DNA of 64,000 nt from Polytrichum commune. Lineage: Eukaryota > Streptophyta > Polytrichopsida > Polytrichales > Polytrichaceae. Shown piece by piece: positions 1-64,000 of this stretch (within the stretch, counting starts at the first letter, position 1; every line of letters starts with the position of its first letter). The notes beneath the pieces were generated by a model, which was given only the letters and a program-made list of their open reading frames with translations, did no database searches and was not told the origin of the DNA. The stretch lies in contig OX485804.1 in assembly GCA_950295325.1 (NCBI GenBank), forward strand, positions 40,846,429 to 40,910,428. The letters are read 5' to 3'. Made by a program: the position numbers and the translations under genes.

Positions 1-212
1 TTTGCCCATAAACCAGACTACCTACATTGGATGACGATTGAGAAACAGGTGCTCTGACTACCTTAAAGAATCACTGAGAGAACGTGTTGTATGATAGTGA
101 ATTTAATAAACAGTCCTTTTTTCATTACTGTGATTCTCATGGCCAACTGACTTTGGAAGTGATTGACTGCTCAATATCATATGAAAAACTTGCCAATTCA
201 GCCTTTCAATAC

Positions 213-2800
213 CTCCTGAACAATGATGGCAAAGGAGAACACATCAACACTCTTATCATAAGTCTTGTGCAAGAACACCTCTGGCGCCATGTATCGATCT
301 GTTTCAGCATGAACACATAAAATCAGTTGCCAGAAACATGTGTTACAGAATTGAAAAACTTGAAGTGAAATCCAACAAGTACTAGACCTTGGTCGATTAA
401 AAATAGGGGGAAGATACTCTTGCAAAAGATATTCACTCCTGACATTTTCATCCAAGAGTAGGAAAACCCTCACTAATCATGGCAATTGCAGGCAGTATAA
501 CCATACTCAAGTATAACATACCATAACTGCAAATTATGACCCATAAACCAATGTGAAAAAAAGGTTTCCTCTTACATGATCCAGTCTCCCCCGTCATTGA
601 ATACATATCCGTTTGTGCAGATGAGGCATCCAGAAGTTTCCCGAGTCCAAAATCAGCCACTTTCAAATATCCAGCTTCATGGAGCAACAGATTCCTGTCA
701 CCAAAAAAGGTAATAAGATCACCTGATATTCACATGGTCTGCAAAGTACCTCCATTTGCTCACTTCATTCATTTAGACAACAATATATAATTTGAAATAT
801 CGAGGAAGGCAAACAAACAAGGGACGGATCCATTTTTAATCTGCAGAGGTGGATAACATGATGTAGTACCATGTTTTACAATTCATCCAGAATTACAGAG
901 GTATAGGCTTGATGTGGAATAGCAGAAAAGAACAAAATAAACCAGGAAAATTTGGAGCATCACTACCTTGGCTTCAGATCACGATGAACAATGGGATCAG
1001 GTTTGTTCTTGTGTAGATAATTCATCCCCCTGCAATACATCAACTCAATTCAAAATTGATAAGAGCCCCAACCAACAGATTTAGTTGAATCTTAAAACTT
1101 CAGAAACCACCCCCACCATGCATGAAACAAAGTTACGCACACACATTGCTAGTCAACACATTTGACAGATGGCATACTTTGCGATGTCAAGAGCAAACTT
1201 CACAGCAGTGACAGCATCAAGTCTTCCTTTTCGGTCCAGATAATCGTGCAAATCTCCCTGACATAGCAAGAAATGAGACATAAGAAGCATAGACCACAGA
1301 TCTTCCATTACAAAGAAAGATTTGTGCTGCCAACACATGCCACCAGAATAAGAATAATAATTGGGACAAGAAACTTCAATAAATAAAGTATAAGTCATCA
1401 TAGCCACACCCACAAACCATCAGCAAAGGAAAATAGACTTGAGCAATCACCTTTGGGAGATACTCTGTCACTATGACAAGAGGTTGACTTTTCGTAACAG
1501 CACCAAGAAACTGCATAATATTAGGATGCCGAAGTTTTGAAAGGAGAGCCAGCTCGCCAATAAACTCCTTCCTGTGTGTTGCCACCATACCCATCGCATC
1601 AGAATTTGCAGTCCACAAAATTCACTCCTGTGACTAGGATAACATCAAAGAGACGGACTCTAATGACAGACCAAGTACTTACTGTTATCAAAATAGGTTA
1701 CATTGACACAAGTCCAGCTAAAAATAATGACATTCAGATGCATATGAACTTGGGAGACTCACACTATTTTTTGATCTGTAGTTAGGTGATTCAATATTGT
1801 CTTTGCCGCCACCATGGTTCCTCGCCACTTCACTACTTTGATCTCTCCAAATGCACCCTGCTCATTGCAAATCTCAAAGAGAGTGTCAGACCACATTCAC
1901 CCGTGCATACAAAATACACAGCCCCAGTCAAATGAGAATGTTAAACAGAACTAAAAACAGCATATAGTGGATGAGCAAGTGCTTGTTCACATGGTGGCGA
2001 GAATGCTACTTAGTACACATTATCTTATCTTCTTGAAATTTGAACCTGACAAAGAGGAGCTGGTATATAACATTGCAGGACCTACAGACCTTGCCAACAG
2101 GTCGAGCCTTCTCCAGACCCAACTCAGCAGGGTCTATTTCATACTCCAAAAGTGCTGCTGATGGCTGAAACAAGTCATTGCAAAAGAAGTTAGAACCAGC
2201 CATCAAGTGATTGGTGTTTCATTTTCTGGCATCCTTGAACAGCTACAATATTGATTGTACCAGAAATTGGACAAGACTAGCCAGAAAAGTCTCAATTGTA
2301 AGGGACTTGGAAAAAAAGATACTCACCTTTGCAAAACCACCATTGGCTTCCAACAACTCGCAAATTTCCTTATGACCATATCTTTGTGCATCAGCTAGTG
2401 GCTGCATGAAGTGTAATTTTTGTGAGCATTTCAGACAGAATAAACTTGACATCTTCCAATGCAATAACCTAAACTGAAAAACTACAGAGATTCCTCTTCA
2501 GATTAACCATGTTGATGTGTCACATATATAGAGTACTGGGGACCAGCTTACAGTTTCATTGAGGCGGTCAGTTGGGTTCACATTAGGACCATATTCCAGC
2601 AAAAGCTTCACAGCTGCAACATGACCCTCACTGGCAGCCAGATGAAGTGCAGTCCTCCCATCATAATCTGCAGCATTCACTGAAGTGCCATTGTCGAGCA
2701 TGTGCTTCAAAATAGGCACATTTCCTTTACTGGCATAATATAGTAGAGTCCCTGTCTCCTCTTCTTGTTTGAAGGAATCCATCCTCGAAGTTGCAACTTC
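213..2800 (-). CDS. Ankyrin-repeat ILK-type Raf-like protein kinase, 3' end beyond window
   Basis: Exons in transcript order: 2552-2800 (an ATG lies at 2782), 2327-2401, 2090-2164, 1763-1857, 1451-1571, 1178-1257, 967-1029, 576-694, 213-298. All junctions are GT/AG and keep frame, giving about 315 residues from the ATG at 2782. Two ankyrin units come first (DYDGRTALHLAASEGH, then PLADAQRYGHKEICELL), followed by the family linker EYEIDPAEL. The kinase domain has a glycine loop GKGAFGE, the lysine in MVAAK, HRDLKPRN, DFG and MAPEV, so it should be catalytically competent. Domain order and the linker match the plant integrin-linked-kinase group of Raf-like MAPKKKs, soluble Ser/Thr kinases in stress and hormone signalling. 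The C-lobe end and stop codon lie left of base 213 and outside the window. The true start is uncertain because an in-frame exon may lie upstream (3029-3175). Confidence 0.88.
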
Positions 2801-3028
2801 CTGCAGCCCTTTCTTGTCGTTCAAGAACTTTGATGACCACATAAATATCAGAAATTAGTTAGCACCAACAGGAAGCTTCAAGTTGTGCATGTGTAACCCC
2901 AACAACTGCAGGATGTAAGTGAATCCTCTTCCTATGAACTACTAGTCTATCAAAGCATCATCTTTCAGAAATGAATGAAAAACACGTACACATAATAGTA
3001 ACCAGAGGAAGGAGAGTAAGGAACCTAC

Positions 3029-3175
3029 TGTTTGATGTAAGTGCGGAGCCGAATTCGTCCCAGATCCATCCACCAGACCATCTTCCGGGGTGGTCTTCCA
3101 GAATACCCACCGCCCTATCTTGACAGATAATTCAACGACTCCTGGAAAGAAGTGTACACCTCTACGCAAAGATGT
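3029..3175 (-). other. Candidate upstream exon of the ankyrin kinase
   Basis: A 49-codon open stretch is bounded by an acceptor (AG just above 3175) and a donor (GTAGGT just below 3029). Joined in phase 0 to an acceptor at 2800 it would extend the kinase N-terminus (reading ...SAPHLHQT then EVATSRMDS). The peptide resembles no domain I know, so it could equally be 5' untranslated. RNA evidence would decide. Confidence 0.35.
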
Positions 3176-3898
3176 CTGCCAAAGTCAACAAACAGATCAA
3201 GACAAAACGCTAACCAGAAAATCCTTGACCACAAGCTTGGACACTAATAGAACATGACCTCTTCTCGCCCAGATATCTCCCTTTACTTATCTGCAAAGCA
3301 AGAGGAGCTTAAGTTCTCCTTTGATAAAAAAAACAGACGCATACTTCAACGACTGATTGGTAAAATGAGGCGCCTCTCTAATACATTCCACGGAGGTCAC
3401 TCCACTGCTTCAGCACAATTAAACAATGCCCACTCAAAAGAGTGAACTTATTACTGTACAGGCTTCTAAAAGAAGGTTCCTTGTTGTGCTACTTCTGTCA
3501 TCCAACTCTAATATGGTCTGCAAATGGTTCCTTCTTTGAGAACCGCCTGCTCTACTACCAGTTATCACGAGATCGTGCTCTAGTTATACATATTAACAAT
3601 GACAGACCTGTCACCTTTTCCACTGAACATATCTTATTGTCTTCTCCGTGTAAAGAAAACACAATCCTTGAATCAACACGTCCAATTCATACGGAAAATA
3701 ACTCAATTCAACTGGTTCGAGGGGGACACATTTCCTGCAGATCCTAGGGCAAAATTCACTGCTAACTCCTGGTTCCTCATGAACTACTACAACTCGAGGA
3801 TTGCCAATGGAAGTGAAAAAGAGGTATTATTCTCCAGCTGACGATTATGTCACATATGAAGACCGAATTCCGTCTCCTCAGCACTCAATACACAGAGC

Positions 3899-4535
3899 AA
3901 CAAACTTCCGATGAAACAGTGACATTCACATTAGAAATTGGCACTGCAGGAACATAGCAAATATTCCTTCTTTCTGCCAGATGCAATCAATAGAGATGTC
4001 ACAACTCTGGAACTCTGTTTCGAAGTGATTGGTTAAAAGAAGTACTCTGAAAAGATTTCATGTCTAACACGAAATTCACCCTGGTGCGGCTTGCTTAAAG
4101 TCCACAAACACGTAACTTTTCCAGCATGAGCTTCACAAATTCCAGTTACACCACGATGTCCAAAAGCAAGGAGAAATGTACGAAGAGGCTTCAGCCTATG
4201 GATTCCGACCTCCACAGCACAAAATACATCGAACAAACTTCCAATAAAACAGTGACGTTCACATGAGAAATCCGCACTGCAGGAACAGAGCAAATAATCC
4301 TTCTTTCTGCCAGGTATACTCAATAGACATGTCACATTACTCTGGAACTCTGTTTCGAAGTGATCGGGTCCACACTGTACATTTCAGGTCCAACACCAAA
4401 TTCATTGAATATTCCCCTGCTGCGGCAAGCTCAACATTCGCACGACGTAAATTTTCAGGCACAAGCTTCACAGATGCCATTGACACCATGATGTCCAAAA
4501 GCAAGCAGAAATGTGCAGAGAGACTTCGGCCTAGG
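3899..4535. repeat. Tandem duplication, about 333 bp period, two copies
   Basis: The stretch beginning CAAACTTCC at 3901 recurs at 4234, and similarity continues for most of the unit. Both copies contain GGAACTCTGTTTCGAAGTGAT and a shared block around GATGTCCAAAAGCAAG. The copies are visibly diverged, so the duplication is not recent. It lies in the presumed 5' part or leader intron of the ankyrin kinase gene. The rest of 3180-4800 shows nothing recognisable; small open frames there follow no family. Confidence 0.75.
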
Positions 4536-4819
4536 GAGAATCACAAAGCTAACCTGTGAAGCTCCTCCTGCGCAAAGTTCTCAAGGTCTTCCAAGCTACT
4601 TCGCAAAAAGAAAACGCAATCTCAGCTCCAATCACGAAGCTTAGAGAGCTTCGATCGGTTCAGACCTCGGATCTGCAATTCCTCTTTACCGAAAAAGCAT
4701 GAAAGGAGGCTCTAAATGTAAAGCAGGAAGAAATCAATCTCGTAGGACAGCAACAATGGAATTGCAAATTGCTTCCGCAACATAGGATAGCAACGCAAGT
4801 TAAATGCCAGACCTAAAAA

Positions 4820-5014
4820 TCAAAGAGAGACGCCCCCCTGCCACCATCGCCAAACCCTTCCGACCTCACCGTCCTCCTCCTCCTCCTCCTCAGCCATCGC
4901 CGACGAAGTATGACGAAGTACGACGGAATGTAGGGATTGTGAGGATGACGTCGTCTGTTTCTCGTCCACATTGACGAAAGCTGTGGAGTCCGTCGGGGCG
5001 GTGGTGTCGTACAT
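4820..5014 (-). other. Possible leader/first exon of the ankyrin kinase
   Basis: A GC-richer block with a GAG-rich run (read on minus) lies where the transcript start of the minus-strand kinase would be expected. It contains a short frame beginning MAEEEEEEDGEV that ends at 4820. I see no convincing way to splice this frame to the kinase, so a 5' untranslated exon is the simplest reading. Sequence beyond 5040 becomes AT-rich and repeat-like. Confidence 0.25.
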
Positions 5015-5039
5015 TAGGACTTTTCTTGGATCTTAAGTC

Positions 5040-8000
5040 AAACCTGATCCATAACCGGAATATTTAGAATTAAAATAGACGCATGCTCTTCAATTGCAGC
5101 TTCGCGAATTAGCCACACCAGCACATGCATTTCCCCTGATTTCGGTACTAAGCTTACCTTACATTCTGGTCCAATTGGGCACGTATCCGTGTAAATTCAA
5201 ATTTTACATCATCTTTTATCACAATCCAACGAATCACATGATGACATGTGGCACTTTTCTAGTTTGTAGATGTGACTTGTGCATATGGTAGGTGTAAATA
5301 ACCATAGGAGTTTTGAGGTCAGAAGTGGAGTGGATTCACCAAAATGAGGTTTCTTATGCCATATATTTGGTGGGTTCCTATCAAGACTTGGTTCATTAGT
5401 ATCACGTTCCATGTTTAAAACTTTTAACCGAAGGGGGGGGGTAAAAAGAGGATCCACATCGTGACATGATACAAGTGAAATATTATGCAGTCGCATGATT
5501 CTTAACCCTTAAAGGACAATGCTGCCCCACGGGCTTGGTATTATTTTGGGAGAATCTTGTTCAAAACTTCTACTCCATTGCACCAAATGGGGTTTTTAGA
5601 ATGCCAAATCGAGCACCTTAGCAAGATCTATACTTCTTTAGAATAAAGTCTATGTAAATTAATTGGTTAATCATGCTTCAAATGAATTTTAAAAGATATT
5701 TTGGGTGTGGTATCGGTAAAGCATATGTCCTGTAAGGGTTAAGTGCAAACTTCTTTGTGTTCTTTGAAGAGGTTGCAATGACTTAACCTACTTAGGAGGT
5801 CGTATGCCTAGACTCGTTGCGGACAACTAATACATGTTGGTTCAAATTCGCTTGCAAACGACATTGTCTCATGTGGTTCACATGGATCAATGGACCAACG
5901 ACCAATACAAACTTTTATTTTCTCTCATGCGCAATCGTTCTCAATGTCCCATTTACAAATTAAAACAACACAAAACTATAATTATAAAAATTGACTCCAT
6001 CTCACATTGGGAACATGTGTTGCCATATGTTTGTTGGTTCCCTTATACAAGTACAAACAATTACATAATTTGCCAACACACTCTACTAGAATCTTAGGAA
6101 TGGGTTCAATTTGTCCATTGGCATCATTCCACACAATCTGAAAAGCACAATGTACAATAGTTTTCATTTATAACAATTCTCTTAATCCGACACCATGATC
6201 ATGCAAGGGTGTCAATTAAGGTAGAGGGTGCTAAAACCAATACCCCGCCCAAAACCAACACCTATAAACGCCTCCCAATTGCGAACACTCTATTACCTTG
6301 AACCATTCCCCGTGGTGTAGGAGTGTCTAAGCCCATGGAGTGACACTTTTAGGTGCCATTAGTGGCGCTACTAGTACCTTCATGTAGGGTAGGTAATGGG
6401 CTGCACTTTATCTCGGGTTGGTTCAAGACGGGTTTAGAGTGGCTTGTCAATGCCCAATCTCGCCACGCAAGGGGGGGGGGGGGGGGACGGTTATAGCCAT
6501 TATAGGCACAAAGGGGGTCGGTGCATAGGATGCAAGGTGATGGTTTTGCAAGAGAACCAAGTGGGATCGTGGAGGTGGCCACATGGCTTTGCGCACCATT
6601 ACTAATTGCCCTTTGATCTAACTCAAGTCTAGTACCCAACTTCGTTATGTTGGTTCTATGCAGTGAAAGTGGGGGACCTCATCATATGCAAGGTCGTCAT
6701 ACACAAGGCCTATGGATTGATTCAAGGAAGCTACTAGTTCTGAATTTGAACATTCATCAAATATTCAATTAAGGCTATAAATATTAATTCTTTCTTTATG
6801 CCTATGTGTAGCCCAAAGGCTAATATTTTCTTTAAATCAACCACATGGCCATATGTATGTGCAATAGCTTAAACTCTATCTTACAACAATGGGAACGTGA
6901 GTGACCTTCCGACTTATAAATACATTTAGATTTTGGTATTGGTGACTCAGAAAGGTCAGAATGAGTGGATCATATATACATAACATGGGGTATACATAAG
7001 GCCACATTTACCGTAATTAGGGAAATAAGGCAAAAGTGTATTATTATTATTATTATTGTCGGTTGTTTTTGCTTGTCTGGTTAAGGCCCAGAAACCTCGC
7101 CCCACGATCGAAGACCCTGCAGGCCCCAGCTGACCCCCTGACGACCAGCGTCCAGCAAGAGCCTGAGGCTAATACAAATGCAGCCTACAAAATTTGTGAC
7201 TTAGCCTATAAAATTTTGAAAGTGTAGGACAAAGAGCCTATGGACAATTTAAAAACATAGGATATCAACCTATGTGATAAAAAATACATGTAGGAAATTT
7301 CGCCTACAAATTTTTCAAAAGAGAGGATTTTAGCCATTCATCCTTCTTCAAATTGGGAAATTAGTTGGCCTAAGTACATATCTTTAGGCTATATCTTGCA
7401 GGAAGAGTAGAGGTTGAATCAAAAGATGGTGAGGACTTTCACCCTTAAACTCATTTGAATTTTAGCAACCTTTCATAACTTATAATCAACTCTTTAAAAA
7501 AGAGTTGGTTAATCCTCGGCCTTCAAACGTGGTGAAGGGCTTAGCCAGGTTCAATTCCTGCCAAGGATACCACTTAGTACTCAAATTTTGAATTTAAAAC
7601 CTACAACATTAAAAGATATGAAGGATTTTAACCTACTAAAAATTAGTTTTGAGGGCAATTGGCGGGTAACTTAAAAACTCAAAAGGTTTTCAACTTACAA
7701 AAATTTGATATTGTAATATGCAACCTATGCCATGAGGGAAACAGCCTATGCCCTTTTAAAGAGGTAGGCAATTAACCTTAATACCTTAAAAAACTTTTCG
7801 GACGTTGGTCACTGACGACATCAGGTAGCGGTGGACGGACAGAGACGGACGGAGGAGTCAGATTTCGTCCGTGACGCCTCGTCAGGCGGCAGAGTGACTG
7901 GCGGCTAGTGCGTCCAGGTGCATCGTCGGAATTAGAACGTTTCATGGAGGCTGGGAAAATATCCCATTGCGCCTGCTGCCATGCCAGGTCTGCTCAGCAT

Positions 8001-9140
8001 CTGGAGGATGAGGTGGCTGCCCTATCACCCAAGTGGGGGGAGGTCTTGCACATCCCTAAACTTATTTAACCCCCATTTAATAAGTCAATTAGCCATGACG
8101 CGTGTATTATTATATAAAGAATGCCATTCTCCAAATGAGTCATCGACAACACTGCAAAGAGAAGAGACGTTCGTGGTATGGTGCACCACCTTCAAACGAA
8201 TCACATCCAACCAATGACGGGGACAACTAACTTACCCCACCCGCTCGTTGCATGTGAAGCGGTTGAGTTTGAGAAATAATAATGGGTCAAAGTTCAAGGC
8301 TTCGTGAAAAGTCCGGAACGTTCTAGAAGAATCTATCGAATATGCCTCATATTAGTAGACAACAAACCAGAAGATCACAACATGTACTCAACTGGACTTG
8401 GGAACTCGAGGATCCCGACCGAATGTGTCCAAGCTCTTCCTAAAAGCATCCCCCCTACCTATGCATGTCTCTCAATCCCACAAGCTGATTTTCAATCCAG
8501 TTTTTGCGTATGTTTCATCGTAGATTTGTTAATGCAACACAAGCATTGTCGTGTAAACTAAACCAGTGGAAGTTGGAGAACACGAAAAAGAGAACCAACC
8601 TCACCTTCGATGATCATTCTTCCAAAGGATTTAAAATAAAATAAAATAATAATACAGCTGATGAGGTGGTATAGCACAAGGCACCGATGGGCGGCCGCCA
8701 GGTGCCTTCACGGGCTTGAAAGAGAAGAGAGGAGGACAAGAGGAAAGTCCATTCTAGTCATGACTCGTCGTGTATTATTATTATTATTATTGTTAATATT
8801 ATACTACGGAGTGGATTTGTGATGACAATTGGGAGATAGATAGATACTAATAAAATTATTTTCTCTTACGCGGTGCCTCGACGCTGCTGTTGGCAGATCT
8901 TTCAAAGTCCAAAGGTGCCTCTTAAAGTTAGTATCAAGTTCCCTTTTTATGTAGTGTCGGATGTTTCATGGACTTAGTAACGTAGGGCACATGATTTGTG
9001 GGGGCCACCCCCCGAGCCCCACTTGCATGCAGTCCGAGTCAGCCGGCACTTGCCCATCACACACGACTTCAAGTTTTTTTAATTCATCGGCTTGATATTA
9101 AATGTTGCGGTTTTGCACTACACTAAATATTGTATTTAGT
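5040..9140. other. Gene-poor region with microsatellites
   Basis: I found no coding region with family resemblance on either strand. Visible items are a G9 run at 5433-5441, a G16 run at 6471-6486, (ATT)n tracts near 7038-7057 and 8771-8792, and a GC-rich patch near 7800-7930 unlike its AT-rich surroundings that may be an old retroelement piece. Short open frames here look like chance. Confidence 0.5.
8250..8440. repeat. Dispersed repeat, copy 1 (second copy 45840-46022)
   Basis: About 190 bp here align in the same orientation with 45840-46022. Shared landmarks in order are GAGTTTGAGAAA, AAGTTCAAG, GAATCTAT, CAACATGTA and TTGGACTTGG. The identity of the parent element is unknown. Confidence 0.6.
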
Positions 9141-9158
9141 GGAGTTATCCATAAACAT

Positions 9159-9319
9159 AACATTATTCAGATCCATAGCAGAATTATGTAGGGCTGACAA
9201 CATTCCACGGAATATTTGTCACATTCATTTTGAATGTGGGAGAATATTTCATGGAATATTGTCAGTTCCACGGAATACTATCAATTCCACATAACATTGT
9301 TATGAATCTAAATAATGAT
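9159..9319. mobile_element. MITE, family A, copy 1
   Basis: This is an imperfect inverted repeat. The left end CATTATTCAGATCCATA is mirrored by TATGAATCTAAATAATG at the right end, with inner arms carrying paired ATTCCACGGAATA-type blocks. A second copy with the same ends lies at 43797-43950. It has no coding capacity, so it is a non-autonomous element. The target duplication could not be fixed. Confidence 0.65.
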
Positions 9320-9322
9320 ATG

Positions 9323-9730
9323 AAGTAAAGCAGATGAAACCATGAGTTTAGTCCCAAACTTTGAGTTCATAAGAATTGACACAAAGTCATCCAAGGTTTT
9401 TTTAATGCTTAAACTACTACAGACAAAGAGTGATGTCGGGTTTTTGAAAATCAACTTTCTAGCTTATCCTACTAGGATGGGTGGGCCAAGCTAGCCTTGC
9501 ATGAGTCAATCCGAGATTTAGGAGAGTGGATCCCATGTCCGTACCCCTATTTGAGATCCTAAAATTCTTTCGAGGCTGCTGAAGTGGAAAGAGGGGGTCC
9601 CAAAAGTTTCATCCAACTTTCAAACAAGCTTCATCATATGATGAGCTAACGAGTTCTCAATAGAATTTTAAACTCCATAAAGGATGAAGCCCACGATTTC
9701 ATTTTTTTGAGGGATTTTTAGGATAAATCT
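9323..9730 (+). repeat. Dispersed repeat R1, copy 1
   Basis: About 400 bp long. Landmarks shared with the copies at 24065-24445 (inverted), 29008-29292, 29310-29710 and 31320-31765 are AGCTTGTCCTACTAGGATGG-like, CCAAGCTAGCCTTGCAT, GAGATTTAGG and GATCCTAAAATTCT. No coding potential and no clear terminal structure; a SINE, TRIM or MITE-like family are all possible. Confidence 0.7.
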
Positions 9731-9739
9731 AGTGTCGTA

Positions 9740-12700
9740 TGGTATTTTATGTTATTGTGGCAACCTTTCTAGTGTCACTATTTATGGATAAATTTAAAAA
9801 TATTGTAATGGATGATTGAAATTTATACAAACTCCATGCCAATAACTGAAACAAATTTCGATGTATTTTGCATCCTAAGACTTTTGAAATGAAATATTGT
9901 CATAAATGAATGAAATTTGGATGAAAGATCACTTAGTAAGTGATAGTAATTGCAACGTTGTCAATCTATTATGCCCAATTTCTTTTTTACATGGAATGAC
10001 AAATAATATTAGATTTACATATAGTGTTGGTGACAGTACATGGGCAATTTACGATTAGGATTGAGCAAGACAAATAGAATCCATGACACTAGTGTGCATG
10101 ATGCATAATAACAATCAACTTAAGGTAGAGGGTGCCATTTCCAACTCCTTGCCTAAAAGCGTCTCTTGTGCACGTTTTCTTATCTCCAAACATATCTTAA
10201 ATTATCCAAATGTCTCCGGTGCAAAATGGGAGTGGACTCGGGTGAAAAGCAGGGTGGCTTCATGAGGATGCAGGGTTGGTTTTTGGTGAAAGGTATATTA
10301 TTTATATTTATGATGTTTCTACCATCTCCAAGCCAATTTGCTAAGCTAGTATGGTTATTGCTAATCCAAATGAATTAAAAAAAACAAGCTAAATCAACCA
10401 AATGGTTGGTTTATACATGGGATTGCCTCACTCAACAAGACCATCATTTCTCAAAACCAAGGACACACTATATATCCTAAAATTAGAAAAAAAACAATGT
10501 TGATTATTTCAATTACCTTAAAAACAACATACTTAACATGATATGAAAATGACATAAGGAAGGTCGTTGGTTCCTTATTAGCCAACCTATGATTTTTGGT
10601 AAGATTAAATCCAATTGTGGGCCATTTGTAGAAGTTGTCAACCATGGGTGAGCTTGTAGCTACTGGATAGTTGTTGCAATTTGAGTTTTGTGGCATCAAC
10701 AATCGACGCATGACGGGTCCTACCAACATGTTGGTGGCCATTACCATCAACCACATTGAAGTTAGCCATTCAGTAGGTCATGCCATCAGCTTGAAGTGAT
10801 GGATGGCCCTCCATTCTAGATTTGGGCAACCATGCATGGCTGGTCACAAACTACAAACTCAAGTATTTAACTAAATGGTATAAGCTAACAATTTTAAGCT
10901 AATTAAATGAAGTTTGACACTTACAAATTAATCCAAAGTTTTGATTTTCAATATAAAACAACAACGAGCATTTCTATTAGCGCCTCTTGTTCCTCAATCA
11001 CCACTTTGAATAAGTTAATGCAAATTGCTATTATTTCAAGAGATTCTTAGTCTATTACTAGCTCATCTCTGCCAAGTCTACATGTCACTACATTTCTCTT
11101 GGCAATTCACCCATATCCAACCTCTGCATGTGCATGCACCTTTCCCAAACCAATCTTCTCCACTTCAATAACTCACACTCGCTTATCAATGCAATAATAT
11201 CTCATTAGTTTGGGAACAAAGTAGTTTCTTTTTGTTTGTGCCAAACACTAGTTCCTAATTTAATTTGTTATGTACCAAGGAACATGAGAGAGTTTCAATA
11301 TAATATATTTGAAGCTCAAGCATAATAAATAACTTCCATTGGACAATGTCCACATTTATAGACTTAGTATAATTTTGGCATGCGTAGTTAATTTATGAAA
11401 ATTCAACTTCATATTCATGTGTTTTTGACAGTGGAATAAATTGTTTCATTTACTTTGAAAAAAAATCATTGTAAGGTGTCTAATTCTATAATGTAATACT
11501 ATATCAATGTGCCAACTATCTTATGCAAAAATCACCTTTAGTATGGTGCTAATGATTTCATCATGTGAGTACATAGTTGTGTATTACAATCACCTCATCT
11601 TTTTGTGCAACAAATTATATTTCCATGTGCCCTCAAGGTGTAGCCCGCCCTTTGAAGGGTTGCCTTCAAGTTCCCAAACTCTTCTCTATGTATGCTTCTA
11701 CAAAGCCAAATACTCGGAGCAAAATTCTAGGCAGTCATGTAGCCATTGGCGATTGATGCTTCAAGTCTGCATTTGTTTATAACAATATGTTTTAGATTGT
11801 TGTTGTATATTGTAGAGCAGATTTTTGGGCTATAGTCTGAATACAAACTTCTTGAATTAAGTTTTTTGAAGAACATATGAAAATGTTGGACTATAGTCGG
11901 ATGGAAGAGCTCTTAGAGCAGTTTTAGGAACTGAATGACCTCGGAGAGAAGTTACAACCGTCTGGGAGGAAGGGAGATAAAGGTCTATAGTCTGGAGGAG
12001 AAAGCAGGCCATTTTCAAAGAGTGTTTTCTGGCTATAGTCTAGAGTAGTCGCTGATAAGCGAAGAATATGTAGAATCGGCCAAGTGCTGAGTGAACAACT
12101 TTACTTCATCTTTGTGATAGAGTGAAGAATAGATGATGTAATCAGATTGCAATTTGAATGTTATTGAGTTCTTTTGCGGAGAATACAAAGTGTATGGAAT
12201 CAATGTCCTGATGAAGCAAGAAATGTTTGGAGTGAGCAAGAGGTTAAGAGAGTGACGGAAGCGATAATGTGGGTGAGGGTTTGTGAAATTGAGTGTCTGT
12301 GGAATGAACAATCGGATAGAGCAGTCATGAGCAAAGCAATCAGAAAGGAGAAGGAATATGGCAGAGAAAGATTAATTAAGAAGAGGTAGTCTGTGAGAGA
12401 TGAAAAGAGCCTTTAAGAGACTGAAAATCGTAATGTTAAACAGTCCAAATAGTATCAGATGAAGCACGGGGAAAGAAAGAAAACTCTTGAGAAATGCATC
12501 GGAAATTTATCTGTCTCAGGTCGCCGAGAGGAGGTCGTTAACTGAGATAAGGGAGGATAACTCCAGTCGGTCCCCGGAGAGCCATTCAGGCCGAGCACCT
12601 TTCAGCCATGAGCGAAACAGAGAGAAGAGTGAAGAAGAGAGGTGAGGTTCTGAGAGTAGTTAGGTTCATGAAGATACATACAGAGGAGAAAGAGAGAGAG

Positions 12701-13450
12701 AGGACCATTAGGTTAGGGTAAGCGTAGTTTAATGATTTGATTATAGACGCGCCCAACCTAACAGTAGAAGAAAACATGGGCTGAAAGCTCTATCCTCATC
12801 ATTACTTAGTATATGAGGCGACTATTTGATATTAAGATGTCCCACCGGGAAATGAGTGGTTGAAGTGGATTATAGTATTGAGCATGATTAATACTTGGCT
12901 AATTAAAGCTTTAAGCTAATATTGAATATAGTCATGTATGTTTATTCTACCTTGAGTTGCGCAGAGATTGCAGACCGAAGGGTTGTGAGTGATGGTTCAT
13001 GAATGAGATAAGTCTTTGAATTAGTATTAACGCAAGTAAAATGAATAATTGAATCCTTGTAATGAATGAATTTATTGGAATGAGAATTGTTGTTGTTACC
13101 TTGTTGTTTTGTGGACACCAAAAGATACTAACCCCAATAGGATGAAAATCCATTGGAAGACTATTGTCCGGATACCAAAAGACTATTGACCAAGCTATTG
13201 AGCTTCACGACTGCAATAGGTCAAAAACGTAGAGTGATAGAAAATTACCCTGAAGATAGGACGGAATCACTCACGACAGAAAAAGCACCAAGGAATCATA
13301 AGAGTGGGGAATAAATGGAATTAAGAAGGAATGAAGTAAGAAAGACCTCAAGTTGTTATTGTAATCCTTAAATCCAATGTGACATTAACCCTTATAGACA
13401 CTATCTCAGTCTTCTTGGAGACATAGTTCCCTGGGTTTTGTTGTTTTCAG
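9740..13450. other. No gene recognised
   Basis: AT-rich DNA with only short open frames and no recognisable domain. The motif CTATAGTC occurs four times between 11830 and 12040. Compositional texture changes near 11.8-13.4 kb (more purine-rich on plus), which may mark an old insertion, but no terminal repeats or enzyme motifs were found. Confidence 0.4.
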
Positions 13451-13469
13451 TCATAGCAAAAACTTACTA

Positions 13470-15300
13470 CATATATTCTAGTGTATAGCACCAACTTCCC
13501 GGTACCGGTTCACACATTTTAATTTCATATGTAAGATGCACAAAGAGGTACTGCATCACATCAAAGAATGATCGTGGAAACCAACTCCCAACCTCAGTCC
13601 AAACAATCTCCATGATATATATGTGAAATGAGGGCAAACCAATTGGATCACACATCATATAGTAAAACACTTTCCTAATCTAGTGATTGCCAAACAAATT
13701 AAATTGCAATGCATGCAATACATGATGCACACAAACATGAATTAGTTGTTGTAGTAGGTAACAAAAGTTATGGCTTTGGAAACATATTTAGCTTGATGTC
13801 TTTTATGTGTTTCTTATATATGGATGCATAGTATGTTGGTGTGCTCAAGGATGCTAGGGTTAATAAGAACTTCACTTTCTCTTCTTCTATGGAAAGATAT
13901 GGAGCTACATGTTTCAATTATGTTTCACCTCACCGTCTTAACCTCAAACGTAGATTTCACATCACACCTCCCTCAGTCATGTCTCTTTGTGTCAATCCCA
14001 TCTTTTTCACCGAAGAGAAACTTCAACAACAACTCAACACCAATTTTGTCTTGATGTGCATGACATTGAGAGTGTGATGTATGGGTAACACATGCACTCA
14101 ACTATAACTACATCATATGGAGGTCATATAATGTATAGAGCCTACCTCCTAATATGAAATAACATAGAATGTATGCATCTTCTTCACTCATGAAATTTTT
14201 GTGATGACCAATGTTGCCACCAACTTTGCCTCCATGCCGTAGGTACTCCTCATGTAGGTACTCTTCACGCAATGCAACCCACTTCGCAAACTCCAAATAT
14301 GTAAGCATGGGTGGTGTGAGGAGGGGTGGGGGGCTTTACATTCTTGTCCATGGAAGAAAAATCTGTCATACCGTATATGAAGAGATGCCACCACGGTTGC
14401 ATTTATAGAGTATTTTGGTCAAATTACTAGATCCTTGAGAAGGGGTTGTGGGACCATAGATTGGACAACTTGTATATCCTTTGCATGTGAAGCCAACAAA
14501 CACTCCATAGGCTAGAAAATAAAGAATGCACAATATGACAATTGTTTTCAAGCAAAGCATGTGTTCACCTCTTTTAGTCATAACATTGTATGTTTGGACC
14601 CCAATTTGCCATAATAGTAGAAGATCATCAAGCAAAGCAACTAGATATATGCCCACCTTGTTTCTTGTTATTGATGACGGACCTTGTATCAATAACATCA
14701 ATATACATATAAATCTAACTATAAGCCATGTTGGTAAATTCAAATTGAGGAGGCAAACTAGCTAAATGTAATGGGTTGATATTTGATCCCCAAATACATT
14801 TATGTTATTTGGTTGCAAATCGACCATGATGATCTCATGTTGATCATTGTTGTTTTCTAGATCTTTGTCATGTCATGTTCTTGAAGAGCTTTGGGGTCCC
14901 CGATTACATTATTTGGACATCTATCTACTGAGACAATGGTTGTTACATATATTTGCTCAAGAATCCAAATACAAACTCAAGATCAATAGTTTGCTTCCAA
15001 CACATGAGTTCCTAGGCAACTTGCACTCATCACCTTCATGTAGTTGATATTTGTTGAGATGAACATCATCCATATCATTGGACTCTTCTATTATCTCTAT
15101 ATCCATCAATATTTCCTCATGAATTGCCTTTATTGCGTTGAAAAGGTCCACAATCACATTGCTAGTACTCTCTTGATCATCTCTTTGTTTGTAACATATT
15201 GTTGCAGTATATGTCACTTGATTGTTGGGTGGCATCTTCCCACTCATCACCATTGTTGTCTCGAGTGTCACTTTGAATCTTGAAGTATAAACTCACCCCT
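13470..15300 (-). mobile_element. Decayed CACTA (En/Spm-type) transposase
   Basis: Minus-strand frames carry pieces of plant CACTA TNP2-type transposase in the expected order. A possible N-terminal piece lies at 14957-15271. The TNP2 core lies at 14366-14743, reading LDDLLLLWQIGVQTYNV and then YGVFVGFTCKGYTSCP, which matches the family's leucine-tryptophan region and its GxSTKGxxxCPxC motif. A DUF4218-like segment, FPRSFFDVMQYLFVHLTYEI, lies at 13467-13670. Frames are broken several times and CACTA termini were not seen, so this is a dead fragment. The assignment is by remembered family motifs. Confidence 0.7.
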
Positions 15301-17243
15301 TTAGAACAACTGGTTTTAAATCACCTTAAATTATTTTAACGCATTCATCATTTCCTATTTCTCAAAGTGGGCATCATGCTTGGAAAGAGGGTATTGAGAG
15401 GATTGCATTGATTTGTATTTGGATTGAAACAAATTCTCTCTCTTAAAATGTCATTGTTAGAACTAATTACTTTGAACTCTGAATAATGTGTATTTTTTGA
15501 ACACATAGTTCATTTTTTTTTTTAAAGTTTTTCTTACTAGAGAACCATGCCACTTAAACATATGTGGCCATTACCAACAAGGTCCTCACTTTTGATATCG
15601 ATTACAAAGTCAAAAGTAACATGCCCATAAGTTTGGAGACAAATACTAAACATTGATGTGAAGCCATTCAAGTGGAAATGAGCATATATAGAAGAGAATG
15701 AGAGGACATTTGACAATACAATTTGTTTGGCAACAATGGTAGGTCAATTAAAATGGAGGCAACAAATGGAGATGAGCAAGGGAATAAGTTACAACCTAGA
15801 AGTAGGAAAATGTAGATGTGGGAAACAATGTGGCGGGAGCGAGGGGGGGGGGGGTTTGGAACATTAGGTTTTTTTCCCGGATCATGCACAATGAATATCA
15901 TGGCCATCTTGTGTCAATGACCAATTATGAGGCCACTTCATAACATGTGCGAGGCGTAGCATGTCACATCAAACTCTCTTTCTCTCCACGTGCATTTTTG
16001 TTAAATGCAAGATGATGATTGACCAAAATGCAAGAACGAGATGGTGGCATTGATGCAAGAATTATTGGGTGTGATCAAAAGAATGGAGAATCATATGAAA
16101 GCCATAGACAAAAAAATACAATAAACTAGAGTTAACTTTAGGTCAATCACAAGTTCTAAGTAAGATGAGGAGGGAATTCATCATATCGTGTGCAATATGG
16201 AGAGAGAGAGAGAGAGCTTCCATGTTCTCAACGGTTGTGATAGCACAAATTGACCTCAAGTGAACTGGAACTTAGGACTTGGGATCTCGTGTGAACCGAC
16301 CCTTATTGTGCACATTGTTTAAGGTAGTTGGGTCTTAAATGGTTACTTTTTATGACTAGCCATTTCTCCTAATATATGAACCAAGTGATTAAGGTTGAGG
16401 CATCTATAACCGATAAAATAAGAGAGTTTGCATTTGTTTAGGAGGAGTAATAATGGGGATTTAATTTTCTTGCGAAGAGAAACATATTTTAAGGAGAATG
16501 CAATTAATTTATAAATTCATAAACATTGAACTTGCCACAAATTTCAAAGTGTGAATTTTAGGGTTACACATAATCAATCTATAGGTTACCCATAATTGCT
16601 CATCTCAATGATACTCCTTGGCTATGACAATTGTCAAAACTCTTATGAGGGCAATCAATCACAAGTTGCCACCACATGACCTTTAACTTTGTTCGCCTAA
16701 TATATATATATATATTTCATCTATGTCGGCATTACATAACCCTGGTGAGCGGTTCAATGAACCTGGTCGACTATGGATGCCCCGACCTTAGTACGAGATG
16801 GTTAGCAAATCCAAACCCAAGGCCATAGTCACTTTCCTCATAATTTTTGGAACTCATATGAAAATCTTGTTTATAATCAAAGTGAAGATTCTCTTACTTA
16901 ATAGATGGTCACATTCGTCCCACAGACCATGTTGACTATTGAGCCTACAATGGTTATCTTATTTTGAGCACACTATCCAATCTCTTATAAACACTTGTCT
17001 TCTTGGTATCTGTTCTCGGAGCCACACGATTTATAGATGACCATTTAAGACAAGTAACCGAATTAGGCACGTCTACCTTACAGAAGTAAAGTTGCTCATT
17101 GGTGTCCTTGCCATCATCCACCCTGTCGAAAGAATCTTAACAAGATAGGAAGGGCAATTGCGATACAATTGCCTACCAATTTGAAATGCTAGGGTGCAAG
17201 GAACGGAGATTGCATCTACATTGAGGAGAATTGGAAGCTTCTT
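15300..17243. other. No gene recognised upstream of the small membrane-protein gene
   Basis: AT-rich sequence with a G12 run (15843-15854), a (GA)n tract near 16200-16216 and a (TA)n tract near 16700-16711. The last few hundred bases should include the promoter and leader of the plus-strand gene starting at 17244, but I see no convincing TATA box or other site. Confidence 0.4.
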
Positions 17244-18961
17244 ATGATGGCGGAGGCGAATCTAAACTCATTCATGCTGGCAGTTCCAGTGTGCATGGGA
17301 ATTCCAGCATGTGGAAATTCCAGGTATGATTCACTCCAGGTTCTTGAGCCTCGCTGGAATGTATGTGATGTGGAGTTTTTGGGCTTCAATGCATGTTGTT
17401 TCGGAGCTGAATGAGAGGATAGTTGCCAGCTGGAGCAGAATGATTGCAATCTCCACAGATTTGGCACACTGAACATCTCTGTGGATGGTATGGTATGTTA
17501 TGGAGTTGCACCGAGCAAGCAAGCGAGCATGGCCAGATGTGAATTTCGGACTTTAGAAAATTCAATTGCCCCTTCCATCAACATTATCAAGCTTCATAAG
17601 AGTGTTCCGCGAGGCCGGCAGCCAAGTGCACATCAAAAGCCATACAAGAGAATACATGTTGTGCAATTTTAACCCTTAATATGAGAATGTATGAAAGCTT
17701 TACGTCTTATGATAGGCTCAAAGGTGCACAGGAGATTGCCACTGGAAGATGCTTGGCATTTAATCCTACAAACTAGGTTTCCAGTTCTTGGAGATTTATT
17801 TCTCGAGTCTCAATAGAAAGGGAACAAGCTCACAAAGGCTTATTTTCCATTGACAGTCTATTTTAAGCCGGAAATGGTGTTGCAAATACTCCCCTAAGCT
17901 TGGTCTTTCGTTAGTTGTCATCATATAGCCATGTTTCCAATACAAGCAGTTTTTCCAAACACAGAGTTTCAGTTAATATATCACAAAGTTTCACAACTTC
18001 TCATCAACACTCTTGATAAATGTATAGAAAAGACCATCTAATATCCGTCAATGATAGCGCGTGGCATTGCCAAGCCCTTAATAAAGTTATGTTAATATGC
18101 TTCTCTGCTGCTTGGCAGGCAAACATGGCACCTAAGTCGACCTGGTGGTGGCAAAATTGCAATGCAAAGTTGCAGAGTCTCACACCCCCTCAGCAAGGCT
18201 GCAACGAACGGGAGACATTTGTTATGTTTTAGAGGGGTTGCTATGGAGCATTTAGGTTTTTCATATGCAACCGCAACAAGAGGAAGAAGGGTGGTGACAA
18301 AAGCTCAAGAGGAAGAAGGAGGAGAAGAAGGGCCGCTGCAGGAAACTGCGAAACCCTTTTACGCCACCATTCAATTCTGGCTCCAAGCTGCTGTTGTGAT
18401 TCTTACTTTTGGTTTCGTCGATGCCGGGTACGGAGTTGCATGTGTTTCTACGTCACCGTCTAAATTGAGGGTTTAGGGTTTTGGAATCTCAAGCATTGTT
18501 TTCTGCCATGGACGTGCTACTTAATGGAGCTTCCTGTTGCTTCTGGAGATCAAATGGCTTGCCACCATTTGGCTATTGCTGCATGTGTTATTTGTTTTCA
18601 ATTTGATTCTAGTAACTCTTAAAGCTCTAGATTAACTGTCTCGCTTGATTCTTATATTAAGGTTTACTAATTACCTTTATTGAAGTGTTGTTTGAATATC
18701 AACACCTACAAGGATATTGTTTTTTTTCATATTTCAAACACCTGCATAATGCCTCCTATCAAAGCAACTGCTCCTGTAATGAGGATTGCAGCACTCATTT
18801 CTTGATCTTTAATGTGATGGTAATTTAGGTACAGCGGGGATTGGTCGCGAATTGGGGCTTTGTCACAAGAAGCTGAGGCGCAGCTACGAGTAGCTGCATA
18901 TGGAGTTGTGCCTTGCTCTGCAGCATTGGTGTTTGCCATTGGCAATCAGCGGGCCAAGTAA
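17244..18961 (+). CDS. Small, probably plastid-targeted membrane protein (DUF7887-like)
   Basis: Three exons, 17244-17323, 18119-18427 and 18829-18961, join through GT/AG sites with matching phases (AG|G and GG|G codons) to give 173 residues and a TAA stop. The first 85 or so residues are rich in Ala, Ser, Arg and His with almost no acidic residues, like a plastid transit peptide. After an acidic EEEGGEEG patch comes a hydrophobic segment, WLQAAVVILTFGFVDAG, then YSGDWSRIGALS and a second hydrophobic stretch, VAAYGVVPCSAALVFAIG. The block around GFVDAGYSGDWSRIG recalls a conserved uncharacterised plant protein family (DUF7887 by memory); its function is unknown to me. ATG codons at 17244 and 17247 are adjacent and the first is chosen. 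The gene converges on the ABC transporter gene, whose stop codon is 1.3 kb away. Confidence 0.72.
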
Positions 18962-20300
18962 TTAATAGTGACTTTTCCAAAACATGTAACCCTCTAAAAC
19001 CTTCTTGTCTCTGCATATCCCTGCCAAATGCTTTGGATCTTTGTGGAAATTATTAGAGCTTTCGGCTCCTACATAGTAAATAGATTCAAGCATATTCAAG
19101 TATGAATTGATAAAATGCAATGCAAACACCTTCAAATGTAGCATGGATACTTTTGAAACAGTCTTGCATTATGAAACCCAGGCTGTTGCAAAAGTCATCA
19201 GGGTTGCTTGTATATAGTGTGTCATCAAACCTGAAGTCATTGGGTTCCTTAACCTCAAAAATACAAAAATAACTTATGTTTTTGCCTAGCGAACATGAGC
19301 ATGCTTTGTGGATACAATAGGATGCTCGTTTGATGTAATTGGTGACCTGCAATGTAAGTGCCACTGTATGCGTACAGAGAGCTTGGCCATACTGAAATCC
19401 ACTATTCAATTGGTATCTAAAGGTCCTTGAATTGTGGTATGAGGTTATTCAGATTGATTCCACAGGATCTACTCAATCACAAAAGAAAAGATAGTTTGTT
19501 GTCTTGAGCTGATAACTTCTAGCATGCGTTAGGGGTACATATTATTGATGCTTGATGCACAATAATATCTAAGACTCCATTTGATTAGTTGTCAACTGCT
19601 GGCCAAGATTATGTAGACGTCCTCATACATACTGGTGTTGAGAATATATTGGTTACAAACCTGGCATTTTGATATTGTTACAATTTATTTTCTTCAAAAC
19701 GTTAGCACCTTTTCTATCTGGAATCAGGTCTGCTATTGGGAAGTCTGAAACTTCATTTGGAATGGTGGCAGCTGTGATTGCCATGCAGTAAAGTATAGGT
19801 TTAACGTGGGCTTTAAATCTTTTACCTTCTCTATATTTTGTCTGCATTTTACCAACACATATAAAGATCTGAAAAGGATATCGATGTCTTCTTTCAGAAT
19901 CCTATCCTGCTTAAAAGAGTCACTATGAGTTAGATGGGCTTGTTTGTAGAGCTCCCATCATATCAACAACAATGATCTGTTTACCTTGAAACAGAGGCTG
20001 TAGACCTGCAAATTTCCTACTTGGTGACTTCAGGATCTAATTAATGTAGGCATTTGTCTTGAACTCCTTGGAACTCCTTACAATTTGAATGGAAATTTCT
20101 CAAATTTCTCATTGTTAAGGGTTATGTTATCAAGCATGGTAGTCTCAAGTCATCACCCTTGTGCTCTTTGTATATTCCATTCAAGAGTAGGTGAAAGTCA
20201 GAGAATATTGGCATTTATTTTCACACATAGAACTGGGAACTGGGTAATGTACATCTCCTAGTAGGGGGGCAACAGGTATCCATAATGATTAGACTCAAAC
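18962..20300. other. Interval between two convergent genes
   Basis: This holds the presumed 3' untranslated regions of the plus-strand small membrane-protein gene and the minus-strand ABCC gene. Open frames of up to 107 codons exist on minus but show no family resemblance and no splice logic, so I treat them as chance. Confidence 0.5.
20214..20219 (-). terminator. Candidate polyadenylation signal of the ABCC gene
   Basis: AATAAA on the minus strand lies about 82 nt downstream of the ABCC stop codon at 20301-20303. Position and sequence fit a near-upstream element, but plant signals are loose. Confidence 0.4.
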
Positions 20301-23300
20301 TCAGGCATGGGATGCCCTGACCAAACCCGAAAACTTGGAGTTCTGGTCATTTAGCAAAGCACGAGGAGGACCTTCTTCAACCTGCAAAACAAGAGTGTTA
20401 AGAATCTGCTCCTAATCCTTTGCCAAACATAGATTATCAGGTCAAGAAAGCAGACTCGCTTCTGGCTGAGGAATGAAACTCAATCTACAACATTTTTATG
20501 TTGAGGGTGAATAATAGAGAATTTAAATTATAATCAATTTTTGTGAAGGTGGTTGGAAGCTTCATACCATTTTCCCATGCTCCATAATAAGAACACGGTC
20601 TAGGTCAATAATTGTTGAAATGCGGTGAGCAATAGTGATCACTGTCAAGTGACGACACTCTCTTGTGACTGTGTCCTTTAGCAATGCGGTTGTTTGTGGG
20701 TCCACATTTGCTGTGCACTCGTCCAAGCACAAGATCTGCAATCCATGTTTTCAAAGAATCTCATGTTAGAACTGGAACTCATGGGGGGTCACTCCTTTGT
20801 AGTAACATATGAACCACCTGAGGTGAAGGAGTATGTTTAGGGAGTTTAGGGAGCTAACGTGCATGTTCATGGGCTATTTTGCATAGTTGATGAAGATTCT
20901 AAGCCCTAACCCTAAACCCTTGCTGAGAGGGAGATGACTCTGATCACATTGCCACCACCGTGAATTATGCTGTTGCTTCATCTTTGATTTGGTCTAATTC
21001 TATGTGTAATGCCTAGACAGGTAGCACAGGAATTAGAGGACCCTTGAAGACTTCTGCCTTCTTTCAAAGATGAACACCTTGAAAGGGTGCGGGCACACTG
21101 GCTTGCACCCATCTCCCCTGGTTCCAATTGGTCGATGAAAATATCTAGTGCACTGGAAACCTCACTATGATTGGGTGAGCCATAATGGTAGGGTGCACCA
21201 AAAATTCAAGTGTTAAGGAAGGTCACTCCTCCAAGCACTATTCTGGCCTTAGGGGGTTTTACCTCGAAGTTCCCACAGGATCCAGGTCAAGGCCTTGGGT
21301 TTAAGCCAGGTTAAGCTCTACTTACAGGTGCAGTTCCTAAAAGAGAGCGGGCCAAACAAAGCAGTTGTCGTTGTCCAAGTGAAAGGCTTTCGCCTCCTTC
21401 AGCTACTTGGAGGTCCAAACCTCCTGCACCAACCACTGCCTCCTTGATGTGACACTTCTCCAGCACTTCCCACAAATGGTAATCGCTCACCGAGCCACTT
21501 GGATTCAAGTTTTCTCTGTCCATATTAGCAATCAAGAAACAAGGTGAACTATTAGGTCAACTTGAACATCGAGATTTGTGTAGTCACATGTTAGCTAATT
21601 GGATCACCTGGTCTACCACCGGAATAATCCTACCAATAGGGTGATTGTGGTGAAATGAACACAAATGATGTCAAGAAACCATTTAATAGGATTTTGTAAG
21701 CTACTAGTATAAGTCCGTGATGTCCCAGCTCATTTTACCCATGCATATAAATTATGTCCCGGGCCATCCCACATCTCTCAACATGTCACTGTCCATGGAC
21801 GACTGTTTTCGGAAAAGTTGGTAACGGTGGGGAAAGGTTGGCCCACAACCTCATCACCACCACCATCCACATTGACCATTGTATATTAGATTTTGTTTGA
21901 CATGAAATGGACGAAGAGCTCTACCTTAGTGTCCCTTCGAAAAGGAATGGACTTTGAGGTACAATTGTGAGGCGCGAACGGAGAGTTCGAAGAGGAATGT
22001 GGAGAGTGTTCAACCCATCGATCAATACACCTCCGCCATTAATAGGTGTAAGCCGAAATAGACAACTCAAAATGCTTGATTTTCCAGCCCCTGTTCGTCC
22101 TGCAATACCAACCTACTGCCCCAAAGGTCTTATCAGAAAGCCTGTTTGTGTTAACCTTGTGGTTTTCAAGCATTGAAACAACGAAGAATAGGTAGAAGCT
22201 GAATTTGTGGTGTCTGTCAGTTCAATGAAGACATTGTTACATCTATGCACTTATCAGAGTTTCCATAATGGCCATTGTTGTTGAGGAGGATAGGACTGGG
22301 GTCTTACTCACAATGTAGGGATTAATGCGCAAACCAGCTTAAAGTACATCACTTGTGACCTTATGTTGAGGGAGGCCGAATGCTCTTGTTAAGGCAGCCA
22401 TAGCCAAACCTAGAAAATAGATCAGACTATATGAACTGGGTAATGGATGCGAGGAGCCTTGTCATTGCTTGTACTAGATGCCCAACTCACCAAGCTGTGG
22501 TAGCGACGAGGTAGGTACAATTGATGTCAAGGTAGACAAGGTGTCCATTACTAGATGTAGTGTGGTCAAGCTACGATTGCGTCATTGATATGGGTGATAA
22601 TGTGCCTCCTTGTGTCCAATCAAGAATAGAATCTTGGCTTGACCACTATAGTGCAAATGCCATATTTATAATGTAATATAATAATAGGACTATTACACCG
22701 TTCATGGTATTTAGTGTCACATGTGTAATAGTGTCACCTACCCTCTTTTGAGGCGTATGTTAGGTTACACTAATGATCAACAACCTCACCATTAATATCA
22801 CCTCATGACACTCGGTGTTCAAGCGTGCTTACTCATATCTTGACATGAGTACGTTTAACAATTGAATAAGGTGTATGCCTATGTTACACAACGGTCTACA
22901 AGCTGAATAAAGTGTACACAAATGAAATTTGGCATTAGTATGCTCAAGAATATCTTCCTCTTGCATACTAAAATGTAAACACATGACACTTGCCATTAGT
23001 ATGCTCAAGAACATCATTCCTTTGCATACTAAAACGCAAAACTATCATCTCAAGTATCCCAATGTGCTACATTAAAGGTTGCAACGTGAATACATTTTCA
23101 CTTAAAAAACCATTGTTGATGAATGATATTATACTGGCAATTAGTGGACAAAACACTTTTAGACCTCTCGTTATCTAGTTTAGGCCCATTGCAAATAGTG
23201 TATGTGACACTACATACCATAAACGGTGTAGTGCTGTTGACAATCACCTGTTCCCTAGGTTGGATCGAGAAGGAGACACCGTTCAGTGCGGGGGGTAGCC

Positions 23301-23409
23301 AGGGTAGATACAAGAGGGTGACATGGCTGAACTCCACTGTTCCTTGTGTTGGCCAGTCAGCTGCAACTTGCCTGGTGCCATCATCCACCTCTGATTCCAC
23401 ACTCATGTA
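20301..23409 (-). CDS. ABCC gene: NBD2 exons
   Basis: Exons 23248-23409, 21925-22112, 21326-21515, 20568-20735 and 20301-20381. They encode [12 protein letters not shown] to the stop after LVRASHA. Walker A, the Q-loop region [14 protein letters not shown], the LSLGQ signature, Walker B with the catalytic glutamate (LDECTANVD) and the switch histidine (TIAHRIST) are all present, so this is the hydrolysis-competent site. The arginine codon AG|A is split between 21925 and 21515, and the other junctions are phase 0. Confidence 0.9.
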
Positions 23410-26400
23410 CTGTGTTGTCCGTGCAAAAGAAACCCATTAATTTTCTATTTTTTTATAATGGGATTGTTACACAAGCCAATGACAGCCTAATGGAGGACTT
23501 GTCCAAATAAACATTGGTTACTCATGCACATCTTTCAATGACACTCTAGTAACTTGTGTGGCAGTGAACTGAATTAAGGTAGGTGACAGTCGTGGTTTGT
23601 CATATGTGTTCATTCAATTTATTGAACTGGCTGTGGAGATTGTGAATTTTGCAGTGATGGGCAGTTGTGTTCAAGTCTCCAGGAGTTCACAACCACCTGT
23701 TGGACCCGCTCCACAGAGACCATTTCTTTCTCGGTCTCTGTGAACGAGGTCATAAGATCGCTCAAGAGCCCAATTATAGGTGTTGCATACGACAGCCCCA
23801 AGCCTACCTGCCATGGTAGCAAATATGAGAGCCAAATCAGTTTGTGTCTCTTAAGGTTTAGGTGCATCGTCTGATGCCTGCAATTAATTTGACTCTCTTT
23901 TATTTAAAAGATAACGCCTGTGTTTGCTGCTGCCACCACTAATATGATTTGTAGAGTTTCTTTTTCCTGCATGCTACTGTCTCGGCCTCGATCAAGAGGT
24001 GGACTCTTTTTACTGGTTGTAACCAAGGCAACTTGATTGCCCATTAACGTTGTCCATAAACTCCCTTAAAGAGGGACGAAATCATGGCTTTGTTCCTTCA
24101 TTCATAGAACAATCTATTTAGGACTCGTTAGGTCATCGTGCATCAAAGCCTAATTTGAAAGTTGGGTGAAACTTATGGGACTTCCTCTTTCCACTTTAAA
24201 AATTTTGAGAGAATTTTAGGATCTAAAATAGGGTATGCGCATGGGACCCGCTGTCCTAAATCCAAGATCCACCTACGCAAGGCTAGCTTGGCCAACCCAT
24301 CCTAGTAGGACAAGCTAGAAAATTGGTTTTTAATAGCCTGACACCACTCTTTTCGTACGGAAATGTAAGCATCAAGAAAACTTGGGTGATTTTGTGTTAA
24401 CACATGGTTTGGGACTTAACCATGGTTTCATCTTCTTAACTTTACAGATAACTCTATTGTTCCTTCACTAGTTGCCTCAGTACCCAAAAATTGTAAAATG
24501 ATAGGTTAACCTGGTGACTGACCCCCACAATCATTGGATGGACCACAGTGGGCAAATCTAGCATGGTTCAGTGGATAATGGAATCCACACTGCTTACAAA
24601 GACGGAGAATCGGAGATGAGTTCCAACCGATTAATCTATTGGCTTGATGCTTTGAGCTGAAATACATGGCAGACACTAAAGAGACCCCAACAAGCTCTAT
24701 CCGGCGTGACAGATGCTGGTGGGGCCCACCACCGAATTTGCCCCCCGAAACTTTTCGCATCCCTACCCACGCGGTTCGGGCAACGTTGCCCGACACCTCT
24801 TCCTTGATGTCTGCCGCTTCAATAAAATAGCAATTGCCTTTTAGCAAAATTTCTTCAATATCATGGTGTTGTCCTTCACTACGATTGTCCTTCAAGACTC
24901 AAATTTGTCCTTCATGCCTATTGTCCTTCAGTAGGATTGAAGGCCGCTTCTCCATATAACCCATATTGAGTGCACTTCATCTTCAAGGTCCAAAATTCAA
25001 TATATATGTTCACTTCCATTGAGTATTAAGTAATTGATTAGGATTTCTTTTTCAAGGTGAAACCGATAATAAAACATGTAATTAACTTGGAAGTCAAAAA
25101 CTTTACAAAAGCCTCATTAACATTGAGGCAATATCTATTGAGACTTACCATTGAAAGGGACATTGTCATTCTAAAATGAAACTAAAATTAATGAATCTAT
25201 TTTTAGTATGTTTATTTTATAATAATCTAGTTAATGTCTTCTATTTCCCCAAGTATTCATACACATTGTCCTTCAGGACTGCAATTGTCCTTCATGACTC
25301 AGTCTTGTCATGCACTGCGATTGTCCTTCATCACCTTTGTCCTTCACTGCGATTATCCTTCAGGACTCAGTTTTGTCCTTCATGTGTGTTGTCCTTCACA
25401 GTAGGATTCAAGGTTGCTTCTCCATATAACCCATATTAAGTGCACTTCATTTTCAAGGTCCAAAATTGAATATGTATGTTCACTTCCATTGAATAAATAA
25501 GCAATTGATTGGAATTTCCTTTTGCGAAGTTAAACCGTCAATAAAACATGTAATTAACTTGGAAGTCAAAAACATTTCAAAAGTCTCATTAGCACTGAAG
25601 TTGTGTTTATTGTGACTTATCATTGAAAGGAGTTTTATTATTCTAAAATGGAACTAATTTTAGTATTTATTTTTTAGTGTGTTTAATTTAGTTAATACTT
25701 TCTAGTTTCACACAAGTATTCATACCGTACTATCAATGTGTATGAATACTTTTATGTATCAATATGTATGAAAACTTTTATGTATCAATGTGTATGAATA
25801 TTTTTATGTATCAATGTGTATCAATGTGTATGAATATTTTTATGTATCAATGTGTATCAATGTGTATGAATACTTTTGTACTATCAATGTATCAATGTAC
25901 TGTATTCAAAGGTAGTTGAGCACAATCAGAAAGCATGCTCAACTACCTTTGAATACAGTACATTGATACATTGATAGTACAAAAGTATTCATACACATTG
26001 ATACACATTGATACATAAAAATATTCATACACATTGATACATAAAAGTTTTCATACATATTGATACATAAAAGTATTCATACACATTGATAGTACGGTAT
26101 GAATACTTGTGTGAAACTAGAAAGTATTAACTAAATTAAACACACTAAAAAATAAATACTAAAATTAGTTCCATTTTAGAATAATAAAACTCCTTTCAAT
26201 GATAAGTCACAATAAACACAACTTCAGTGCTAATGAGACTTTTGAAATGTTTTTGACTTCCAAGTTAATTACATGTTTTATTGACGGTTTAACTTCGCAA
26301 AAGGAAATTCCAATCAATTGCTTATTTATTCAATGGAAGTGAACATACATATTCAATTTTGGACCTTGAAAATGAAGTGCACTTAATATGGGTTATATGG

Positions 26401-29400
26401 AGAAGCAACCTTGAATCCTACTGTGAAGGACAACACACATGAAGGACAAAACTGAGTCCTGAAGGATAATCGCAGTGAAGGACAAAGGTGATGAAGGACA
26501 ATCGCAGTGCATGACAAGACTGAGTCATGAAGGACAATTGCAGTCCTGAAGGACAATGTGTATGAATACTTGGGGAAATAGAAGACATTAACTAGATTAT
26601 TATAAAATAAACATACTAAAAATAGATTCATTAATTTTAGTTTCATTTTAGAATGACAATGTCCCTTTCAATGGTAAGTCTCAATAGATATTGCCTCAAT
26701 GTTAATGAGGCTTTTGTAAAGTTTTTGACTTCCAAGTTAATTACATGTTTTATTATCGGTTTCACCTTGAAAAAGAAATCCTAATCAATTACTTAATACT
26801 CAATGGAAGTGAACATATATATTGAATTTTGGACCTTGAAGATGAAGTGCACTCAATATGGGTTATATGGAGAAGCGGCCTTCAATCCTACTGAAGGACA
26901 ATAGGCATGAAGGACAAATTTGAGTCTTGAAGGACAATCGTAGTGAAGGACAACACCATGATATTGAAGAAATTTTGCTAAAAGGCAATTGCTATTTTAT
27001 TGAAGCGGCAGACATCAAGGAAGAGGTGTCGGGCAACGTTGCCCGAACCGCGTGGGTAGGGATGCGAAAAGTTTCGGGGGGCAAATTCGGTGGTGGGCCC
27101 CACCAGCATCTGTCACGCCGGACAGAGCTTGTTGGGGTCTCTTTAGTGTCTGCCGAAATACATGACCTAATCACTCTTGAAAATCTGGACAAGGACCATT
27201 AGTAGATTTAAGGGTGATAATGGTGGTTATTATAGGACATTTCTTGAAAACCCCTTTCTGTACAGGATTCTGCACGCAACTTATTCGATCCGTTTTCGGC
27301 ACTGATGATTATCCTGTTTTTTTGCATCGTGGCTGGGAAAGTCATCACTTTTAATGCCATCTTTGGATACATTAGGACTCACCAAGCCAGCTGTTGCTGC
27401 AGCAATTTTGGAATCAGTTCGTATACGGTTGGTCACGGCCATGGTGTTGACAAAACTCACAATAAATGCTGCTAGCATCTGCAACTTCAACCAAGTTGGT
27501 CCCAACTCAATGGCACTGTTTAAGGATTGTTCATTAAGGTTGTTTCTTGATATTACAATCCGGTTTTGTAGCCTCGGAATTATGTTGTTTACTCAAAACA
27601 ACCTACAGAGGGCATTGGCAGAGTAGTTTCAGATCTTTGAATCTGACAGAAGGTTCTCCAGTATGTAGATGTGAGTTTTTGTGCAAAGTTCTGACACGCA
27701 GGCAACGTTATGTTCTTTTCTATAAAGATAACTGGATGGGATCCAGCATTTGTGGTGGATCTTGTCATCAGTAACTGTAACTTCTCTACTTTCTTTTTCA
27801 AGCATTGATCCACCTCTTGTAGTGTTCCATATTGCTGATCCTATAATTGCTTCTTTTCTTTCATAGAACAGAATCTTGAGAGGCCACAAACACTAGATTG
27901 CGAGTTTGATAGGTGTTAGAATTATCCTCTTACTCAACATGAATTTTGGTTGGGAATTGGTTGTTTGCATAAAATAACTTCCATGTTCAGTGAATTTTTT
28001 GGTGCATGCTTGGAGATAGTGTGGAGGTTTGAACGATTTCTTTTACTATTGGCTCATCAAGGGTCAAACTCATTTGGCATGCCAAGAGGTGCTAAAATCA
28101 GCATGACCCTTGGTGAATTGAAATAGGCTACTCTTCATTCAAATTCAAATACTAATTCCAACTGGAAAGAAATGATTGATATTGTCTGAAAAACAACCAA
28201 TGGAAACATCATATTTGACAGACTCCCAACGAAAAGTTTCATTGAGTTAGAAAACTTTATTGAGGTTCTTAAATATGCAGACCAATATTAGATCTGGCAT
28301 TCGTCACTAACCTGAAGCCGGATCGAAAGCCAAAGGCTTGCAGCTAATTCTGCATACGAGGCTCTCTGGTTGAGAGCGACATCCTTCCAGTTCTTCGCTG
28401 CAAATTGGGCCTGGGATCATTCACCTTTTCATACTGTCATAAACCTCGGGTATAGTGAAAATCCAAGTTCAAAATTTGCTGACTACAGAATGTAACCTAA
28501 TTGTACATGGGATTCACAATATGTAATTTGGTGACAACAATAATGGCACAAGTTACATTTGTCCAGAGTCTTCAATACTCATCCACAACAAAAAGCTACT
28601 GTATAAACTCCAATCTTTATTATGGTCTGAGTAGTTGGGAAAAGCTCCAATCCAAAGGATGTTTTGAGAAGAATATCTGAGGATATGTTGTGCTTTGTGT
28701 GTTGTGAAGTTTTCATCTTTGCATATAAAAGTGTTTCACTGACTAGAATCCTAGCCAATGTGGGTAATTGTAATAAGTATAGATGGAGTTGTAAAATTTT
28801 TGTATGGTATCAACTCTGATGATAGCAACTACTAATGTTGGGCCTGAATAATACATTTGTGCTTGAATAATACAGGTGCTCAAGTATATCTCTGGAGGCA
28901 ATAGAGGTATCCTGTAAAGTCTCTGAATCAAACTCTGGGTGAGTTGGCTAAAAAGGTGAGTTTGAGTTCTTGAGCTTATGCATAAAAAGTCACCAAGTCT
29001 ATCTTAGGATGTAATTTAATAGGCTAAAGGAGTAGCGCCAGGCTATTAAAAATTGGCTTTCTAGCTTGTCGTATTAGGATTGGTAGACCAAGCTAGCCTT
29101 GCATAGGTTGCGCCGAGATTTAGGGAGTTGGAACTCATGAGGCATACCCTAATTTAGTTCCTAAATTTCTCTCAAAAAAAGGAGGGAGGTCAAAGAGTTT
29201 CACCCAACTTTCATAATTAGTCTTCGACATAAGAGGCTCTAAGGAGCTCTTTATAGATAAGTCCCTCAAAGAAGGAGTTCAATAGACATCTTTAGTAGGG
29301 TTATGTGTAAAGTAAAGCAATTGAAATCATGAGATTAGTCCCACCCTAAGTTTATGAGGATTAACACAAAGTCACCCAAGTTTTCTTATGCTTAAATTAT

Positions 29401-32400
29401 TATACACAAGAGTGGTGTCAAGCTATCATAAACTAGCCTTTTAGCTTGTCCTACTTGAATGGGTAGGCCAAGCTAGCCTTGGATAGTCCAATATGAGATT
29501 TAGGATAGCGGATCCCATGCACATGCCCTATTCTAGATCCTAAAATTCTCTCAAAGTTTGAGACAAGGTGGAAAGAGGATGTTCCAAAAGGTTCACCTCA
29601 CTTTGAAAAGAGACTCCAATACACGATGAGCTTACGAGCTCTTAATAGAAAGTATTCTCAAAGAAGGGTCAAACCCATGGTTCCGTCCCTCTTTGAGAGA
29701 TTTTATGACGAGCTCTGCTATGGAGCCAGAAATGAAGGTTGACACAAGCTTAGGGTCAGGGGTTTGTGGCTCATACTTGTGCTTTGAAGGAGCGGATAGT
29801 GGCAGCACCATCAAGTGCCTCTGTGAAGGAGGTGTACACAGGTGACCGTGATACGCTATCAAGCCGTCTTAGCTCACGAGATGTCGCACGGTAATACCTC
29901 TGTCAACCAATTCAGTAGCAACCCTGAAAACCAATATGTGGGACATCAACTACTCCTCTAAATCAAACACTTAATCTAGTATAGAAAGAGGACATATCAA
30001 AACTACACACCACTCAGCAACCCTAAAAACCAATATGTGTGACATCAACTACTCTAAATCAAACACTTAATCTAGTATAGAAAGAGGACATATCAAAACT
30101 ACACACCACTCAGCAACCTTGAAAACCAATATGTGGGACATCAACTACTCCTCTAAATCAAACACTTAATCTAGTATAGAAAGAGGACATATCAGAACTA
30201 CACACCACTGAGCAATCCTGAAAACCAATATGTGTGACATCAACTACTCCTCTAAATCAAACACTTATTCTAGTATAGAAAGAGGACATATCAGAACTAC
30301 ACACCACTCAGCAATCCTGAAAACCAATATGTGTGACATCAACTACTCCGAATCAAACACGTAATCTACTGTAGTATAGAAAGAGGACAGATCAAAATGA
30401 CACACCACTGCTCGACCAACTCGATTTCTGGTCAACACATCAGACCAGACTCTGGACTCTGGTCATAAAACTTTATTTACACAAAATTTACTTCTTACCG
30501 ACCTGCATGCTAAGGTAGAAGAATCCTATGGGTAACATCACCACCAAGAATGTCCACTGCACCAGCGCCACACATCAAGTGACATCACAAGCAGGTTAGT
30601 GGATTGCCTTCTACAATGCAACCGCTCCCTCTGCTTATCCTTCACAGTTGTAGGTGATTGCCACTCTTTCTTCTTTTGTGCATTATAAGGGCCGGTTTGC
30701 AAGGGGTCTCAAGTCCTAAGTCCTAGTTCACTTGATGTTCATCCATGCAATCTCAGCCGCTGAGAGCATGAAAGTTGGGACTTAACACTACACACAGGAT
30801 CCCAAGTCCCTAGTCCCAAGCCCCAAGTATGATATGGATGTCTACATGGCCTCACTTTATGGAGGTGAGGTTCAAAACTTGGGTTGAGCAAAAAGTTAGA
30901 TCTGACTTGTAACACAAGTCTGGAGAACTTTTTGCATGAAATAATTAAGATTTTACTATAATGGATATAAACCATACTTTAATTTTTTCTTGAACTCAAA
31001 ATTTGGAACTTTGCCTTCATGTTGGGACTTGCTGACATGAGTGCGACTTGGGACTCGGGACTCCATTTGAAATGGTCCTTAGTCAATACACTTAAGTCAT
31101 GAATGGGTACATTAGAGAGGGTCAAGCATTATCAAAGTCAAATCATTACTCTGAAAGTAGGAGGAGGTTCTCAATATCCACAAGGGACTCCGGGAAATTT
31201 AATTTACCACCTAGGGAAACAAGTGGCTCCATTCCATAGATTTGTCCACTTTATCACATGTTTCCCCCAAGTGGTAAATTTCCATTTGTCCCATGTGATT
31301 TTCCTCACCACATAGGACAATAAAGTTAATTAATGAAGTCTCTAGGTCAAACTTTGGGTGTGAGTTGGCTGAAAAGATTGAGTTTGAGAGCTTATGCATA
31401 AAGTGGCCCAAGTTTTATAAATGCATACATTTACATGTTAAAAGAGTGGGGTTGGATTATAAAAAATAAAAAAATAAAAAAATGATAACTCTCTAGCTTG
31501 TCATACTAGGATCGGTGGACCAAACTAGCACTTGCATAGGTTGAGTTGGAAATTTAGAGTGGTAGATTCCATGAGTTACAGACTAATTTAGATCCTAAAG
31601 TTCTCGCATGACATATTCTTCATAAAAAAAGGTGGTCCAAGGAGTATCACCCTTTTTCCATAAATAGGCTCTAGTGAGCTCTTGATAAAAAGAAAGTCCT
31701 TCAAAGAGACACCATCCTCCTTGTTTGCTCCCTCTTTGAAAGACTTTGCGGATAGGTCTAATCATAGATGAATGCCCTGAGGGGAAAGCATTATGAGATT
31801 TGAAAGCACATGCTCGAAAATTTTGGAATGCACGACCTTGAAGGCCATTCCCTTACATAAAGGCTATTTGCAGCAAGACATTATGGCACAATGCACTGTG
31901 CGGGAGCTATTATGCAGGGCATAACGCATGGTCACCTCAAATGAGTGGATTCTGTTAAATAATGGTCAAAATTTGAAGAACAAAAAAAAATAGCAGGACT
32001 ATATGTGGAGGGTGATTACCTGAACAAAGCACAACACAAGTACAATGCCTGTGAGCATGAAGCACTTTGCTAGCAGCCCATTCATGGTGAATGGGAGCTG
32101 GTCGTCGACTGTGTATAAATCAGAGGAGAATCTGCGAGGAAAACAATGTTGCATGATGCGCTTCAACGATTTTATGAAATACCTGAATAAAGGCAAGCAC
32201 CAAAACCGTTCCAGTGGCCATGACAAAGCGGTTTAACAACATGCCGCCTGCAAAGGGCAGAGAGTCATCTATGGAGTACAGGTCCGTCAAGAACCTGCAC
32301 CCCAGCCATTCATGCAAATGTTTGGCCTAACTGAAACCATGAACCAGTTACTACAGCTGGAACTTGGTTTCTCCTAGAATAATTTCATGAAGGAGAATTG

Positions 32401-35400
32401 ATTGTCTTAACAATTGCTAAGCTCCGTCTGCCACTTACCCTGGGCATGAGAATAATATGGTCAAAGGCTAGGAACATGTTGTGGTTCTTGAGAAATGATA
32501 GCCTATGTTTTGGTACCATGTGGCAGGGTCCTCATGGAACACGGCAACTCTTTCTTCAAAAAGGGTGAGGGAGCATGAGGCTTAGTATTGTTGTGGTTCC
32601 CCCAAAAGACAACAGCGATGAAACGTATCTTATCCTCACTACTGAGAATAATAGTTGTTTTTCGAAGTAGAACGAGCCATTACTATTTTTCTAGTGATGA
32701 GAATAAGTGAGAACAAGTCAACGGTGAGAGTAAGATAGTCTTTTTGAAGTAGAACAAGCCATTCATTTGTAGACCGGGTAGTGCATGTTGATTTATTATA
32801 AGTTTGCCAAATAAATATAGAAAGTGCATAGATGTCGACCTGAAATCATAGGTTTATGTAACAATCTTGCAATTTTAAAAGAGAATGTAGTGGCACGAGC
32901 CACCCAACCATGAGCTATGGAGAGTGTTGGAATTCAAAGAGGTTAAGGTAGCTCAAACCAAAAGGTCTCAAGTGACCGTAAACATTCTCGATGAGTAGAT
33001 GAACAACCAAGTGATTGATATTCTAGTATCTCAACACGAAATGTCAAGAGACTACAAGTGTATTGTACATATGCATAAAAAAAAAAGACACATGGATGAG
33101 AAGAAACGCATCAAGTTATGTGCCTTCCTTCTCTAAGATTGGGTGCAGAGCCTTTCTCTCTCTCTCTTAAACAAAGAGAGAGAGCTTGAGAGCAAGTAGC
33201 ATGGAGACGAACATGATCTCTCAACCATGCTTCCTCCCCATAGCTCATGGTTGGGTGGATCCTGCCATGACGTGGTTGTTGAGGGATCATCTTCTTCTCC
33301 AATAGCTCATGGCTTGTTCAAAGGTATGTCATTACTTTGGTGTTTGTTCTCAAGCCTCCTCTCCATAGCTCATGACTAGGTGGTTCATGCTCAACCATGA
33401 CATCTCAAGCACACCTCTAGAACTACCAAATTGTTGTGACATATCATATTCACTTAACAATGAGGACACATGTTGTCTGCACACAAAGTCAACAGCGTGT
33501 GCTAACTCCTTGCTTCGTTCACAGTAGATCAAGTATAGTAATCTCCCCTTGAAGTACGCACTTTGAACCGGAGCTGTTGGTGCGCACTTAGTTGGTACGT
33601 GCGTACTTTACTCATATCGCTTTCTAGACCCTTTGATTTGATGAATCACAATAGGAAATAGATGAAACCTGAGGCGACCCCCTTAACCGAATCTGAAACT
33701 GCTAAAGACTTCAAAAGTTTTCAAGCTCTACACAACATTGTCCTCGACATCGACGACCAATTGCTTTGCTCCAATGTTCAAACGGAAGCTAGACAAATGT
33801 ATGATGAACTGCGACGATCGTTTCAGCGAAATGTGAACAAACTGACATTGAATGTCAAGCGTAAAAAATTAATGCATTTGCGACAAATGACTCTGCATGA
33901 CATGTTCAAACAATAAAGTATGAACCCTGATTTTTGTCAAAAAAATTGCGCACTTAACCGGGTCCGTACTTGAGCGGGAGATTACTGTAGTTCTAATTCA
34001 CATATACAAGTATATAGTACCTGTTGAGGATGCGACCCCGGGGGTTGCGGTCGAAGAATGTGACAGGGGCTGTAATTATCCTTTCCAACAGAGCCTCGTG
34101 CACACAATAGGCTGCCCGCAAACCCCCAGTTGCAAATGAAAATGCTCTTGCAAAGGTGAACACTGAGTTCGCTCCGGCTAAGGCTAGCATCACTTTCTGT
34201 GCAAGCACACAGAATGCAAGAGGTTGTCAAAAGGGGCTAGCTGTCTCTCAGAGCCGTAGTTTACATTACCTAATTTTTTCCATTGGGAGGAGATTATAAA
34301 GAGGTTATGCCCTCCACTCGATATTTCTTATGCTGAACCACACATTCAAACACATGATTCCACCTCGTTTAGAAATTGTTATATGGTCCGAGACAAAATT
34401 TTACAAGGTTCTTCAATGATGTGCAAAATCCTTCCTGATGGAAGTTATGTAGAAAATGGTCATTGGGTGCACTAAGCTCGCAACCACCCACCGTTTGGTC
34501 GGGTCCACCCAATGGCCATTACTTCACGCAGAATTTGCATAGATTCATCTTAGAGTTTGACTCATGTCTTTTTAGTTCAGAATTAGGAAACCTTATACAC
34601 ACACATAAAAATGATGCATATGTTTTAAATTAGTTTATTTTTGGGTCCACACCAAGTAGGATGACGTGTCTTTGGCCACACCACTTCTCAATGAGTCCAC
34701 CCAATACGCAAGCCACAAGTCACTTGCGTTGCGACTGGCCTGCATCAAGGTGGTGCTCACAAGGATCACAGCTATCATGGACCATCCCACAAATGCTGCA
34801 TACCCACTACATCCATCCATTTGTCCCAAATGTTTCACTCAGTCAATTAAGATTCCATTGTTATGGTTAGGCATGTAGTTGTTTGACTTATGACTACACT
34901 GTACAAATGTCATTTATTGTGGCATTAAAATTGATGTGTCATGTTAATCAAAGTGGCTTTCATGGCTTGTCTTGTAGTAGCAAGTGTACCATGCCACGCC
35001 ACCACGTGATTCCAAGAATATTCATGTGAGTCGATGATGAATGGTGTGGGCCACACCAAATCAGATGTTTAGTGTAGCAGTATGAGCTTACTTTTGCCAG
35101 TTTCCTTGAGTTTGAATTTGAGTTGGTGTAGGTGTATCCATGCCAATCTTTTCGTACATACCCCTCAAAAACCAAGAGTTGTTGCATTGGATTTTTAGAG
35201 AATGTAATCAAGATTCAATTAGTTGGATGTTTTGAAATCAACTTGTGATATTTTATCTTAGCTTGTGCTAGTGTAGGTGTCATGGCCTATGTAAGAGCAT
35301 GCCCACCAAACTGGGCAAATGTTTCTAGCTACCATTAGCTACTGAACTCATGCAACATAGTTGTCTCGTCGTGTGTAATAGCAAAGCTCCACATTTGTCG

Positions 35401-38400
35401 CAACCCTTGCTAGCCCCCATTGACCATCTTGCCAATTTTCATTCCTAGCAAAGGTTACGAGCGCTAACTTTTCGCATTCCGCCATGCTAATGGTTAGCTC
35501 CTCCTACCCCGGACCTATAGTTCATAGGAGGGAACCAACCCTCCTACTTTGCTTTCGGGACTCACCCCTTAATCGGTAACCAATTCCCAAATGTGGACTT
35601 CCATCCATGAAGTCCAATCCTATGTTGATCATCGCATTGCCGGAGCAACACTACAACAACCCGAACCATACTAGGCAACTATGGCCTCACATTGGCCCAA
35701 AGCCCATGGAGGCCATGCCGTTCGGCCTCGGGTGGGTGAGGCCACACCACCTCACCCATATAAGCCTCTAGGACTCTATGCGGGGCCCCTACCCCACCGT
35801 CAACCAACCTCTTGTCTCTCCACCAAGAGTTGGGGCCAAGTGGACATTTTCCTTTAGTTGCTGGGCCTAGAACCCCCCTAGCAGCTTCAGACCATCATAA
35901 CTTCCTTGTATGATGTCTGATGCTAACAACCAACCGCTCCATCTTCATCTACGCTTCACGTAGATGCCGATGGACTCCTCACTTACCCCATTCGGGCAAG
36001 TATTGAGGAAGTTATGCCTGTTTGAACCTTGGCAGTCCCGGGAATCACTCCCAGGCACTGCTGTACCAAGGCGCTGTCCCGGGACAGCGCCTCACTCAAA
36101 TGGCCATAACTCCTAGCTCACACCTCCGCTTGAGGTGATCTTGAGCATTCTAGAATCACCATGCCATGAGCTACGCATAGCTCATGGCCTTACCCTCATG
36201 CCTCCTAGTCTCCGTGGGTGGGAGGCGTTCCCAACGCCCGGGGCCCTCACCCACACTAGGATCACTTGGGCCCTCTCACCAACGGCGCCACAAGTCCCGG
36301 GTGTCACTCCAGGGTCCCCCTTGTGCCCATGGTGTTTCGGGCACTCCTCATGGAGAGGTGCGCGACAACATTGCTCATCGAGTATGGTAAAGAGGGTCTC
36401 TATTTTTATGCTTAGGTTGGTAAGACAGATTAACCCGGCCAAGGCCTCCAAATAAGGTCCTCTACAACATAATTAGTGGACAACGAATATTTTTAGTTAT
36501 AAACAAAGTAACATTCATGTCATATTACCCTTAGAAAATCTATAAACCCTATTATAACAAGAAAATCTATAGGGACTAGTGAACATGAAGCTATCCAAGG
36601 GAAGTGTGTTTGTGAACTTGAAAGATTAAGGTGTCTGATTCTTCTTGGGCTTCACTAAAAGTCTCTTAGTAAAGTCTAAAATGCTAGAATCATTATTTAG
36701 TGTGGCATTAAAATCGACGTGCCATGTTGATTAGAGTGGCCTTCATGACTTGTCATGTAGTAGCAAGATGCCCCATGCCACCTTCTTTCATTGTCACCTA
36801 GCAGTTCCAAGATCATTTACGTGGGTTGATGATGAACAGTTTGGGCCGTACTAAAACAGATGCACGTGTAGTGTGGCAATCAATGTTTTGAAGTTACAAC
36901 CCTATGAAATAAGTACCATGCTTGATGACAAAGTTTGGGAGTTGTGGAATTGGACAGTGAACATACCGGTAGACAGTTGCATGAACCCGGCCTTCTTTTC
37001 GGGTCTCTTCTTCAACTAGTTGATTGAGTAGCTCTACTGGTGGTGACACACAGTCCAGTAAGTCCTTGGTTGGAGTAGCACGTGATGTTGCTGGGCGGTC
37101 GGGATCTATCCTGTTCACAAGCGGCGCCAAATGCTCTGACAAGCTTCGAAGAGAGTAGACACCCAACGCCCGTGTAGATGATTGCAAGTCCTCATCATTT
37201 GGCTCTACAATTACATCTACAAAGGTGAAACATTGCAAAGCACGCACCTTGTTATCAATAAGTATTTCCAGAGACACCAAACCGTTCAGAGATAAATGAA
37301 GCCCAGAACTCATAATAATTCAAGGCACTCACTCTTTTGCTCCCCCCCCAAAACCAATGCATGTAATATCTCCAAGATTAATAAGCATGTTGACTTCCCA
37401 ACCATGAGCTATGAGATATACAAGCAACTCCTCAAGTATATTACAGAATTGTGTCTCACTCCCTCCATGCATTTCAGTCTAGATCCAGATAGCCTAAAGG
37501 GTTCAGTCCCATTCACACTTACACTTGAATCCAGCTAGGTAAAGAATTAAGTTCACACGCTAAATCGCATCACCATTTCACTTTGCATTTTATAATATGC
37601 ATTCAACTTTAAGCAGGAGATTGTCAGTTCTGACTTGGCAACCAGATGATACTCTTAAGAGGAGTTTTTTCTTATCAAGCTCCTTCTGTGTGTGTTTTGG
37701 CTTGAAGTTGACAATAGACCTTTTGAGTATAGTATAATGGCATCATTTTACTTGTATCAAGAAAAGATCTAATATTATTGAGCGAGATCTGAGGGACGTT
37801 TTGGCAGTGGGCAGAAACATCCTCGTATGCGTTTAGGGGTTGATTTATTTGCAAGGAACACACAATGAAAGTCTTGTTATATCTCAGTAATCACAAAATT
37901 GTTTATGCACCTGATGTTGTGATCTCGGCAGGCTTTGATGAGGTCCCTGCCAAGGAGATGGTTGGTTGAGATGTGGATGCAACAGGGTCACTGGACGTTG
38001 CTCCATTTGTATGTAGAGGTTGCAATGCTCGCGCTACGTGCTCAGCCTCCGACCCAGCAGCATCTCCTAGCAATGTGGCATTCAATCCTGCTGGGCTTCC
38101 AAAGTATTTCACGCCACCGTTCTCCATCAAGACAACTAGATCTGCTATTGCAACTGCCTACACAATTGCAACATATTCACATTCTGGTTCAGCTGATTTG
38201 TTGCAAGGTCACCGTAGTAGCCTACAAAGAACATTTCTTGAGTGGTCTTCATGCATCATCATATCTTGTGTGCCTTGGAACTTGAAGAGCTACTGTAACA
38301 GTGACCCTCATTCCTCAATTATCAATTATACATGATAAAATATGAACACTAACCAAATCTTGGAACCATAACAATGAAATTCTGGAAAATCAACATTTTA

Positions 38401-41400
38401 ACCTGGAGTGACAAACCAAGTGTGTTGTCATCCTATCTCCATCATTTTTATAGAACATCAAGTCCATTTCGACGCCCTTCTAAACCGGTGGTGAAATTCT
38501 TGGAGATTTTCAAATAAACCTTACACAATGTTGTCATCCAAATAAATCTATAATTGTCGCTTCAGTAATATTGTGCTAGAGTATATTCAGACTAAATAGG
38601 TTTGTAGTATACCTCACTATGGTATGTGCAGAGGACACGTGTTTTCTGAGTCATTAATGGCCCTGTAATTGCATGTTGCAGGAGCCATTTTCCCACATGA
38701 GCATCGACAGCACTTAAAGGATCGTCAAGTAGGTACACATCACAATCTTGGTACAAAGCCCTGCATGGTAACATTGCCTTCTGTAAACCTCTTTCAATTT
38801 TGAACGAAGTTTACAGGTACTTCGTGAAGACAAATATTATACTTGTTACACTCATCTGAATAATATTATGTGTTTGATGCACACTTCAAAGAGGTTTATT
38901 CGCCTTGGACTGTACATTGTAAATTGGGGTCACAATCCAGACCACTTTCGTTTGTGATGAAGGTTTCATGCAATTTTTTATTTATTTTTAAGGTAATATG
39001 TATATAGCTCTCAAACTGTCATTCTACGAACTTGCAATGATATTAGTTGATTCCAAAAGCTTGTAAACCTTGCAAGGGCAAGTCGAGATTTTTGACCCCC
39101 TGACAAATTCGAGCCTCGTTCACCAATTTCAGCCAAGTCTCCTCCAGGCATGTTTTGGATGTCTACATCCAATGTACAGGCTTTCAATACTTTTTCATAC
39201 CTGCCACATCATCAACCGATCCTCGAGCTTTAGATAGGTCTGTTGTGTATGAATTGGAAATCTTTACAAATAAATTAGACTCTTTCTCTTCATCATTCAT
39301 GAGCCTGACAGGTTCATAAATTTTAAAGTGGTTCTTAACTAAATGGTTAAAGTCAGACATCACAAAATCCAATATTATACAGCAATAACTGAGGAACGTC
39401 AAATATGAAACATCAAATACACCTTTCTGGATCAAACTGCCACCCAAAGACGATGTTGGCACGGAGTGTTGTTGCTTGAATCCATGGACTCTATTGAAGG
39501 CCAGGCACAATTTTGTCACACCCAACATGTTTGGAGTATTAGCGTAGCCCATGATTACTAGACTTCATTTCTAGCAAAGTATTTTGAGTAGGAAGAGCAT
39601 AACTTTCATTGCAATTTCTGATATAAAGGGTAGTGTGTGTGTGTGTTACCTGCGCCACGAAAGCTGGGCAACCATGCATCTTGAAACTCCCGGCCATGCA
39701 ATGCATTTCACCCAAAATTGCATTTAACAATGACGATTTTCCAGCACCTACCTATCGAATTGAACACCATGTCATTTGATTACATTCTTAGATTGGAAAC
39801 CTTAGTATTGACAATCGCAAACCATATGATACCAACATTGTTCTCAGATACGCACACTTGTCTTCACACTTTCATACTGGTGGCAAATGTTGACCTTTTT
39901 CTGTGGCTCTATAGGGTCGAAGTGGCCACAAACATCTTGACATGGCCTTAAATAGAGGTGAAATAGAACAACATGGGAGCCAAATTTCTGCGTGATATTC
40001 ATTAAGACAACTCGGTTTTATGTCTAATCGTTGACCTAATCATGATCACAACCAAAATTTGTGGTCAAATTGTCTTTAATGAACTAGATAACCAGCAAGA
40101 GGAGCCGGGGGAGAGGTGAGTCATTCTCATACTTGAGTAGGTAATCATAATCAACCAGTTCATGAAACGCATATGACAATTATGAATGATATTGTGTCTC
40201 CATGAAAGATATTTTACGACGAATTCTAATAACCCTTCTACACTTGGATGAACGATTGGATATGAGTATGAAAACTGACACATGGAACCCAACCATGGGT
40301 TAAAGCTAGTTGCCTTCATGAGCCATGGCAGGAGTGAGTGGACATAACCATTGTAACCTAGCGTCAAAGCCCTCGTGACAATCAACATGCATAATCAGTG
40401 TGAGGAGGCATTTAGTGAGGAAGAAAGCAAGATTTCATATTGGTTTCTTGGTTTCAAGTAGACCAATCCTGAGGGACTCTGGCTATGGATTATAACCGTC
40501 CTCTTCATAGCCACTAGAAAGGCACCACATCCTCACGATTCCTTGTGATGCCAGTTATGACACATGTAATAGCGCAACACTGGCTACAGGAAGAAGAAGA
40601 TGAAGAAAAAGAAAAGAAAAAAAGAAGCATCAAAACAAAAAGTGGCAAACAATAAACCCCACCTTGCCCATAATGACGACAAGTGAACCTCTCGGAATGG
40701 ATAATGAGATGTTTTTGAGTGTCGCAGTTTGTAGATCTTTCTTTGTGCTGTCACACCATGTGAAGCTTGCGTTAGACACGACAATTGCCATCCCTTGGAG
40801 ATTTTGGGTGGAGAATGGATCCCCTCGGCCCGGAGACTTGTTTCCTTCAGTCAATGGGAAAAGTTCCATGGATGCAGGCATCTGTATACTATCTTCAGCG
40901 CTCTCGACTTCGAAACAAATTTCCTTGGTCCAATGCGGGTCGAGCTCCGGAGACCCAAGGTATTGTGCTATACGCCGCATTGAGACTCGCGCCTGCATGT
41001 GCAATAATAATTAGGATTGGCCGCGTCAAAATTTGCAAAGGTGTAGAAAAAATTTAAGAAACGCAGGAACTTGGGCGTTTTTACACTGGCGTGTGATGTG
41101 TGTTCACCACCTCTTGTCCATTTCCGCATGAGAGTGGGAGAATGTAAGGTGTTCCTCGTTACTGGGTCATGAAAGGACCTTCATATGAAGATTGGATCAA
41201 TTCCTTGGGTGTTATGCCTCATATGTGTAGTATGGAATGAGTTATAGCGTAGGTTTGAGCCATGGTGGTTTGTAAGGACAAATCCCAACCATCCAAGTAT
41301 GTAGATTTGAGCTAGTCCAATATGCAACCAGGTTCCAACTATAGTTGGCACCCAAATCCTATTAATGAACGTTTATTTAGGCAATAGTTATAGGAGTACA

Positions 41401-44400
41401 TTTGAAGGTTTACGCATTTAGGGGTTGAGGCAAAGGGTTGACGCATGTCGTTGCATCAATGTTGGTGGTTGGTGCTTCACACGTAGCCCGTAGCCTTATT
41501 GAGTTCCATTGTGTAGTGAACTTATTGGTTGTTTGAACCTTGAGCCAGACTGCTACTAGCCATAACACATTGTGAGTTCCATTCCATAATGAACTTACTA
41601 ATTGCTCCTACTTTGTATCATAGGCTAATAATTTCCTTGAGCCTACACAACCTCAAGGCAATCTTAGATTATTACACACCTAACGACATACTACTGAGTA
41701 AAGAAATGTCTTAGTTTTGTCTTTGTATTATTCTGCACTTTCTCTCACATGTAGGACATGTTGACATCTCACAAAATCTATATGAGAGACATTCATGTAG
41801 ACAAATGGAAGAACAAAAAAATCCCACCCAAATTACGCATCATATGTGAAAGATATTAGAGTTATCCTTTAATTCAAAGGAGTTTGGTAGGGAGTTTCTT
41901 ACAAAACCTTCCATGTTTGGCAAGCTTGAGGTGCATGCGTCGGAGGTCGTGTGGAGGTTTGAACCAGTAACATTCTATATCAAGGAATTGAGGGTCAAAC
42001 TCATTTTAGCAACGCATGCGGTGCTAAAATGAGTTTGACCCTCAATGAACCGATATAGAATGTTATTGGTTCAAACCTCCACACGACCTCCGACGCATGC
42101 ACCTCAAGCTTGCCAAACATGGAAGGTTTTGTAAGAAACTCCCTACCAAACTCCTTTGAATTAAAGCATAACTCTATTGGCTCCTAAATTTGGCTCTTGC
42201 ACGACCAACACGTGGAACTGCCCTCCAAAACAAGCAATGCCAAACCTAATAATAAAATCCTACATGCTTGGAGTATGAGATTTTGTATATGTTATTTTGA
42301 CCCACATGATAGTGGGCACCACCCTACAACACTAAATACCTTTTCATCCACATAGATTTCCACCTAGTGGATCTCAAACCCAAGTAGAATATTAGATGGC
42401 AACCCATTTCGGATTGCTTGAGCATTTAAGGGTTAGCGTGACCAATTTTGTGGCATGGCCACAATGTGTTAACATGAATTGGTTTCAAGTCTATACATGA
42501 AAAATGTCTATACAAAGTTACGACAACCAACATGAATATTGTGTGCATACCTCTATGATTCCATTGATGACCCATGGAAATGAATTGAGGGGGCCGATCA
42601 AGATGTTGAAGAGGGAAAGGCTTGTGAAAACCTGCAAAATCATTTACGAACTCCACATTTCATCAACCACATATTTTGTACATTGGTATCTTCACTCTTT
42701 GATGCACCAAATTTCGTTCAACATCTGAGAGTTTAGGGTTTACCAACGTACTACAAGCATGACTATTATCAAACACATCACAAATATCATGAAACTTATA
42801 TTATAATTCTTTTGTGAATCTTACGGTTGCTGCGTCAAGGGTGTGTCCCATAAGGACAAACACTCCAAATGTACACAAAGAAAAGAGAGCAGGGGTGCCT
42901 GCCCAAAAGTAGACGCAAAACGCGTCCAAATATTTTCGAGTCTGCACCCAAACACAACCAACATCCATGGACAAAATGGCAGGTAAATCCACACAAACAC
43001 GTCACTTGATGGTGTTATTGCTCTTCAAAATACTTAGGGCCACTTCACACACAAGACTGAGAGCCCGTGACCATTGCACTTCAAGCACTCTCATTGGTGG
43101 AAAAGGCGGAGCCCGTCCAAGTTTGCTTCACACTACGCTTGAGGGACCAACGGAGTATATAAGTGAATGCAAGATGGATGTAACGACTACATGGATCCCT
43201 ACATGGCATCGAATGGATCATGTTTCATGGTCACTTCAACTATTTTCAAAAATCACCTCTTGGAGGTGGGCCTAATACAAAACCGGGAGACTATGGCACT
43301 TCGATTGCTCACAATCGTTGATTTATTTGATTTTATCATGTGTGAGGACCCGCATGACTAGAAATTCATTGAAATAGCATTTGGTTGAGGGCATGGTCAC
43401 ATATGGCTTCACACTACACTTGAGGGTCCATGACCACACTACATGATTTTGGAGGTGTCTTGGGACGGCCTTTGGACACTTTCTTTTGGGCTCTCACAAT
43501 TTCATGGTCACAGCTCTTGGCTCGTGTGTGAAGTGGCCCTTACTCGCACAAGGCCAACTGCATGACATTGTTGAGCTTCTTATGGGGCTGGTTTTAGATG
43601 AGGAACAAAGGTCAATGCCATTAAGAATAGCGCGCCAGTTTCAGACGCATTGAATATCGAAAATATGTCAAATTGTCTGAGATTAGCATATTGACTTAGA
43701 GGTCTTAATAATGTTATACGGTGTTCAACAAATTATGACAATAATAGTGGGTCAAATCAAATTGTAATTTTTTGTTGTTGAGGATGGGTGGGCATAACAT
43801 TATTCAAATCCATAACAGTGTTTAGTGAGACTGACAGTATTCCACAAAATATTCCCGGATATATTTCCAAACTAAATGTGGAAAAAATCCAGGAATATTT
43901 TGTGGAATACTGTCAGTCCCACAGAACACTGTTATGAACCTGAATAATGTCATGGGTATTCCAAACGTTTTGAGCCAAACTCTATTCTAAAGGAGCTACA
44001 TACGAGTCCTTGAGGCTTACGCACAGAAAGTTGCTTAAGTTCCCTTTCCCGACATTGCATGATCCGCTTCACAAACATGGGTTCCCATGTATACATCTTA
44101 ATCGTGCGGATATCCTTCAACAATTCTCCCATCCTCCGCACCCTAAATTCATCTCAAACACAACACAAAGTTCATAATTAAATTCAAAGAACATCGAGTC
44201 ATTTACCTCCACACACATATTGGTCTTTAATATGGTGACACCAAAATGGGCACCGAACCATTCCAAAAGAGTCGTAGACAGAGAATGAAGAACCCTAAGT
44301 TCCCTGAGCAGCTAGGATATCCATAATAACTTGGTAGTTGAGCAAGGATGCTCTCCCAGGGGTGCACCTTTCATAACACGTATGAGTATAAGTGAGAGGA

Positions 44401-47400
44401 CAAAAGGGGTTTTGATTTGAACTTTTCTGTACAATATATACAAATGCTACACAAATTGTAACTCTTAGGTATGTACATGTATGGAGGACCTGTAGAAAAT
44501 ATATAGCATTTGCACTTGTATGGTACGGTCACTTATTGAGGCTCGTTTATTTGGAAGTATGAAGGATGATAAGGAGTGTGATTATGACCACACGTTGATT
44601 GATGATTTTGGTGCACAAGATGGTGGCAAAGAAATTTACCGTGTCGGAGAAGACTAATCAAACATGTGCAAGGGTGTTGTCATAGAGACAAATTTGAGGC
44701 AGTCGCAAGTTGAAGATGATTTACATGAAGATGTGGAGTTGCAAAGTGAGCTTCAACATGCCTTGGATGTTCTAATTGATGAACATGAAATTGTTGAAAT
44801 GCCCTTTCAATCTAATGGAAAGCCCATTGTGGCTTATGTAGAGGTAGGGAAGTCTAGAATCTTCAAAAGCACACTTGTGAGTCAATTGAATGGCAATCCA
44901 AATTCATCTAAAGATTGATTGACTCAGATTAAAGTTGGCATATTATATATGAAGCCTAAACTTCTTACCGCCCTGAATCATGCTACTATGTTAAATCTTG
45001 GTTGTGATTGTGGATTGTGTTTTTCAAACACACCTAAAAGTAGAATTGTCAAGAAACGTGGTAGACCAAAAAAACCAGCTCTAATTAAGGTTTGGTTCGT
45101 TGGGAGGATTTATAAAATACGTAGAAAATGTGGTAATGGTTGGGTGGAGTATAGGGGTCCAATTGACTTGATGGACCGTCCATCAAACATGGAGATTGGC
45201 TTATGTTGGTATCGAAAAGGAACCAACAATAAGTGGACTGACAATCTTATGAATCATTTGATGGTAGATTTTAAAATAATGATTGCATTAGCTATTACAA
45301 CACATATTGTAGACTTAGATGCTTATGAGTTACATCTGGAGATGAAAAAGTCTTCAACAACTTTATTAACAAATGCTAGGGTTTTACATGATACACATGA
45401 TAGGGGTTCATCATTATTCAAAAATATATTTGTATACTTATATTAATGACTATATATGAATGTAAAATTTTGTACATATACATATTGTCACTTGTATTTT
45501 TGTCACTGAAAGTGTGCGTGCATTGCTTGATTTTACCAAAAATTAAATAAAAGTATATGATGGAGGTCTTTTAGAGTATTATGTTGCGAACACACATGAT
45601 TCTTGGTTTTTAATGAAAGGTGCACCCCCCGGGAAGATCTCTAGAGTAAAGAGGGGAGGGGAGGGGGTATGTAATGTGCTAGCCACCATGTGAACGGGGC
45701 TCTATAGTACCTAGATATAACATATTGTGAACAAAATGTCTTTTAGAATAGAACTAGAGGCATGGGAAGAACACTTGAAGAGGAGAGGGGAGGGCAAGGG
45801 GAGCAATGAACATGGAGAACCAACCATTTGTTACAGATGAACCGGATGAGTTTGAGAAACAAACAGTTTAAGTTCAAGACTTCATAAGAATTGCCAATCA
45901 TTTTAGAGGAATCTATAGAATATACTTCAAATAAATAAAGAAAAACCAAAAGATTTCAACATGTAACCAGTTGGACTTGGAAACACTAGGATCTTGACCG
46001 ATTATGCCCAAAATTCTCCCCGGACATTGAAGGGGAGGCTCTCTCTTCTTGGTGTGAGTGTTGCTTTAGCCTCCGGGGCTCCTTGTGTTCATGGTTGAGT
46101 GATTAATATGCCAATTGCTTACAATATTTGAGTGAAACTTTTACACTATGACAGCTTGAAAATTGAACGTATACAATCATGCTATGTAGACATACATCGG
46201 TGAGAGTGAAGTTTCTTAAACAGATAACCTCAAGACGTTGTTTGCATTTTAGACAATGTTTCTGCAAGTTGAGGTTGTTGCCATGTTGCATTTTAGTTCT
46301 GGATTTACCTTTCGTCTTTCTCCTTCATCATTTTTTCACTTGAACTGCTAATTTTTAATGCAATGATCCGATTCACTGCTCCGCACACACAACAACAGTG
46401 TCCTTGTAGGTGAGGCCCATGAAAGCAAGTGTAGATGAATTTCAAGAAATTATGTTTTCAATCGTAAATTTTGAGGTTCATATCTTTAACCAAAATAATA
46501 ATAATAATAATAAAAAAACTGTGTGTTGAGAAATGCAAGTGTGTGATTAATGATATGGTATGACACTCACATGGAATGAGGAGGATGAGAACCCCTAGTC
46601 CTGCAAGAAATGCATATTGGACTTCCATGTAAAGCATCGTAAATGCTACAATTATCTGCAAAGGCATGCTATGAAACCACCCCATCGACAAAGGTTGAGA
46701 GTCCTTCACAAAAACCTATTACGATGCATCAAAATCAAAACTCATCAGTCATCTATATCTTTGCATAAGAAATCACCAAAAGCCAAAGTTGTTATTATAT
46801 GTTGACAAGGAAATTTTTAAATTACCTCCACAACTCATGAAGGCTAGCACATAAATTTACGGTTCGATCTCCATCAACGGACATAAGAGTTTGAATTTCT
46901 CCATTCGAAAAACAACTCCGTTCAGCCAAGCTCACACATAATGACTGCATGAAAGTAACTCATGCCTAAGTTCTAGGGATGTGTCACTTGAATTATGTTA
47001 CATTTTATGAGTCAAAGGCCCTTCACACAACCTATTGAACACTTAATTTCTAGTTTTGTTATGATTTCCAAAGCATGCATTTTCAAAGTGTAATATCATC
47101 ATGGCAGCAAAAACCCGGTAGAAATAACACTCCTACAGGCTAGCAAATATGAAGGGTGCAACATATAGGTGTCTGATTTTGAGTTACTCTCATAAGTTAT
47201 CTACATTGATTATCCCGATTAATGCATATGACTATTTGGAGTTATGCAGTGCAATAACATCTTACTCAAGACTTTAATTTTTTGTAACAACAATTCAATA
47301 AGTTGTTCGGACATTATAAAACATAAATGACTTTTTCTTGGTAAAATATTCTGTTCTCTTCAAATAGTTATTGCACTTCAAGTAGTATTGAGCAAGACAA

Positions 47401-50000
47401 ACTAAATCGGTGACACTAAATACAACATTTAGTGTATTGAATGAAAGGAGGTTGTAAGTAGCATTGAATCATACCTTACAATACACGGTGGTTGTAAGAC
47501 TACCACGTAGCTGCAAACGAAGCCTCGCCATTAAGTACGAGTAGTGTGTTCCCAATAGTGCTCTGCAAAACCACATCTACAATACTATGCATCCTTCATC
47601 CTTTATACATGTGTCAAAATTCGTCTAGACCTCGGTCCACCATTTCAATATTTTAATTGGAATATGTGTAGATGATTATATGTAATGGGTTCATCATATT
47701 GTGCTTCATTAGATTAGAGGTACACATGGGTGTACACTTCTTTGAGAGTGGAAGCCAAGTGCTTGTTGGACCCCTTGTTAAACTTTCCCTACATATACAA
47801 ATTCTTCATGACCAGGAAGACTATACATACAAATAATAGACTACATAATATTTTCATGTATGTTTATGGATATTCTGAACTTTTAGAGTAAGTTGTTTTG
47901 ATTACGTTTTTGGTAAGATGAATTTATAGAAGTGCAGACTCAATTTCATGGTTTTACAAACCAATTTAGCGATAGGGTGTACGAATTTCATTGGAATCGT
48001 GAACCAAGTTCACTATATAGACCATCAATTTAGCTTGAGCTTTCAGCCAATTTCATTAGATGTTGCGAACAATTTCATGATTTGGTATCCTTATTCACAA
48101 TTTCCAAAAATCACTTTCATGAACTATATAACTTTATTTCACAAAGAATGGTACATCATGTATAAGATTCTCCTAATCGATCCCCACGACTAGCTCTACC
48201 AAAATTGGCGTCAAGGCTAGAGACTTCTAGGTAAACACAAAACAAAGAGGAACCAATGAACAACAAGAAGGCAAAGTATAAGAAATAAGGAGGCAAGCAA
48301 TTGAGAATACAAAAACCACAAAGTCCAAGAAGATTTATGAAATTGGTTTGAAAGATTCATGAAAGTTGTTAGATGTAAAAGTCCACTATCATATAATCAA
48401 GATGTGCCACATGTCAAGTTGGTTTAGAAGAATCATGAACTAATTTAGAAGGTTCATGAAATTGGTAGAACACTCTGGTAACAGTGATTGGGAGCTTCAT
48501 GAACTAGCTTGGAACCTTCATAACATTGAGTTTGCACTTATGTGAAGCCCTCTTACCAAAGGAGTATGTATACATAGTATAAGCAACTAGAAGAAAAAAA
48601 AGGTATTTGTTATATATGCTCATAAATCACTTTCCATTGACAAAGGCATTGAAGTATGAAGTCACAACTCATCATTCATTCTCCTCTCACCGGATATGTA
48701 GTCCTTAATTACCCATATAGAATACAACCCCTCGTAGGCCAACCAAGCATAATAGATCATGAATGAGTTATTAATACCTGCATGCTGACAAAGCTCCAAA
48801 TGAGAGAGCACAAGCATAGCCCCGCACATTTCCGCCACGTTCAGGTCCTACAGTCACCCAAATTTCTCTAGTGACATATTGCCCATTGTTTAGAAATATA
48901 GAAATTTAAAGTTGTTTAATCAAATTCAAGATCAACATCCTAGATGGGTCCACTTACTATGTTGACACCATTTCCTATTTATTTATTTCCAAGTGCACAA
49001 ATGTTTAGTGCTTCGGACCCTTATGTCTTTGTCACAAATGCCAATTTAATTTCAACCACAATCATACTTGAGATTGGTTGAGTTTTTTATTGAAATACCT
49101 TTTCAAAACATTGTTCACTGTTAACTAGAGGGATTTAAGTGGCATGAATGAGATGGAGATCTAAGATTCAACCTAAACTCGGTATACATGGCCTATCATT
49201 CTTGAAAAGGAGGTTTATTTTTGTTGGGAAGGATCCTCCCCCCTCCTCTCCACAAGGGCTTAACATGTTGTGTTTGGTGCAATGTTCAGTGTTCAAAAGT
49301 GAAATATCATACCATCTTGCAAAAATTTGACAATCATATTCAAGATGATTGGTCCAATAAAGCCCAATGTATCGTTTAGCACCTATCATATTTGCAAACC
49401 AAAATTAGTTCTAATGATCAAACATCCTACTTTACTCCAAAGAATGAGGATGCATAAAGTATATTCCATCCATTTTTTACGTCAACGCCTCGTTATTGTT
49501 GCTTTCAAAAACACATCATTCATATAAATAAATATCTGAGAAATTGGTTTCCCAACCTTTATGAAGCCAATGAAAACATAGTCCCATCCATAAGCCATGA
49601 AAATTGCTCGAAGCAATGAGGCGTCCTCTTTCCGTTGTCCCCTCTCTTCCTCCCAACACCTCCATAGCCGGTCACAACACATCTTGGTGTCTAGATCCTT
49701 CGGAACATCGAACAAGTCCTCATGGTTGAGTTGCCGTTGATTACCAAGGGCCATCAACGGATTCACCCACTTAAATGACACCCACTCCCACCAATTCGTA
49801 CGCGGGATGCCCTACACAACCAAGTCTTTAAGTTGGTGTTGTTTTGTGAAACTTGCACACATTTTCCATGTTCCATGAACTTCAAGTTTAGTTGAACTCA
49901 CAACATAATATAGAGTACATTATACCTTCAGAGCTCGCCAAAACATTGTACGCACATACACTTTCAATGAATGGAACACGCCGCTTCCTTCCCGTTCCAT
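20301..50000 (-). CDS. ABCC-family full transporter, ABCC13 (MRP11)/human MRP7-type
   Basis: Thirty-one exons, all GT/AG with consistent phase, sum to 4,149 nt (1,382 residues plus stop) when one of the two alternative exons at 32020-32294 is used. Domain order is TMD1 (exons 42551-49811), NBD1 (38613-40992), linker (36967-38157), TMD2 (23697-34806) and NBD2 (20301-23409). NBD1 has Walker A GKVGAGKS, signature [13 protein letters not shown] and Walker [16 protein letters not shown]2 has GRTGAGKSS, a variant signature [24 protein letters not shown] and TIAHR. The [14 protein letters not shown] motif before NBD2 and the variant NBD2 signature point to the ABCC13/MRP7 branch. ABCC proteins export amphipathic anions or conjugates from cytosol across vacuolar or plasma membranes; the substrate here is unknown. 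The first ATG used is at 50000. An additional N-terminal region (TMD0) was not found, though one upstream exon is possible. Repeats fill the introns but no coding lesion was seen. Confidence 0.9.
23697..34806 (-). CDS. ABCC gene: TMD2 exons
   Basis: Exons 34653-34806, 34021-34196, one of 32183-32294 or 32020-32131, 30503-30556, 29777-29899, 28312-28410, 27383-27478 and 23697-23807. Family landmarks in order are [33 protein letters not shown], DDx[56 protein letters not shown] and [13 protein letters not shown]. The intron 23808-27382 holds the foldback element. The intron after 34021 holds a pogo-like element, and the intron 29900-30502 is mostly minisatellite. Confidence 0.88.
24065..24445 (-). 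repeat. Dispersed repeat R1, inverted copy
   Basis: Reverse-orientation copy of the family at 9323-9730. CAAGGCTAGCTTGGCC and the block GAATTTTAGGATCTAAAATA are the mirrored landmarks. It lies just left of the foldback element in the same ABCC intron. Confidence 0.65.
24866..25730. repeat. Two 470-bp units and TTGTCCTTCA arrays in the foldback left arm
   Basis: The block GTAGGATTGAAGG at 24931 recurs as GTAGGATTCAAGG at 25401, and homology follows for about 330 bp (CTCCATATAACCCATATT, GTGCACTTCAT, AAAACATGTAATTAACTTGG). Each unit begins with copies of TTGTCCTTCA: four in the first and six in the second. The right arm mirrors this between about 26095 and 26957. Confidence 0.8.
25727..26100. 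repeat. Minisatellite at the foldback centre
   Basis: Units built on TATGAATACTTTTATGTATC and AATGTGTATC alternate up to the hairpin loop and are mirrored on the other side. The left arm has one extra 36-bp unit. Confidence 0.75.
28005..28150. repeat. Degenerate relative of the 42-kb palindromic MITE
   Basis: Shares GTGTGGAGGTTTGAAC, GGGTCAAACTCATTT and GGTGCTAAAAT in order with 41857-42176, around a GGCATGCC centre. Only part of the arms remains. It lies in an ABCC intron between 27478 and 28312. Confidence 0.5.
29008..29710 (+). repeat. Dispersed repeat R1, two copies in tandem
   Basis: Copies at about 29008-29292 and 29310-29710 in the same orientation, each with AGCTTGTC, CCAAGCTAGCCTTG, GAGATTTAGG and the closing CTCTCAAA block. 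The second copy ends about 65 bp from the ABCC exon 29777-29899. Confidence 0.65.
29912..30410. repeat. Minisatellite, five units of 96-99 bp
   Basis: Unit starts recognised by ACCCTGAAAACCAATATGTG-like blocks at 29921, 30020, 30116, 30215 and 30314. Units differ by a few substitutions and a 3-bp indel (CTCCTCTAAATC against CTCTAAATC). It fills most of the 603-bp ABCC intron 29900-30502. On the transcribed strand each unit carries GGTTTTCAGG or a close variant, which resembles a 3' splice acceptor. Confidence 0.85.
31320..31765 (+). repeat. Dispersed repeat R1, copy 5
   Basis: Shares CTAGCTTGTC, ACTAGGATCGGTGGACCAA, GCTTATGCATAAAGTGGCCC and the closing CTCTTTGAAAGA block with the copies at 29.0-29.7 kb. 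A poly-A-rich insert (about 31464-31482) interrupts it. Confidence 0.6.
32020..32294 (-). CDS. Pair of mutually exclusive TMD2 exons in the ABCC gene
   Basis: Upstream copy 32183-32294 encodes (R)[14 protein letters not shown]..., and downstream copy 32020-32131 encodes (R)[14 protein letters not shown].... Each is exactly 112 bp, starts by completing the AG|N arginine codon left by the exon ending at 34021, and ends with CAG in phase 0 before a GT donor. Over 37 residues 20 are identical, including DLY, DD, LPF, LL, TG and VLVL. The copies are separated by 51 nt (32132-32182), which begins GT and ends CAG. If both are spliced in, the second reads ATT CTC CTC TGA, a stop. If both are skipped, the next exon at 30556 reads out of frame to a TGA within seven codons. 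Only single inclusion keeps the protein. Confidence 0.85.
32892..33266. repeat. Inverted-repeat element with CCCAACCATGAGCTATGG ends
   Basis: The left end 32892-32920 and the right end 33238-33266 are inverted copies of a 29-bp block with a few mismatches. Related single copies of the core CCATGAGCTATG occur near 33303, 33363, 36168 and 37403, so the motif is dispersed. There is no coding capacity. It lies in the ABCC intron between 34021 and 32294. Confidence 0.5.
33536..33987 (+). mobile_element. Pogo/Tc1-mariner-like element with TA target duplication
   Basis: Ends are AGTAATCTCCCCTTGAAGTA on the left and, read inward, CAGTAATCTCCCGCTCAAGT on the right, flanked by TA at 33534-33535 and 33988-33989. 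The 452-bp body encodes an 84-residue frame (33662-33916) ending [11 protein letters not shown], which recalls the short aromatic tail motif of pogo-like transposases; the catalytic domain is absent. It stops 34 bp from the donor of ABCC exon 34021-34196. Confidence 0.65.
34918..36886. mobile_element. Possible small retroelement flanked by direct repeats
   Basis: About 170 bp at 34918-35092 recurs in the same orientation at 36700-36886 (GGCATTAAAAT, CATGTTGAT/CATGTTAAT, TTGTAGTAGCAAG or TGTAGTAGCAAG, GATGATGAA). Between them 35500-36470 is GC-rich, with CCCATATAAGCC (TATA-like) and repeated CCCGGG/CACTCC blocks, like a retroelement promoter or LTR. No enzyme motifs were seen. All of it lies in the ABCC intron between exons 34806 and 36967. 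Confidence 0.4.
36967..38157 (-). CDS. ABCC gene: NBD1-TMD2 linker exons
   Basis: Exon 37911-38157 ([20 protein letters not shown] through a low-complexity Ala/Ser/Thr-rich linker) and exon 36967-37216, ending [17 protein letters not shown], the conserved E-x-RKEGRV motif that precedes TMD2. The acceptor of the second exon is ambiguous: AG sites at 37216 and 37204 both keep frame and would add or drop four residues. Confidence 0.82.
38613..40992 (-). CDS. ABCC gene: NBD1 exons
   Basis: Exons 40663-40992, 39650-39751, 39423-39490, 39069-39200 and 38613-38760. Order of motifs is [66 protein letters not shown] and [17 protein letters not shown]. As in other ABCC proteins, the Walker B glutamate is Asp. 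The switch-loop position reads CTYHSE where the related plant sequence I recall reads CTHN, so the histidine may be displaced by one residue. Confidence 0.9.
41857..42176. mobile_element. Palindromic MITE with TA flanks
   Basis: A 320-bp inverted repeat with almost no loop; the centre is CGCATGCG at 42013-42020. It begins TAGAGTTAT and ends ATAACTCTA, consistent with a TA target duplication around GAGTTAT ends (Stowaway/mariner-like). Arms differ at a few positions, such as a six-base block near 41980. It lies in the ABCC intron between exons 42551 and 40992. Confidence 0.75.
42551..49811 (-). CDS. ABCC gene: TMD1 exons
   Basis: Exons 49557-49811, 49313-49382, 48778-48847, 47475-47562, 46826-46944, 46571-46668, 46309-46375, 44025-44142, 42825-42941 and 42551-42631. 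Family landmarks are [96 protein letters not shown] and [14 protein letters not shown]. An AT-hook transposon-like insert (44353-45635) sits in the intron before 44142. The exon ending at 44025 uses a GTGCGT donor. Confidence 0.88.
43797..43950. mobile_element. MITE, family A, copy 2
   Basis: Inverted repeat with ACATTATTCA at the left and TGAATAATGT at the right, arms of about 60 bp (GACTGACAGTATTCCACAAA mirrored). Same family as 9159-9319. It ends 75 bp from the ABCC exon donor at 44025. Confidence 0.75.
44353..45635 (+). mobile_element. Transposon-like insert with an AT-hook ORF and one stop
   Basis: Inverted ends CCCAGGGGTGCACCTTTCAT (left) and CCCGGGGGGTGCACCTTTCAT minus its first base (right, read inward) bound about 1.28 kb. 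Inside, one plus-strand frame runs 44664-45446 with a single TGA at 44916-44918. Upstream of the stop are an acidic segment and [10 protein letters not shown]. Downstream come an AT-hook-like basic motif [11 protein letters not shown], then [12 protein letters not shown] and [10 protein letters not shown] have an impression of an uncharacterised plant transposon-associated family but cannot name it. No target duplication was found. It lies in the ABCC intron 44143-46308, antisense to the gene. Confidence 0.5.
45840..46022. repeat. Dispersed repeat, copy 2 (partner of 8250-8440)
   Basis: Same orientation and landmark order as 8250-8440 (GAGTTTGAGAAA, AAGTTCAAG, GAATCTAT, CAACATGTA, TTGGACTTGG, GATCTTGACCGA), diverged by substitutions and small indels. 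Confidence 0.6.
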
Positions 50001-50419
50001 CTACACATGAGTTAAGGGGAAAATTAGATGAAAATAACTAGGTACAAATAAAAGCAATGACTTCATGTGAAGCATTTGGTCTTCATATTAGAGATTCAAG
50101 TTATGTTTGTGCATACATGCAATATTCCTTTTCGCCGGTAGTTGAGAATTAGGTTTAGAAACCTGTTTGGTATGATTGTGGTCATCGATACAACCAATGA
50201 AATCAAGGTCATGGTATCTATGCTTTTAGACAGCATGCCTACACAAAACCTAATAGTTGGTTGTGTGGCAGATCTATTGTTCACAAGAACTCTAAACTAT
50301 GAAGGCCATTGAATTACAATATCGTTGAAATGTCACCGTGGACAATTTTGGACTTGCATGTGTGTTTCATGCATTCTAAGAAACCCTTTCAACAATCAAA
50401 TATGTTATCAGAAACGTAC

Positions 50420-50474
50420 ATGTTGAGAATGTCCCCATTCCAACAACGGCTCCGTGTCTTCAAAGGGTGTTGCT
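50420..50474 (-). other. Candidate N-terminal exon of the ABCC gene
   Basis: A 55-bp open stretch with an AG acceptor above 50474 and a GTACGT donor below 50420 ends in phase 0, compatible with the exon starting at 50000. It reads ATPFEDTEPLLEWGHSQH; an EPLL-type acidic-dileucine segment is common just before TMD1 in plant ABCC proteins. If real, the ATG at 50000 is internal and the N-terminus lies further upstream. Confidence 0.4.
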
Positions 50475-53400
50475 CTACAAGAACTGCACAAATAGCCCCC
50501 CTTAAACATGAGAACGGAATTAGATTTCACTATGAATATGACAATAATGCCATGTAATTCAATCATTTTCCTAGGGTTTACCATGACACTATAGCAAGAT
50601 GGGTGAATACAATAATTATGACACAAAAATTTGAGGTGAAGGAGTTATAAATGAACGGCCTCTTCACACATACAATCGATACCACCTTCAATGGTGGGCT
50701 CTAACCTGGTTTCCAATGCTTCAATTTGAATATTAATTGGCCGATTTGGAGGCCTTCTCATGGTCTTAGTTGCCTTTGTTTCCAGCGTCTCATGGCTCAT
50801 CAAAGGCCCTTTCCCCTTATTCATTTTTGGATCAACACCCATGTGCTTTAACAAGTTCTTGTATAAAGCTCAAAACAATCACGGCCATTGTAGCAAAACA
50901 ATCCATTATAACAACTCGATTGTAACACCTCAAAATAACACATATTAACAATGTAGTCCTTGTAAATCTCATAAATTGATTGCCTCGAGTAATCTTTTGT
51001 AAGCCGTATAACCTAAATATAGTTCACCATGTTCCAAAGAGCCGAAACTTTGTTCTTGGTGTGTGCTCGGTAACTTGCAACGATGCAAAAACAAAATCTC
51101 ACAAAAGCCATCCGATTCATTCGTGGGATTTGTTATGTTTACATTGTCATGAATTGGATTGGTGGTAAGTTGGGTTTCACCTTCTTCTTTAATTTAATAG
51201 CCAAAATTAGGGCGAACTGACAAAGAATTTTTTGCAAGAATTCTCATTGCGTGAATGTTCACATGTTGTTGTTGTTGTTTTTGGTGGAAAAGATGACTTA
51301 TAATGAGATCGTTAAGTGGTATGCGAGGTTTTAGAAGACTATGATTCATCATTGGCTTAGTGTTTAAGCTAAGTATTCGGTCATGCTAAGAAAGTCTCCA
51401 TTTCAACTAGGTATTTGCACCGTTTAGAGCACATGCCTAGCGCATCACACAAGGTCATCATCGAATTCGAAGGCCTAATTAGCTTTTAGAATAAGTGATA
51501 CAAATTGCATTGTAGTGGTCACCCCCTTAATTGGCAATTTTGGACCTCAAGATTGCCAACTTGACTCAAAAGACACAAGGCGATATCTACTGATCTCCTA
51601 TGTTTAGGAGCCTAAAATATTGTACAATGAATGGGGAGAACCAGCTACTACATTGTTTTGTCTAATTAGTGTGGATGGCAAATTCATGTGGGTTGGAATT
51701 AAGTGTGGCCCACATTAATTTTATAATACTTTCCTTGGTTAAAACTAGTCATTTCATAGCACTTGCCTTGTCTTGAATTTTCATCCAAAAATGCCGATGA
51801 AAAAGCCTACATTAATTTTTCACACTGGAAACTACAATGGGCCACTTCAAATAGTTATGTATATAAATAGGGTGGATAATTGGGAATTAGTGTGGCCCGA
51901 ACTAATTAGACAAAAAAATGTAGTTATGGATCAACCAATTCGTTTTCTCACATTACCGGCTCAAATTTGAAACTCTAGGAAATGAACCTAACCATATTTT
52001 GGGGATTAAATTAAGTTAAAATACAAGGAATAACCAAAGCATCTCAATGAACAACTAGTTGGAAATGAAGAAGTAAAGATAACGACCAAGTTGGCCAAAT
52101 TTCTCCCCGTACACAGCTACCGTAGCCATGTTTTTAAATGCTCAATATCTTCTAGGCTGTACCATGTCATTTCAAAATACAGTTTAGGACAAAAGTATAT
52201 TGCTAAGCGTTTTTTAAACTGCTCATAAATGAATAAAAGTAACGTCGGGGTTGAGTTTATACACCAACGTGAATGGGAGCCCGTTCTTCTATACCATGGT
52301 CATGTTTAACCAAGCATCACAGTAAGGGTACTTCCATCCTCTCGGAAGGTGGGCTCCTTTAGTTTAATATGTGCAAGACCTTGCGTCTAAGGGGGGGTCT
52401 CTGGGGGGTTGTTTGTTGTCTAGTTTTCCTTTTGTTTAATATCATATATGTGAGGTATTTGATGGTAATTTGGTGTATTTGCTTCATGAGTGTTTTGACT
52501 TCATTTTTGGGTATTTGGAGTCATTCTTGTTTGGACATGTGGACAATAAAGTAGGGGTGACAACACTTCCATGTAGCGGCCAAGTCAGCAAAGGTATTGG
52601 ACGAAAAAAATCCAACTGCCCATCCAGATGATAGTGTGTTTTATTTCCACTTGGACAATAAATATCAATGGTTGGAAAAAATTTAGGCAGAACTTGAAAT
52701 TTAAAGAGGAGTTGACCACATGTACGTTCATGAAGCTCAACTTACCTTTGATCTGATTGAAAGAAAAAAAACCAATCCTCAAAAGCTTGTGAGTGTGGTT
52801 TTTGAAATTGGCGTATTGCACATTGATCGTTTTCTAAGTTGGTGTTCTTCTAGTATTCAAGCCTTCCCAAAGCATACGGATTGAAAGGTCGGCCAACTAA
52901 AAGTTAGGAGATCGTGTGTAAAGCTTCACAAACATCAACAATGTCTAATGTCTTCGCTAGAATTGGAAACCAGAAGAGCCTTCTTCCGTGCTGTACCCTA
53001 ATTTATGAAACAATGAACAAATCCAGTGTGCCCTCTCAATTCCAAATTTGACACTTTGCACAAAAAACAATCAATATCAATTGCAACTAATATGAAGCGT
53101 AACTCATTCATGCCAACACCCAAGTTGGTATGAACATCTCTCTCTCTCTCTCAGGGAAGTGAACCCAAAATAAACACCGATTGTAAACTCTCAAAATCTT
53201 CTCTACTGTTAACATGTTTGTTCATTTTCAAGTGCAACCCTAAGTGAGCAGTGTATTTGGAAGAGCTGAAGGCTGTTCATTCTAGGCTCCAATACCTTAC
53301 CTTACGGAGAACATTAAGATCTTGATGGGAGACCCTAACCCCTTATGCACCTAGATGTCCTAAAATGAAACTCTCAAACCTCACGTGGATGAATCTTGCT

Positions 53401-53700
53401 CACAAATAGGTCATTTTCACATGTATGGTGCCAAACACTTATAACTGACAAACCCAATTTCGAGAGCCCAAATTGGAAGCTAAAACACATTTATCAATTT
53501 AACTCATTTTACATAGGTCCTCAAGTGTCTAGCCAAAAAAAAGGCTCCTCCAATTGACTGTTTTGTGATTAAAGATTAAAGCATTTTATGTTCATTTTCA
53601 TTAGCACTCGTTTATCAATACCAGCAATTTGCTAATTTGCTTTTTTTTTTAGCATCTATGTCTCCATGAAAAAAAAAAAGATAATTCAATTTGGAAAATA
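50475..53700. other. Region upstream of the recognised ABCC exons
   Basis: No exon with family resemblance was found. If the transporter has a TMD0 or a longer N-terminus, its exons and the promoter should lie here, but no hydrophobic open stretch with clear splice sites convinced me. Simple tracts are a (TC)n near 53140 and poly-A/T runs near 53641-53680. Confidence 0.4.
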
Positions 53701-56095
53701 ACAGAACGAAGCCAGAGCAAAGTTCTTTCTGAGCTCTTTCCAACATTGTGTCTAATTGGTGTGCAGCATTTTCCTTTGCAATTCTAGCGAAGGGGAAAAT
53801 TGTGCTAGAAATAAGTGTCCAGCACCAAAGCTATTGGAATTGTCTATCATCTTCAAAAGCTCAATCACAAAAATTCATCCATGGTTTTTCTCTACACCTC
53901 ATGAAGTGTTCAACTCTCAGAATGCACTTCGACACTTCTGCCATTTGAAGAATAGAAGCAGTTCCTCCTTGAAAGACATCTCATAACATGCATTTTAGAA
54001 TGTACATTGAATTGTCTGAATCCCACACCTAAAAAGTTCTCGACACTTTGTTCGAACTGACATAGGGGTACAGTGCTTTTACACAACTGCAACAAGTTCC
54101 TGGCTATGTGACAACTCTAAGGAAAGCACGTCCATACTCGAGGAATGACACAGCACAATAATACCACAACTCAGAGATGCATTGACAATGCTTCTGCACT
54201 CCAAATTTTGACTCTTTCTTTGTAGATGTAGAATCTTGAAACTTCTGGAAATTTAGATAGATAGAATGGGTAGCATCAAGGCAAAATTGGTACACTATTC
54301 CATGAAAAGATGGCACAAGCTTTACTAGCACAGTGAAGTGTATTTACAAATGAAATATACACTTTTGGACTAGCCGAGGGACATCCTGAACCTGTTTCTT
54401 CCAAGACTCGAAATATAGTAATAGAAGTACAGACCAGACACATGCCCCGTGACGACACTCAGGTGCATGTTACTTATCACAATCAAAGAACGTAGAGGAA
54501 TCGTGACCAAGAAATCAACGTTTACCTGAGGTGAAAGATACAACTAAAATCAGCCCAGTGAATTGAATTTAAGAGTTTGTATCAACATAGCAGTTCCCAC
54601 CAGAGTCATAAAGTGAAAACACCATATCAACATCAGCGAATCAGAACAGGAAACATGGAAAGTTCTTACAAAAAAGAGAAAAATAGAAAAGTGGAAGAAA
54701 GCCCCCTCAATCCACATTCAACTTGACCACCTACTGTCACCTACACAGTACAACTTTGGCATGTAAGAATAAACACCACTGACAACATCCTTTTCCAGAT
54801 GGATTGAAGCACACATTTGGACAATTAAAGCATACACAAAAGAACCAAGACATGAAAAATACATACAAGTGACTCTTAACTCCAAATTTATTCAAGGTCC
54901 TTTTCCTGCGACTTTTCATTGTGTAGATGACCTACCTGAAATGTGACGCCCTTTACAGATAAGACCAGGCGCAACATCTGCATTTCTTTACAAACCTAGC
55001 CCATACCCAAATTTACATTCACCACCACAAAGGTAGCACAACCCAGTGATCCATCCACGTCCTTGGATACAAAAGCCATTTCACTCTCAAATTTGCTTCC
55101 CTCGGTCCACATCTTCTGCAACCAGACAGAGCCTGCACTTTCTGATGAGCCATTGTGTATCTATGGTTCACCTCTTCCATGTCTTCGACTGCTTCCTTTC
55201 TCCAGACAGCTTGACACCCAAACTCAGCCAACCAATGGGTGGGTACCACATACAACAGATGTCAGCCACACCTGTAATCACACTTGTTTAAAGTATGTTT
55301 CCTGTCCTCAAAGGGACACTCACAAAAACCCTAGAATGAAGAAAGGAAGGAAGAAAGAAAGAAAAACCCTTGGTTTTAAACCAAACTGCCGATACAATAA
55401 TCCAGGGTTGGGTGTGAGGCCCAAAAGCTTGAGAGCATGGCAAGCCGTGGAAACACTTCTCAACTGACGGCACTATGTCTTGACTGACATAATTGACAAA
55501 TGCGCTGCATAAAATTGCACCTCCTTTTGTGGTACCCTTGAAAAGACCTCTAAGACCTCGACACTGAAGTGATAGATCTCAACCCTCCCTTGCACCTCCC
55601 TAAAATGAAGAAAAGAAAGAAATTCATAGTAATTCGTTCTCAATACTCTTGCAGTAGTTTGGCAGGGACATGTGCAGAGTCCATCTCTTGTCTCGCATTT
55701 CCTCCCACAACCACGACGAGAAACAACCTACTCTACTGTCAATCCTTTAACCAGGTACTACATTGACTCCCCTGCGGCAGATAATCTAAACCTATGAGAA
55801 GTAAGAAAGAAAGATATTAAGTATAGAGTAGGCTAAAGCCCTAGGACTCATAAAAGGACCAAAATGATTGTTCCCACTTCATTGCCATGCAGTAACAATG
55901 ATCCCCTTGTCAGTGTTTGATGCCGCCATGTACATGCACAGGGTCTGCAAAACTTGTGCACTCCCCCAGTAAACCTTGACATTGTTCAATCAACAATCTT
56001 AACAAAAGATTGTTTGAGACTCCTCCACAAGGCCAGACCACCAGACCAACCATAAGGTAAGTCAGAGGCTGCACAGGGAAATTCAGTATTCAAAT
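53701..56095. other. Region downstream of the decapping-scaffold gene
   Basis: This follows the VARICOSE/EDC4 stop on minus, so part must be its 3' untranslated region. Several open frames of 60-134 codons occur on both strands (the largest 55063-55467 on plus) without recognisable domains. A short coding gene or non-coding transcript cannot be excluded. Confidence 0.4.
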
Positions 56096-59000
56096 TCACT
56101 TGCATGAGGACAACAATGAGTTGACAACATGGATGACGAGTCGAAGAGCACTCGTGACCTCCCCGGTAGGAGGTGTAAGAACCATTTGTGAATGCAGATT
56201 CTGGTACAATTGGTGAAGGAATGGCCGCATGTGTGGGGCAAGGACTGGATCAGCAAGATTAAGGGCAAGGGCTGCTTCTCGGATCCATGTCAACTTGTTA
56301 GCTGTGTCATTTGCAAGGTCACATCCAAGTTGCTGCACTAGAGAAAGAAGAACTCCTTGACTTAGTGGAAGTGGGTTCTTGGCAAACAATGCTTGAGGGT
56401 CCACCTGCACACAAGAAGAGTAAGACATTGTTGTCAACTTTGTGAATTTGAAGATCCTATAATGGATTGGCACAAACACCATCTGACCCAAATGGCCTCA
56501 GGCATGAATAGTTTTCCCATAGCAATTCTTACTTTGTTACATCAGGAGATCTATTTCAGGGCTCAACCTCCACGTATAGGTCGCATAGACCAATCCTGGG
56601 TGGTGAAGAATCTACATGGAGATAGAAAGTTTGGAACAGAGGGGCATGTAATATACATTGATACAGATCCTAAGAGCAACTCTCTGACCACCACCACTCA
56701 CTTCAGAGCAAAAGGTGGTAAGAGAAAGCCTTTTAGAAAGTTTATTCAAACAGAACCTCATCAGCTTTTCAATTTGAAGCGAAAATATCATTCAAGAGCA
56801 AGCTCTCCAAAAGGTCACTTATTCTATACTAATACCATCAGAGACCTCCCTCATGGATTAAGGAGACTGAAACACACACCTGATCACACAACCAGGAAAC
56901 AATTGTCACATCACTAGAGGATAGTGCCACTGTGAATGCCTCCTCCAGTTTGCCCTCCACCACAAGCTTCCCAAGTTTGACTGTTGGATCCAATGATTCT
57001 TCCAACCGCTCTAAGGACAGCACCTGTGAGCAAGCAAAGCACAAAAACCCTTGACCATCAGAACCTCATAATCTGTTAAAAGTTTAATATAGGTGTTATT
57101 TCTAGAATCAATATGAATGTGCTGTTTTTGTGAATGCTTTGAAAATCGAAAACATGATGAATAAACCCTACTCTAGTGAAGACAATTCAAGCCCACTGCA
57201 ACTGATATTTGTAGATTGCATAAACTTGCAATGGGTATATATAAATACTAAACACCATTTCTTAATAAAGAGAAGCAGGGAAAGAAAGAGGCATACTTGG
57301 TCAGGAAGTGCAACATTGGCTGGAGCAGTAAATGCAGCAAGCGCTGCAGCATTTGCACCAGTATTCTCCACATAAGCCACAAGCTTCTTGTGACTCTCCG
57401 CAAGATCCACCTTCAATGACTCAGCAAGATTTGATGCAGAAGTTACTGCGTCCTGTATCACACAATCCATTCCATTAGCATCTAATAAGTTACCAAAAAG
57501 TTAGCATTTCCATTCCTTTCCTCCCAAAGATCAGCTACTTAGTGCCATGTATTTCTGCTAAGATGTTTGCATGTCTATTTTGAGGAATATCAGACACCAT
57601 CTGCTGTGACGCTCACCAATATGCCCAATATAAGGTACACAATTAGTTACTTTCTAAAGCAACTATTTAGAAATGAACTCAAGGAGAAATCTGCCACTTT
57701 CAATAAACGAAATTTTCCTGATGCTCCATTTGGGCAAATGAGTCAAGGCAAAGCCTCATGAACACAGCCATCTTGATTCTATGGTAGTACCAACCACAAG
57801 TCAGTGCACCCATTCATCACACCCATCAAGTCCCACTTGGGATGACACGAAGAACAACTAATTGTATCTGTAGCCTGGATATTGTTCTGAGAGCTGGATC
57901 TCTAAAATGAGAGTTGCTTGCTCCCTTCTTGTGAAGTACTACAACCATCAGGTGTGATAAAGTGTTGAAACAAATAGCCAGTAATAACAAGTGGATTGTC
58001 ACAGAGAAAGTGTACACACTGGATCACTGAGACGGATAGAGGATAACACTCAGGTTGCTTTCACATGCAAATCAAGTATACTCTTAGCTTCCTATGACAC
58101 TAATTCAAATTTTGGGGTAATGTTTCTACCTTCAGAGTTGTAGCAAGAGTAGAGTGTGAAGAGGCAAATTGTTGCTGTGTTTTTGCTGTGTGATCTGCCA
58201 TTCCACGTTGGAATGTCCCATCAACCTGCATGAACATTTCCTGGCACGAACGCTCAAAAGCTGGTACAAGGGAGACCTCAAGGCATGACCGCAATGTTTC
58301 CTGCAAAATAATAGAAACGATTTGTAAATAGGCCACCACATATTCAAAAAAAATTGGGAAGCACCTGTATAGCATCTCTTTTACAGGTGAAGTAAACCCT
58401 TAAAATCAGAATCAACTCAAGTTCCTCTATCAAATACGTTGAAAATCACTTCTGTACTTCAATGCAGCCCCCTTCACCCACAAAATTTATGTGAATAAAC
58501 AACGTGAGCAGACAAAAAGAGAAGCAGATATGATATGTTACTGTGCATATCAATTTATATCAAGATCAGGATAGTCAAAAAAGTTGTCAGCTAGACCAAT
58601 GAAGTGTCTCGAGACAGCCAATATAAGAATGGGAAATTTCGGGCTGTTGGAAAACCTGCAGTGCTTGTTTGCCAGTTGTTTGAAATTGCGTTTGAAGCTG
58701 GCGCCCCAAATTTGCCTCTAACTTGGCTCCTACAACCTTCTCTAACTGAGGCACCACCTTTTCTGATATCCCTTTCTGCACAACAATGAAACATGTCTAA
58801 CATTTTAGATGACAAGAATAAAACAACCCCCAACCATATCGATAATTTGCTAAAATAATAAACCTTGGTCATATGTGCTGAGCTGGTTATCATTTTCACA
58901 ATAGGACAGTAAGAGAAATCTTATATTGACCCCCTTTCCCTCTTAGGTGCAAACTTAATGATGATCATCACACCAATAGTGTCAGCTTCTATTCTATCAC

Positions 59001-62000
59001 ATTCACCAACTTCAAAATGAACCCCATATCTCAAGTCTCAATACATCTGGTGACCTTGGAGAACTTGGTAACTGATTCGAGCAATTGTCTCCTTCATGTA
59101 TTGGAACTCTTTTTCTACCTGGAAATTCTCTGTGACAGCCATTGAAATGGCCTTTTGAAGAGGAGGCAGCACAGCCTGCGTGACAGTAGGCCCAAGAGCA
59201 CTAAACTCTTTCTTGACCCCCCGCTCTACAGCTGTTGGCATATCCTTCAACACAAGGTTACCAACAAGTGTGTTAATCTGCTGAACTCGTTCACGCTCCA
59301 ACTTCTCTCGCTTTGCATTCTCTTCTGCCACTCGTGCCCACATCGCATCCACATGTGCTTTCAACACCTTCTCCATCCTTTGACCAAGTGCACCTGCAGG
59401 AGAACCAGCTTCATCAATTCAAAGTTGTTGATTCCACTCATCTTCACCAATATTGAGAACCTTGAAAAGAACCAGAAACATATTTACTACAGTAGTCCAG
59501 GTAACATGTCTCATATGTAGACCAAAATAATGGACATCCATCACCCAAATTATGTGTTGTACTTCCAGTATTGGAGGATTCTAAGATACAAGTTCAAAAA
59601 GCTAGTATATCACAGTGAGAGATATGTAGAGTAATTGACTCACTGAAACAGGCTCTTCATAGAACTGCCAGGGATTTTTTTTATTCACAGGCACCACATC
59701 CTTCCAAGTAGCCATAGACAATTCTCCATCCTTGAGGGACCATTGTATGACATTGCCACTTTTGTGGTTTTGGGATAGATAAAATTTGGACTTCTAAGAT
59801 AGTGATGGATCTTAATTTTGCTAACACTGATTAAAAGGACTTTCATTTCTATTCTCTCACTGCATTCATAACATCCAAACAACAAAATTGATGGACTCTT
59901 ACTTTCCATTCGCTTGCCTTCCTTGGCAACTGGCACAGCGACCATGACAGTCATCTGCTTTTGCAACTCATTCTGAATCGAAATTAGCTGCATTCCACAA
60001 TGTCAAGTTTTCAGAACCCTTTGCAGAAAAACTTCATGGTGTGGCCTGCCACCACCTATCTTTGTATGAAATATGAGCATCAGGTATGGTTGACTGGCAC
60101 TGCCAAAGCCATTTAATTGATCACCTTTATATGTTATATTTTTTTATCTCTAAACACCATGTACACATTTCTACAAATTCATACGAGGAATATCATACTA
60201 TAGAAACCTCATTACTGAAGCCAATAACTTTCTTGTGAGAATTAAGAAACTACCAGTTTAAATATATAGCCCACAATTATTGCCAAAGTGAGAAGGGACA
60301 TGAATAAAGAGAACCAATAAGGGGAAGGTAGATACATTGCTGATAGAGTCTTGCATTGCAGTCACTCGAGCAGCTAAATCAGCCAAACCAGAATTTGCCT
60401 CTCCTTCTCCAAAACTGGCTTGGCTGTGAGGCATTCCACCTGGCAAATGTGGCAACTGCGGCATTCCACTACCCAAGACACCACTAGTCTTGTTCTTATT
60501 CTTCTTTGGGACCTTCCCTGGGTTCCAAAGGGGTGGTCCACCTGTATTGTCATTTCCTCCACCACTCAGAACCATATCCCGGAATTGCTCCTGAATGTCA
60601 TCTGCAGGAACTGGCATGTCCCTCTCCTCCATAAGACCGGCCTCCTCTGCCCTATGGGTATCCTCATTTGATTGGGCATCATGAGCATCATACTCAGAAG
60701 CAAGTGAGTCAAACTGGCTAAGACTTCCTCCCTTGTCCTGGAAATCCATAGTTGACCCTGTTTCGACCTTCATGCTTGATTCCGACCTGTTGTCATCCAA
60801 AGATGCATCAAGGTCCAGAATCCCAGTGCCTGACTGACCAAGATTCCTGATATTTGGCTTGTTTGTTATTATTTTCGCTGAAATATTTGGATCTCTGTTA
60901 GTGTCATCAAGGTGACCTGTCTCGGACTCAGATTCCATTTGCTTCGTTCCTGCTGCAAGTGACATGAGCTCAGAGGGGGTGATTAAATGAGTTGGAATGG
61001 GCCCAGTCTGCTTCTGAATGGAGGTCTGGTTGGAGTTTGCTTCCTCCTTGTCAAGTGAGTCATCTTCCTGAGAGTTTGATGATGTTTCGGAATCTGATCT
61101 TTCAAGTGAACCCACTCTCTCAGCTGCAGAATCTGTCCAGTTCTCTCCTGAACCTTCCATCTTTTCAGACACATGATGCACATTGCCAGGAGAATACTGT
61201 TGATTTTCCCGAGTGTCATCCACTTGTCTTGCCAAACCAGGTGACGCTGGACTATAACGGCGAGTCTCTGTTGAATGCTCTACCTTCTCAGGTGTTGAGG
61301 GGTTGTACCGGCCACGATTCTCCAAAGAACTGTCTGCTTGCTGTCGTTGACCTGTGCTCACAGGCACATACCGTTGCTCCTTCGCAGTTTGAGAAGGAGC
61401 CCTTCCAATGTTGATTGGTGGAGGGGGGCCTGGATCTCCTGATTCTGGGAGAGGCACACGTTGGCTCGTTGGAATGGTTGATGTTTGCATCACACGTTCT
61501 GGCACTGGTTGTGTCACCTGGGTTGTTGTGTACATTGTTTTCCGTGGATCTGAAGCCTTTTGGCCCTCCATTGCACTTAGCATTTCCCGGTGAGCACTGG
61601 CATCATCCAGCAAGTCCCCAAATCCAGCAGAATTATGGCGGTCAAGGGTACGCTGGACTGTTCCCGCAGTTTGCGTAGACCCACTAAAGGTCGGCAGAGG
61701 TTGATTCGCCTTGTTTACCATGTTTGTTGCTGCCTTTTCAGTTAAACTTGCACTTGTTGGCAAATCTAATGCAGTGCTTTTACTTGGACCTTGTTTGAGC
61801 CAGCCCTCAGGAGGTAGGCACTGAACCACAGGGAGTGGGTACTGTTGTATTGCCTGTGTTTGAACACAATAAATTTGAATTGTCCCGTTGCCTTTCTCAG
61901 TCACATTCTCCTCCACTACAGTGAGACTTAGAATCGGCATAGTCACAGAAAATTCAGCAATGTAATCCATCCTTGCAGAAGTCGGACTTGAACCAAAATC

Positions 62001-63952
62001 AACATGTACAGAATATATTGCATTTCGCTTGGCATTAGCCACCAAGATGAGGCCCCCTTGCTGGGCTATCACCACTTGGTTAAAAAAGGCACTCTCAAGC
62101 TTCCCTCTACAAGTTGAGCTATCAAACTCCAATGTCTGCAAGCACATCCACGTTGAAGAATTGGACCGAGCTTGTGAGTTCTCAGGTTCTAGTGCCCATA
62201 ATTTTATTTCCCGATTTAAGGGCCCCTGTCATTGCAGCAAACAACCACCATACACTTGTCAGAATCTGTCTTTTTAACTCTTAGACAGAAGAAAGCTAAT
62301 AATGGAATGATTAATCAATAAATATTGAAGAGATTATTTCCTGCATTCATAGCAATAAAGTAATCTTGGATTAGGTATTCTTTTGGAGAAAAACAGCATA
62401 TAATGAACTTATCTCAGCTAGTTTATACATTTCTAGGATCAGGACGACCACCATTCAATTAAAACAAACACTTGCAGGCTGGTCATACTCTCTGCATTTG
62501 CATGTTTTGCATAAAAGGTTCAATCAAACAATATAACATTGCTCATGAGTAGCCAGAAACTTAGCAAATGCCAGTTGAAATCCAAGTATCAGGAATAATA
62601 TGAGGAGAGTGCAGAATATATACCGCAGTAAGAAGTACAGAGTGCTCTGGATGACGAGGTGATGAAAGGAAGGCAACTGTCCCCACTGCCTCCCCTTGGT
62701 GGGGTGTGAAGGCTGAAACAGGTCTCTTCTTGTCTCCCCAGACTTGGACCTGTGCATAACCCAACCGATAGATATTAATATACATTGTGCATTTAACCAA
62801 TAATCCTCAACAAAATGCCAGCAAAATAAAAACCAAGATATCATCACATAAATTTAAAACAGACCGTGCCATCTTGGGAAGCTGACAAGATGCGGGTAGA
62901 ACTGTAAGGCGTGATTGCCAGATCGCTGACAGTGTCATGGTGGACGCCCACCACAGTAACTCCTTCCAAAGGATTCTCCATAGTGCACAATGCAGGCTGA
63001 TCAATACTGAAACCTCCAGGTGCTGCACCAGCACGTGCTCTACTCAAGTCTATGCTCACCACATATTTGCCTATAGCAACCACCAGCAAGTCCTGCATAT
63101 AAACCACCGAGCTTCATGATAAGGATTTGTGATTGTTGTACTAGGACATTTCTAGGACATTGCTAACTTGAAGCAGTATTTGTCATAAGCCTCTATATTG
63201 TAAGCCTCCTCATAACTTCTTCAAGTGGCCACAACACTCATCAATTGTGGTGTGGCAGCTGTAGCACTCACCTCTCAGAATCTAAACTCCGGTATCCCTA
63301 CACATGAGTCCTATTTACTAGAAAGGAATAGAGAACATAGTTGTAACCAACCTTCACGTGTGAGTGCCAACAAAGACGAGGATGCTGTGACGCCCAGTCA
63401 CCATGAAACTGGATGGCCACTACAATATTATCAGAAATTAATATCTTCTCATCTACACGACCCTCAGCAATGAGGCGCACAATGACACGTCCATCTGTAC
63501 TTGCACTGCAAAATGGAAACAGGAAAGCTTCGTTCAGGATTCCGTAACTTTCCTCACAAAAAAAAATGATAATAATAATAGTAATGATATAAAATCTTGT
63601 ATAGCAGTTCAATCTGGCAAAAACTTGCTATAGACACAATTATCCTTTCTAGATGGCCTGCACTGGATTCATCAAATACTTCACTATAGTCCTACAGACC
63701 ATGACAACAATCTCATATGAAACTTTGATTTGGAGGTCATTGCAAATTATTCTAAACAAAATATTCACCTCAAGTTATTTAAAAAGATGTGTAATGTTCT
63801 GAAGGTTACATTGGATTTCCTTAACAGATAAGCTATGTGGTAACTGTCATTGATAATTGCTAACATTCTAATCACTGTAATACTTGGTACACAGAAGGTT
63901 ACCTGGCTAGAAGATTTGAATTCTCACTGTGAAATGCCATATCAGAAATTCT
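56096..63952 (-). CDS. VCS: VARICOSE/EDC4 (Ge-1) mRNA-decapping scaffold, 5' end beyond window
   Basis: Exons in transcript order: 63903-63952, 63352-63505, 62865-63092, 62624-62749, 60336-62225, 59903-59987, 59119-59393, 58656-58775, 58130-58300, 57297-57452, 56880-57023 and 56096-56404. All are GT/AG, in phase, ending at TGA. The first exons are the second half of a WD40 domain (RILSASQDGTV, NREIKLW, NAKRNAIYSVHVDF). The 1,890-bp exon then encodes a long Ser/Pro/Gln-rich low-complexity linker. The C-terminal exons encode the charged helical region (REKLERERVQQI, GKQALQ) and the conserved end (IVSWLCDQ, NPLPLSQGVLLSL). This is the plant EDC4 orthologue, which brings DCP1/DCP2 together in processing bodies to remove mRNA caps. 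The N-terminal WD40 half lies right of the window. Confidence 0.93.
56393..56917 (+). other. 174-codon open frame antisense to a VCS intron
   Basis: The frame starts inside the last VCS exon, crosses the whole 475-bp intron 56405-56879 on the opposite strand, and ends in the next exon. The product would be basic (KGGKRKPFRK, FNLKRKYHS, LPHGLRRLKH) with no domain I recognise. It may be chance, or a piece of inserted DNA that retained its frame. No promoter or start context supports expression. Confidence 0.25.
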
Positions 63953-64000
63953 CTGCATGTTGAAAGAAAAGAAGTCATTAGTAAACAGTGAAATGCAACT

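Follow-up and report, generated by a model that had tools for sequence, protein, structure and literature searches.

The system closest to the one treated here is the MRP gene of Drosophila, for which one cluster of two mutually exclusive exons and another of eight have been described (PMC4588896). The preliminary description of the DNA analysed here had named this gene as the known case of variant exons in an ABCC transporter, and the fly case stands; the list was incomplete, however, since distinct tandem exon events have been reported in worm, human and fly ABCC genes, among them C. elegans mrp-1 and human ABCC9, which are other genes in other lineages. In plants, the Arabidopsis gene FLM/MAF1 has mutually exclusive adjacent exons, with translatome reads for both (PMC3266260), and Kassiopeia lists 99 candidate mutually exclusive exons in A. 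thaliana, which its report calls preliminary (PMC3923563). In vertebrates, exons 4a and 4b of OGDH stem from an ancient duplication, and branch points that lie too near the upstream donor enforce their exclusivity (PMC7969005). Long-selected tandem-exon switches are documented in animals, while the plant cases that we met are FLM/MAF1 and computed candidates. Among the papers listed from an open-licence library, covered through titles and the starts of abstracts, no report of tandem exons in a plant ABCC gene or in a moss was found, which is weak evidence of absence.

The present analysis concerns a window of 64 kb (the whole stretch of DNA studied) from the moss Polytrichum commune, which holds a gene of the ABCC13 type with two adjacent, similar exons, referred to as A and B. 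The features on which the argument depends are the following:

20301..49796, minus strand: ABCC13-type transporter gene, with 28 exons plus the A/B pair, modelled as 1235 residues with either A or B
34021..34196, minus strand: upstream constant exon, with donor CAG/gtacta at 34021, joinable to A (at 32294) or to B (at 32131)
32183..32294, minus strand: exon A, 112 nt, encoding 38 residues, the first of which is split with the upstream exon
32132..32182, minus strand: interval between A and B, 51 nt
32020..32131, minus strand: exon B, 112 nt, encoding 38 residues, the more family-like of the two copies
30503..30556, minus strand: downstream constant exon, with acceptor gtgcag/TGG at 30556, joinable from A (at 32183) or from B (at 32020)

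Like Drosophila MRP, this is an ABCC transporter gene with tandem-duplicated exons that would be used singly; the fly gene, however, is an animal MRP gene, its cluster is larger and its splicing has been demonstrated, whereas the moss gene is of the ABCC13 type and carries one pair, known from genomic sequence. FLM/MAF1 resembles the moss locus in being a plant gene with adjacent exons, one or the other of which can be used, but it encodes a MADS-domain transcription factor, and its exons are described as unequal, with 19 and 15 residues (PMC3266260). The Kassiopeia candidates were chosen by properties that the moss pair also displays (length, frame, splice sites and sequence), but they are genome-wide predictions, which the available text of that report presents without a selection test. 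Where its defaults allow a length difference of up to 20 residues and ask for a score ratio of at least 15% (PMC3923563), A and B measure 112 and 112 nt, and the A-B BLOSUM62 score amounts to 51% of the B self-score, as computed without the Kassiopeia program. OGDH differs in belonging to another protein family and in having mapped branch points; in the moss pair the constraint is deduced from the 51-nt gap.

The exons of the transporter gene were modelled by tblastn with land-plant homologues, together with splice-junction scoring against seven of these, while four junctions (23248, 22112, 20568 and 20381) and the gene end at 20301 were assigned manually and verified by translation. The boundaries of the A/B pair were adopted from the preliminary description and then confirmed by translation. 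Comparison with the Ceratodon protein indicates that the initial ~25 residues have no place in the model; the gene starts at 49796 or slightly upstream. The model is uncertain at the junctions of two linker exons (38157-38038, 37064-36967) and at acceptor 47560, where the supporting similarity is weak; the A/B pair is unaffected. The encoded protein is a full-length ABCC transporter with two TMDs and two NBDs, carrying GAGKSS, LSGGQ and LLDDP in NBD1 and GAGKSS, SLSLGQ and CLDEC in NBD2; among the matches listed in a first protein search, many land-plant proteins are named ABC transporter C family member 13, and the moss protein groups with these. In a tree of 24 proteins it joins Sphagnum, Ceratodon and one further row, lying outside those three, with SH-aLRT values of 100 and 96. 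On the basis of this one gene, a position of the Polytrichum commune sequence with the mosses, outside Sphagnum and Ceratodon, is supported, most likely on a branch that diverged early among mosses.

Other elements were recorded in and around the gene. The 3.6-kb intron at 27382-23808 contains, at 24668-27154, a perfect inverted repeat with arms of 1174 nt at 100% identity and a 139 nt spacer, in which shorter palindromes and direct repeats are nested; possible explanations are a young fold-back element, a source of double-stranded RNA and an assembly artefact. The intron upstream of exon A has short repeats, both direct and inverted, around CCATAGCTCATGG (33226-33390 and 32891-32924), and these are perhaps the remains of a small mobile element. 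A neighbouring gene on the minus strand, part of which lies at 56096-56497, encodes an mRNA decapping factor of the EDC4 type (Pfam EDC4_C, E 1e-20), and on this strand a 656-aa open frame with no Pfam match runs from 60258 to 62228; our guess is that it belongs to the same EDC4-type gene. A tnp2-type transposase fragment (Pfam Transposase_21, E 1.8e-17) is located at 14366-14761, also on the minus strand. Neither an Rfam match at gathering level nor a tRNA was found in the window.

The organization of the pair itself is compatible with the use of one exon at a time. Exon A is bordered by tgcag/GTTC and ATTCAG/gtattt, and exon B by cgcag/ATTC and GTTCAG/gtaatc; both have GT-AG sites, both are entered in phase 2, and both end on a codon boundary. 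The preliminary description had presented the two as adjacent 112-nt versions of one segment, open, in the same phase and with intact acceptors and donors, and its coordinates and identity value (20 of 37 residues) were reproduced, while translation of the joined exons gave an open frame of 1235 residues with A as well as with B. Its predictions for the remaining two combinations also held on translation: inclusion of both exons reads FIQILL and then stops at a TGA that is the fourth codon of B, and skipping of both reads NSGHSWW and then stops at the seventh codon of the next exon. The possibility that the 51-nt interval is itself coding was rejected, given that its retention after A leads to the same stop after ILL as the joining of A to B. 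At the DNA level the copies agree at 58 of 112 nt, whereas 5000 simple shuffles of B gave 29 agreements on average and 46 at most, and chance similarity was rejected on these grounds. No convincing third copy of the exon was detected in the 64-kb window.

The comparison of the two copies with the family places them in different positions. It involved 119 of the 120 homologues from the first protein search (P0011 was dropped for a gap), in human MRP1 numbering; this first set had been gathered with a query that carried B and lacked A, and a second set was gathered with both. Exon A departs from S1078, N1092 and L1101, present in 119/119 homologues, from A1096 (118/119) and from S1077 (115/119), while B keeps all five; conversely, B has Q at 1086 instead of the family S, which A retains. 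The loop motif DLY..DD.LPF and D1084 are common to both, and A retains the DLY..DDSLPF core as well as G1103. Family profile scores are 56.6 for A and 90.7 for B, against a family minimum of 103.7. The copies have in common three states that are rare in the family, a basic K/R at 1097 (0/119), M1100 (1/119) and T1102 (1/119), and the duplication therefore most likely occurred within this lineage. The ancestral type is probably represented by B, with A as a divergent version that originated in this lineage of mosses.

Among 184 proteins with a local score >60, A outscored B in none, and among all 240 collected it did so in nine, all of them weak matches. A search with exon A only (42 residues) returned 81 candidates, none with E<=10; ordinary ABCC13 proteins were equally unrecovered, so this search was able to reveal near relatives only. 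A profile of 239 residues covering A and B gave 135 matches among 7981 candidates, the top identity over a large part of the query being ~61% among the 120 matches listed, and neither protein search included, among its listed matches, a transcript-derived or near-identical protein of Polytrichum commune. In a tree, the 38 residues of exon A were placed best beside a single angiosperm row, with the position sister to B 3.3 log units worse, and the AU value exceeded 0.05 for all 15 placements printed.

Whether A has been maintained as a protein-coding exon is best approached through its substitutions. Between A and B, pS is 0.89 (saturated) and pN is 0.34, and the bootstrap 95% interval of pN/pS, 0.23-0.61, never reached 1 in 2000 resamples. 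An outgroup exon was deduced from P0188 and P0231, which represent the same Sphagnum-type DNA in two frames, with four bases unresolved; its boundaries coincide with those of A and B. In a codon model with this outgroup, A and B were given equal elapsed time because they lie 51 nt apart and arose together. Under this constraint omega A = 1 was rejected with a likelihood ratio of 14.28 (nominal p 1.6e-4), the largest value in 74 completed replicates of a parametric simulation under neutral A being 4.97. The estimates were t = 1.2, omega A 0.31 and omega B 0.105, so that A evolves at roughly three times the rate of B, and equality of the two omegas was weakly rejected (p 0.025). When the equal-time constraint is lifted, the model becomes degenerate and omega A = 1 is no longer rejected (lnL -359.17 vs -359.03); the conclusion that A is constrained therefore depends on the equal-time assumption and on 37 codons. 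The preliminary description had proposed dN/dS on each copy as a check, and its outcome is divided in the same manner, with selection on both copies recovered under equal time only. Runs of neutral drift from B, with stops forbidden, reached the observed amino-acid identity after a mean of 27 nt differences, as opposed to the 54 observed, and 2 of 3000 such runs matched the family-profile score of A or did better. Together, these data say that, by its pattern of substitutions, exon A has been constrained as protein through the greater part of its history, but under weaker demands or demands of another kind.

The same observations bear on the idea that A is a relic, that is, a former alternative exon that recently went out of use and is decaying, with isoform B the sole product. 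The loss of family-invariant residues and the faster evolution of A are in line with it, as is the finding that none of the 240 collected proteins is clearly A-like, and the estimates of t and of the two omegas allow a recent neutral stretch of ~0.25-0.3 substitutions per site. Such a stretch must nevertheless be reconciled with an exon in which the open frame, the precise length, the two splice sites and the core motif are all preserved: starting from B, 9% of 20000 runs kept the frame, the splice dinucleotides and the identity after 0.3 neutral substitutions per site, and <0.2% did so at 0.5. We regard decay of A after recent disuse as unlikely, while leaving it some weight.

The splice sites of the pair are of good quality. 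When scored with the gene's own sites, the A acceptor surpasses 27/27 others and the A donor 25/27, and the B acceptor and donor surpass 19/27 each; the pyrimidine tract of the A acceptor is poor (8/20), the 28 other acceptors ranging from 6 to 15. U12-type sites were rejected as a cause of exclusivity, as the sites are ordinary GT-AG (the U12 consensus was taken from general knowledge). Thirteen inverted pairs of 14-34 nt were detected among the complementary stretches around the pair, none of which could be linked to the choice between A and B. The distance between the two exons suggests a mechanism. Comparison within the gene itself, to which the check was limited, agreed with the claim that most plant introns are longer than 51 nt: the shortest of the 28 modelled introns measures 157 nt, and their median is 596.5. 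Within the interval, adenines other than that of the terminal AG occupy intron positions 3-36, and the only branch-point-like motifs for B, according to a loose motif, lie at -44, eight bases within the interval, and at -57, which falls in exon A. The OGDH study, which concerns animal systems, gives a proposed limit of ~50 nt between donor and branch point for the simultaneous binding of U1 and U2 (PMC7969005). Any branch adenine in the interval would be 3-36 nt from the A donor, below this limit, and the A-to-B splice is thus expected to be unproductive.

These features also limit a second explanation, in which A would be mainly regulatory, with its inclusion together with B, or aberrant choices, generating unproductive transcripts that lower expression, and no second protein being made. 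The early stops that follow both joint inclusion and skipping are what such a role would call for; yet a poison exon needs no amino-acid conservation, whereas the protein sequence of A is conserved although its synonymous sites are saturated, A is in frame when used alone, and the A-to-B splice would require an intron a third of the length of the shortest other one modelled. A mainly regulatory function of A thus appears very improbable. That the tandem duplicate is an artefact of assembly can be practically dismissed: nothing specific to the pair points to it, the perfect inverted repeat elsewhere in the gene being a reason to check the assembly, while a 311-nt query spanning the pair has a single match in the genome (407.8 Mb, 64 contigs), and the differences at 54 of 112 nt between A and B mean that no duplicated read or second allele was placed in tandem.

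The reading as mutually exclusive exons, already put forward in the preliminary description, is therefore the one that best accommodates the intact copies, the good splice sites, the loss of frame when both or neither are included, the short gap, and the constraint on A under equal time. It is likely, as far as genomic sequence can indicate, that two transporter isoforms are produced from this gene through a choice between the tandem-duplicated exons, and we judge the pair to be real, old and specific to this lineage, its alternative use being predicted. In the proposed mechanism, the donor at 34021 would join in frame to either A or B, and the chosen exon would then be joined to the acceptor at 30556. 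Direct splicing of A to B would be sterically blocked by the 51-nt gap, if the threshold derived from animal work applies, and stray transcripts with both exons or with neither would presumably be cleared by nonsense-mediated decay. The outcome would be two isoforms with a common loop motif and a different start of TM14.

The position of the exon within the protein suggests what such a choice could alter. In an ungapped alignment with human MRP1, it corresponds to residues 1075-1112, comprising the end of the cytoplasmic loop that precedes TM14 and the first part of this helix, whose start was placed near residue 1085 in one study (PMC7203140). Residue M1092 of bovine MRP1, equivalent to human M1093, is located in TM14 and was described as part of the hydrophobic substrate pocket, or H-pocket (PMC8267652). 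At the M1093-equivalent position, B carries G and A carries M, while I is present in 113/119 homologues. The suggestion that the swapped segment is a membrane helix with potential substrate contacts thus agrees with the alignment as far as the start of TM14 and M1093 are concerned, and has to be extended, in that the segment also holds the end of the cytoplasmic loop. Because the predicted isoforms differ at the start of TM14, including a pocket position, a difference between them in substrate preference or coupling is most likely; this is a reasonable guess from sequence comparison. A bolder proposal, which we advance tentatively and would not yet favor, is that an old switch of the moss lineage exchanges, in an ABCC13 transporter, the end of TM14 at the substrate pocket, so that splicing changes the cargo, as an independent plant counterpart of the fly, worm and human ABCC switches.

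ABCC genes of fly, worm and human were already known to have exon switches, as was FLM among plants; what the moss pair would add is a lineage, an age and a recurrence within the ABCC family. If both isoforms are made, animal and moss ABCC transporters would have independently reached the same splicing solution for varying a part of the protein, and Polytrichum commune would provide a testable case in which exon choice sets the cargo or the regulation of a plant pump.
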